From the IMG/VR virus record IMGVR_UViG_3300010413_000097, positions 1 to 38,076 of that record: DNA of 38,076 nt; one strand, 5' to 3'. The DNA is from a virus. A model generated the notes under the pieces. That model made no database searches. It was not told the DNA's origin and was given only the letters and a program-made list of their open reading frames with translations. This document shows positions 1 through 38,076 of the stretch, in pieces (within the stretch, counting starts at the first letter, position 1; the number at the start of each line of letters is the position of its first letter). The position numbers were made by a program, and so were the translations under genes.

Positions 1-238
1 GTTCGGATTGTTCAGCAGCCTGGATTTCGGTCTGTTCATGGTCGCGCGCGGCCATAAAAGCGTAATCCGCTGCGCGTTCAGCGTCCGTCTTGGATGCTTC
101 GACCGCTGCATCAACGTCCCAATTGGCTTGCTGCCAGTCGTGATAGTCCTCTGCGGACAGTGCGCCTACAATATCCAGGCGGAGCATAGACCGGTTATAG
201 CGGTCGCGTGCCAGTTCAAGTTCTTGTGCTGCCGTCAT
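1..238 (-). CDS. Hypothetical protein, 3' end outside window
   Basis: An open frame reads from an ATG at 236-238 to the window edge without a stop, giving the first 79 residues (start MTAAQELELARDRYNRSMLR). A purine-rich GGAAAGAG lies about 10 bases upstream of the ATG and supports the start. The visible part is Ala/Glu/Asp-rich and probably mostly helical, with no cysteine motif, membrane segment or domain I recognise. It is the most distal visible gene of the leftward operon. The longer plus-strand frame over the same bases has no ribosome site and is a shadow. Function unknown. Confidence 0.6.
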   Translation of the reverse strand, partial: MTAAQELELARDRYNRSMLRLDIVGALSAEDYHDWQQANWDVDAAVEASKTDAERAADYAFMAARDHEQTEIQAAEQSE

Positions 239-259
239 GCTGCTTGACTCTTTCCCCGG

Positions 260-281
260 CCCGTGCCATACTGCTCACGGG
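260..281. repeat. Short inverted repeat between two leftward genes
   Basis: CCCGTG at 260-265 pairs with CACGGG at 276-281 around a 10-base loop, in the 99-bp gap between the 338-631 gene and the 1-238 gene. There is no T tract, so it is not a clear terminator; it may be a weak processing or pausing hairpin. Confidence 0.3.
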
Positions 282-337
282 CGCGGCTGGTGGGCGGGCT
301 GGTTGCCACTCGCGCCGCCCACGGCTAACGACAATTC

Positions 338-631
338 CTAGCGGGCTGCGCCCACCGCCTTACCTTCGTATTCCCATCGGGTACTGCCATCTTGATCTAC
401 CCATAATAGCCGCCAACCCATGGCGATCAATGCCTGTCGTTCATGTTCGAGCAGGGCGACTTTGATGGTGCGATATCGAGGCTTGCATTTGACGGATTGA
501 CCGTTGCGTTTTTCAGCCTCATAGGCTTGATAATGTTCTTGCCAATGATCCTGGCAAAAAATGCCATGCGTCGTTGAAAATCGCGGGCAACCCTTGACTA
601 TGCATTTATTGGTTCGGTCCATTCGTGTCAT
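338..631 (-). CDS. Small zinc-finger-like phage protein
   Basis: A 97-residue protein. The N-terminal third carries C10, C15, C26 and H29 in the spacing C-x4-C-x10-C-x2-H, a zinc-binding pattern common in small phage and actinobacterial proteins. The C-terminal part (WRLLWVDQDGSTRWEYEG) looks like a short beta hairpin. The start is supported by AGGAGAG about 6 bases before the ATG. It lies between the coiled-coil gene (17 bp away) and the truncated left gene, in the same leftward operon. Zinc binding is inferred from spacing only. A role in nucleic-acid or protein binding is possible but not shown. Confidence 0.7.
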   Translation of the reverse strand: MTRMDRTNKCIVKGCPRFSTTHGIFCQDHWQEHYQAYEAEKRNGQSVKCKPRYRTIKVALLEHERQALIAMGWRLLWVDQDGSTRWEYEGKAVGAAR

Positions 632-648
632 CGTAACTCTCTCCTAAA

Positions 649-1422
649 CTAAGCGTGCTTTTTTTCGTCTTTGCCGCCCTGAAGCGGTTGCAGCAACTTG
701 GCTTTCAGGTCCTTGACTTGCGCCTCAAGTTGACCGTTGACAATCTCAAGGCTACGCTTCTCTTTTTGGGTTCGTTCGAGCAATCCCTTGGTGTGATGGA
801 GCTCACCGCTCAAGGCCGCGTTCTCTTTCTCGCGTTCGGCGTTAATGCGCTGCAACTCATGAAATTTGGCGGACACTTCCACGAACCGCTTTTCATGATT
901 GCGCCCCATCGGGTCCGACCATGTATCGAGAAAAGTCCTGGTAACTTCCACGCCTTCACGCAAGAGGGCCGATTCGGCGCGCGCATCGTTCAAAAAGCCT
1001 TCGAGCGCCTTCACGGTATTGTGCAGGCGGGTCACGGTAGCATCGCCCTCGCGGGCGGCGGTCTGCAACGCGGCGACAATCTGGTCACTGGTGGCTACTG
1101 CGGCCAGGTGGCGAGTGAGGCGCGTCCGGCTGAAGTTTACGACGCGCAACCGCTTCTGGCGCTCCGCGTCCCGTTCAGCGCGCAAGGTCGCCAGTTCGTG
1201 CTCGCACCGTTTCAATGCTTCCTGACGCGGGTCCAACAGTCCCCACTGCTCCGCGATGCATTCTGGGCACGTCGGTTCTTTGACCAGTGGGTTATGCGCC
1301 GCGTGGGCAATCTTCGCCTCCATGTCCGGCGCGAACTCAACCGGCTCGTCAACCGGGCACCAGGCCGCAAGGGGGTTGGCGCGGGGCGACAGTTGGGTTC
1401 GGGTTGGGTAGATGATGGTCAT
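649..1422 (-). CDS. Coiled-coil protein with N-terminal CPEC motif
   Basis: A 257-residue protein. Residues about 1-60 contain a short Cys pair (CPEC) that may bind metal. From about residue 70 to the end the sequence is a nearly unbroken charged, Leu-spaced alpha-helical coiled coil ending in a Lys-rich tail. The ATG at 1420-1422 overlaps the stop of the upstream 73-residue gene (ATGA) and has GGGAGG just before it, so the two are translationally coupled. The long plus-strand frame over the same region (655-1803) is rejected because it has no ribosome site and runs across gene boundaries. The family is not recognised; the coiled coil suggests a structural or scaffolding partner in the early operon. 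Confidence 0.75.
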   Translation of the reverse strand: MTIIYPTRTQLSPRANPLAAWCPVDEPVEFAPDMEAKIAHAAHNPLVKEPTCPECIAEQWGLLDPRQEALKRCEHELATLRAERDAERQKRLRVVNFSRTRLTRHLAAVATSDQIVAALQTAAREGDATVTRLHNTVKALEGFLNDARAESALLREGVEVTRTFLDTWSDPMGRNHEKRFVEVSAKFHELQRINAEREKENAALSGELHHTKGLLERTQKEKRSLEIVNGQLEAQVKDLKAKLLQPLQGGKDEKKHA

Positions 1423-1640
1423 GATGCCTCCCCTTTTTCCATTGCCATTGCTGCCTCAAGTTGTTCTACAACAGTAATCAGGCAATCCGGTTCATGCTCA
1501 AGCGGATATTTATCTTTTCCGATAGCATACGCATCACACACAGGGCAATCCCAATCACACCATGCATGTCCCTGTTCCCAAATATGCAGGCGGACATTTG
1601 AAGCCCATTCTTGCAGTTGTTTCAAACTAATTTCGGGCAT
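1419..1640 (-). CDS. Small Cys-rich hypothetical protein
   Basis: A 73-residue protein starting MPEISLKQLQEW. A GGAGG five bases before the ATG at 1638-1640 decides the start; an in-frame ATG 12 bases further upstream overlaps that Shine-Dalgarno and is unlikely. The middle holds a Cys/His set (CDWDCPVC, then HEPDC) that could form one zinc site. The stop overlaps the next gene's start by ATGA. Function unknown. Confidence 0.7.
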   Translation of the reverse strand: MPEISLKQLQEWASNVRLHIWEQGHAWCDWDCPVCDAYAIGKDKYPLEHEPDCLITVVEQLEAAMAMEKGEAS

Positions 1641-1652
1641 ACTATCCTCCAT

Positions 1653-1862
1653 CTACTGGTTGCCCCCTGCCCCGCCGCGCTGCTCGGTGTCGGTGGTCGT
1701 GGTCCCACTCTGCATGGTTCCCCATGCCCGGCCATGTCCACAGTTGCCGGTGCGCTCCGCTGACCAGGGCGCATCTCTGCGCGCCGTTCCCTTCTTATGG
1801 TAGGCCAGCCAATACTCAAGCGAGCGCGGGCGGGTCGGGGTACTGCGTGCTAGTCCAGCCAT
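1653..1862 (-). CDS. Hypothetical small basic protein
   Basis: A 69-residue frame starting MAGLARSTPTRPRSLEYWL, with GGAGG five bases before the ATG at 1860-1862. An in-frame TTG four codons upstream lacks its own site. The protein is Arg/Gly/Thr-rich with a low-complexity tail and shows no recognised domain. It ends just before the next leftward gene, consistent with co-transcription. The good ribosome site is the main support. Confidence 0.5.
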   Translation of the reverse strand: MAGLARSTPTRPRSLEYWLAYHKKGTARRDAPWSAERTGNCGHGRAWGTMQSGTTTTDTEQRGGAGGNQ

Positions 1863-1934
1863 CGGAGCCTCCAACTGCTGAACGCGGACGGGGGGAACAC
1901 TACGGACAACGGGAAGCGTGCGCCGGATTGCGCC

Positions 1935-2534
1935 TTATTCGGCCCAATAGGCAAGAACGTTCTCATAGTCTGGGTAGAACTGTACAAGCCATGCTTTCGC
2001 TATCTGGGAAAGCATCCGATCTTTTTCATACCCTTCACCGGACTTATAGACTTCGTGGTCAGATTGCCAAATACGCTCACCGGACGCATTATCTATCACA
2101 ACCCCTACCCATTCGGTAGCCTCATCCCATCTAAAATCTGGTCCATATCCATTAAGGGGCAGGGTATTGTATGAATAACGGCGATATAGACTGGCGTTCG
2201 CTGAACGATCATAAAACGCAGCTTTGTAAAAGATATTGCCGCGCACGCGGCCCTGATCATCTACAATATGCGTATGCATACTATGGTCAGTGGGTTCTTT
2301 TTTCCAGCCATCGGGAAATGTGGCCTCGATAAACAGATCGTCAACAGGTTCACCCAACACAAACCCCAAAGCCTCAAATGCATCGCTGTAGTTCCCCATG
2401 TCGCGCGGTAACGTTTCGCGGTGCGCTTGTTGCATTTGGCCGCGCTTCTCTTGATTGAGAATTGCTTGGCTGGTATCGCCAGTTATGAATGCTTCCAAGA
2501 AAACTTCAAGGGCGTCTTCGGGTAAATCGTTCAT
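1935..2534 (-). CDS. Conserved phage hypothetical protein
   Basis: A 199-residue acidic protein starting MNDLPEDALEVFLEAF. AGGAGAC upstream of the ATG at 2532-2534 selects this start over an upstream in-frame codon. A central stretch (residues about 55-110) reads FEALGFVLGEPVDDLF, then a HSMHTHIVDDQGRVR segment and a FYKAAFYDRSANASL segment. I recall this pattern from proteins of unknown function in many tailed-phage genomes. No catalytic motif or membrane segment is evident. It follows the HNH gene in the leftward operon. Confidence 0.8.
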   Translation of the reverse strand: MNDLPEDALEVFLEAFITGDTSQAILNQEKRGQMQQAHRETLPRDMGNYSDAFEALGFVLGEPVDDLFIEATFPDGWKKEPTDHSMHTHIVDDQGRVRGNIFYKAAFYDRSANASLYRRYSYNTLPLNGYGPDFRWDEATEWVGVVIDNASGERIWQSDHEVYKSGEGYEKDRMLSQIAKAWLVQFYPDYENVLAYWAE

Positions 2535-2552
2535 GGTCGTCTCCTGTCTCAC

Positions 2553-3074
2553 TCACTCACTCACGCGGGCGGTGCCGCCGGGCCGGGCGCTGTGTGCGCT
2601 AATCGTCCACCCGCGCGTATTCGGCGCGCAGGGGGTAGCGGCGTACCATATCAAAGTACGCCTCGATTTCCGCAATCTTGAAACGGGCAAGTTCCCCGAA
2701 GCGCTCACGCAGAGCAGATATATATAAGGATGTTCCGACCCTTTGGCTTTGTTGCAGTATGGGCAAAGCGGCAAAACATTGGTGGGTACATGCCCCTGCC
2801 CTAGCGGGGTTCCAAGCGGCATCCAGTGTTCAACGTGCAAATAGCCAGCCTTACGACAGACTGCGCAGGCATTGCCCCAATAGTTGAGCGCTCGATACCA
2901 GTCCGCGCCGGTAAAATCACAAGGTTCATCGGGGCGCATTCGGTTCTGCCATACCGCAGGGGATTTGCAATATTTGCAAATAGGCAGAGCGCGCGGTTTC
3001 CTCAACTGCCGATCTGAGAAAAAACTGGTCGGTAATGGGGTATTGCACTTGCCGCAAATAATGAATTCGGACAT
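2553..3074 (-). CDS. HNH endonuclease with frameshifted C-terminus
   Basis: A 173-residue reading frame. Two N-terminal CxxC pairs (C7/C10 and C33/C36) precede the HNH core: a CxxC (CAVC), then VEHWMPLG with the catalytic His, an Asn in VPTNVLPLC, and CPYCNKAKG. HNH nucleases of this type cut or nick DNA with a His-metal finger and are common in phages. After residue ~115 the sequence stops looking like the family. The alternative frame gives a natural helical C-terminus (LRERFGELARFKIAEIEAYF) ending at a TAG at 2599-2601. The frame changes at an AT dinucleotide run at 2718-2726. The start ATG at 3072-3074 has GAGGT upstream. It is the first gene of the leftward operon. Confidence 0.8.
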   Translation of the reverse strand: MSEFIICGKCNTPLPTSFFSDRQLRKPRALPICKYCKSPAVWQNRMRPDEPCDFTGADWYRALNYWGNACAVCRKAGYLHVEHWMPLGTPLGQGHVPTNVLPLCPYCNKAKGSEHPYIYLLCVSASGNLPVSRLRKSRRTLIWYAATPCAPNTRGWTISAHSARPGGTARVSE

Positions 3075-3101
3075 TGATTTAACCTCATGCTGAACGCAAA
3101 C

Positions 3102-3130
3102 TTGACTCTCAATTCATTCTCGATTAAAAT
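3102..3130 (+). promoter_or_regulatory. Rightward sigma70-type promoter, distal
   Basis: TTGACT (3102-3107), a 17-base spacer, then TAAAAT (3125-3130). It is oriented toward the HTH regulator gene about 130 bp downstream and overlaps the proximal leftward promoter. Confidence 0.5.
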
Positions 3131-3152
3131 TTCTATACTTTACCTTTGTCAA
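3123..3152 (-). promoter_or_regulatory. Leftward sigma70-type promoter, proximal
   Basis: Read on the minus strand, TTGACA (3147-3152) is followed after 18 bases by TTTAAT (3123-3128), five of six matches to the -10 consensus. It points at the HNH gene about 50 bp downstream and probably drives the leftward operon. Confidence 0.65.
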
Positions 3153-3167
3153 GCGCTACTATACACC

Positions 3168-3196
3168 ACTTTAGCACTAAACAGGCGGTTTGTCAA
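3168..3196 (-). promoter_or_regulatory. Leftward sigma70-type promoter, distal
   Basis: On the minus strand, TTGACA (3191-3196) is followed after 17 bases by TAAAGT (3168-3173). It lies in tandem behind the proximal leftward promoter. Its -35 box is only seven bases from the -35 box of the rightward promoter at 3204-3209. Confidence 0.5.
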
Positions 3197-3203
3197 TAGC
3201 CAC

Positions 3204-3232
3204 TTGACATCTCACCCACTTTGGAGTACTAT
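3204..3232 (+). promoter_or_regulatory. Rightward sigma70-type promoter, proximal
   Basis: A perfect TTGACA (3204-3209), a 17-base spacer, and TACTAT (3227-3232). The start of transcription would fall near 3239, about 25 bp before the HTH gene. It is the best promoter in the window and probably drives the rightward early genes. Confidence 0.75.
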
Positions 3233-3263
3233 TGAAATGCCAAGAGCCACAAATGGAGGCCCA

Positions 3264-3563
3264 ATGTTTGTCCCCAGAATTGATAGACTGCTAATGAGAA
3301 AAGCAGAAATAGAACGGCGGAGAATTCCCAAGAAAGAACTTGAGGAATTTACTGGGTTATCGAGGCAGTCTATCGCCGCACTGACAAACCCCAGGGGTGT
3401 CAAAATGCTACGGGCCGATACCGTGGCTTTGCTGTGCGAATATTTTGGAATTGAGTACAGTGAATACGGGAAATTATTTGATTTAGCGGGGGACACTCGC
3501 CCGGTAGACACCATTGATCCCGACGAAGACGACGAAGACGACGAAAAGGTGGCGGTGGCGTAG
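3264..3563 (+). CDS. Cro/CI-type helix-turn-helix regulator
   Basis: A 99-residue protein starting MFVPRIDRLLMRKAEIERRR. GGAGG five bases before the ATG at 3264 decides the start; an upstream extension in the same frame would cross the promoter. Residues about 8-75 form an XRE-type HTH (KKELEEFTGLSRQSIAALTN, then a LRADTVALLCEYFGI helix), similar to small Cro-like repressors. The last ~17 residues are very acidic (DPDEDDEDDEK), which is unusual for a DNA-binding protein and may tune dimerisation or mimic DNA. It is the first rightward gene after the divergent promoters and is the obvious candidate to control them, possibly by autoregulation. No dimerisation or protease domain is present. Confidence 0.85.
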   Translation: MFVPRIDRLLMRKAEIERRRIPKKELEEFTGLSRQSIAALTNPRGVKMLRADTVALLCEYFGIEYSEYGKLFDLAGDTRPVDTIDPDEDDEDDEKVAVA

Positions 3564-3582
3564 GGCAGTCTACGCCACCGCC
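3551..3582. terminator. 13-bp hairpin across the HTH gene stop codon
   Basis: GGCGGTGGCGTAG at 3551-3563 is perfectly complementary to 3570-3582 around a six-base loop. The TAG stop of the HTH gene is inside the left arm. There is no T tract after it, so it is a pause/attenuation or RNA-stability hairpin rather than a textbook intrinsic terminator. Confidence 0.5.
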
Positions 3583-3656
3583 CGCGCAGCGTGTACGGGC
3601 ACGACTGCGCGCTCGTATTGTACGCGGAGTCGCACGTTAACAACAAGAGGTGCATC

Positions 3657-3851
3657 ATGCAACCCGAAAAGATTGTGTATGTTGAGCGAAAGTCTTCCGG
3701 CTGTATGCCGCTGTGGTTGTGGGTTATTCTGGCAACCGTGCTGGTCTGCGCGCTGATTGCCCTATTCATCTGGACCACGCGCGACGTGGTAACGGATGCA
3801 GAAGCGACCGCTAGTGAAAGATCGGCGTGGCAAACGCTTATTGCAGAATGA
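3657..3851 (+). CDS. Small single-span membrane protein
   Basis: A 64-residue protein starting MQPEKIVYVERKSSG. AGAGGT about 6 bases before the ATG at 3657 supports this start. One strongly hydrophobic segment at residues about 17-38 (MPLWLWVILATVLVCALIAL) is followed by a polar tail, giving a single-pass inner-membrane topology. In phages, proteins like this in the early region can be exclusion or host-takeover factors, or holin-like; nothing here decides between these. It sits alone between the HTH gene hairpin and a non-coding leader. Confidence 0.65.
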   Translation: MQPEKIVYVERKSSGCMPLWLWVILATVLVCALIALFIWTTRDVVTDAEATASERSAWQTLIAE

Positions 3852-4147
3852 CTCTCCATCGTGCGGGCGCTGCCCCTGAGTCAGCGCGTGATTAAGTCCT
3901 GTTAAGGCTATTATATGCTATAATAAGAGGGGCTACAACCCGGTCGGTTTTCCCCGTGATTTGGGGCAAACAGGCATCAAAGCGTATTGACGAACGTCTA
4001 TCCAAACGTTTCGGAAACCGTAGTGAGCGCGTAAGTTAAGCAAGTAATTGAATAATCGGGGCAAACCTTATAAGTTTTTTATTATTTCAGACACGTAAGT
4101 TGGTGGTTAAATTTCGGTTGCCCCCTGAAGCGTATCGAGGTTGCACG
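3852..4147 (+). other. Non-coding leader region with short repeats
   Basis: A 296-bp stretch without a supported gene. It contains a strong extended -10 promoter near its start. Then come two copies of GGGGCAAAC (3963-3971 and 4058-4066) and two copies of CGTAAGTT (4030-4037 and 4094-4101). A small hairpin pairs CCCC with GGGG around 3952-3966. The transcript would have a leader of about 215 bases before the next small gene. It may be a structured leader, a small RNA or a protein-binding region. I see no known riboswitch. Confidence 0.4.
3916..3924 (+). promoter_or_regulatory. Extended -10 promoter
   Basis: TG-C-TATAAT at 3916-3924 is a perfect extended -10 element. No good -35 box lies 16-18 bases upstream, as is usual for extended -10 promoters. 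Transcription would begin near 3931, far ahead of the next start codon at 4148. Confidence 0.6.
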
Positions 4148-4318
4148 ATGACAGACGTGGCCCATGAATGGTGCCTGCTGGTCGTAATCCTGACGCTCGC
4201 CGCCCTGTTGACCGGCGCGGGGGTGCTGTTCGTGTGGCTGCTGGCGCACTGGCCCCGCGCAGCGACCGGCGGCGGGGGCAGCGGGTTTCGTGCGCAGCCG
4301 TTAGCGAAAGCGAGTTGA
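4148..4318 (+). CDS. Small single-span membrane protein
   Basis: A 56-residue protein starting MTDVAHEWCLLVVILTLAAL, preceded by GAGGT. One long hydrophobic segment covers residues about 9-33, followed by a Gly-rich polar tail (GGGGSGF). It resembles the 64-residue membrane protein upstream in size and topology but not in sequence. Holin-like or exclusion roles are possible; there is no endolysin nearby to support holin. Confidence 0.55.
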   Translation: MTDVAHEWCLLVVILTLAALLTGAGVLFVWLLAHWPRAATGGGGSGFRAQPLAKAS

Positions 4319-4437
4319 GAGATGCATATAAACTGTAGATGTTGGCTACAGCCGATTTTACCCAATTACTGGCGGTCATGGTTGGCGATCCGGTGGTTGC
4401 TACGACATTCTCGTGTGCTAGTGAGTAGGAATTAACC

Positions 4438-4710
4438 ATGCCTGACAGCCCCGACCGCCCCACCTTGGACACTGAGTACATGACGCCCGCGCAGGCCATC
4501 GCCGCGCTGCACGCGGACAACGCGGCGCTGCGGGAACTGGTGCGTGAGTTTACCGACCGGGACACGTGCCCGTATTTTGACCGCTACATGCAGGCTGGCA
4601 ACTACCGCAACGTCTGTATCTACTGCGGGCACGAAGGCGACGACCACCCGGATACCTGCCCCGTGGCCCGCGCCCGTGCGCTGCTGGGGGGCGAGGAACG
4701 CGAACCGTGA
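4438..4710 (+). CDS. Small Cys/His-rich hypothetical protein
   Basis: A 90-residue protein starting MPDSPDRPTLDTEYMTPAQA, with TAGGA upstream. Residues 20-40 form a likely helix. A Cys/His set follows (C44, C60, C63, H65, H70, C74, around CIYCGHEGDDH) that could bind one zinc. Its stop overlaps the GTG start of the next gene by GTGA, implying coupled translation. The family is not recognised. Confidence 0.7.
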   Translation: MPDSPDRPTLDTEYMTPAQAIAALHADNAALRELVREFTDRDTCPYFDRYMQAGNYRNVCIYCGHEGDDHPDTCPVARARALLGGEEREP

Positions 4711-4982
4711 GCGATAACGATACTAGACCCTTTACGCTGGATGGCCTAATACAGGCTATTCAGTTTATGGAACAACACCTAAACGACGAGGTACCCTTCC
4801 ATATACCCGCATCACAGGTCATTATGGACCCGGTGATGGTCGAAGCCATCGGCGGCATTGAGGCCACCGAAGCGCTGCTTGACCGCATCCTGGCCGGAAC
4901 CATGACCGAAGATGACGTGCTGCTGTGGAATGCGGGCGTAGATGCGATGTGGGCGGCCCACGGCGAGGCGCGTGACGCATGA
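4707..4982 (+). CDS. Hypothetical acidic protein
   Basis: A 91-residue acidic protein beginning at a GTG (4707-4709) that overlaps the previous stop. It has no cysteines or membrane span and is predicted mostly helical. Its TGA overlaps the methyltransferase ATG by ATGA, so it is coupled to both neighbours. It may be a partner or regulator of the methyltransferase, but that is only positional. Confidence 0.7.
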   Translation: MSDNDTRPFTLDGLIQAIQFMEQHLNDEVPFHIPASQVIMDPVMVEAIGGIEATEALLDRILAGTMTEDDVLLWNAGVDAMWAAHGEARDA

Positions 4983-5755
4983 CGCGCCTGCTGCCCGCGC
5001 GGGCGAGCTTTCCGCGCCTGGGGACTATTCACCACTGCGACTGGCGCGTGCTGGTGGATGCCCTGCCGGACGCGAGTGTGGACATGTGCCTAGCCGATAC
5101 GCCCTATGGCACGACTGCCTGCGCATGGGATACGGTCATCGACCTGGATGCTTGGTGGGCGGCCATGCGGCGGGTGATGAAGCCGCGCGGTGCAGTCGTC
5201 ATGACCGCCAGCCAGCCGTATACGAGTGTATTGGTGTGCAGTAATTTGGACTGGTTCCGGTATGAGTGGGTATGGGATAAGATTCAAGCATCAAATATAG
5301 GAAATGTTAAATTCATGCCCCTTAGAAGTCACGAAAACATTTTGCTATTTTCAAAAAATGGAACTATTTATAATCCGCAATTTCGAAAAGACGTGTTACT
5401 TCCTTTCGGGAAGAAAACAGGGACAGACACGAAAACAATAGGTACCTTTGGTGAAAATTATCAGGTTGGCGTGGGATACCCTAAAACCGTTTTGCGCTAT
5501 ATGAGACCTAACAACCTAACGGGGGGCGGATTACACCCCACCCAAAAGCCCGTCGACCTATTCGACTACCTGATCCGCACGTACACGCACCCCGGCGATC
5601 TGGTGCTGGACCCGTTCGTGGGTAGCGGTACAACCGCTGTGGCCGCCCGGAACCTGGGGCGGCGGTTCGTGTGCGGGGACGTGAGCGCGGACTACGTGCA
5701 AATCGCCCGCGAGCGCCTGGCGCAGCCGTGGCAGCCGCGCCTGCTGGCGGCGTAG
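4979..5755 (+). CDS. DNA methyltransferase, N6-adenine/N4-cytosine, beta type
   Basis: A 258-residue SAM-dependent DNA methylase. The catalytic motif IV comes first (DTPYG, residues 40-44; the usual form is DPPY) and the SAM-binding motif I comes last (DPFVGSGTTAV, residues 211-221). This is the beta-class order of the N6/N4 methylase family. HPTQKP (186-191) is also typical. The presumed target-recognition part (about 94-180) is encoded by AT-rich DNA unlike its flanks. Phage methylases of this kind usually stand alone and protect phage DNA from host restriction. No restriction enzyme gene is adjacent. It overlaps the previous gene by ATGA. The D-T-P-Y change leaves the catalytic Asp and Tyr intact, so activity is likely. 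Confidence 0.92.
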   Translation: MTRLLPARASFPRLGTIHHCDWRVLVDALPDASVDMCLADTPYGTTACAWDTVIDLDAWWAAMRRVMKPRGAVVMTASQPYTSVLVCSNLDWFRYEWVWDKIQASNIGNVKFMPLRSHENILLFSKNGTIYNPQFRKDVLLPFGKKTGTDTKTIGTFGENYQVGVGYPKTVLRYMRPNNLTGGGLHPTQKPVDLFDYLIRTYTHPGDLVLDPFVGSGTTAVAARNLGRRFVCGDVSADYVQIARERLAQPWQPRLLAA

Positions 5756-5762
5756 CGGGAAG

Positions 5763-5791
5763 TTGCGCGCCGGGGGGAATGGGGGTATACT
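5763..5791 (+). promoter_or_regulatory. Candidate sigma70 promoter
   Basis: TTGCGC (5763-5768), a 17-base G-rich spacer and TATACT (5786-5791). The -10 is good and the -35 weak (three matches). It lies just before a long inverted repeat and the conserved gene at 5905. Confidence 0.45.
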
Positions 5792-5797
5792 GGGCTT

Positions 5798-5861
5798 GTT
5801 CAGGCACACAATTGCAAGTATGATCATGGCAAAGCACCCTGCCTCTTGCATGTGCCTGAAC
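5798..5861. repeat. Long inverted repeat in a leader
   Basis: GTTCAGGCACA (5798-5808) pairs with 5851-5861, and TGCAAG (5813-5818) pairs with CTTGCA (5845-5850), separated by a four-base bulge. The loop contains a TGATCA palindrome, which recurs at 5866-5871. It starts right after the candidate -10 box, so it would be the first structure in the mRNA or an operator. Confidence 0.6.
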
Positions 5862-5904
5862 ACACATGATCAGCGGCGGGGTGTTTTGCGTATAGGAGGC
5901 AAGG

Positions 5905-6402
5905 ATGGGACGAGAGATCAGACGAGTGCCGCCTGATTGGCAGCATCCGAAACGGGATCGCAGCAACGACTATCAACCGCTATATGATGAGGATTTTGAA
6001 TCGGCCTGCCGCGATTGGATGCAGGACTATGCCTATTTTCTTACTAAATATCCTGGCGGGTTTGATGAACAAGGCCAGCCTTACTGGGAAGGCTACGGCG
6101 ACTGGCCCCCTGACCGCGCTTATCATCGTTCGCGCATCTGGACGGAAGCAGAAGCAACTGCCTATCAAGTGTACGAAAACGTCACTGAGGGCACGCCTGT
6201 AAGCCCCGTATTTGAAATGCGCGACGAATTGCGCGCCTGGCTGATTGGCGAGCAGGGGATGAGTCCAGAAGGTGCAGAGGGCTTTATTGATATGGGTTTC
6301 AGCTTTTCGGGGGTTATCGGCCCCAACGTAAATGAGTTTGGGTTGGGAGCCGCTGACTGGTTCGGACGGGAACATCAAGCGCAGAAACACGAGCGCGACT
6401 AA
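5905..6402 (+). CDS. Conserved phage hypothetical protein
   Basis: A 165-residue protein starting MGREIRRVPPDWQHPKRDRS, with a near-perfect TAGGAGG 6-7 bases before the ATG. The N-terminal GREIRRVPxxWxHPK pattern is one I recall in hypothetical proteins of many tailed phages and prophages. It is Trp/Tyr/Asp-rich with a Gly-rich C-terminal segment (EGFIDMGFSFSGVIGPNVN). No enzyme motif or membrane span is present. It has its own candidate promoter and a structured leader upstream. Confidence 0.85.
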   Translation: MGREIRRVPPDWQHPKRDRSNDYQPLYDEDFESACRDWMQDYAYFLTKYPGGFDEQGQPYWEGYGDWPPDRAYHRSRIWTEAEATAYQVYENVTEGTPVSPVFEMRDELRAWLIGEQGMSPEGAEGFIDMGFSFSGVIGPNVNEFGLGAADWFGREHQAQKHERD

Positions 6403-6689
6403 CGCGGTGTTAACCGGGGGTTGCCGCGCGCCCCGCCCAAGCGCGGCATGTATGGCGCGGGCGAGCGGTACTCGTCCTGGCACAAGTTCCGGGTGGAAAC
6501 GGTGACACAACTCCCCGGTGGAAACAGGTCCCGGTCCGACTCCGGGCCGCGCCACTTGAGGGTACTGGCTGCGAAGGCCGCTGACAGACCGGCCTCTGCT
6601 GGTGCCCTCACAATCGCATAGAAACCAAAAGCGACCGAGGCGCGGTCGCTGGCGGCTTCGTTTACTCACGTTCAGGAAAGGTTGAAGTG
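6403..6689 (+). ncRNA. Structured non-coding region with tRNA-like element
   Basis: A 287-bp stretch between the conserved gene and the replication module. Three structures lie head to tail: a tRNA-like acceptor plus T-arm (6454-6554), a long hairpin closed by a 9-bp stem (6557-6565 with 6602-6610) with an inner 6-bp stem (6575-6580 with 6590-6595), and a 7-bp GC-rich hairpin (6631-6637 with 6643-6649). The open frame across it has no ribosome site and is rejected. The region is a good small-RNA or structured-leader candidate, but transcription is not shown. Confidence 0.4.
6454..6554 (+). other. tRNA-like element, probably degenerate
   Basis: GGCGCGG (6454-6460) is perfectly complementary to CCGCGCC (6547-6553). 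Directly before the latter is a T-arm-like hairpin with a 5-bp stem (6530-6534 with 6542-6546) and the seven-base loop TCCGACT, one base from the T-loop consensus. A6554 would be the discriminator. A D-loop-like AGCGGTA is at 6464-6470. I cannot form a proper seven-base anticodon loop, and the element is 101 bases long, partly because of a 25-base-offset repeat (6489-6506 and 6514-6531). Confidence 0.35.
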
Positions 6690-6818
6690 ATGAACGCACA
6701 TAAACGTTGTCAGAATCATAACGCACACTGGGAGTTACGTCAAGGTGATCTAGTTAGCGGATGGTACGAAAACCGCATGAAAGCAGAAACCGATAACGTG
6801 CCGGGCGGTGCGCAATGA
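6690..6818 (+). CDS. Small hypothetical protein upstream of the initiator
   Basis: A 42-residue protein starting MNAHKRCQNHNAHWELRQGD. An AGGAAAGG purine run lies 8-9 bases before the ATG at 6690, and the TGA overlaps the next gene's ATG (ATGA), which argues that it is a genuine coupled gene. It is His/Asn-rich, too short for a domain call, and may act mainly as a leader that couples translation into the initiator. Confidence 0.6.
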   Translation: MNAHKRCQNHNAHWELRQGDLVSGWYENRMKAETDNVPGGAQ

Positions 6819-8029
6819 CCGATAAAGGGTTTTTGCATCGACGCACCAAGAACTTTGGCAAATTGCCATACACGCTTATTGTGGACAAAAATATTACTGC
6901 CGGGGCAGCCCGTCTTTATGCCTACATGCACTGGCGCTATGGGTCCAATCGAGACAACCACGAAAGCCGTGAAAGCATGGCAGATACTATGGGCGTCTCA
7001 AAGAGAACCATTACCAAATATCTGCAAGAACTAGAACTGGCAGATTGGATTGCGATCATAGCGCGTAAAGGGAAACATGGAAGTGCTACTAACTTTTATC
7101 ATGTTTTCGAATTGCAAGAGGATTGTAAACTTTGGCGCAAGCATCGACAAAGGCCCAAGCCTACGCATGCCATAGAACAACGTAAGGGACGGATCGGCAT
7201 TGGGGGAAAGCCTACTCATAACACGGTGAACTCTAGTTCATCCTCTAAGCGGAACGGTGACAAGGTGAACTCAAGTTCACCCACCCCCCTGAACTCTAGT
7301 TCACACGATCCAGACTCATATGATCCAGAGAAAAAACAAGGAACACCACCGCCAATAGCCAAAACTAATCAACAACCGAGTAGCGCTGACTCGTCTAACG
7401 ACGGTCAGCCGAGGAGTGATAGCGACACGCTTCATGGTTTCCACACTGGCGATGCTGTGTGGGTCTGGTCGGACAAACGCCGCGACTTCGTGCAATGCAC
7501 CGTGACGCGTGAAACCGCACGGTATGTGTGGGTGGTGTATTCCAACATTCACGGAGCGCATCAGGAGATCAACCGCGCGCCACACAATGTGTATCGCGAC
7601 AAACCACCGACCACGTTTGAGGACTTGACGCCTGCACAGCAGGTGGTGGGCAAATGGACGCAGTGTATGCGGCCCGGCGAGGGCGTGCCCACGAGCACGC
7701 TGGTCTATATCCGCACCGTGTTGAAACGCTGCGAGGAGCGTTTTAGGACCACCATGCCCAACGCGGACGAACTCGAACGTGTCTTTGCCTGGAATAAAGG
7801 GAGGGGGCGGGATACATACACCAACCCTGACAAGATACCGGCGCTGGTGGGCGAATATCGTCAGGAGTACCGGCCCCAGAGGCCGATTAATGGCCATGCT
7901 GAATTCATCTATGTACCGGGGTGCAAGGCGTGTACGTTCGGGATGGTGGTCAACGAACAAGGCCACAGCGAACAATGCCCGGTGTGCCTGGAAGCGCACA
8001 ATAAGCAGGAACGGGAGGCGGCGTCATGA
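6815..8029 (+). CDS. Replication initiator with winged helix and zinc ribbon
   Basis: A 404-residue protein. Residues about 20-95 form a winged-helix/HTH domain (SRESMADTMGVSKRTITKYL, then a wing). A Ser/Asn-rich linker (135-205) follows. An SH3-like beta segment is seen at about 208-262, a helical domain at 268-350, and a C-terminal zinc ribbon with C370, C373, C388 and C391. This layout, directly before a DnaB helicase, fits a phage initiator/helicase loader of the lambda O or DnaD-like type. The linker DNA carries three near-identical 14-bp palindromes that are likely its binding sites. It overlaps the genes on both sides by ATGA. Sequence similarity to a named family cannot be proven here. 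Confidence 0.8.
   Translation: MTDKGFLHRRTKNFGKLPYTLIVDKNITAGAARLYAYMHWRYGSNRDNHESRESMADTMGVSKRTITKYLQELELADWIAIIARKGKHGSATNFYHVFELQEDCKLWRKHRQRPKPTHAIEQRKGRIGIGGKPTHNTVNSSSSSKRNGDKVNSSSPTPLNSSSHDPDSYDPEKKQGTPPPIAKTNQQPSSADSSNDGQPRSDSDTLHGFHTGDAVWVWSDKRRDFVQCTVTRETARYVWVVYSNIHGAHQEINRAPHNVYRDKPPTTFEDLTPAQQVVGKWTQCMRPGEGVPTSTLVYIRTVLKRCEERFRTTMPNADELERVFAWNKGRGRDTYTNPDKIPALVGEYRQEYRPQRPINGHAEFIYVPGCKACTFGMVVNEQGHSEQCPVCLEAHNKQEREAAS
7226..7304. repeat. Three palindromic iterons, putative replication origin
   Basis: TGAACTCTAGTTCA at 7227-7240, TGAACTCAAGTTCA at 7266-7279 and TGAACTCTAGTTCA at 7290-7303. They encode NSSS each time, using the same codons, while the spacers differ. An A-rich strand follows at about 7317-7380, as expected for a DNA-unwinding region. 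The placement inside the initiator's linker matches the lambda O gene and its origin. Confidence 0.75.
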
Positions 8030-9411
8030 CCGACATACAACGACCGGATCGCATGGCTCCGCACAGCGTTGAAGCTGAAGAGGCGGTACTAGGGTCGATT
8101 TTAATCGACCAGGATGCCCGGTTCGATGTGATGCCATTTTTGCATACCGATGATTTTTTCATCGTTCGCAACGGGTGGGTCTATGAGGCGATAGGCCGCT
8201 TGCACGCGCGAGCGGAGATGATCGATTACGTGACGGTCTGCGAAGAATTGCGGACCCAAGAGCGCTTGGAGGACATCGGCGGCCCCGCGTATATCACCTA
8301 CCTAGTGAACCATACGCCGTCCTCGATTTATGCCGAGGCTTACGGGCGGGTGATCGAGCGCGCAGCCTTGCGGCGGCGGTTGCTGGCAGCGGCGAGTGAA
8401 TTAGCGCAGTTGGCGCACGAAGAGGCCGCCGATATTCACGAGGTGTTGAACCGGGTCGAGGCGACGGTATTTGCCGTGACCGACCGTCACCATACACAGG
8501 ATGTGCAGCCAATTGGGGCCGTGATTGGCGACGTGTGGGACTATGCCGAACGCGCGCAGCGCGGGGAACTGGGTGGGCTGATTACCGGGTTTACGGACCT
8601 GGATCGGATTTTAGGCGGCCTCGAATGTACCGACTTGATCATAGGGGCGGGGCGTCCAGGCATGGGCAAAACGTCGTTAGCCATGACCATTGCGTATGAG
8701 GGCGCGAAAGCAGGGCGCTTAAAACCACTCATGTTCTCAATGGAGATGAGTAAGCAGCAGCTTGTGAGGCGATTGACCGCGATGGAAACCGGCATTCCGT
8801 CCAACAAATTCAAGGATGGAACATTGACGGATGCAGAATGGAGCACCTTTGCGGATGGCATCACGCGCATTGAAAAGCTGCCGATATACATCGATGATAC
8901 GCCGAATTTGTCCATCCTCACCCTCTCAGGCAAAGCACGGCGAGCGGTGGCGAAATGGGGGATCAATTGTATCCTGGTGGATTATTTGCAGTTGATGGAG
9001 GGCATGGGCGGGGAAAACCGCACGCAAGAAGTGTCTAAGATTTCGCGCGGGCTGAAACTAATAGCCAAGTCCCTCAAAGTGCCGGTGCTGGCCCTGTCGC
9101 AGTTATCACGGGCCGTTGATACCCGGCAGGACAAGCGCCCGCATTTGTCAGATTTGCGCGATTCGGGCACCATCGAGCAAGACGCCGATGTTGTGATGTT
9201 TATTTACCGGGATGAGGAATACAACGAGGCCACGACCCGTCCCAACCAGGCCGACATCATCGTTGCCAAGCATCGCAATGGGCCAACGGGTACTGCTTCG
9301 TTGTTTTTCAAGAAGGAACTAACGCAGTTTGCAAACCTGCGGACGAAAGACCTTAACTTTGCGCCGGTGAATGGCAATGATGGCGATGGTGTATACCGAG
9401 GCGGTAACTAG
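8026..9411 (+). CDS. dnaB: Replicative DNA helicase, DnaB family
   Basis: A 461-residue hexameric 5'-3' helicase of normal DnaB length. The N-terminal DnaB domain starts at about residue 11 (APHSVEAEEAVLGSILID). The RecA-like motor has a Walker A GRPGMGKTS (209-217), a Walker B ILVDYLQL (316-323), the DLRDSGTIEQDAD motif (376-387) and the arginine-finger region KHRNGPTG (415-422). It unwinds DNA at the fork after loading by the initiator. The start overlaps the initiator stop by ATGA. No primase gene follows, so the phage probably uses the host primase. Confidence 0.97.
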   Translation: MTDIQRPDRMAPHSVEAEEAVLGSILIDQDARFDVMPFLHTDDFFIVRNGWVYEAIGRLHARAEMIDYVTVCEELRTQERLEDIGGPAYITYLVNHTPSSIYAEAYGRVIERAALRRRLLAAASELAQLAHEEAADIHEVLNRVEATVFAVTDRHHTQDVQPIGAVIGDVWDYAERAQRGELGGLITGFTDLDRILGGLECTDLIIGAGRPGMGKTSLAMTIAYEGAKAGRLKPLMFSMEMSKQQLVRRLTAMETGIPSNKFKDGTLTDAEWSTFADGITRIEKLPIYIDDTPNLSILTLSGKARRAVAKWGINCILVDYLQLMEGMGGENRTQEVSKISRGLKLIAKSLKVPVLALSQLSRAVDTRQDKRPHLSDLRDSGTIEQDADVVMFIYRDEEYNEATTRPNQADIIVAKHRNGPTGTASLFFKKELTQFANLRTKDLNFAPVNGNDGDGVYRGGN

Positions 9412-9436
9412 GCCGGGGCTCGACCTGCGGCCCGGC
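9412..9436. repeat. GC hairpin after the helicase gene
   Basis: GCCGGG (9412-9417) pairs with CCCGGC (9431-9436) immediately after the helicase stop codon. No T tract follows. It may slow transcription or protect the 3' end of the replication mRNA. Confidence 0.35.
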
Positions 9437-9456
9437 GTGTGAAGGAGAAACAGGGC

Positions 9457-9699
9457 ATGGAATCAGAAGATACGATAGGGCGAGCGATTATCGCGGCCAA
9501 GGAATTTGCGGCCCGGTACTCAATGGGGCTAGACATTAGACTCATGTGCGGGGATTATGAGTGGCGCGTTCAATTTGAGAATGATCTGGGCAACTGGTGG
9601 GCCGATGGCAAAACGATGCGGGACGCTGTGCGTTATGCCATGCGGATAGCTGAGTTGGTAGCATTGCCGGAAATGAACGCTTATCTTCCCGGCGTGTGA
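9457..9699 (+). CDS. Hypothetical protein
   Basis: An 80-residue acidic protein starting MESEDTIGRAIIAAKEFAAR. AAGGAG nine bases before the ATG at 9457 decides the start over an in-frame GTG at 9439. The pattern is helix, then two beta strands (MCGDYEWRVQFEN), then a helix, a small alpha/beta fold. The family is not recognised. It begins a run of small genes between the helicase and the packaging module. Confidence 0.75.
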   Translation: MESEDTIGRAIIAAKEFAARYSMGLDIRLMCGDYEWRVQFENDLGNWWADGKTMRDAVRYAMRIAELVALPEMNAYLPGV

Positions 9700-9710
9700 G
9701 GGAGGCGACG

Positions 9711-9938
9711 ATGAGCGGGAATAGACGCAAGCGGTTGGTGTACGACGGCGAACCGCGCCGCACGGGATTCTGGTACACGACGCACGCGGGCAATAGCGCT
9801 CACATCCAGGGCGACCCGCATATGTCGCAGGAGACGCTTGATGCCCTGGAAGCGCTGATTGACGCGGCGCATCGGGCCATTGCCGACGGAACGTTGGGGA
9901 AGCGAGGGTGTGGTCATGAGTTACACGAAACTGACTAA
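9711..9938 (+). CDS. Hypothetical protein
   Basis: A 75-residue protein starting MSGNRRKRLVYDGEPRRTGF. GGGAGG before the ATG at 9711 is a strong site; the in-frame GTG at 9696 overlaps the previous stop and is less likely. The N-terminus is basic and the second half is a helix with His residues. It overlaps the next gene by 23 bp. Function unknown. Confidence 0.65.
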   Translation: MSGNRRKRLVYDGEPRRTGFWYTTHAGNSAHIQGDPHMSQETLDALEALIDAAHRAIADGTLGKRGCGHELHETD

Positions 9939-10122
9939 GCCATATTGGCAACAGGGAAGTTCCACAACCACGCAGATAACATGTCCGGTTTGTGGTTCCT
10001 TAATGAATGAGGGCTGGTCGTATCCGCGCGAATTTGATGGAATGCCAACCGAGACGTATCGGTGCTCATGTGGACGGGTATATATCGTAAGGCCAGTTGG
10101 ATACAGGAAAGCGAGAGCGTGA
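9916..10122 (+). CDS. Small zinc-ribbon protein
   Basis: A 68-residue protein starting MSYTKLTKPYWQQGSS, with GAGGG upstream. It has a CPVC pair and a CSC pair about 25 residues apart with beta strands between, the pattern of a one-zinc ribbon. The stop overlaps the next ATG by TGATG. Such ribbons in phages often bind DNA or polymerase; no direct evidence here. Confidence 0.65.
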   Translation: MSYTKLTKPYWQQGSSTTTQITCPVCGSLMNEGWSYPREFDGMPTETYRCSCGRVYIVRPVGYRKARA

Positions 10123-10361
10123 TGGCGAATCTACCAGTTGAGTACCGAAACCGCCCGGTGGTGGCGACCGAATTTGGCCCCTCGGTCTATGGACGCACCC
10201 TGATTGTTTTCGGGGAAAGCAACCTAACGACAGCGGACGTTGATGCTCTGCTGCAATTGACGGCAGAATATGATCACCGCATTGAGGCACTTGAGGCGCG
10301 GATCATGGCGTTGGAGGCGGAATTAGGAAAGCGAGGGAATGATGATAGTTCACTTTCATGA
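10122..10361 (+). CDS. Hypothetical protein with C-terminal coiled coil
   Basis: A 79-residue protein starting MANLPVEYRNRPVVATEFGP. The first half is likely beta-rich; residues about 45-70 form a heptad-patterned helix (EYDHRIEALEARIMALEAEL). The TGATG overlap with the previous stop selects this start. It overlaps the next gene by 23 bp. Function unknown. Confidence 0.65.
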   Translation: MANLPVEYRNRPVVATEFGPSVYGRTLIVFGESNLTTADVDALLQLTAEYDHRIEALEARIMALEAELGKRGNDDSSLS

Positions 10362-10599
10362 TTTAATGGATGATTCAGCGCGCCCTGAAGATAGACGGGC
10401 ATGCATCTGCAAGATACATTTGTCGCAGGGGAGTGCCAGATATATTGTTGAAAAGTTGCTCGATCAACTAAATCCTGATCTGCAACAGCCATCTAGTTAT
10501 GCAATATCGCTAAAGGGCTATATCTGGCAGGAACCTTTGCGCATTGACTACGCGGAAGCCTTCAAGCGAATCATTGAGGCAGACGGTAATGGCGACTAA
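10339..10599 (+). CDS. Hypothetical protein
   Basis: An 86-residue protein starting MMIVHFHDLMDDSARPEDRR, with GCGAGGG just before the first of two consecutive ATG codons. It contains a CIC and several helices, but no recognised domain. It overlaps both neighbours by a few codons. Confidence 0.6.
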   Translation: MMIVHFHDLMDDSARPEDRRACICKIHLSQGSARYIVEKLLDQLNPDLQQPSSYAISLKGYIWQEPLRIDYAEAFKRIIEADGNGD

Positions 10600-10855
10600 C
10601 ACCTACTTTGACCACACACTCGCGACCCGCCGCGCGCACAATCACCGCCCGGTCGTGCTCGCGTTCCTGCGCGCATTCGTGGCGGAGCACGGCTACCCGC
10701 CGACCATGCGCGATATTCGCGATGGCTGCGGGCTGTCGAGCACGTCGGTGGTGCACCGGACGCTGACGGACCTGGCAGCGCGGGGGTACATCGAGCGCAC
10801 GGCGGGCGTGGCGCGCGGGCTGCGGGTGATTCAATTGGGGGAAGAAATGGAATGA
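10589..10855 (+). CDS. LexA-type winged-helix DNA-binding protein
   Basis: An 88-residue protein starting MATNTYFDHTLATRRAHNHR. Residues about 20-82 match the LexA N-terminal DNA-binding domain: AFVAEHGYPPTMRDIRDGCG, then GLSSTSVVHRTLTDLAARGYI and a wing. There is no C-terminal Ser-Lys peptidase domain, so it cannot self-cleave. It could repress phage genes, or bind host SOS boxes and interfere with the host LexA circuit. The start lies within the previous gene and has GAGG nine bases upstream. Its composition is clearly GC-rich compared with the flanking small genes. Confidence 0.8.
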   Translation: MATNTYFDHTLATRRAHNHRPVVLAFLRAFVAEHGYPPTMRDIRDGCGLSSTSVVHRTLTDLAARGYIERTAGVARGLRVIQLGEEME

Positions 10856-11184
10856 TGAGCGAAAAGGTTATTAACGCTCTAAAAGCTGTAGTCGAGTCGG
10901 ATGATGCCGCCCTGCATTTGCGGGTATCATGTGCTGAGGCTCTTAAGGACATGGGAGTAGGCCCGCAGCAAATTGTGGTGCATTCGATTGTTTCTCATTT
11001 TGAGGAACGGGCTAAAATGCGTTCAGCACTGGCCTATTTCGGTCAAGAGTGGATATCTGGACGAGCGGTAGATGAGGCATTATGGATTGGTTCTGAATGC
11101 GTTCTCAAACCGGGGCAATATGGCTATGACGCCGCCAAACTTGCCTACGACTACGCCCAACGCGCGAAAGAGGCGGCAGGATGA
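10852..11184 (+). CDS. Hypothetical helical protein
   Basis: A 110-residue protein with two consecutive ATG codons at 10852 and 10855; the first overlaps the previous stop. The sequence is alpha-helical, with amphipathic repeats (MSEKVINALKAVVESDDAAL and HLRVSCAEALKDMGVGPQQI) that could be HEAT-like. It ends with an ATGA overlap to the next gene. Function unknown. Confidence 0.65.
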   Translation: MMSEKVINALKAVVESDDAALHLRVSCAEALKDMGVGPQQIVVHSIVSHFEERAKMRSALAYFGQEWISGRAVDEALWIGSECVLKPGQYGYDAAKLAYDYAQRAKEAAG

Positions 11185-11426
11185 GCCTCGAACTCTCCCG
11201 CACCGGCGCACGGTGGCAGCGTGTGCCCCCTGGCTGGATCGTGTCGATGGGCAGCGTGAATGGCCAACTCGTGCTGTCGCTGGCGAAGGAACACATGGAA
11301 GCGCGCGTCAACGCCATGACCACGGCCCCGCTCTGGCGGTGGCGCGTGAATGGGCGCGTGTTCGTGACGGCGGACGTGTGCGTGATGGCGGCGACGGTGC
11401 GCGTGGTGGCGCGGGAGGAAATCTAA
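11181..11426 (+). CDS. Hypothetical beta-rich protein
   Basis: An 81-residue protein starting MSLELSRTGARWQRVPPGWI and overlapping the previous stop by ATGA. It is predicted to have two beta-hairpin units around one helix (LAKEHMEARVNAM). It is GC-rich. There are no cysteine motifs except one Cys. The family is not recognised. Confidence 0.6.
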   Translation: MSLELSRTGARWQRVPPGWIVSMGSVNGQLVLSLAKEHMEARVNAMTTAPLWRWRVNGRVFVTADVCVMAATVRVVAREEI

Positions 11427-11427
11427 G

Positions 11428-11667
11428 ATGGAAGAATTGATGGTTCCAAAAGCCCCTGAAGGAAAAGGGAATTATGTAGTACTCTGCTGTCCGCACAATC
11501 CCGATGGGCGTCCTGTCAATGAGGGGTTAATGTGTGAATTAGATGATGGCGTGGTGCTGTCCTTCTGCCCACGGTGCCGTTTGTTGATTACGGGACTGAT
11601 ACTAGAAGGAATGATGTATCGCGGGATTCGCGGGGCTGTTCGGGAGAACTATGCAAAGCGATGGTAA
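11428..11667 (+). CDS. Small zinc-finger-like protein
   Basis: A 79-residue protein starting MEELMVPKAPEGKGNYVVLC. It has CCPHN, MCELDD and CPRC elements that together could hold a zinc. GGAGG lies upstream of the ATG. The last third is a basic helix. It ends about 80 bp before the membrane-protein gene. Confidence 0.65.
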   Translation: MEELMVPKAPEGKGNYVVLCCPHNPDGRPVNEGLMCELDDGVVLSFCPRCRLLITGLILEGMMYRGIRGAVRENYAKRW

Positions 11668-11708
11668 CGCAGAAACCGCGCGGCACAATCGGAGGCAGCG
11701 CGGCTAGC

Positions 11709-11728
11709 GGCCCGGAGGAGTTCGGGCC
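11709..11728. repeat. Hairpin with ribosome-site-like loop
   Basis: GGCCCG (11709-11714) pairs with CGGGCC (11723-11728). The loop holds GAGGAG, and a second GAGGAG lies just downstream and is the likely Shine-Dalgarno for the gene at 11747. Confidence 0.35.
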
Positions 11729-11746
11729 CGTGAGGAGTAGTGTAAC

Positions 11747-12712
11747 ATGAGCAAGCAGATTGCACAACAATACCCGGACGTGGGCACCGTGCGGGCACAA
11801 GCGAAAAAAGACTGGGAGCGCGACTTTAAGCGGGCGATTACCACAGAGCAGAAAATTGGCCACACGATGCCCTGGTGGCTGATTATCGTGGCGGTGTGTT
11901 TCTTCGCGTTGTCGGCTCCGCATACTTATGCCATTTTTAACCGTCTAACGCCTGGGTGGGGATTGGCCGGTCCGTTTGCCGTTGAATTTGGGTTGTTATA
12001 CGTGGCCTTCCGGCGGCAACAATTGCAGGAAAAAGAAAAGTTAACTGCTATCACTAAGCTCTTGTGGTGGTTATTAGGTGCAACTTCAGTGATTGTCAAT
12101 GGCGCGGGGTCACTTATGGCTGTGGTATCAACCACTCGTGATATTGATGGATTGTCTTTTGGCGCGATTATTAACCAATTCACTGAGCTACCCGCAGCCA
12201 GTCAAGCGGGGCTTATTCTGGTTCCGATTGCCGCTATCATCATTCCAGCCGGTACGGTTGTGGCGGGGGAAGGTGTCGCTGCGCTCATACGGCAACGTCA
12301 ACAACGCGGAAATGAACGCGCGACTCAATGGCATGAGGAACAAGCACGCGTTGAGTTTATCGCCTTGCGGGATGCGGCGATTGCTGAGGGGTTAACTCCC
12401 AAGCGCGCGATTCGTTGGGCGACCGATATCACCGGCTATGTGATGCCCACGGACATACCCGTTGTGGACAGGAGCGGACAAATACCGGACGAAAACCGGG
12501 CACGTGTCACGGACTCGTTCGGACGGCGGAAACCGCGCCGCGCAGGCAAGAATATGAACGCCCGTGAGGATGTGGCAGCTTACATTGAGGACAACCCCGA
12601 TGCTGTCCATTTGTCTGTCCGCGAGTTGGCCGAATTGGCCGGTGTGGGCAAGACGATTGCTGCCGAGGTCAAGAACGCCTATCTGGGCCGCAATGGGCAC
12701 AGTGAGGAGTAA
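11747..12712 (+). CDS. Four-helix membrane protein with C-terminal HTH
   Basis: A 321-residue protein. Hydrophobic segments lie at about 41-58, 67-87, 104-126 and 152-180, so both ends would be on the same, probably cytoplasmic, side. A charged helical linker follows. The C-terminal 40 residues contain a likely HTH (LSVRELAELAGVGKTIAAEV, about 286-305). The combination of four membrane helices, a GWGxAGPFAVE segment and a terminal HTH resembles the DUF2637/SpdB-like proteins of actinobacterial plasmids and phages, but I cannot confirm homology. It could tether phage DNA or replication to the membrane. GAGGAG about 9 bases before the ATG supports the start. Confidence 0.75.
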   Translation: MSKQIAQQYPDVGTVRAQAKKDWERDFKRAITTEQKIGHTMPWWLIIVAVCFFALSAPHTYAIFNRLTPGWGLAGPFAVEFGLLYVAFRRQQLQEKEKLTAITKLLWWLLGATSVIVNGAGSLMAVVSTTRDIDGLSFGAIINQFTELPAASQAGLILVPIAAIIIPAGTVVAGEGVAALIRQRQQRGNERATQWHEEQARVEFIALRDAAIAEGLTPKRAIRWATDITGYVMPTDIPVVDRSGQIPDENRARVTDSFGRRKPRRAGKNMNAREDVAAYIEDNPDAVHLSVRELAELAGVGKTIAAEVKNAYLGRNGHSEE

Positions 12713-12717
12713 GCGAT

Positions 12718-13047
12718 ATGACAACGGGTGATGTAAGTTTTATTCTGCACCAGTTCGACGAGTTGGAGACAACGCCCAGCGGGCGATTGCACGCCAAGCG
12801 GCATGATGCCCTAAAGCGGTTTATCTATGAGCATCAAGAGAGCGGCATACAAGCTATTATCACGCTTGCGCAGCGCAGTGAGGAACGAGCAACATTGCTG
12901 TGGGCTTTGGCGCGCGATTTTGGATGCCATGCCGAAGGTAATTATCGATGGCATCAGTTCCAAGCCCAACTACGAATGCGACAAGTGGAGTTACCCATAG
13001 GTATGCAGCGGAATCTGGATTGGTTGCTTAAAGTTCATGGGTGGTAG
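12718..13047 (+). CDS. Hypothetical protein
   Basis: A 109-residue helical protein starting MTTGDVSFILHQFDELETTP, with GTGAGGAG upstream and five bases after the previous stop. It carries Arg/His-rich helices (FIYEHQESGIQAIITLAQRS) but no recognised motif. It is probably co-transcribed with the membrane protein. Confidence 0.7.
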   Translation: MTTGDVSFILHQFDELETTPSGRLHAKRHDALKRFIYEHQESGIQAIITLAQRSEERATLLWALARDFGCHAEGNYRWHQFQAQLRMRQVELPIGMQRNLDWLLKVHGW

Positions 13048-13061
13048 AGTGAGGAGTGAAG

Positions 13062-13202
13062 ATGAAAACAAAACCAGTGTGGCCTTCAAGTTATCCTGTG
13101 TCAGGTTATGGGCGGCAAGCTCACTTGTTTAGCTATCGAATGGCGTACGATAGACCCCAATGTATCCGATGGTTATTTCGTTGGTGGAGACGGCGGGCAT
13201 GA
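13062..13202 (+). CDS. Small basic protein
   Basis: A 46-residue protein starting MKTKPVWPSSYPVSGYGRQA. A strong GTGAGGAG site precedes the ATG at 13062, and the TGA overlaps the next gene's ATG (ATGA). The C-terminus is Trp/Arg-rich (RWLFRWWRRRA), suggesting membrane or nucleic-acid contact. Function unknown. Confidence 0.55.
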   Translation: MKTKPVWPSSYPVSGYGRQAHLFSYRMAYDRPQCIRWLFRWWRRRA

Positions 13203-13549
13203 TGATGACCGAACGGCCCGACAAATACATTGTCGCCTGTAACCTGTCCGTGAGCACGCGCCATTGTCCCAAAGGCGGACTGGCTTATATCCGCTGGCGG
13301 GCGGGGGGTGATGACCGCCGTGTCAGTCTGCGGGCGCGGTCGCATTCGGGGCGGTGGATTACCATTTGGTACCCGCTGAAGCGGCTACGCAACTTTCGCA
13401 TCAAGACGATTCCCGCCGATCATCCCCGGTACCAGGACGATCACATGTGGCTGTGGGACGAGCGCGAATCGGCGGAGCGGCAATTGGCGGATGTACTGTC
13501 TTGCTGGAACCATCAGCGGAGCAAGGGGCGGTTACTAGGAGATGAGTGA
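13199..13549 (+). CDS. Hypothetical protein
   Basis: A 116-residue protein starting at one of three consecutive ATG codons (13199, 13202, 13205); the first overlaps the previous stop. The N-terminal half is beta-rich and strongly basic (SVSTRHCPKGGLAYIRWRAG and following), the C-terminal half helical and acidic. Basic strands suggest nucleic-acid binding, as inference only. The stop overlaps the next start by TGATG. Confidence 0.65.
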   Translation: MMMTERPDKYIVACNLSVSTRHCPKGGLAYIRWRAGGDDRRVSLRARSHSGRWITIWYPLKRLRNFRIKTIPADHPRYQDDHMWLWDERESAERQLADVLSCWNHQRSKGRLLGDE

Positions 13550-13806
13550 TGGTATTGGCCAAAATGACCTATGACGTTACTCCATTTGTGAAACTGGATA
13601 ATGGTGTGTATGCGCCCGGTGTTCGCATCACACTAAATGGTAATTTGGTATGCGAACATCATTATGAACTGTGGTTCGTGTCCGAACTATTGGCCGGGTA
13701 TATGGCGGAAAAATGCGCACGGGCTGAGGCTAATAGTATTGAGGCCCGAATGGCAAGCGTGTTGGAGCCTCATGGTATGCGGAAAGTTACCAAAAGGCGT
13801 GTATAG
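13549..13806 (+). CDS. Hypothetical protein
   Basis: An 85-residue protein starting MVLAKMTYDVTPFVKLDNGV, with AGGAG upstream and a TGATG overlap that favours the ATG at 13549 over the GTG one codon earlier. An N-terminal beta sheet is followed by a long helix and a basic tail (RKVTKRRV). Family unknown. Confidence 0.65.
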   Translation: MVLAKMTYDVTPFVKLDNGVYAPGVRITLNGNLVCEHHYELWFVSELLAGYMAEKCARAEANSIEARMASVLEPHGMRKVTKRRV

Positions 13807-14160
13807 ATGCCGATCATCCTGACGACGTGTAGTTGCGGGCAGCGCCTCGAACTGGACGCGGCCCATACCCTGATCCTGACCGGGAGCACGGAGGCCGTGT
13901 GGCGCGCGATTCGGGCCACGGCAACCCCCGGTCAGATTATTGACCCGCAAGTCGTGGCTGATTATTCGTTCTTGTCGCGCCGGTGGGTGTACGAACAATT
14001 GCACCGCTTGGCGGACTATAACCTGTTGATTTCACGGAAAAAGCGCAAGGACAAACGCGGTAAGCCCGATCCCCGTGGTAAGCATCATGAATGGATTCTA
14101 CCTTCGAAGCCACTTCCCATTGTTCTCTCTGGCAGAACAATTCGCGGAAAAGTGGCTTAA
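13807..14160 (+). CDS. Putative winged-helix protein
   Basis: A 117-residue protein starting MPIILTTCSCGQRLELDAAH. Its N-terminus has a CxC motif. Residues about 42-90 look like a winged helix: QIIDPQVVADYSFLSRRWVY, then EQLHRLADYNLLISRKKRK with a basic wing. The basic C-terminus supports DNA binding. It is the last gene before the packaging module and starts right after the previous stop. It might regulate late genes from the promoter-like site downstream. That role is inference. Confidence 0.6.
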   Translation: MPIILTTCSCGQRLELDAAHTLILTGSTEAVWRAIRATATPGQIIDPQVVADYSFLSRRWVYEQLHRLADYNLLISRKKRKDKRGKPDPRGKHHEWILPSKPLPIVLSGRTIRGKVA

Positions 14161-14227
14161 ATTCCGCAAAGTATTGACTTCCATCAATATATAATGTAGG
14201 TAGGCGTTTTATACGCGCTGCCCCTAC

Positions 14228-14260
14228 GCGCACAGGCCCGCAATGGGACCGCCTGTGCGC
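14228..14260. repeat. 10-bp inverted repeat upstream of terS
   Basis: GCGCACAGGC (14228-14237) and GCCTGTGCGC (14251-14260) are perfect complements around a 13-base loop. There is no T tract after it. Candidate late-promoter operator, packaging-site element or RNA hairpin. Confidence 0.6.
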
Positions 14261-14291
14261 CTAACCAGCGTGATGCCGGGTGGGGCAGTAA

Positions 14292-14378
14292 GGGATGGAC
14301 GGGCGTGTTTTCGTTTTGAACCACCAGCATACACAGTTCGCGCCGGGTCCAAGGTAGGTTCGACCCCTGCCGATCCCA
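14292..14378 (+). other. tRNA-like acceptor and T-arm
   Basis: GGGATGG (14292-14298) pairs with CGATCCC (14371-14377) at six of seven positions. A T-arm with stem GTAGG/CCTGC (one G-U pair) and the consensus loop TTCGACC (14359-14365) lies directly before the 3' strand. A14378 would be the discriminator. The total of 87 bases matches a long-variable-arm tRNA, but I find no D-loop GG and no anticodon stem-loop, so it is not called as a working tRNA. Confidence 0.35.
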
Positions 14379-14469
14379 CTGGCGGTAATAGCTCATCTAC
14401 CATGTGTAGACAGAGTAACGATGTTGTTGACCTAGGTAGCAACTTCAGTCACGACCGCTTGGACGGAGA

Positions 14470-14505
14470 GGGGCGCGGACCAACGTATGCGAGTGGGCGC
14501 GCCCC
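14470..14505. repeat. 8-bp inverted repeat before terS
   Basis: GGGGCGCG (14470-14477) is complementary to CGCGCCCC (14498-14505) around 20 bases, ending 13 bases before the terS start codon. It could hide the ribosome site in RNA or be a terminase-binding site. Confidence 0.45.
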
Positions 14506-14518
14506 GGTGGAATGTGGA

Positions 14519-15109
14519 ATGGGACTGACGAATAAGCAGCGCGTGTTCGTGGAAGAATATTTGCACTCTTTCAATGCTACTGAAGCCGCATTGAAGGCTG
14601 GATATTCTGAGCGTACCGCCTATTCCATTGGCCATGAAAACCTGAGAAAACCTGAAATAGCTTCCTTTATTAAGGAACGGATTAATGAAAAGACAATGCA
14701 AGCCGATGAGGTATTGCTTAGATTATCAGACCAGGCGCGCGGACTCCCTGTAGAATGTCTCCGTGCGCCGTCTGTGTTGGGTTGGACTGTTGATTTTGAA
14801 AAACTAAAAGAGTTGGGTTTGACTCACCTGATAAAAAAACTTACGTATGATGATGATGGCAACTTAAAGACCGTTGATTTTTACAATGCTCAGCGTGCCC
14901 TTGAATTGCTCGGTAAGCATCGACAGTTGTTTGTTGAGCGGATCAAACATGAAGATTGGCGTACCGAAGCGATTGAGGCGATTAAGCGGCGCGAGATAGG
15001 ATTTGAGGAATTAGCTAATGAGTTCGACAGGGACCTCGCTACCGAACTATTTAAAGCAGCGGGCATATCTGTTGAAATTGCAACGAGCGAAGGAACAAAC
15101 GAGGGCTAA
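14519..15109 (+). CDS. terS: Terminase small subunit
   Basis: A 196-residue protein starting MGLTNKQRVFVEEYLHSFNA. The N-terminal part, with TEAALKAGYSERTAYSIGHE and a LRKPEIASFIKERI helix, is the classic HTH domain of the Terminase_2 small subunits. It recognises the packaging site and recruits the large subunit. The start at ATG 14519 is chosen because the family begins here; the upstream in-frame extension reads through structured non-coding DNA. The ribosome site is weak (GGTGG further upstream). The 3' end overlaps terL by 92 bp. Its DNA is more AT-rich than the structural genes that follow. Confidence 0.93.
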   Translation: MGLTNKQRVFVEEYLHSFNATEAALKAGYSERTAYSIGHENLRKPEIASFIKERINEKTMQADEVLLRLSDQARGLPVECLRAPSVLGWTVDFEKLKELGLTHLIKKLTYDDDGNLKTVDFYNAQRALELLGKHRQLFVERIKHEDWRTEAIEAIKRREIGFEELANEFDRDLATELFKAAGISVEIATSEGTNEG

Positions 15110-16520
15110 TCAACTAGCCCAGGAAACTGGCTCTTTAACATCTTATAAGCATTTCTTGTGGGCGCGTTATGAGGAAGCTACGCATTTAACGCTTTTGGAT
15201 GGTTATTTGACTGCTTGTTCAGAACATGCGGCTTCAGGTGGACAGCGAGGCATAGGCCATTTAATTGTCGAGATGCCACCTCGACATGGAAAAACAACGA
15301 CTATAAGTCGCTTGTATCCTACGTGGCATTTAGGGAAATTCCCTAATCATAGGCTTATTCTGGCAAGTTATGGAGCTACGCTGGCACAGAAAAATAGCCG
15401 ATATGCTCGTAATGTACTTATGATGCCGCGCTATCAGATGTTATTTCCGGATGTGCATTTGGCTTCCGGCAGCCGCGCGGCTGATGCCTGGGACTTGGCA
15501 GCGCCCAATGAGGGCGGCATGGATGCCATGGGCGTTGGCGGGGGCGTGACCGGTAAGGGTGGTCACATCATCATCGTGGATGACCCGGTGAAATCCCGCG
15601 AAGAAGCGGAAAGCGAAGTGTACCGGGATAAGGTATGGGACTGGTTCACCGATGACCTGTACACTCGGCGCGAACCTGGGGCCGCTGTCATTGTGGTGAT
15701 GACCCGCTGGCACATGGACGATTTAGTAGGGCGATTGTTACGTGAGGAACCGGGCAAATGGACGCAGTTACGCATGCCCGCGCTGGCTGAGCCCTACGAT
15801 AAGATCGGACGCGAGGAGGGGGCTGCATTGTGGCCCGCGCGCTATCCACTCGCTGAACTCATGAACATTAAAAGTGTCATGGGGGAGTATTCGTTCAGCG
15901 CGTTGTACCAGCAGCATCCCGTGCCAGCCGAAGGTGGGTTGTTCAAGCGGCGCAACTTTAATGTTGTGCCCATGCCTGCGCCGGATAGTCTAGTGCAAGT
16001 GGTTCGCTTCTGGGATTTGGCCATGTCCGAGAAGACGAGCGCAGACTACACCGTAGGCGTCAAGATGGCGCAAGGGGTAGACGGGCGGATCAAGGTGTTG
16101 GATGTGGCCCGACGGCAATTGGAATGGCCCGACGTAACACCGTTTATTGCCGAGACGGCGCTTAAAGATGGTCCTGGGGTGCAAATTGGCTTTGAGGAAA
16201 AGGGCTACATGAGCCGCGCGGGGCAAGAACTTGTTGCCGACCCCCGATTGCATATGTTCGGCATCTGGGGCTATCCGAAGGCCAAAGACAAAGTAACCAA
16301 TGCGCTGCCCTTTGCGGCGCGCGTTGGCCAGCAAGTGGTCGATGTGGTAGACGGGTACTGGACACGTGAGTATCTTGAGGAATTATGCTCTTTCGATAAG
16401 GGCGCGCATGATGATCAAGTAGATGCTAGCGCCGGGGCCTATGAAATGCTTGATAGCGGAGTCTTTGAAGGTGGATTGAATGTTGCCGCAGTTGACGAAA
16501 TCGGCTTTGGAGACTATTAA
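15018..16520 (+). CDS. terL: Terminase large subunit
   Basis: A 500-residue packaging ATPase-nuclease. Walker A is MPPRHGKTT (86-94), Walker B IIIVDD (184-189), and a coupling motif VVMTRWHMDDL follows (226-236). The C-terminal RNase H-like nuclease has D333 in RFWDLAMSEKTSADYT, an acidic GFEEKGY (391-397) and D465/D466/D469 in GAHDDQVDAS. It pumps DNA through the portal and cuts genome units. GAGGA eight bases before the ATG at 15018 supports a start deep inside terS. The first ~150 codons are visibly AT-richer than the rest, with a change near 15470. Confidence 0.96.
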   Translation: MSSTGTSLPNYLKQRAYLLKLQRAKEQTRANQLAQETGSLTSYKHFLWARYEEATHLTLLDGYLTACSEHAASGGQRGIGHLIVEMPPRHGKTTTISRLYPTWHLGKFPNHRLILASYGATLAQKNSRYARNVLMMPRYQMLFPDVHLASGSRAADAWDLAAPNEGGMDAMGVGGGVTGKGGHIIIVDDPVKSREEAESEVYRDKVWDWFTDDLYTRREPGAAVIVVMTRWHMDDLVGRLLREEPGKWTQLRMPALAEPYDKIGREEGAALWPARYPLAELMNIKSVMGEYSFSALYQQHPVPAEGGLFKRRNFNVVPMPAPDSLVQVVRFWDLAMSEKTSADYTVGVKMAQGVDGRIKVLDVARRQLEWPDVTPFIAETALKDGPGVQIGFEEKGYMSRAGQELVADPRLHMFGIWGYPKAKDKVTNALPFAARVGQQVVDVVDGYWTREYLEELCSFDKGAHDDQVDASAGAYEMLDSGVFEGGLNVAAVDEIGFGDY

Positions 16521-16704
16521 GCGCTTGGCTGAGCGGATAACAGCCGAAACCGGCGATGCGCCGTCGCACATTGTGGAATATGACGAGGACAGCATTCAGG
16601 ACGGCGGCGGGTATGGGGGCGACTTCGACCCGCGCCCGCAGTGGGTACGTGATGAAGATCGGCGGGCCAGTGAGCGCCGCCGGAATCGAGGAAACCATGG
16701 GTAA
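16480..16704 (+). CDS. Hypothetical small protein between terL and portal
   Basis: A 74-residue protein starting MLPQLTKSALETIKRLAERI, overlapping the end of terL by 41 bp, with GAAGGTGG upstream. An N-terminal helix is followed by an acidic Gly/Asp segment and a basic Arg-rich tail (DEDRRASERRRNRGNHG). The stop overlaps the next ATG by eight bases. No family recognised. Confidence 0.6.
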   Translation: MLPQLTKSALETIKRLAERITAETGDAPSHIVEYDEDSIQDGGGYGGDFDPRPQWVRDEDRRASERRRNRGNHG

Positions 16705-17071
16705 CGGACAGCGCGCCTTTACGCGCGTGACGGCAGTCTGGGCGAGTGGGTCGCCCACATCATCCGCCATTGATGCGCCCTGGGGGCACATGGCCGGGGG
16801 GCAACTTCACATCAGCGGGGCGTGGACGAATTCACACATTGGCTTGCAGCAAACGGTATTCGGTCTATGGTTCCCATTGATGGACTGGCAATGTGGCTTC
16901 ACGGGCGTCAGCATTCCCAGCGCTAGCGGGAATGCAACATTACAAATGCCGCCGAATTGGTTTGCGACGTATGGCGGCGATAAAAAGGTCGTGCTGTGGT
17001 CGCACAATGGCACCGGATCAGGCGTACCACAAGGCAACCCGCGCACGGTAGTGATTGATTTGAAGTCATGA
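16697..17071 (+). CDS. Putative beta-rich structural protein
   Basis: A 124-residue protein starting MGNGQRAFTRVTAVWASGSP. GAGGA five bases before the ATG at 16697 decides the start over two upstream in-frame ATGs. It is Gly/Ser/Trp-rich with alternating short strands, like an all-beta virion or fibre domain. It lies between terL and portal and overlaps the portal ATG by ATGA. Virion location is inferred from composition and context only. Confidence 0.6.
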   Translation: MGNGQRAFTRVTAVWASGSPTSSAIDAPWGHMAGGQLHISGAWTNSHIGLQQTVFGLWFPLMDWQCGFTGVSIPSASGNATLQMPPNWFATYGGDKKVVLWSHNGTGSGVPQGNPRTVVIDLKS

Positions 17072-18735
17072 GCAATCCGGTACGGCGAGTGCAGCAGTGG
17101 GTAGCTGTGCGCATTAAGCGCTTCCTCAAGCGTTATCTTATTAAGGCCTTACGCGAGGAAGACAGCGAGGGGCTATTTGTACACTCAGCGAATTATAGCA
17201 TCGAGTCCGATCTGTACTATACGCGCCCCTTGATGATCCCGTTTTCGGTGCAGCAAGCCGGGGCGGAGCAGCTTAACAAGTATATAACTGAAGCGACGAA
17301 ATACTATCGGGGCCAGTTCGACGATCCCTATCGTACCTCGATGGATTTGCCCGTTTCGATGCCCATTGAGGACCCGCTGGAAGAATGGGACTACAGCACG
17401 CGGCGGAATGTGTTGACCAACTGCCACGCCGCTTATCACCGTAACCCGGTGGCGAAACGGGCGGTGGATGTGACACAGCAGTTCGCGGTTGGCAAGGGGC
17501 ACACAGTCACGGCGCAGAATGCGAAAGTGCAGGCAGTGATAGATGACTTTCGCGCCAACCCTGATAACGCCATTCAGCACTACGAGCGCACGCTACTGCG
17601 GGATTTGCAGATAGATGGCGAACTCATCATCCGGTATTTCCAACAGGCGGGGCAGACGGTGATTGTTCCCTTGCCCCCGTGGCACATCACGGAGATTGAG
17701 ACAGAAGCAGGCTTCTTCCGGCGGGCGACCCGGTTTCATCTGGAATATGGGGCGTTTAACGTCAATGCCGTGTCGCAAATGGGGCATAAGGTAGTTGATG
17801 AATGGATACCCGCTGACCAACTCTTGCATGTGCCGATCAACAATCACAGCTATGAACTGCGCGGGCGACCGGACCTGTACGTGATTCTGCCCTGGCTCAA
17901 GGCGTACAAGGACTGGCTCGAAGATCGGGTCCGCCAAAACAAGTGGCGCGGGGCGCTGCTATGGTGGGTCAAGATTGCAGGCGCAGCGGCGGGTACAGTG
18001 GCCGCCAAAGTGCAGCAGTGGAAGCGGCCCCCCACGCCGGGCAGCGCCTATGTGAGCAGCGACAAAGAGGAAGTGACCGCGCTCACGAACAGCGTGGGCG
18101 CGCCGGACGTGTCCGAAGACGGGCGGCAAATCCGGATGATGTGCGCGACGGGCATTGGCTTGGCTGAATATTTCCTGGGGGACGGCGAAAACGCCAACCT
18201 GGCGACGGCGACGGCGCAGCAGTTGCCCGCGCTGTGGAAGTTTACCGACGCGCAGGAAATCATGCGCGAGCAGGTGTGGACGCCGATTTACAAACGCGTG
18301 TTGCAGAACGCCATTGATGCCGGGGAGTTGCCCGCAGAAGTGCGCGTTGAAGACAGTGACGGCGACCCGGTAATGCTGGTAAGCGAGGATGGTAGCGAAT
18401 CTGAGCAGTTTATGCCCGCCTTGGATGCGTTTGAGGTGGCGTATTATGAGCTGCAAGCGGATGATCCCAAGACGATGGCCGAGGCCATATCGCTGGATAT
18501 CACAAATGAACTGGTATCCAAAGAGACGGCACGCGGCCAGCGGGGCTATGATCATGCGATGGAGCAGAAGCGGTTGCAGAAAGAGAAAGCCGAGCACCGC
18601 GACGATGTAGCGCAGGGGTTAGACATGGAAGTGCCCCCACCGTTGCCAGGGCAGGATCAGCAGGCGGGGCAAGACAGCGAGGATACAGCGCGTAATGGCC
18701 AGCCGGACGAAACGCCCGCTGCAGCCGAGCGATAG
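17068..18735 (+). CDS. Portal protein
   Basis: A 555-residue protein of normal portal length. Its order and features fit: an N-terminal helical part, then NPVAKRAVDVTQQFAVGKGH and the core (LLRDLQIDGELIIRYF and a PPWHITEIETE segment), a long helix (PWLKAYKDWLEDRVRQNKWR), and a late DAQEIMREQVWTPIYKRVL segment. A charged Gln/Glu/Pro-rich tail ends it. The portal forms the dodecameric DNA channel at one capsid vertex and docks the terminase and the connectors. It lies directly after the terminase and before a MuF-type gene. The start overlaps the previous stop by ATGA. Confidence 0.92.
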   Translation: MSNPVRRVQQWVAVRIKRFLKRYLIKALREEDSEGLFVHSANYSIESDLYYTRPLMIPFSVQQAGAEQLNKYITEATKYYRGQFDDPYRTSMDLPVSMPIEDPLEEWDYSTRRNVLTNCHAAYHRNPVAKRAVDVTQQFAVGKGHTVTAQNAKVQAVIDDFRANPDNAIQHYERTLLRDLQIDGELIIRYFQQAGQTVIVPLPPWHITEIETEAGFFRRATRFHLEYGAFNVNAVSQMGHKVVDEWIPADQLLHVPINNHSYELRGRPDLYVILPWLKAYKDWLEDRVRQNKWRGALLWWVKIAGAAAGTVAAKVQQWKRPPTPGSAYVSSDKEEVTALTNSVGAPDVSEDGRQIRMMCATGIGLAEYFLGDGENANLATATAQQLPALWKFTDAQEIMREQVWTPIYKRVLQNAIDAGELPAEVRVEDSDGDPVMLVSEDGSESEQFMPALDAFEVAYYELQADDPKTMAEAISLDITNELVSKETARGQRGYDHAMEQKRLQKEKAEHRDDVAQGLDMEVPPPLPGQDQQAGQDSEDTARNGQPDETPAAAER

Positions 18736-19705
18736 TGCCGCGATTGCCCGCGCGCTCCGCAGTGACAGCGACCTGCTGCGTTATGCGGAATGGTGGGTTC
18801 GACGGCGGATTTACGGGCTGAGTGACCAGGAGGCCCGCTGGCTGTATGACCGCTATCTAGACGCCTACAAGCGCATGGTTGCCGCGCTGCCCACGGCCTA
18901 CGATGGCAACGGCGACCCGCAGTTACAACAGCGGGCGGCACTACTGGATCAAATCGAACGCGAAATGCGCGCGCTCACGGGCGCCGTGGACACGCACCTT
19001 ACCAACACGATATTAGACGCCTTCCGGCAGGGGGCCATGGGCCGGGGCTGGGCACTCGATAGCGCGACGGGCGCGCAGGTCCGTGTGCGCTTGCCTATGT
19101 TGCCCGCCGAGGCCATCCGGGCGCTACTGCTCACTGAATATGTGGGCCAGCAGTGGAGCGCAACCCTGATGTATGACCGGGATGATTTTATTACCCGGAT
19201 CAAGCGTGGGTTGACGCAAAGTATGATCCAGGGCGAAGGCATGGCGGCAGCGCAGCGCCGAGTCCGCGACGAACTCGGCATCCAGACCGACCGGCGCAAA
19301 GGATTTAAGCGCAACTTCTACCGTACCCTACTCATTGCCCGCACGGAAATCATGCGCGCGTCGAACCTGGGGGCACTGGCGACGTATGAGCAGAACCAGG
19401 ACGTGCTGAATGGGTGGGAGTGGGCAGCGGCGCGTGATGAGCGCGTATGCAGGGTGTGCGGAGCGCTGGATGGCAAAACGTTTGGCTTTGGCGACCCGCA
19501 ACTAGCCCCGCCGTCCGGCAGTCATCCAGGGTGCAGGTGTACGCCGGTGCCGTGGATCAAAGACGCGTTTATGGCCGATGATGCACGGGTTCGGCAGACC
19601 TACGCCGAATGGGCAGCGGAGCGGGGGATAAGTTGGATGGATGACGGCGGATTAGCAAGCCAGCGTAGCACGACCGCGCATGGCTTGAACAGGACGAGTA
19701 ACTAA
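18695..19705 (+). CDS. MuF-like minor head protein
   Basis: A 336-residue protein overlapping the portal by 41 bp. The C-terminal domain has the MuF signature: ARTEIMRASNLGALATYEQN, then CRVCGALDGKTFGFG and a closing PPSGSHPGCRCTPVPW. Proteins of the Mu gpF/SPP1 gp7 group sit inside the head near the portal and may be ejected with the DNA. GAGGA nine bases before the ATG supports the start. No C-terminal toxin domain is fused, unlike in some relatives. Confidence 0.92.
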   Translation: MASRTKRPLQPSDSAAIARALRSDSDLLRYAEWWVRRRIYGLSDQEARWLYDRYLDAYKRMVAALPTAYDGNGDPQLQQRAALLDQIEREMRALTGAVDTHLTNTILDAFRQGAMGRGWALDSATGAQVRVRLPMLPAEAIRALLLTEYVGQQWSATLMYDRDDFITRIKRGLTQSMIQGEGMAAAQRRVRDELGIQTDRRKGFKRNFYRTLLIARTEIMRASNLGALATYEQNQDVLNGWEWAAARDERVCRVCGALDGKTFGFGDPQLAPPSGSHPGCRCTPVPWIKDAFMADDARVRQTYAEWAAERGISWMDDGGLASQRSTTAHGLNRTSN

Positions 19706-20967
19706 TGCCCTACACACCGAGTACCGTACCCGATCACGTCCCCACCGCCCGCGCCACCCAATGGGCGGGCGCGTGGAATGGCGCGTATCGGGACTGTATC
19801 GCGGATGGGGGTAGTGAGGAACCATGTGAACAACGTGCTTTCCGGGTAGCCAATGCGCTGCTGAAGGAAAGCGAACAGGACAAACGTATGAGCACGACGG
19901 TATTGATCGAACAGATTGAACTGATTGAGGGCACCTTTGACCCGGAACGGCGCACGGTCAAGCAGCGGATCATCCGCGCGGGGGAGAGCGCCAACGGGCG
20001 GTATTACAAGCCGGAGACGTTGCAGGCGGCGCTACCATTGTTCGCCCGTGCGAATGTGTACGCGGACCACCCCACGCCCCAGGCGCAGCGCATGGGGCAA
20101 GCCCGGAGTGTGCGGGAAACCAGTGGGTGGCTGGCCGATCCGGTATTTGAGAATAACGCATTGGTCGCTACCCGGCATTTTACCAAGAACCAAGCCGGGC
20201 GCGATATGATGGATTTGGTGTCTGATATCGTGGACGGCATCGCCCCACCGACCCTCATGGGCGCGTCGATTAACGCCGTGGGGAAGGTGGCCGAAGGTGA
20301 GGTCAACGGCAAGAAAACGATGATGGTCGAAGCCATTACCGCCGTGAATAGTGTTGATGATGTGTCAAGCCCCGCCGCAGGGGGCGGTTTTGAACCCCTG
20401 ATCCACAGTGGCAATGTTGTGCTTGCCAATGTGTTAGAGGCAATGGAGTTTGATGAGTGGCGCGCAGCAAGGCCGGAGTTTGAGGACAAGCTCAAGAATG
20501 AATGGAAAGCCGTCCGCCAAACGGAAGCGGTAGCTGCTGCCATCGCCGAGCGGGATCAGGCGCAAGCGGCCCTGGTCGAAGCGAATCAGCAGATGGAAGC
20601 CAAAACGCAACAGGTATCTAACTTAGAAACGGAACTAGCGAGTCTGCGCGCCGACCTGGCGCGTAAGGCGCTGGAAGTGGAGCTAGAAAAGGCCCTGCGT
20701 GAACATCGTCTGCCCATTGAATGGGAAACTCAACTCCGCGCGCAACTTGCCGAGGTAGAGCCTGCTAAATGGCCTGCCATCATTGAGGCAGAAGCGCGCA
20801 AGGCGTCCGGATTGAAGGCGCAGCGGGGCACGGTCCCTGTGAGTGGTGCGCCGCAGCGGGTCGCTACATCCCTGGTGGTGACGCCCCCGAAAGATGGGCC
20901 GATCTACTTGAGCGAAGATGCGACACCCGACGATCTGGCCGCGGAGTTAGAACGCAGGAGCAAATAA
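19705..20967 (+). CDS. Prohead protease fused to scaffold
   Basis: A 420-residue protein. Residues about 1-55 resemble a ChaB-like helical domain (MPYTPSTVPDHVPTARATQW, then CEQRAFRVANALL). Residues about 63-250 look like the capsid-maturation serine protease: NGRYYKPETLQAALPLF, H122 in YADHP, S188 in GASIN, and a SVDDVSSPAAGGG segment. Residues about 255-330 are a coiled coil (AERDQAQAALVEANQQMEAK and on), typical of an internal scaffold, and a Pro-rich tail follows. The enzyme would shape the prohead and then clear the scaffold. Starts by TAATG overlap with the MuF gene. His and Ser assignments are by motif, not proof. Confidence 0.85.
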   Translation: MPYTPSTVPDHVPTARATQWAGAWNGAYRDCIADGGSEEPCEQRAFRVANALLKESEQDKRMSTTVLIEQIELIEGTFDPERRTVKQRIIRAGESANGRYYKPETLQAALPLFARANVYADHPTPQAQRMGQARSVRETSGWLADPVFENNALVATRHFTKNQAGRDMMDLVSDIVDGIAPPTLMGASINAVGKVAEGEVNGKKTMMVEAITAVNSVDDVSSPAAGGGFEPLIHSGNVVLANVLEAMEFDEWRAARPEFEDKLKNEWKAVRQTEAVAAAIAERDQAQAALVEANQQMEAKTQQVSNLETELASLRADLARKALEVELEKALREHRLPIEWETQLRAQLAEVEPAKWPAIIEAEARKASGLKAQRGTVPVSGAPQRVATSLVVTPPKDGPIYLSEDATPDDLAAELERRSK

Positions 20968-20968
20968 C

Positions 20969-21499
20969 ATGGTAGTGACTGCATCAGCAATTTACAGTTC
21001 CCACCCGGTGTCGATGGGTCAGTTTGTGGCGTTGCCTGCATCAGGCACAGCGCACGATATCAACCCCGGCGACTGGGTAGCCTGGTCTGGCCAGTATATC
21101 ATTGCCGTCAATACCGGGGTGGCCTCGTGGAAGGCATCAGGCGCCGGTGTGGCGCTTGAAAACAATCCGGCATACGATCCCGCAGGGCGGCAAGTGATCA
21201 ACTCGGCGCTGTGGGTGGCGCGTTACGGTGTATTCCGTGTTAGCGCCAACTTCAGCGGAAACCCGCTTATGGGCGTTGTGGCTGCCCCTGTAACCACCGG
21301 GTCCGGCGTGAATGGTCCCAGTGGTATTACGGGTGTCGCAGCGGCCTGGGATACGGGCACACCGGTCAGCGTATCAGGTGGCACCGCGGCGGCCCCGGTC
21401 GCTGGCGTGGCTCAGGTGATTGGGTGGTACAACAGCGGTCCAGCAGGTACGGGCCAACTCGATATCGTTGTTTGGGACCGCAACGCGGACTACTACTAA
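20969..21499 (+). CDS. Probable capsid decoration protein
   Basis: A 176-residue all-beta, Gly/Ala/Val-rich protein starting MVVTASAIYSSHPVSMGQFV, with AGGAG upstream. It sits between the protease/scaffold and the major capsid gene, where head-decoration proteins (DUF2190-like or lambda gpD-like in position) usually lie. There are no cysteines and no signal peptide. It is expected to bind the outside of the mature capsid and stabilise it; this rests on position and composition. Confidence 0.7.
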   Translation: MVVTASAIYSSHPVSMGQFVALPASGTAHDINPGDWVAWSGQYIIAVNTGVASWKASGAGVALENNPAYDPAGRQVINSALWVARYGVFRVSANFSGNPLMGVVAAPVTTGSGVNGPSGITGVAAAWDTGTPVSVSGGTAAAPVAGVAQVIGWYNSGPAGTGQLDIVVWDRNADYY

Positions 21500-21511
21500 G
21501 GAGCGGACATC

Positions 21512-22672
21512 ATGACAACGAAAATCGACATGGAACGGTTGGAAGAATCACTCGATAAGGCGCAGCAGTTGAACGCCATGCACGCCGCTACCCAAATGTA
21601 TCAGGTCACCGACCCCGACAAGGGACGTGTTGAGTTGGTCATGCGGGGATCGGATGGCAATGACTGGCTGAACGAAGCCTTGACCCCTTATCCGCGTACC
21701 CATCGGGGGTACATCACCACCGATCCGGACAGCGCGCTGGTTGAAACGGCCACCGGATATGCGACCACGCCGAACTTTCCCGATCTGCTGCGTAGTGGTA
21801 TCCAGTTTGATGCCTTCAGTAGTTACAACGGGGTGCCGATCACCTATCCAATGTTCACGGCGATGATGAACAGCAACAAAATGCAGGAAGAGTACCTCAA
21901 GGACTCCGCGTTGGGGATTGCTCCCGTGGTAGGTGAGGGCGAAGACTTCCCCATGGCCGCGATCAATCTGGATTCGGGCGTGACCATCAAAAACCACAAG
22001 CGCGGTTTTATCATCGGCGTGACCGAAGAAATGCGGCGCTTCGACCAAACCACCAAAGTACGCCAGATTGCCCAGGCCATTGGGCGGTCATTGCGTATTA
22101 CTGAGGAATATGCGGCTTACACAGCGCTCACGACATCGGGCAACTACACGCGCAACAGTACCACCAACGACAACAACGTAGGCGCCAACACAGCGGCTAC
22201 CACGTTCTCCGCCGTGGGCCTGATTACCGCGTTTGCCACGCTGACCACCATGAAGGATCGCAAATCGGGAATGTTCCTGGGCGTAGTGCCCGACACCCTG
22301 ATTGTGTCGCCTCAAGGGTGGTTTGCCGCCAAGCAGTTGATCGAGTCCCCGCAGGTCATGCGGGCGCATGCGGACGATGACAGCACCGTGATCACCGTGG
22401 AAAAATACGGCACGGGCACCAACAACGCCTTTTTCGGTATTGTGAACAAGATCATCGTATCGCCGTGGATGAATGACTACTACTGGGTACTCATGGAAAG
22501 CAAGCGCGCCCTGATGTTCCAGCGCGTTGATCCCATGCGTGTTCTGCCACCGGAATACTACCCGCGCAATGATACGTGGGAGTATCAGGCCCGGAACTAC
22601 TTTGGTGTGGATATGCTGGATGATCGCTTTGCGTATCTCTCGACCAGCAGCACCGCGCCGACCGTAACCTAA
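21512..22672 (+). CDS. Major capsid protein, HK97 fold
   Basis: A 386-residue protein with AAGGAG before the ATG. After a helical N-terminal arm (about 1-90) come segments typical of HK97-like capsids: IGVTEEMRRFDQTTKVRQIA (spine-helix region), LGVVPDTLIVSPQGWFAAKQ, and a C-terminal strand set ending FQRVDPMRVLPPEYYPRNDT. It forms the icosahedral shell. Its length and position between the protease and the connectors are normal. It is followed by a strong GC hairpin that may keep its mRNA abundant. Confidence 0.93.
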   Translation: MTTKIDMERLEESLDKAQQLNAMHAATQMYQVTDPDKGRVELVMRGSDGNDWLNEALTPYPRTHRGYITTDPDSALVETATGYATTPNFPDLLRSGIQFDAFSSYNGVPITYPMFTAMMNSNKMQEEYLKDSALGIAPVVGEGEDFPMAAINLDSGVTIKNHKRGFIIGVTEEMRRFDQTTKVRQIAQAIGRSLRITEEYAAYTALTTSGNYTRNSTTNDNNVGANTAATTFSAVGLITAFATLTTMKDRKSGMFLGVVPDTLIVSPQGWFAAKQLIESPQVMRAHADDDSTVITVEKYGTGTNNAFFGIVNKIIVSPWMNDYYWVLMESKRALMFQRVDPMRVLPPEYYPRNDTWEYQARNYFGVDMLDDRFAYLSTSSTAPTVT

Positions 22673-22685
22673 TCAGGATGAAACA

Positions 22686-22707
22686 GGGGGCGGGGCAACT
22701 CGCCCCC
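22686..22707. terminator. GC hairpin after the capsid gene
   Basis: GGGGGCG (22686-22692) pairs with CGCCCCC (22701-22707) around an eight-base loop, 14 bases after the capsid stop. There is no T tract, so it is probably a partial terminator or RNA-stability element that raises capsid mRNA relative to downstream genes. Confidence 0.5.
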
Positions 22708-22725
22708 GCATAGAAAGGACCACTG

Positions 22726-23229
22726 ATGACGGAAGTAAACGACGTAAATGAAGTGCTGAATTGGATGGATGGCTTGTGTGAAGAGGCCAGTAGGGATATC
22801 GCGTTGGCGAATCGCCTGGCGCGGCAATCCACAGCCTTTACAGACTACTTTACCAATGTCTACAAAATCAAGAGCATGAATCGGGAAGCGTGGCCATACT
22901 GGCGTCCCAGTCTCTTTAGCGAAGCGGTGCGAATGTACAATGAGTACCTGTTGACCGAGCAAACCCACCAAGCGGCGGGTCAGGTCAATGACATCGCCGC
23001 GCGCCTCGCATCGCTTGAGGAAATGGTACGGAAGTTGGTTGAAGTCCAGACGCCTAAGCAACAGCAGGCGTTGGCTGAAGCGACTGACGACACCGACGAG
23101 GACGAGAACGCAGAAGACACCGAGACCGAAGATGACGCCGACCCCAGCCAGGAAGAACCGGCGGAACCGGCGGCGGACCCTGACGCCGAGGAGGCGACAG
23201 AGGATGAGGAGTCCGAAGGGGACGCATAA
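22726..23229 (+). CDS. Hypothetical protein with acidic tail
   Basis: A 167-residue protein starting MTEVNDVNEVLNWMDGLCEE. The first ~105 residues are helical, ending in a coiled-coil stretch (IAARLASLEEMVRKLVEVQT). The last ~55 residues are almost only Asp/Glu/Ala/Pro/Thr. Lying just after the capsid gene, it may be a head-assembly helper; acidic tails are seen in some scaffolds. The AAAGGA site supports the start, and its stop overlaps the next ATG by TAATG. Confidence 0.7.
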   Translation: MTEVNDVNEVLNWMDGLCEEASRDIALANRLARQSTAFTDYFTNVYKIKSMNREAWPYWRPSLFSEAVRMYNEYLLTEQTHQAAGQVNDIAARLASLEEMVRKLVEVQTPKQQQALAEATDDTDEDENAEDTETEDDADPSQEEPAEPAADPDAEEATEDEESEGDA

Positions 23230-23747
23230 TGACCTTGACGACGGCGGAGCAGGTACGCCTGCGCATACAGGACATTCCCGCGATTGCTGATGCCACGTTT
23301 TACGGCGATGGCAGCGCGTCCGCGTTCCAGTTGGAACACCGGAATCTGCTAAGCGCCACGGCCTATGTGGCGGATACAGCAGGGGTATGGAGCGCTACGG
23401 GGGCGACGTTTGACGCCTCTGGCTTTGTGACGTTTTCGGGCGTCATTACGGCGCAAAGTGCATGGCGCGCCCGGTATGTGCATAGTGTGTTCAGCGAAGC
23501 TGACATAGGCCATTTTACGGCAGTGGGGGGCAATGTGCCCGGCGCTGCATTGGAAGCCGTGCATGCGTTAATGTTCGATGGCCTGAAACGCGCCAAGTGG
23601 GCAGCGCCGGATGGGACCGAATACGACGATACACGCGCGCTCGATCACCTGTGGCGGCTCCATAGCGCGCTCAAGGACGAAATCGAGCAGGGAGAAGTAG
23701 GCGACGGCGGGTTTGTGTCGTGGCCTGAAGGACAAGCGAACTGGTGA
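23229..23747 (+). CDS. Head-tail connector, adaptor-like
   Basis: A 172-residue protein starting MTLTTAEQVRLRIQDIPAIA. The N-terminal helix, central beta insert (FYGDGSASAFQLEHRNLLSA) and C-terminal helices (LEAVHALMFDGLKRAKWAAP) with an acidic end fit the gp6/gp15-type adaptor that binds under the portal. Position after the capsid and before a stopper-like gene agrees. No exact family match can be verified. Confidence 0.7.
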   Translation: MTLTTAEQVRLRIQDIPAIADATFYGDGSASAFQLEHRNLLSATAYVADTAGVWSATGATFDASGFVTFSGVITAQSAWRARYVHSVFSEADIGHFTAVGGNVPGAALEAVHALMFDGLKRAKWAAPDGTEYDDTRALDHLWRLHSALKDEIEQGEVGDGGFVSWPEGQANW

Positions 23748-24151
23748 GCTATCGAGGTCCCAACCGTGCCCGCATTCGCGCGCAGCACAGCGTCATTCAG
23801 GACTACGCGGCTGAAACCGCCACCTGGTGCGCGTATCTCACGGCCACGACCGGCACCGGGAGCGCCTATCTAGGCGGTGGGGGCACTACGCCCACCTACG
23901 CCGAACGCACGATTAGCGCCTTTTTTGCCGCGCCGCAGATGGGTGAGGCGCGCTTCCGTGAATACCTGTTGCCCGGCGGGCAAGTCATGGCGGGTGACGT
24001 GGTGATTTCGACGGTCACGGCGTTGGGCGCACAGGACGAAATCCAATGGCGCGGCGTGACCTACCGGGTTGAGGGGGATAGTACGCCCGTGCATTTGGGC
24101 GGGCGTCCGCTGTGGCGCACGTTGCTACGGCGCGGGGATTCGACGGGATAA
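23744..24151 (+). CDS. Head closure (stopper-like) protein
   Basis: A 135-residue protein starting at a GTG that overlaps the previous stop by GTGA. It is beta-rich: a five-to-six-strand barrel pattern with GARFREYLLPGGQVMAGDVV-like strands (residues 75-95), then a QWRGVTYRVEGDS hairpin and a basic end, as in the SPP1 gp16/HK97 stopper group. It would close the portal channel after packaging. The call rests on size, fold pattern and order. Confidence 0.65.
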   Translation: MSYRGPNRARIRAQHSVIQDYAAETATWCAYLTATTGTGSAYLGGGGTTPTYAERTISAFFAAPQMGEARFREYLLPGGQVMAGDVVISTVTALGAQDEIQWRGVTYRVEGDSTPVHLGGRPLWRTLLRRGDSTG

Positions 24152-24167
24152 GTAGAAAGAGTGAAGG

Positions 24168-25553
24168 GTGTTACTTGGTAATGGACAGCGCAAGCGGCGC
24201 ATTCTGATTTTCGGCGATGTGGCCGTGCCCACCGGCTTTGGGCGTATTGGCGCGGCGGCGGGCAAGTTCCTGGTAGCGCGTGGGTATGAGGTGGCAGGGG
24301 CATGCATTCAGTATGATGGTCTATTGCCCCCACGCACGGGTGTGCCGTTCTTCTGTGGGGCGCTGCAAGGCAAGGACCATGGACAGGCAATCACGGGGAT
24401 TGCAGCAGCTTACCAACCGGATATTGTACTATCGTTGCAGGACTTCCCCTATCACGAGATGCTGCGCACGGCGAGCGGCATTGATTGGAGCACCACGGGC
24501 CACGTGGTCGTGACGCCGATTGACGGCGTACCGATTGCCCGCCAGTGGCTCACTGTCGCCAAGCAGTTCGACGCGCTCTTGACCATTTCAGCGTTCGGGG
24601 TGCAGGCGTTGAAAGACGAGGGCGTGACGGCGACGTTGTGCCCGCCCGGCGTGGATACCAACGAATTCCACCGCTTGCCCGATGACCAGCGCGCGGTTTT
24701 GCGTGATCATCTCGGCATCGCTGGCGATGCGTTTGTAGTCGGCGTCATGGCTATGAACCAGGGGCGCAAAGACTTTCCCGCCATGATTGAGGGCTTTCAC
24801 CGTGCCTTTAAGGATGTGGAGGGCGCGCGGCTGTTCTTGGACTGCGAGAAAATCAGTCCGGCAGGATGGGACTTGCCCGCGTGGGTGGTAGAACGGATCG
24901 GATTGAATCCCGATAAGGTGCTGTACCGTGAAGATGCGCTACGCGCGGGATTACTCAGCCTGAATGAGCGCTACAACCTGCTGGATGTCCACATGGTGAT
25001 CGCCCACCGAGAAGGCTATGGACTGCCCCACGCGGAAGCAATGGCGACAGGCATACCCAGTGTGGCCATGAACTATTGCAGTGGCGCGGAAGTGATTGCG
25101 CTCCATGAGCAACGCGGGTGTCTCGTCAAGGGCACACCGGGGCGCATTGGCACCTGGGGCGGCGCGCGGGATTACCACGTGGACGTGGATGACCTCGCCA
25201 CCCAGTTACGCATGCTGTACGACAAGCCCGCCGAACGTGCCGTGCGGGGTGCACGCGGCCTCGAATGGGCCACAGCGCGCACCTGGGACAAGGCGTGTGA
25301 GGCGGTCGAGCAGGCGATACAGCGCGTGTTCATCAAGCGCCAGCATGACATCGCTCGCAAGCACCAGCAGCCCGCCACGCCGCAACCGCAGCAGTTGATA
25401 CCCGCAGGGGTGCAACCGCCCGCTAATGTGTTCCATCTGCACGCGCCGATTTATGTGCAGGGCAATGGGGCAGAGCAGGTAGGCACGGAGATTGCGCAAG
25501 CCGTCGGGCAGCAGGTGGTCCTGATGGAGCAGAAAGGACAGGGGGATGACTGA
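24168..25553 (+). CDS. Glycosyltransferase, GT4-like
   Basis: A 461-residue GT-B fold enzyme. The N-terminal Rossmann half begins RRILIFGDVAVPTGFGRIGA. The linker carries CPPGVDTNEFH, and the C-terminal half has the E-x7-E signature (EGYGLPHAEAMATGIPSVAM), followed by a GCLVKG strand. About 90 residues at the end are Gln/Pro-rich and not part of the fold. It transfers a sugar from a nucleotide donor. The start is a GTG at 24168 with a purine run shortly upstream. It opens the inserted sugar-transfer cassette, which interrupts the usual connector gene order. The acceptor is unknown; a virion protein is most likely. Confidence 0.9.
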   Translation: MLLGNGQRKRRILIFGDVAVPTGFGRIGAAAGKFLVARGYEVAGACIQYDGLLPPRTGVPFFCGALQGKDHGQAITGIAAAYQPDIVLSLQDFPYHEMLRTASGIDWSTTGHVVVTPIDGVPIARQWLTVAKQFDALLTISAFGVQALKDEGVTATLCPPGVDTNEFHRLPDDQRAVLRDHLGIAGDAFVVGVMAMNQGRKDFPAMIEGFHRAFKDVEGARLFLDCEKISPAGWDLPAWVVERIGLNPDKVLYREDALRAGLLSLNERYNLLDVHMVIAHREGYGLPHAEAMATGIPSVAMNYCSGAEVIALHEQRGCLVKGTPGRIGTWGGARDYHVDVDDLATQLRMLYDKPAERAVRGARGLEWATARTWDKACEAVEQAIQRVFIKRQHDIARKHQQPATPQPQQLIPAGVQPPANVFHLHAPIYVQGNGAEQVGTEIAQAVGQQVVLMEQKGQGDD

Positions 25554-25908
25554 GGAAATGCGCTGCACAAATTGCGGTCATCAATGCCGCGATACAAGTG
25601 CTATTAATCAGGGACGTGATTGGTGGCACTGTGAGCGTTGTGGTCTGAATGAATCGGGTGCATCCATTCGGGAATATTGGGCAACGTGCAATAAACCTAG
25701 ATTCTGGAATCGCCTATTCTTTTACCGCGATAAACTCAATGTAAATGTAGAGGTTTATCAAGCTACATGCAGGCGTTGCAATAAAGAAAACGTATCGTGC
25801 CTAATGGTTGATACCTCAGAATATGAATATGATCCAGTTCTCTTGTGTTTTGAATGTATCGAACAGGCTAAAACAGACTATGAAAGCCACATGGCCGATG
25901 CACCTTAG
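25546..25908 (+). CDS. Two-site zinc-finger protein
   Basis: A 120-residue protein starting MTEEMRCTNCGHQCRDTSAI, overlapping the previous stop. It has CxxC pairs at C7/C10 and C29/C32, then CRRC and CFEC, i.e. two possible zinc ribbons. Its DNA is distinctly more AT-rich than both glycosyltransferase neighbours, suggesting separate acquisition. It overlaps the next gene's start by 11 bp. Function unknown; a link to glycosylation is only positional. Confidence 0.7.
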   Translation: MTEEMRCTNCGHQCRDTSAINQGRDWWHCERCGLNESGASIREYWATCNKPRFWNRLFFYRDKLNVNVEVYQATCRRCNKENVSCLMVDTSEYEYDPVLLCFECIEQAKTDYESHMADAP

Positions 25909-26656
25909 CGTCATCATTCCCGCCTACGATCACTTGGACGCGGTGCTGACCTGCTACCAGTCATTAGCGCGCACGGTCAACCCGCAGCGTACCGAAGTGC
26001 TCATACAGGACGATGCCAGCCCGGCGTATGATGGCCCTTCGGTTTTGGGGCCAGCCTGCCAGCGCAACCCGGCGAACCTGGGGTTCCCTGGCAACTGCAA
26101 CGCTGGGGCACAGCGGGCGCGCGGGGACGTGCTGCTGTTTCTGAACCAGGACTGCGAGGCGCTACATCCGAATTGGGACGCGCGGTTGTTGGAGCATTTC
26201 GAGCGTTTCCCGCAATGTGGGGTCGTAGGACCGACGCTGCTATTTCCTGATGGGCGGGTGCAATCGGTCGGCGGCGGGTTTGATGCCGCCAGCCAGCCCT
26301 ACCACCAGTACCTGGGACTGAGCAACCCGGACTGGGAACCGATCAACACGCCGCGTACTGTCGCGTGGGTCACGGGAGCCGCGTTCGCGGTGCGCACGAC
26401 GTGCTGGCAGCAGTTGGGCGGGTTCGATACCGTCTATGGGCGCGGGTATTTCGAGGATGTTGACTTTTGTGTGCGGGCGGTGAACGCGGGCTGGCAGGTG
26501 TGGCACAAGCCCAGTGTGCGGTTTCAGCACACGGTCGGTAGCACGGGCGGGAGCCCGACGTTTCGGCAGAACGCGCTGGAATTCAAGCGGCGCTATGTGG
26601 ACACAGGTTTGATTGAACCGGATACACGATTTATCCGAGAAAGGTTCTGGGTGTGA
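25898..26656 (+). CDS. Glycosyltransferase, GT2 family
   Basis: A 252-residue GT-A fold enzyme starting MHLSVIIPAYDHLDAVLTCY. Family features follow in order: the IQDDAS strand, NPANLGFPGNCNAGAQRARG, the FLNQDCEA metal/donor site, the VVGPTLLFPDGRVQS strand, and GGFDTVYGRGYFEDVDFCVR with the catalytic ED. It resembles rhamnosyl/galactosyl transferases of the WbbL type. The start is chosen where the fold begins; an ATG at 25880 is also possible, and neither has a strong ribosome site. The last codons are part of a segment duplicated downstream. Confidence 0.9.
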   Translation: MHLSVIIPAYDHLDAVLTCYQSLARTVNPQRTEVLIQDDASPAYDGPSVLGPACQRNPANLGFPGNCNAGAQRARGDVLLFLNQDCEALHPNWDARLLEHFERFPQCGVVGPTLLFPDGRVQSVGGGFDAASQPYHQYLGLSNPDWEPINTPRTVAWVTGAAFAVRTTCWQQLGGFDTVYGRGYFEDVDFCVRAVNAGWQVWHKPSVRFQHTVGSTGGSPTFRQNALEFKRRYVDTGLIEPDTRFIRERFWV

Positions 26657-26961
26657 AAGTCCATCTCGTGGAAATTGACGACACCATGAAGCAGATGTTT
26701 AATCTGATACCGGGGCGCTTTGGGTCTGTAACGCCTACCATTCAGAAGAAAGTATTTGCATCACTGGACAATGCCAAGAAATACGCTTCCGGGTATTTTG
26801 GATGCGATATGAACTGGTCGGGTCCGTGTGAAAAGGATGACCTAATTGAACATCATGGGATGGTTCCAGGTGTATCGGGAACTATGTCAGCAATAGTCTA
26901 TGAAGTTGAGGTGCAGGAGTAGAAAGGTTCTGGGTGTGAAAGTCTATCTTGTGGAAATAAC
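26638..26961 (+). repeat. Tandem duplication boundary repeat, 283-bp period
   Basis: The segment starting at 26638 (last codons of the GT2 gene plus the GTG start of the first small gene) recurs at 26921 with 24 identical bases and 36 of 39 overall. The 3' ends of both small genes share a 17-base block. The second copy therefore carries a relic of the GT2 gene's end as its leader. Confidence 0.8.
26653..26922 (+). CDS. Small protein, first of a tandem pair
   Basis: An 89-residue protein starting at a GTG that overlaps the previous stop (GTGA). It begins MKVHLVEIDDTMKQMFNLIP and ends YEVEVQE. It aligns with the next gene: the same first and last segments and a shared helix (LDNAKKYASGYF against PEDAQTYGDACF). 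It is predicted to be a small alpha/beta fold. Family unknown. It sits between two glycosyltransferases. Confidence 0.75.
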   Translation: MKVHLVEIDDTMKQMFNLIPGRFGSVTPTIQKKVFASLDNAKKYASGYFGCDMNWSGPCEKDDLIEHHGMVPGVSGTMSAIVYEVEVQE

Positions 26962-27154
26962 GCCTCTCGCGGGATTTATAAAACCCGCTATTGAACCTTG
27001 TGCGTTTGCAACACCTGAAGATGCACAAACCTATGGCGATGCGTGCTTTCGAGGGGAGTTGATCTGGCGTGAGCACGACGGGCAAATGATTGGGTCAATC
27101 CCAGGAACGCTAGTAGCCAATGCGCGCTTGATTGAAGTTGAGGTGCAGGAATGA
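26936..27154 (+). CDS. Small protein, second of a tandem pair
   Basis: A 72-residue protein starting at a GTG in the duplicated leader. It begins MKVYLVEITPLAGFIKPAIE and ends EVEVQE. It is 17 residues shorter than its neighbour, mainly in the middle, and the middles have diverged, so both copies have been under separate selection for some time. Its stop overlaps the next ATG by ATGA. Confidence 0.75.
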   Translation: MKVYLVEITPLAGFIKPAIEPCAFATPEDAQTYGDACFRGELIWREHDGQMIGSIPGTLVANARLIEVEVQE

Positions 27155-28038
27155 ATATTCTCATTACCGCCATTCACTATCCTATCGCCTCCGGGCGCTA
27201 TGCCGCCGCCGCACTCCGCCGTCTGGGGCATGACGTGCGCACCGCAGGCCCGTGCACGGGGCGGCGCATCTGGGATATGGATGTTGACGAGGTGCACGTA
27301 TGGCTGACCGAGTTCCCAGAAGAAGACTGGAACCCGGAACTGGTCATTCACATGGACGGCAACCTGCCAATGGAGCGCACGTGTGATGCGCCGCATATCG
27401 TGTACGGGGTGGATAACCACGTGCGCAAGTATGACCAAATGGAGTGGGATCACCTGTTTCTGGCGCATGGGCACGGCTTTCGTATCGGTGAGGACAATGT
27501 GACGTGGCTCCCCTGTGCGTATGATCCGGTGTGGTTCACGCCCGGCCCGGCATGGTCGCAGCGTACAATGGACGCGGCGCTGATTGGCGTCCAGTATGGC
27601 CCGCGCGCCGAACTGCTGTATGCGCTACGGGAGCGTATCCCGGCGATTCGCATGGATTACCGGACGGGGCCGTTGTTTGCCGAGTATGCGCACGCCTACC
27701 AGAACGCCAAAATTAGCCTAGTACGGTCGGTGTTGGGTGACGTGGCGATGCGCGTCTGGGAAACCGCCGCGATGGGGTGTCTGGTCGTTATGGACCAGTG
27801 CCCGGATGGTGATGATCTGGGACTGGTGGATGGCAAGAATTGCCTGATCTACCGGACACTGGACGAAGCGCTAGATAAGGTGCAATGGGCACTGAGCGAC
27901 CCCAAGCAGGCCGAAGCCATCGCCCGCAAGGGGCAAGAATGGGCACTCCCCGGTACGTGGGACGCCCGGATGCAGGTTATCGTTGAGTGGGCAGAAGCCC
28001 AAACCGCGCCCAAGCGCGAGAAAGCGACAGCGAAGTGA
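27151..28038 (+). CDS. Glycosyltransferase, CgeB-like GT4
   Basis: A 295-residue protein starting MNILITAIHYPIASGRYAAA. The C-terminal half has the features of the Glyco_trans_1_2/CgeB group: a SLVRSVLGDVAMRVWETAAM segment, then GCLVVMDQ and a GKNCLIYRTLDEA segment and a regular helical end. The N-terminal half holds a HMDGN strand and an HIVYGVDNH segment. It is shorter than typical two-domain GT4 enzymes but complete. It probably adds a further sugar to the same glycan as the other two transferases. Confidence 0.8.
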   Translation: MNILITAIHYPIASGRYAAAALRRLGHDVRTAGPCTGRRIWDMDVDEVHVWLTEFPEEDWNPELVIHMDGNLPMERTCDAPHIVYGVDNHVRKYDQMEWDHLFLAHGHGFRIGEDNVTWLPCAYDPVWFTPGPAWSQRTMDAALIGVQYGPRAELLYALRERIPAIRMDYRTGPLFAEYAHAYQNAKISLVRSVLGDVAMRVWETAAMGCLVVMDQCPDGDDLGLVDGKNCLIYRTLDEALDKVQWALSDPKQAEAIARKGQEWALPGTWDARMQVIVEWAEAQTAPKREKATAK

Positions 28039-28322
28039 GCGAGCAAGGACTTGAGCAGCTTCTACGCGAGGCTATCTATAAGGTACAGTTGGGGCAGGAA
28101 TTGTCTAGAGCATATCCAAACCCCTATGTCGGCATACCATCGCCAATGACAAAAGCCTGTATGCAGGCTGAAGCGTGGTTGAAGATAGCGCTGGCCGATG
28201 TCATCGCTATGGATATGGATGCTACGGAAAAGAAATCCAGCGTTCATACAATTAGTGATGGGCGGATACCCATGCAGGCGCCGATTGCGCCAGAGAGCGA
28301 AATCAATGACACGCGGGATTAA
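28035..28322 (+). CDS. Hypothetical protein in sugar cassette
   Basis: A 95-residue protein starting at a GTG (28035) that overlaps the previous stop by GTGA and reads MSEQGLEQLLREAIYKVQLG. It is helical with a Met/Asp-rich middle (IALADVIAMDMDATEKK). It overlaps the methyltransferase by 17 bp. Family unknown. Confidence 0.65.
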   Translation: MSEQGLEQLLREAIYKVQLGQELSRAYPNPYVGIPSPMTKACMQAEAWLKIALADVIAMDMDATEKKSSVHTISDGRIPMQAPIAPESEINDTRD

Positions 28323-29097
28323 CCTGGGCTGCGGTACGGTCATTCTCCCCTGCGAACGCCCGCATCATCACCGGGCGCTGCCAGAGGAGTTGTATACCAA
28401 CGCTGCGATCCAATGGGATAACGCTGATTGGAATGGACAGCCAGGCGTGAATATCGTGTGCGATCTGTTCGATTACCCGTGGCGCCATCAAGCCACAGGA
28501 GAGGTTATCCCTGATAATACCTATGACGTGGCGATTGCCTCCCACATTGTGGAGCATATCCCGCACCATGTGGTAGAGAACGGACAGTTTATCCCGCATC
28601 ACCCACAATATCAAGACGGTTGGTTTGCGTGGTTCTCGGAGTTGTGGCGCGTGCTGAAAAAGCCAGGGGGCATGGCACATATCCTGGTACCCTATGCCTA
28701 TAGCAACAGTGGTGTCGCGGACCCATCGCACACCCGGTACATTATCCCGGCCACGTTTGGGTATTTCGATACGGAATACAACGGCAGCCCATTTGTGTAC
28801 CGAAGTAAAATGCGGTGGCATGAAGTGGATTTCACGAAAGACTTGGTTTTTGTGCCCCATGAGCAAGCTGTGGCCTTGTTCCGGTCCCAAGTCAAGTTTA
28901 TGGACCGATTCACGGACTTTCTGACCAGTGGCACACTCACGATGGAGCGCGACTGGGATTTGGATGAGGATTTGCCCCAAGAGGGGCATGATGCCGAATG
29001 GATGCAGGCGCAGGTGTGGCAAATGGCGCAGCGTTACCAGAACATGATTGCGGAATTCACCGTGCGGATGGAGGCGCTGCCCCTGCATGACGATTAA
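28306..29097 (+). CDS. SAM-dependent methyltransferase
   Basis: A 263-residue class I methyltransferase starting MTRGINLGCGTVILPCERPH. The first strand and motif I (INLGCG) are at the very N-terminus, an acidic strand (NIVCDLFDYPW) follows, then DVAIASHIVEHIPHHVVENG as motif IV and LWRVLKKPGGMAHILVPYAY as the post-motif segment, as in the Methyltransf_11 type. In sugar cassettes such enzymes cap a glycan by O-methylation. The start is where the fold begins and overlaps the previous gene by 17 bp. The substrate is inferred from context. Confidence 0.85.
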   Translation: MTRGINLGCGTVILPCERPHHHRALPEELYTNAAIQWDNADWNGQPGVNIVCDLFDYPWRHQATGEVIPDNTYDVAIASHIVEHIPHHVVENGQFIPHHPQYQDGWFAWFSELWRVLKKPGGMAHILVPYAYSNSGVADPSHTRYIIPATFGYFDTEYNGSPFVYRSKMRWHEVDFTKDLVFVPHEQAVALFRSQVKFMDRFTDFLTSGTLTMERDWDLDEDLPQEGHDAEWMQAQVWQMAQRYQNMIAEFTVRMEALPLHDD

Positions 29098-29515
29098 GCT
29101 CGACTACCGCCAGTTATCCAGCGAAGCAAAGTACTGGCGCACGGTGGGAAGGGTAGCCCTGAAAGTGCTCTGGGACGAACTACGCGCCGAGTCGTTTGAA
29201 CTGGAACGCGATCTAAAGGGCGGTACGCGCGGGCATCAAATCCCGGTCCTGACCGGACGCGCACGGGCATCGTGGGGCCACTGGACACCCGGCGATATCA
29301 AGCCGGGCGCAAAAGGGGCGTCATCTATGGATGCCTACTGGAAAGAAAATAAGACGAAGCTGGAAATTACGCAGGGGAGCAACGTCGAATACATGGAAGC
29401 CCTGAACGCGGGCCACAGCCAGCAGCAACCCGCTGGTTTTCTGGATGAGGCCGAAAAGGACGCTGAGCGTAGTCTGGAACGACGGGTTGACCGGGTTCTC
29501 AATCTGTATTTTTAG
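29087..29515 (+). CDS. Tail completion/neck protein, HK97 gp10-like
   Basis: A 142-residue protein starting MTIKLDYRQLSSEAKYWRTV, overlapping the methyltransferase by 11 bp. A long N-terminal helix, PVLTGRARASWGHW, then GSNVEYMEALNAGHSQQQPA and a C-terminal helix ending ERRVDRVLNLYF form the gp10-like pattern of proteins at the head-tail joint. It resumes the connector series that was interrupted by the sugar cassette. Confidence 0.8.
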   Translation: MTIKLDYRQLSSEAKYWRTVGRVALKVLWDELRAESFELERDLKGGTRGHQIPVLTGRARASWGHWTPGDIKPGAKGASSMDAYWKENKTKLEITQGSNVEYMEALNAGHSQQQPAGFLDEAEKDAERSLERRVDRVLNLYF

Positions 29516-29523
29516 GAGCATAC

Positions 29524-30048
29524 ATGACAGCGCTGGATCATGATACCGGTGTATACAACGTTGAGGGCACCTTGCGGGCGTGGTTGATGGCGGGCTTACT
29601 GGCCAATACGCCCAGCAGCGTGAGTGAAGTGCGGCTCAACCTGGATATGCCCGAACAGCCCTTGAACCCGCCGGAGTGGTCGGTTCATTTCCGGGTATCG
29701 CGCCTGTCCGAGTCATTCCAGGGAAGTCATGTAGGCAGTAACCAGCACGGTGAAATCCGGTATGGCACGATGGAGGTAAACTGCTGGGTATCCCGCGAAA
29801 ATAACCCGGCGTGGCGCAAGCAACTGGCACAAATGCGTGATGCTGTATCTAAAAGCGTGCAGCAATTACGCGCGACGGGGAGTGGGCTAAAAGTTTACGA
29901 CTTCTATGCCAATGAAAATACGCCCTCCCAAATTGCGCAGTTGATAAAACTATTGACCATTACTGAGGCAGCGGTTCCAGCGGACCCAAACCCGGATATT
30001 CAGCGGGCGCGGTTCCTTATCGACTATCTATGGACTGAGAAAGTATAA
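29524..30048 (+). CDS. Tail terminator protein
   Basis: A 174-residue protein starting MTALDHDTGVYNVEGTLRAW, with TAGGAG before the ATG. It has an N-terminal helix, a beta sheet (PEWSVHFRVSRLSES and EIRYGTMEVNCWVSRENN) and helices (LAQMRDAVSKSVQQLRATGS), the alpha/beta fold of the lambda gpU/SPP1 gp17 group. It caps the tail tube and joins it to the head. The call rests on fold pattern and order between gp10-like and tube genes. Confidence 0.75.
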   Translation: MTALDHDTGVYNVEGTLRAWLMAGLLANTPSSVSEVRLNLDMPEQPLNPPEWSVHFRVSRLSESFQGSHVGSNQHGEIRYGTMEVNCWVSRENNPAWRKQLAQMRDAVSKSVQQLRATGSGLKVYDFYANENTPSQIAQLIKLLTITEAAVPADPNPDIQRARFLIDYLWTEKV

Positions 30049-30064
30049 CGCAGGAGAAAGGACT

Positions 30065-30532
30065 ATGACGGAAGTACGCAACAGACGTGAGGGAACGTTA
30101 CGATGGGTGCAGGCGAGCGGGTCAGGCACGACGTGGGCCACGGCCAGCGCGCCCGCCAGTGGACTGATGGCGTTTTGCACCAACTTTAACCATACATCGG
30201 CGCATCAGTTCGCGGTGATTATGGACCGGGGCACGATCAGCCATCACAAAAGTGTGAGCCAAACGCCGCCCGACTTCAGCTTCGATATCTTGTGGGGCGT
30301 GACCGCGGCCTATCCACCCACAAATGTTACGGGCAGTGGGGCCACGGTGCCGATGGTGCACTTTGAGTATAAGGCAACCGCCAAAGAAGACGGCGCCGCG
30401 CTTTACTACCAAATTCACGGCGTGGCACTCAATAGCATTCAGTTTTCGGAGGGCGACGAGGCCAACAACGCTACTTTCGCGGGGCAAGCCCTAGCGATTG
30501 TGGGGCCGACCGCTAGCGGCTTTCTGGGATAA
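30065..30532 (+). CDS. Major tail tube protein
   Basis: A 155-residue beta-rich protein starting MTEVRNRREGTLRWVQASGS, with CAGGAG upstream. Thr/Ser/Ala-rich strands and a central helix-poor body fit a siphophage tail tube subunit, and it lies between the tail terminator and the tail chaperones. No C-terminal Ig-like domain is present. It would stack in hexameric rings to make the tube. Confidence 0.75.
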   Translation: MTEVRNRREGTLRWVQASGSGTTWATASAPASGLMAFCTNFNHTSAHQFAVIMDRGTISHHKSVSQTPPDFSFDILWGVTAAYPPTNVTGSGATVPMVHFEYKATAKEDGAALYYQIHGVALNSIQFSEGDEANNATFAGQALAIVGPTASGFLG

Positions 30533-30535
30533 CTC

Positions 30536-30940
30536 ATGGCGCGTGAAGTGTATGCGTTTCGCGAGGGGGTTGTCTGGTTGTGGACCGGTACCGCCGGGTC
30601 TGCGACTCTTGCCTATGCTGAAGGCACTGAAATCGCGCTGACGCGCGGCTGGCAGAATTACCGCACGTTCGATGATGTCTATCATGATGTACAAACCGGG
30701 CGGGTGGCCACGTTTCGCGTGCAAGCGCTGTATACCCGTGACCATAGCGCGTTGATGGAATGGTTCGAGGCGGCAACCGCTGTCCACGCGCATTTCATCC
30801 AAAACGCGACGGGGCTTGGGAGCGCGGGCCTTTTTCTGTATTCGGGGAGGTTGGATGCGCTCCAACAGGTGGGACGTGAAAAAGGCATGTTTCAATTGTC
30901 CCTGATGGGACATAGCAATGAATGGAGCGCGTATTACTGA
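30536..30940 (+). CDS. Second tail tube-like protein
   Basis: A 134-residue protein starting MAREVYAFREGVVWLWTGTA. It has strands, YHDVQTGRVATFRVQALYTR, then SALMEWFEAATAVHAHFIQN and a beta end with GRLDALQQVGREKGMFQLSL. The pattern of a helix between two sheets resembles tail tube or tube-initiator folds. Two tube-like genes in a row suggest one forms the tube and the other a specialised ring; which is which is not decided by the sequence. Confidence 0.65.
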   Translation: MAREVYAFREGVVWLWTGTAGSATLAYAEGTEIALTRGWQNYRTFDDVYHDVQTGRVATFRVQALYTRDHSALMEWFEAATAVHAHFIQNATGLGSAGLFLYSGRLDALQQVGREKGMFQLSLMGHSNEWSAYY

Positions 30941-31383
30941 TGCGAGTAGCAACATTTGAGGACCTGAGACCGAAAGTCTACCAGTTCGAGGTCATCGCCC
31001 CGGACGGGGAGAGTTTCCTGATCGAAATGCGGACGCCGACGCCTAGCGAACTGTTGACCTGGGAGCGGGAATTTGGGAACCCGCCGGAAGCGCCGGTCAC
31101 AGACATTAAGCGCCATCCAGACGGCACGTTTGAGGAAATACGCGATATGCAACCGGTGATAGACTGGCAGCAGGATCGCATCCTGAAACAAGTGCTGAAA
31201 CTCTGGACAGCCGAGGTGCCAGGTGAAACCGACGCGGACCAAATCGACCATATGAACGAGCTCGGCGCGTGGGCCGTCAATGCGCTGGTCAAGTGTTTTG
31301 GTCTGCTGATCCGGACCCCTGATGAGGCGCTGAAAACGCGTCCCTTTCGGGGCAATGGAGCGCCTCCGACTGCGAATCTGTGA
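30940..31383 (+). CDS. Tail assembly chaperone, gpG-like
   Basis: A 147-residue acidic protein starting MRVATFEDLRPKVYQFEVIA, by TGATG overlap with the previous stop. It has an N-terminal beta domain (GESFLIEMRTPTPSELLTWE) and a helical second half. It lies exactly where siphophages have the first of two tail chaperones, before a small overlapping frame and the tape measure. It would coat the tape measure during tube assembly. Confidence 0.7.
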   Translation: MRVATFEDLRPKVYQFEVIAPDGESFLIEMRTPTPSELLTWEREFGNPPEAPVTDIKRHPDGTFEEIRDMQPVIDWQQDRILKQVLKLWTAEVPGETDADQIDHMNELGAWAVNALVKCFGLLIRTPDEALKTRPFRGNGAPPTANL

Positions 31384-31597
31384 GCGGCGGGGCTGGCAGC
31401 GGGCGCAGTTCGATCAGTTGCCCGCTGATGAACGGGATGAACTGCTGGCGCACGAATACCAGCGCCGGATGGATTTGACCGGCCAGATCAACCGTGCGTA
31501 TGAACGCGCGAAACGCACGAATGACAAGGGCAAGACGTACACGAGCACAGAGGTGTTGAACACCTTCCTGTTGCTCGCGTTATTGGAGACACAGTAA
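31355..31597 (+). CDS. Second tail chaperone frame, gpT-like
   Basis: An 80-residue helical protein starting MERLRLRICERRGWQRAQFD, overlapping the first chaperone by 29 bp in the +1 frame. In siphophages this position holds the T part of a G-T fusion made by programmed frameshift. The frame is open from 31334, so fusion would need a +1 or -2 shift within 31334-31383. It also has its own ATG with a weak GGGG upstream. Its stop overlaps the tape measure start by TAATG. Confidence 0.65.
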   Translation: MERLRLRICERRGWQRAQFDQLPADERDELLAHEYQRRMDLTGQINRAYERAKRTNDKGKTYTSTEVLNTFLLLALLETQ

Positions 31598-33918
31598 TGC
31601 CGGATCGACGGCGCACGATCACGCTATCTGTCAACGACGATTTCAGCCGCCAACTGAAAGCGTTTGTGACGCATATGGACGCAGCGGAACACAGCGCGCA
31701 AACCTTTTCTCATGGTACGAAGGGGTTCTTTCAGGCAGGTGCAGAAAATCTCTTTTACATGGCGAATGCGGCACGTGAGGTGTACGGGGCATTTTCGCGC
31801 GTATTCAGCACGGCCAACCAATGGGCCGATATGGGCAAAAATGCCATGCGTTCAGAATATGCGTTGGGACAATTGGCCGGGAGCGCTAAAGAAGCGAGCG
31901 CATGGATACAAGCGGTTCAAGATGCCGCGTTGGGCAGCGTAACCAAAGGTGAGGCGGCGGCACAGGCTTACCAGCTTATGCGATTTGGCTTGGCGGATAG
32001 CGCCGAAGCAGCGCGTGATTTTGTGCGAGATATTTCTATTGTAGCTACCGCCAATCCTCAATTAGGCGATACCGCTGAAGCGATTAACCAGCTTCAACTT
32101 ACCCTGTCGAATATGTCATTTATGCGCCTAGACCAACTCGGCATAAGTGCCGGGGTAGTTCGTAAGCGTATGGCAGAACTGAAGAAAGAAACAGCAGGAC
32201 TGACCACTGAGCAAGCATTCCAGCAGGCCGTGATGGAACAGGTAGGGCAGCAAGCGGATATTCTGGGTGACAGTATTTTGCAAGTGGACGATGCCCAAAA
32301 ACGGCTTGAGGCACGGTTTCGGGGGTTTAAGGAAGGACTTGGTAAAGAGATTGCCGAGGGGTTTGAGGGCGCAGCGGAAGCGGTCGATGGGTTTTACGCC
32401 TCCCTGAATGCTGGTTTTACTATGGGCGATTTCACGGCAGAAGGTGCGCGGCAGGCTGGCAAGAAAGGCAATCTTGTCGAAACCATCGCTTTTTTGACCG
32501 CGACGCAACTAGCAGCGTTCTATGGGGCAGGGCAAACAAAGCCGGGTCAGGAAATAACTTTAACCAGTCCCATGATACCGAAAGCCACGCCCGCCGAAGT
32601 CCTTGACGTGTCCCAATTGTATCCTTTTGGGTTGGCTCCGGGTGGCTATGGTGGCGATGTGACCCGCAACTTGCAAGCCACAACCAACGCTCAACGGCAG
32701 CGCGCGTTCTGGTGGCAGCAGAAACCCGTGATGGCATCCTTGCGAGAAGGGGGCGCGCTGAGCGATCAGGATTGGCAAGCGTTTACACAACAATACAACA
32801 TGGACATTGCCTCGGCATATTGGGGCACAGATTTAACTGGGTGGGATAAAGAGTCCTGGTACGATTACCGTAAACGCGCGCAGGAAAGCACGGCAGCGCG
32901 CTATGGCCAATGGCGCACGGGACAATTGACGGGCGCTGGCATGGAAACGCGGGGGGGAATACCGTCTCAAGTTGCTGGCCCCGGTGGTATGAAACCCCAG
33001 TTTGAAGCGCTGCAAACCGCCATTCCGATAGTGACCGACCTGTTCTCGACCATGACAGGCACGGTCCAAGATGCCGCCCGCGCTCTGTTCACATTGGGCG
33101 ACGGATTCGAAGAAGTGAATTCATTGGCCGAAAAGTTCGGCTTGGGCGCGGGCGCGTTTCAGGTGGATGTACTGCGCGAAATGAAAGACGCGCTGCAAGA
33201 CGCAGGTGTCAGTCAGGACCAATACAACGAAACGGTCGCCGCCTATGAGCACCTTACAGGCTTAGCCAATGCCCAAAGCGCTGCCTATGACACACAACTG
33301 CGCTCGATTTCAGAAGCGTTTGCTGCTGGTGAATTAACTCAGCTTGAATACCTGAATGCACTCAATCAAATTACCAATGCGGATTTGTCCGGCTTAAACT
33401 GGTTGACCGTGGCATTTCAAGCCGATCCTTCCACGCTAGAACTCTACAACGAAATTCTAGGCAAAATGGGCGATCCGGCATTTGCGCAGGCGGCGGCCCA
33501 GTTGCCTCAAAATATTATGGGGATGGCTCAAGAGGGATTTGGAACCTTTGCCAGCATGCTGTTTGGGGGCGCCCCTGCGGCGGGCGGTCAGGAGGGGGGC
33601 GCGCGGGATGACGCCACCACGCAAGCGATGCAGGGCATTACGGATGCAATCTCAACGCAAACCGGACTTTGGACGGAGGATTTCACGGCATTTACTACCA
33701 CGTCTACCGAACAAATGAAAACGCTGGAAACAGAAAGCGTGACCAGCATTGATAATATCGGCAATAGTTTTGAGCAACTGGACGGCAAGCAAGCTACGCT
33801 GATCATCAACATTTCCACGCCGGACATGTTGAATACCCTGTTATCCATGGTCGGTGCGCAAGAACGGGTGCCACAAGATGATGTCGATGCGAGCAACCTG
33901 CGGCGCGGGGGGCGGTAA
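31597..33918 (+). CDS. Tape measure protein
   Basis: A 773-residue protein starting MPDRRRTITLSVNDDFSRQL. It is long, largely helical and Ala/Gln/Glu-rich, with early segments typical of tape measures (NAAREVYGAFSRVFSTANQW and GSAKEASAWIQAVQDAALGS). At about 1.5 angstrom per residue it predicts a tail near 115 nm. It follows the chaperones and precedes the tail-tip gene. I see no embedded lysozyme or peptidase domain and no clear membrane span. Confidence 0.9.
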   Translation: MPDRRRTITLSVNDDFSRQLKAFVTHMDAAEHSAQTFSHGTKGFFQAGAENLFYMANAAREVYGAFSRVFSTANQWADMGKNAMRSEYALGQLAGSAKEASAWIQAVQDAALGSVTKGEAAAQAYQLMRFGLADSAEAARDFVRDISIVATANPQLGDTAEAINQLQLTLSNMSFMRLDQLGISAGVVRKRMAELKKETAGLTTEQAFQQAVMEQVGQQADILGDSILQVDDAQKRLEARFRGFKEGLGKEIAEGFEGAAEAVDGFYASLNAGFTMGDFTAEGARQAGKKGNLVETIAFLTATQLAAFYGAGQTKPGQEITLTSPMIPKATPAEVLDVSQLYPFGLAPGGYGGDVTRNLQATTNAQRQRAFWWQQKPVMASLREGGALSDQDWQAFTQQYNMDIASAYWGTDLTGWDKESWYDYRKRAQESTAARYGQWRTGQLTGAGMETRGGIPSQVAGPGGMKPQFEALQTAIPIVTDLFSTMTGTVQDAARALFTLGDGFEEVNSLAEKFGLGAGAFQVDVLREMKDALQDAGVSQDQYNETVAAYEHLTGLANAQSAAYDTQLRSISEAFAAGELTQLEYLNALNQITNADLSGLNWLTVAFQADPSTLELYNEILGKMGDPAFAQAAAQLPQNIMGMAQEGFGTFASMLFGGAPAAGGQEGGARDDATTQAMQGITDAISTQTGLWTEDFTAFTTTSTEQMKTLETESVTSIDNIGNSFEQLDGKQATLIINISTPDMLNTLLSMVGAQERVPQDDVDASNLRRGGR

Positions 33919-36575
33919 TGGCAAACACCTTTGATGTCTTTCTGGATTACGATAACGACGGCGCGTTTGATGCCGCCGATGAAATCACGTCAAAGCTCAA
34001 GCGGGTCGACGAATGGCGCCAGGGCATTGCCATGCCGCTAACGCAGCGGGTCGCCACGCCGGGCCGCCTGGTGCTCACCCTGGATAATACCGACAAACGC
34101 TTCAGCCCCGCCTGGTATAACTACCTTGCCGCCGTCAAGGCGACCAGCCCGGCCAACCTGATCGGCTATTGGCCCATCAATGACTCCACGGGCAGCAAGG
34201 CGCAAGATCACAGCAACAATGGGCGCAATGGCACGATTTACGGCGTGACGTTGGGCGCGGATGGTATTGGCGACTACAACAGCGATGGCGTGTTTACAGC
34301 GGGAACATTTGACGGAATAAATGATTACATTGACATCTATAGCGCCGGGTTAGCCGGGGCTTTTAATCCGGACGCGCTAACGGTGCTCGTGTGGGGGCGC
34401 GTGACAGGCACCTGGACAGATGCAACCGGGCGGGTATTAGTCTACCTGGGCGCGGACACCGACCAGAACCGTTTGTATTTTCTGAAAGACGCTTCCGGGT
34501 ATATGAACTGGGCGTATGAAGCAGGCAACGTTTTAAAGACGCAATCCGACGCGACAGGACTGCACCTCAAAGATTTATCCGCTGATGCCTGGTTTTGTCT
34601 TGCCATGACCGTGAGTACTGCGGCAGACCAATTGATTGCTTATTATAACGGGGCACAATGGCGAGAGATAGTTACAGGGTTGGGCACATGGGCGGGCGCG
34701 CTAAATAGTGAATTTTGCAATATCGGCGCCAAACAAACCACCCCCTCAGTGCTCTTTGATGGCGATCTGGCGCATATGGCCCTCTGGGATACCGTCCTGA
34801 CGCCCGCGCAAATCAGCGCCCTCTACCGCGCCTATGCGGGTCGCCCCGTGCCCAACCTGCCGATCCGGGTCCGCAGCACGGACGGCGTGGACACGTGGAC
34901 GGTGTTCCGGGGTGTCACGCTGGATTTTGAACCCACACCCGATGTGAACGGGGCACAGGAATGCCGCCTGACATGTACCGATCACATGGGCGTGCTGCAA
35001 GCTGATACGTTGTCGGTGCCCCTATTTGAGAATGTAGATACCGATGATGTAATTTCGGCCATAGTCAACGAAACCTACGCTGGCGAGGCCGCGAGTGGAT
35101 ATGTCCTGACCAGTGGGGGCGGCGATATCAATACGTGCACGATCAATGGACAAGTGTATACCTTTGCCGATCCTCTGGTTGACGAACCCTACAATGTGCT
35201 TGAACAAGGTATTTTCACTGCTCAGAACTTACGCGCTGCGATTAACGCTGAAGATGGCGCGGGCACCAAATATGGCACCGGCACCGCGCGGAATAACGAT
35301 GTAGAAGCCCAGGATCACTTACCCGTAGTTGATCCCATCGACCCGCGCCAGATAGACTTATATGCACGGGTTAAGGGCACCACCGGAAACGCGATCACGC
35401 TGGAAAAAGACGGGGCGCATATCGCCATCTCCGGGGCTACCCTAAGCGGTGGCACAGATGCCCCCAGTGGCTTGACCAGTTTCCAGGCGGGCGAACAAAC
35501 CGTTGATATTGCGGGCGACCAGTGGGACCCGGATACCACATCCGCACTACAGGCCATAAAAGATGTGGTGAATGCCGAGCAGGGCTTCTTCTTTGCCGCC
35601 CGTGATGGCACGCTGACGTTTCTCAACAAGGACTGGCAATTTTTGCGCGCCATCGCAACGCCCGCGATCACGGTCGATAACACGCATAGCGGGCAATCAG
35701 GCGGGCAATATGAGCGGTATATTTTCAACCGGGTGATCGTGACCTATACGCCACGGAATACGGATGATGTGGGCGTGGTAGCGCGGTCGAATACGCCGAT
35801 CCGAGTCCTGGCTAATTCTGGCACCCAGCGGTTTTCGCCCATCATTGGCTGGCCTGGCAGCGGTTACACAGGGGCGCCCTCGCCAGGGGATTCTGTAGTT
35901 CGTATCCCGTTTGTGGATGTTGACACCGGGAGCATTTGCGGCGCAAAAGACGTATTGCCATTGACCCCCACCACGGATTACATCGTGCGTCCTACTAGCG
36001 ACCCAACCAGCGATGATCTGACCTTTGCGGGATTTATCAGCGGGTCATTTGTAGTAACGGGTAGTGGGGTTGAGATATCGCTCCAAAATAGTTGTGTGCG
36101 TGATATGTACGTGCACGATCTACAAATCCGGGGCACACGCCTACTGCGCTATGATGATCAGACGGTGATCAGCGAAAATGCAGCCAGCATTGCCGCGTAC
36201 AATCGCAAGCCCTACCGCATTCGATTAGCACTGACCACGAATGAGAATTTTGCGCGGAGTATTGGGAATTATGAACTGGGACGGTTCAAAAATCCGGTAT
36301 CGCTGGTGCCCTCCATTATCTTCCGGGGGGACCCGGTAGTCAATGGCGTGAATGTATTCAGTCTGGACCTGGGCGATATAATCACGCTGAGCGAGGATCA
36401 AACCGGCATTGCGGCGCAGATGTACGCCATCATGGGATTCAGGTATGGCGTTAACGAAGCGGGTACGGTCTGGGAATTGGAATGCTATTTGCGATCCATT
36501 TCGGACAAAACCTATTGGATTCTCGGTGATGCTACCTATGGTGTGCTGGGATATACCACGCGCCTAGCTATTTAG
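33918..36575 (+). CDS. Tail-tip protein with inserted LamG-like domain
   Basis: An 885-residue protein. Residues about 1-75 (RLVLTLDNTDKRFSPAWYNY) and from about 304 (AYAGRPVPNLPIRVRSTDGV) belong together as one domain of the baseplate/tail-tip type, as related phage proteins run straight from FSP to GRPV. Between them, residues about 79-303 are a concanavalin/LamG-like jelly roll (LIGYWPINDSTG, then FDGINDYIDI and HMALWDTVLTPAQISALY). The rest is beta-rich with a long C-terminal part. It probably forms the tip hub, and the LamG part would bind host glycans. The same domain recurs in the gene at 37085. Confidence 0.85.
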   Translation: MANTFDVFLDYDNDGAFDAADEITSKLKRVDEWRQGIAMPLTQRVATPGRLVLTLDNTDKRFSPAWYNYLAAVKATSPANLIGYWPINDSTGSKAQDHSNNGRNGTIYGVTLGADGIGDYNSDGVFTAGTFDGINDYIDIYSAGLAGAFNPDALTVLVWGRVTGTWTDATGRVLVYLGADTDQNRLYFLKDASGYMNWAYEAGNVLKTQSDATGLHLKDLSADAWFCLAMTVSTAADQLIAYYNGAQWREIVTGLGTWAGALNSEFCNIGAKQTTPSVLFDGDLAHMALWDTVLTPAQISALYRAYAGRPVPNLPIRVRSTDGVDTWTVFRGVTLDFEPTPDVNGAQECRLTCTDHMGVLQADTLSVPLFENVDTDDVISAIVNETYAGEAASGYVLTSGGGDINTCTINGQVYTFADPLVDEPYNVLEQGIFTAQNLRAAINAEDGAGTKYGTGTARNNDVEAQDHLPVVDPIDPRQIDLYARVKGTTGNAITLEKDGAHIAISGATLSGGTDAPSGLTSFQAGEQTVDIAGDQWDPDTTSALQAIKDVVNAEQGFFFAARDGTLTFLNKDWQFLRAIATPAITVDNTHSGQSGGQYERYIFNRVIVTYTPRNTDDVGVVARSNTPIRVLANSGTQRFSPIIGWPGSGYTGAPSPGDSVVRIPFVDVDTGSICGAKDVLPLTPTTDYIVRPTSDPTSDDLTFAGFISGSFVVTGSGVEISLQNSCVRDMYVHDLQIRGTRLLRYDDQTVISENAASIAAYNRKPYRIRLALTTNENFARSIGNYELGRFKNPVSLVPSIIFRGDPVVNGVNVFSLDLGDIITLSEDQTGIAAQMYAIMGFRYGVNEAGTVWELECYLRSISDKTYWILGDATYGVLGYTTRLAI

Positions 36576-36587
36576 AAGGGATAGACC

Positions 36588-37085
36588 ATGGCCTGGACCA
36601 CGCCTAAAACCTGGACAGCAAACGAGGTTCCTGATGAAAGTGATTTCAATATAAATATCAGGGATAATCTAAACGCCTTGAAAGCGCCCCCCTTTGGGGA
36701 GACGGCGCTCTCGGCCACCAGTTATTCTAATATTCAATCCACCAGCACCGTATTTGCCAACCTGATGACCGGAACAGTCACGGCGCAAATCCAGCTTGCG
36801 ACCTATGGTGGCGATATAGAGGTGCATTTCGAAGGTTCGATCCATTGTGATTCCACCTGTGCCTTGAATTTTACCTACAACGGCACCGCGTATGCAGACG
36901 AGCCCTTCGGACTCTGCGTGATGGCATCTCCGCAAGTGGTGCCCATCACGTTTTCCCGCTTCGTAACAGGGTTGCCATCAGGGACGCATACCTTTCGGCC
37001 CCAGTGGCTCACCACCAATGGGGCCAACCCGATCCAATTAGCGCCGAGTGCCAAATCTATTTTCTGGGTACGGGAGACAAGCTAG
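36588..37085 (+). CDS. Tail fibre-like protein
   Basis: A 165-residue protein starting MAWTTPKTWTANEVPDESDF. The N-terminal W-TTP-TW-ANEV-x-N-x-RDNLNALK pattern is one I recall at the start of many phage fibre and tail-appendage proteins, where it attaches the fibre. The rest is a beta domain (IQLATYGGDIEVHFEGSIHC) that may be a sugar- or receptor-binding head. AGAAGGGA lies upstream. Confidence 0.75.
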   Translation: MAWTTPKTWTANEVPDESDFNINIRDNLNALKAPPFGETALSATSYSNIQSTSTVFANLMTGTVTAQIQLATYGGDIEVHFEGSIHCDSTCALNFTYNGTAYADEPFGLCVMASPQVVPITFSRFVTGLPSGTHTFRPQWLTTNGANPIQLAPSAKSIFWVRETS

Positions 37086-37834
37086 TGAGTGGGACCATAA
37101 GTCAACCGTTAATGGGCGTGCCGGGGTTGTTTGAGCACGGCTATATGAACAAGGTGAAAGGCATCGCGCCGGCGAACTTGCTGGCCTATTGGCCGCAATG
37201 GGAACCGCGCGGGACGCTGATCAACGATCTGTCGGGTAATGGGCGCATCGGTACCTACACCGGCGTCACGCTGGGGCAGCCGGGCATCGGGGATGGCTAC
37301 ACGTCCCCGCTGTACGATGGCGCGAATGATGTAGGCAATTGTTACAGCGCCAGTCTGGCGACAGCGTTTTCGGCGCTCACTGGCACCCTGCACATTTGGG
37401 CCAGGGTCTACAATGCCGCCGTGTGGGTAGACCATACCGCGCGCCTGGTGGCCTATTTTGGGGCAGATGTCAGCGATAACCGGGTGATGATCCTGACAAA
37501 CGTATCGGACCAGCTCGTGTGGACCTATACCGCCAACGGCGTGACAAATTCCGTCACTGACAGCGGCAACAGTATTTCAACTACCGATTGGATGGCGTTA
37601 GGTCTGACGTGGGACAAGGGCGCTGATGCCGTCATGGGTTATTATGCGGGGGCTCAATTTGACTCGACTCAATCCGGGTTGGATGTGTGGGCCGGAGCCC
37701 TGGCCAGCACGTTGTGTACGCTGGGGTCTAAAGGCGCGACACCAGCCCTGGTATGGAACGGGTATCTGGCCCATGCGGCCCTCTGGGATGCCGTATTGAC
37801 CCCGGCAGACATGGCAGCGCTTGCGGAGGTGTAA
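37085..37834 (+). CDS. LamG-like tail fibre/receptor-binding protein
   Basis: A 249-residue protein starting at a GTG that overlaps the previous stop by one base, with GGGAG eight bases upstream. After about 30 residues it is a single LamG/concanavalin-like jelly roll: NLLAYWPQWEPRG, DLSGNGRIGTYTGVTLG, then HAALWDAVLTPADMAALAEV. It aligns along its length with the insert in the tail-tip protein. It probably binds host-surface glycans. The free-standing and inserted copies look like products of duplication. Confidence 0.8.
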   Translation: MSGTISQPLMGVPGLFEHGYMNKVKGIAPANLLAYWPQWEPRGTLINDLSGNGRIGTYTGVTLGQPGIGDGYTSPLYDGANDVGNCYSASLATAFSALTGTLHIWARVYNAAVWVDHTARLVAYFGADVSDNRVMILTNVSDQLVWTYTANGVTNSVTDSGNSISTTDWMALGLTWDKGADAVMGYYAGAQFDSTQSGLDVWAGALASTLCTLGSKGATPALVWNGYLAHAALWDAVLTPADMAALAEV

Positions 37835-37836
37835 TG

Positions 37837-38076
37837 ATGACACTCTGGCCCGGCTATATCGCAGCGGAAGACGTGGCGCTTACGGCACCGCAGCGAGCCG
37901 CCATTGTGGCGGCGTTCAAGACATTGGGACCGGCCAACGACCCGCAACCCGCGCGGCTCAACCATTGGCGGGTGTCCCTGGATGGCAGCAAGGTCATCTT
38001 TGAGGCTGCGTTTAAGGAAAGCGCCTTAACCGTGGCAAGTGTCAAGCAATTTTTGACGGATGCCGTAGGCGTGGAC
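37837..38076 (+). CDS. Conserved phage protein, 3' end outside window
   Basis: An open frame of 80 codons runs to the window edge, starting MTLWPGYIAAEDVALTAPQR. GGAGG seven bases before the ATG at 37837 favours it over the adjacent ATG at 37834, which overlaps the previous stop. It includes QPARLNHWRVSLDGSKVIFE. I recall similar short proteins downstream of fibre genes in other phages, of unknown function. Confidence 0.7.
   Translation, partial: MTLWPGYIAAEDVALTAPQRAAIVAAFKTLGPANDPQPARLNHWRVSLDGSKVIFEAAFKESALTVASVKQFLTDAVGVD

Follow-up and report, generated by a model that had tools for sequence, protein, structure and literature searches.

Why would a phage encode three sugar-transferring enzymes and a methyltransferase among the genes for its virion? 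The question is raised by the viral IMG/VR record IMGVR_UViG_3300010413_000097, which was analysed over its whole 38,076 nt (hereafter, the window). Packed closely together at 24168-29097 are genes for three glycosyltransferases (GTs) and a class-I SAM methyltransferase, along with four small genes; this coupled block is flanked by a head-closure-like gene on one side and a Neck1-like gene on the other. The original prediction had these coordinates right, and its gene calls were confirmed by Pfam, orthologues and a model. The questions are then how the block came to its place and what its enzymes would act on.

Layout and enzymes of the block

The block and its flanking genes are as follows.

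23744..24151, + strand: head-closure-like protein (Hc), upstream flank; conserved synteny, weak PHROG matches (phrog_161/763, about 0.03)
24168..25553, + strand: GT1, a GT4-like glycosyltransferase (hereafter GT4), 461 aa; Pfam PF00534 (7.6e-7), phrog_2170 (3.8e-18), alignment, motif scan
25546..25908, + strand: Cys4 zinc-ribbon-like small gene, 120 aa, with CxxC pairs; no confident family in Pfam or PHROG
25898..26656, + strand: GT2, a GT-A family 2 glycosyltransferase, start ATG 25898; Pfam PF00535 (3e-15)
26653..26922, + strand: 89 aa, first member of a tandem pair of small genes; BLASTP match to the second member, 1e-9
26936..27154, + strand: 72 aa from a GTG start, second member of that pair; paralogue of 26653..26922
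27151..28038, + strand: GT3, a PF13524 (CgeB-like) glycosyltransferase, 295 aa; Pfam Glyco_trans_1_2 (1.2e-14), alignment
28035..28322, + strand: small gene, 95 aa, start GTG; no family in Pfam or PHROG
28306..29097, + strand: class-I SAM-dependent methyltransferase; motifs NLGCG, EHIPH, DPSHTRY
29087..29515, + strand: tail completion/Neck1-like protein, downstream flank; PHROG phrog_169 (3e-7)

Most junctions in the block overlap by 4-17 bp, the exceptions being a gap of 13 bp within the small pair and one of 16 bp ahead of GT4. A membrane segment is absent from every block protein (maximum 19-residue hydropathy, 1.31). No tRNA genes were found in the window.

All three GTs score above the curated cut-offs of their Pfam families: 29.3 bits against 26.4 for GT4 (Glycos_transf_1), 57 against 23.3 for GT2 (Glycos_transf_2) and 54.9 against 25 for GT3. 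The catalytic-motif residues of the block enzymes are invariant in the alignments, including the E-x7-E motif of GT4, and the last ~45 residues of GT4 form a module (HLHAPIYV..AVGQQ) confined to close relatives. GT2 matches the MftF-like model TIGR03965 at 1e-22, under that model's cut-off. Across its whole GT domain, its profile also aligns with polypeptide GalNAc-transferases (1e-9 to 1e-10), but polypeptide GTs lie no nearer to it than do MftF or polysaccharide GTs. The window methyltransferase itself has no Pfam match (Methyltransf_11/23 included), whereas five of nine aligned family members match Methyltransf_11/23 (best 2e-4) and the family profile picks up a fused orthologue at E 4.5e-42. 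Its predicted model, of modest confidence (mean pLDDT 66), resembles class-I SAM methyltransferases. By motifs, orthologues and model, the enzyme is a member of the wider class-I fold, and the model is too weak for a substrate to be named from structure. PDB sequence searches with GT3 and with the methyltransferase were unhelpful.

A fixed block in an uncultured lineage

The block had been described as inserted between connector genes. When IMG/VR was queried independently of the GTs, with portal, adaptor and capsid, 31 contigs extending past Hc were obtained (12 already retrieved by the GT4 query and 19 new), and GT4 is the next conserved gene after Hc in 31/31. GT2 and the methyltransferase come after GT4 wherever the contig sequence allows. 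The third GT is present in all except a few divergent contigs, which have no GT3 orthologue. The viral contigs retrieved by the GT3 profile are members of the block-bearing lineage, and all GT3- and GT4-profile contigs examined carry that lineage's own neighbour genes. The block occupies one and the same position in every related contig that reaches it. The idea of an inserted cassette is therefore rejected; the block appears, from these gene-order comparisons, to be a core, ancestral and fixed component of the virion operon in an uncultured lineage of siphovirus-like phages. Sequence distances of the block genes track portal and adaptor distances (Mantel-type Spearman 0.31-0.72; GT4/portal 0.61, 0/500 permutations), consistent with co-inheritance. 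Between contigs L003 and L073, the dN/dS of GT4 is 0.09, although few changes underlie such values (only 7 differences in GT3) and no argument is built on them.

In three contigs (L003, L004, L010) the compact block consists of the four enzymes only. The zinc-ribbon gene, the duplicated small pair and the fourth small gene, all missing there, are accessories, and the weight that the original prediction placed on the zinc-finger and small-pair genes is thus not supported. HNH/LAGLIDADG-type genes and accessories come and go among the core genes, and the head-closure protein of contig L001 carries an extra Ig-like domain. GT3 is fused to the methyltransferase in one contig (L082), and a B12 radical-SAM gene is added beside the methyltransferase in two (L034/L084); both arrangements fit a stepwise glycan modification.

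Near-identity and protein searches of 50,697 phage records with capsid, portal and GT3 found nothing, and the lineage thus has no cultured close relative among them. A single-protein capsid query of IMG/VR yielded no patterns, whereas a capsid alignment query did find them. A 5.8-kb contig with the same block is binned in an Anaerolineae MAG; because the part read holds phage genes only and the binning may be wrong, no host is claimed.

A candidate acceptor and comparison with known systems

Upstream of the block lies the gene whose product we consider the leading candidate for glycosylation.

21512..22672, + strand: major capsid protein (MCP), HK97 fold; phrog_133 (1.1e-14), phrog_1650, AF2 model, Foldseek matches to HK97/encapsulin
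22640..22669, + strand: sequence coding for STSSTAPTVT, the C-terminal tail of the MCP and a candidate acceptor of glycans
MCP C-terminal peptide: FAYLSTSSTAPTVT

In the block-bearing phages, the MCP ends in a conserved tail rich in Ser/Thr. It ranks 2/381 among ten-residue windows in conservation (40% mean identity), and the last 10 residues hold a mean of 5.4 Ser/Thr against a background of 13.6%. In four distant block-less relatives the tail is missing, with 2, 1, 1 and 0 Ser/Thr in the last 10 MCP residues; the MCP of one block-less relative, L103, is only 23% identical. Since tail and block may each trace to one shared ancestor, their co-occurrence does not count as many independent events. 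The C-termini of Hc and of the tail tube are conserved as well as that of the MCP, and the capsid tail may therefore be merely structural. Ser/Thr are scarce at the C-termini of Neck1 proteins, and Hc C-termini are less rich in them than that of the capsid. On residue composition and conservation, the MCP tail is the leading candidate acceptor, with the tail-tube C-terminus (GPTASGYLG-like) as second candidate.

Mycobacteriophages offer a precedent, their virions bearing glycans at the C-termini of capsid and tail-tube proteins (PMC11600133, PMC12619734); among the papers considered here, experimental reports of phage virion glycosylation are from mycobacteriophages. The closest parallel is in the Corndog cluster (cluster O), whose virion operon includes an O-methyltransferase gene and three genes of GT type (gp35-gp38 in Corndog, gp33-gp36 in Firecracker; PMC4351075): there as here, one methyltransferase and three GT-type genes stand in a row within a virion structural operon. 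Corndog-type virion glycosylation has since been reported (Freeman et al. 2023, as cited in PMC11600133 and PMC12619734). As in the mycobacteriophage-type system, the GTs here are encoded with virion structural genes and accompanied by a SAM methyltransferase. The Corndog block, however, lies between portal and protease rather than between head-closure and Neck1, and it is known from one host group, whereas the block described here is a fixture of an uncultured lineage. Comparison of the present GTs and methyltransferase with Firecracker gp33, gp34 and gp35 (BLASTP/hhalign; gp36 left out) gave no convincing homology, the match of GT2 to gp35 being marginal (0.004, a single comparison). The earlier view that such a gene set had not been described is only partly true, since the combination of a methyltransferase with three GT-type genes is on record from the Corndog cluster. 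The general principle is known from mycobacteriophages, and the lineage-fixed gene set here appears unrelated by sequence.

Looser parallels are found elsewhere. Pontimonas phage phiPsal1 has a group-1 GT (a GT4 homologue; 25% identity, 5e-11), a SAM methyltransferase and a GT2 between capsid and neck genes, but its methyltransferase is on the opposite strand, GT3 is absent and its MCP ends in LFESIS. In Synechococcus phage S-CBS4 and Microcystis phage Mae-JY09, a homologue of GT4 (about 27%) lies among the portal/capsid genes, and S-CBS4 also has a methyltransferase in the head region; both differ in neighbours and partner genes. The cluster F mycobacteriophage Che8 encodes GTs and has glycans on its capsid (PMC11256854, PMC12363180), yet no GT is annotated in its first 12 kb, where the head and tail genes lie; in Maravista, related to Che8, the GTs are near the genome 3' end (PMC11256854).

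Proposed role and alternatives

We consider it probable that this core block serves the late, cytosolic glycosylation of virion proteins, with the capsid tail as leading candidate acceptor and a methyl cap. Working in the cytoplasm late in infection, the soluble block enzymes would assemble a short glycan on virion proteins, two or three GTs attaching sugars in turn from host nucleotide sugars. Priming of Ser/Thr may fall to GT2 and extension of the chain to GT4 and GT3, and the methyltransferase would act last and cap it. We infer that the genes are expressed late, that the virion is the target, which of its proteins is the acceptor and in what order the enzymes act; most likely, they put a methyl-capped sugar chain onto the virus particle. 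A bolder version, in which every capsid subunit is obligatorily glycosylated lineage-wide on a purpose-made Ser/Thr tail, the methyl-capped sugar coat being built into head maturation rather than an optional decoration, is put forward tentatively and is rather unlikely. Within virion glycosylation, it is also conceivable, if somewhat doubtful, that another virion protein (neck, head-closure, tail tube) is the acceptor and the capsid tail structural: head-closure and Neck1 genes bound the block, the Hc and tail-tube C-termini are conserved and the L001 head-closure protein has its additional domain, but gene neighbourhood alone does not name an acceptor, and the Ser/Thr content of the C-termini, low in Neck1 and lower in Hc than in the capsid, argues against these two.

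Alternatively, late in infection the enzymes could alter a glycan on the host cell surface, which would save progeny from being caught on debris or keep out other phages. Superinfection-exclusion genes are usually variable and located elsewhere, whereas the block is fixed between head-closure and neck genes lineage-wide. Host-glycan modification is a known role of phage GTs (PMC10202952, PMC12619734), protection at lysis would fit expression from a late operon, and tail-region proteins of the window have lectin-like Laminin_G_3 domains, by which glycans may be receptors. Nevertheless, no membrane partner or flippase-like gene lies beside the block, and its proteins lack the hydrophobic segments expected under a Gtr-type host O-antigen system, with its membrane flippase and membrane-bound GTs; we regard this explanation as improbable. 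Glycosylation of phage DNA bases is more improbable still. Phage GTs acting on hypermodified DNA are known (cited in PMC12619734), and unexplored DNA chemistry in the lineage is possible, but the block lies among virion genes and not with replication genes (DnaB, 8026-9411), and the thymidylate-synthase/dCMP-hydroxymethylase type (PF00303) is absent from the window and nine relatives (control positive in 9/14 genomes). A TET/JBP dioxygenase search had no match, and its control search likewise found none. The original proposal that these enzymes, placed in the late structural operon, are virion-directed is thus the most plausible. That this phage alone acquired a passing cassette is hardly credible: accessory and HNH/LAGLIDADG-type genes do vary between the core genes, but in every relative whose contig reaches this far, the same core occupies the same position among the lineage's neighbours, which contradicts it.

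If virion glycosylation is true here, a second gene set without convincing sequence homology to the first, fixed in the connector region and paired with a candidate capsid acceptor, would suggest that capsid glycosylation has arisen more than once. The compact four-enzyme set and the candidate acceptor peptide could be assayed in vitro without phage culture. Capsid glycosylation could then be a core function of a broad uncultured lineage.

Composition and position of the block

The window is a viral contig of 38,076 bases from IMG/VR. The original prediction gave the coordinates of the block exactly, and all of its predicted members, namely three glycosyltransferases, a methyltransferase and four small genes, are present as judged by Pfam, orthologues and motifs. 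The enzyme genes are:

24168-25553, GT1, Glycos_transf_1 match above the Pfam cut-off
25898-26656, GT2, Glycos_transf_2 match above the Pfam cut-off
27151-28038, GT3, Glyco_trans_1_2 match above the Pfam cut-off
28306-29097, methyltransferase, from orthologues, motifs and a structural model

The methyltransferase itself has no Pfam match; its orthologues match Methyltransf_11/23, it contains the motifs NLGCG, EHIPH and DPSHTRY, and in a structural model of modest confidence it is similar to class-I SAM methyltransferases. The four small genes, two of them tandem paralogues, lie between the enzymes, and most gene junctions overlap by 4-17 bases. The block is preceded by the portal, Mu-F-like, protease, decoration-like, capsid, adaptor and head-closure-like genes and followed by Neck1, tail genes and a probable tape-measure gene, with the adaptor, decoration, tube and tape-measure roles assigned mostly by gene order and length. 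A C-terminal module of GT1 (25416-25550), HLHAPIYVQGNGAEQVGTEIAQAVGQQ, is limited to the GT1 of a subset of close relatives; a motif scan detected it in none of the remaining ORFs at the loci covered. Laminin_G_3 lectin-like domains were observed in the tail-region proteins 33918-36575 and 37004-37834, the latter slightly below the Pfam cut-off.

The suggestion that the block had been inserted among the connector genes was not borne out: relatives that reach the site carry it at the identical place. A GT1 query of IMG/VR returned 12 contigs, all with the block identically placed as far as each extends. Portal, adaptor and capsid queries were used to escape the bias of a GT1-based search, and the GT1 orthologue was the next conserved gene in 31 of 31 contigs extending past the head-closure gene (19 of them new relative to the first GT1 search; about 27 distinct, since several, L033-L036, are near-identical). 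GT2 comes next in every contig reaching its position, and the methyltransferase is present wherever the sequence extends far enough. GT3 is present in all except a divergent branch (25030_000176, 27819_000020, 25312_000412 and 9285_001999); contig 25141_013597 shows no GT3 within the 1.2 kb available after GT2. GT1 is absent, in whole-record searches, from the distant portal relatives G006, G007 and G009, which mark the lineage edge. When the whole viral collection was searched with GT1 and GT3 profiles, the contigs obtained belonged to the window's lineage, and the new GT1-profile contigs examined had that lineage's gene neighbours. Block-gene distances correlate with portal and adaptor distances, as expected from co-inheritance.

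Among other relatives, the 7948-base contig L058 has tail-tube genes directly after the portal and Mu-F-like genes, without protease, capsid, block or Neck1, either a real rearrangement or an assembly artefact. The 5.8-kb contig L073 (JADZBY010000461.1) carries the same block (GT1 63%) and is binned in an Anaerolineae MAG, a possible host hint.

Core enzymes and accessory genes

Only GT1, GT2, GT3 and the methyltransferase lie between the flanks in L003, L004 and L010; therefore the zinc-ribbon gene, the small pair and the fourth small gene of the window are accessories, comparable to the small genes of relatives, HNH- and LAGLIDADG-type ones included. An HNH-type endonuclease gene (Pfam) lies between GT2 and GT3 in L034, with Cys-rich look-alikes there in L007, L025 and L038, and L034 has a LAGLIDADG-like gene 3' of the methyltransferase, which together mark a possible homing hot spot. 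Small genes of two recurrent families, one ATASAY-type (about 150 aa) and one ATIHAGGD-type (about 134 aa), occur between the head-closure gene and GT1 in L025, L031, L023, L111, L098 and L114. The head-closure protein of L001 (6014-7684) is longer by about 415 residues and has a Big_12 Ig-like domain, possibly a neck appendage.

GT3 and the methyltransferase are joined in a single 671-residue ORF in L082 (8355-10367), a natural fusion linking their functions; a B12-binding radical-SAM gene lies between the methyltransferase and Neck1 in L034 (13907-15184) and L084 (14328-15587); and GT3 occurs in two copies in L117. These variants support a joint role in building and modifying a glycan. The cultured-phage similarity of the radical-SAM protein is only distant (Streptomyces phage SF3).

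Candidate acceptor and proposed chemistry

The capsid proteins, with a mean identity of 40%, mostly end in a near-constant C-terminal tail (consensus YYSSSTTAPTV, then S, D or T), and the stretch LSTSSTAPTV in the window ranks 2 of 381 in conservation. Ser/Thr average 5.4 of the last ten capsid residues (28 contigs), against 13.6% elsewhere. The Ser/Thr-rich tail is missing from the capsids of four relatives without the block (L103, ending RSTGGV; L068 and L069, YRGLYRGI; L072, IHQGN), a contrast with block-bearers that may trace to a single evolutionary split. L067 and L101, which lack GT3, are among the block-bearers with the most degraded tails and also among the most divergent contigs. Conserved C-termini were seen on head-closure and tail-tube proteins too. 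The capsid model is HK97-like, with the tail after the last strand, and the C-terminus faces outward in encapsulins of the HK97 fold. The capsid tail is a candidate glycan acceptor. In the distant relatives L068 (12962-15406) and L069 (12740-14845), protease and capsid are apparently one fused protein.

All block enzymes are predicted to be soluble, and their catalytic motifs are invariant in family alignments. Virion proteins would be O-glycosylated stepwise in the cytoplasm, with sugars drawn from host nucleotide sugars and methylation as the last step. The GT2 profile aligns across the whole domain of polypeptide GalNAc-transferases, although the best named family for GT2 is MftF; that GT2 would prime the acceptor is our guess. 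The same enzymes might instead modify DNA, which is unlikely because no hydroxymethylase-type gene was found in the window and nine relatives. Modification of the host surface is possible, but the membrane partners are missing.

Relation to known systems

In mycobacteriophages of the Corndog cluster, Firecracker among them, one O-methyltransferase gene and three glycosyltransferase-type genes lie between portal and protease (PMC4351075). According to later papers that cite Freeman et al. 2023, their products modify capsid and tail-tube proteins (PMC11600133), with the glycans at the C-termini (PMC12619734). The block in the window's lineage occupies a different position, and its enzymes have no convincing homology to the Firecracker proteins compared, gp33-gp35. 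Distant GT1 homologues were found among the head genes of phiPsal1, S-CBS4 and Mae-JY09. The block is apparently obligatory in the window's lineage, where, judging from sequence, a known principle would be realized on a putative target and by putative chemistry, with unrelated enzymes at a different position.
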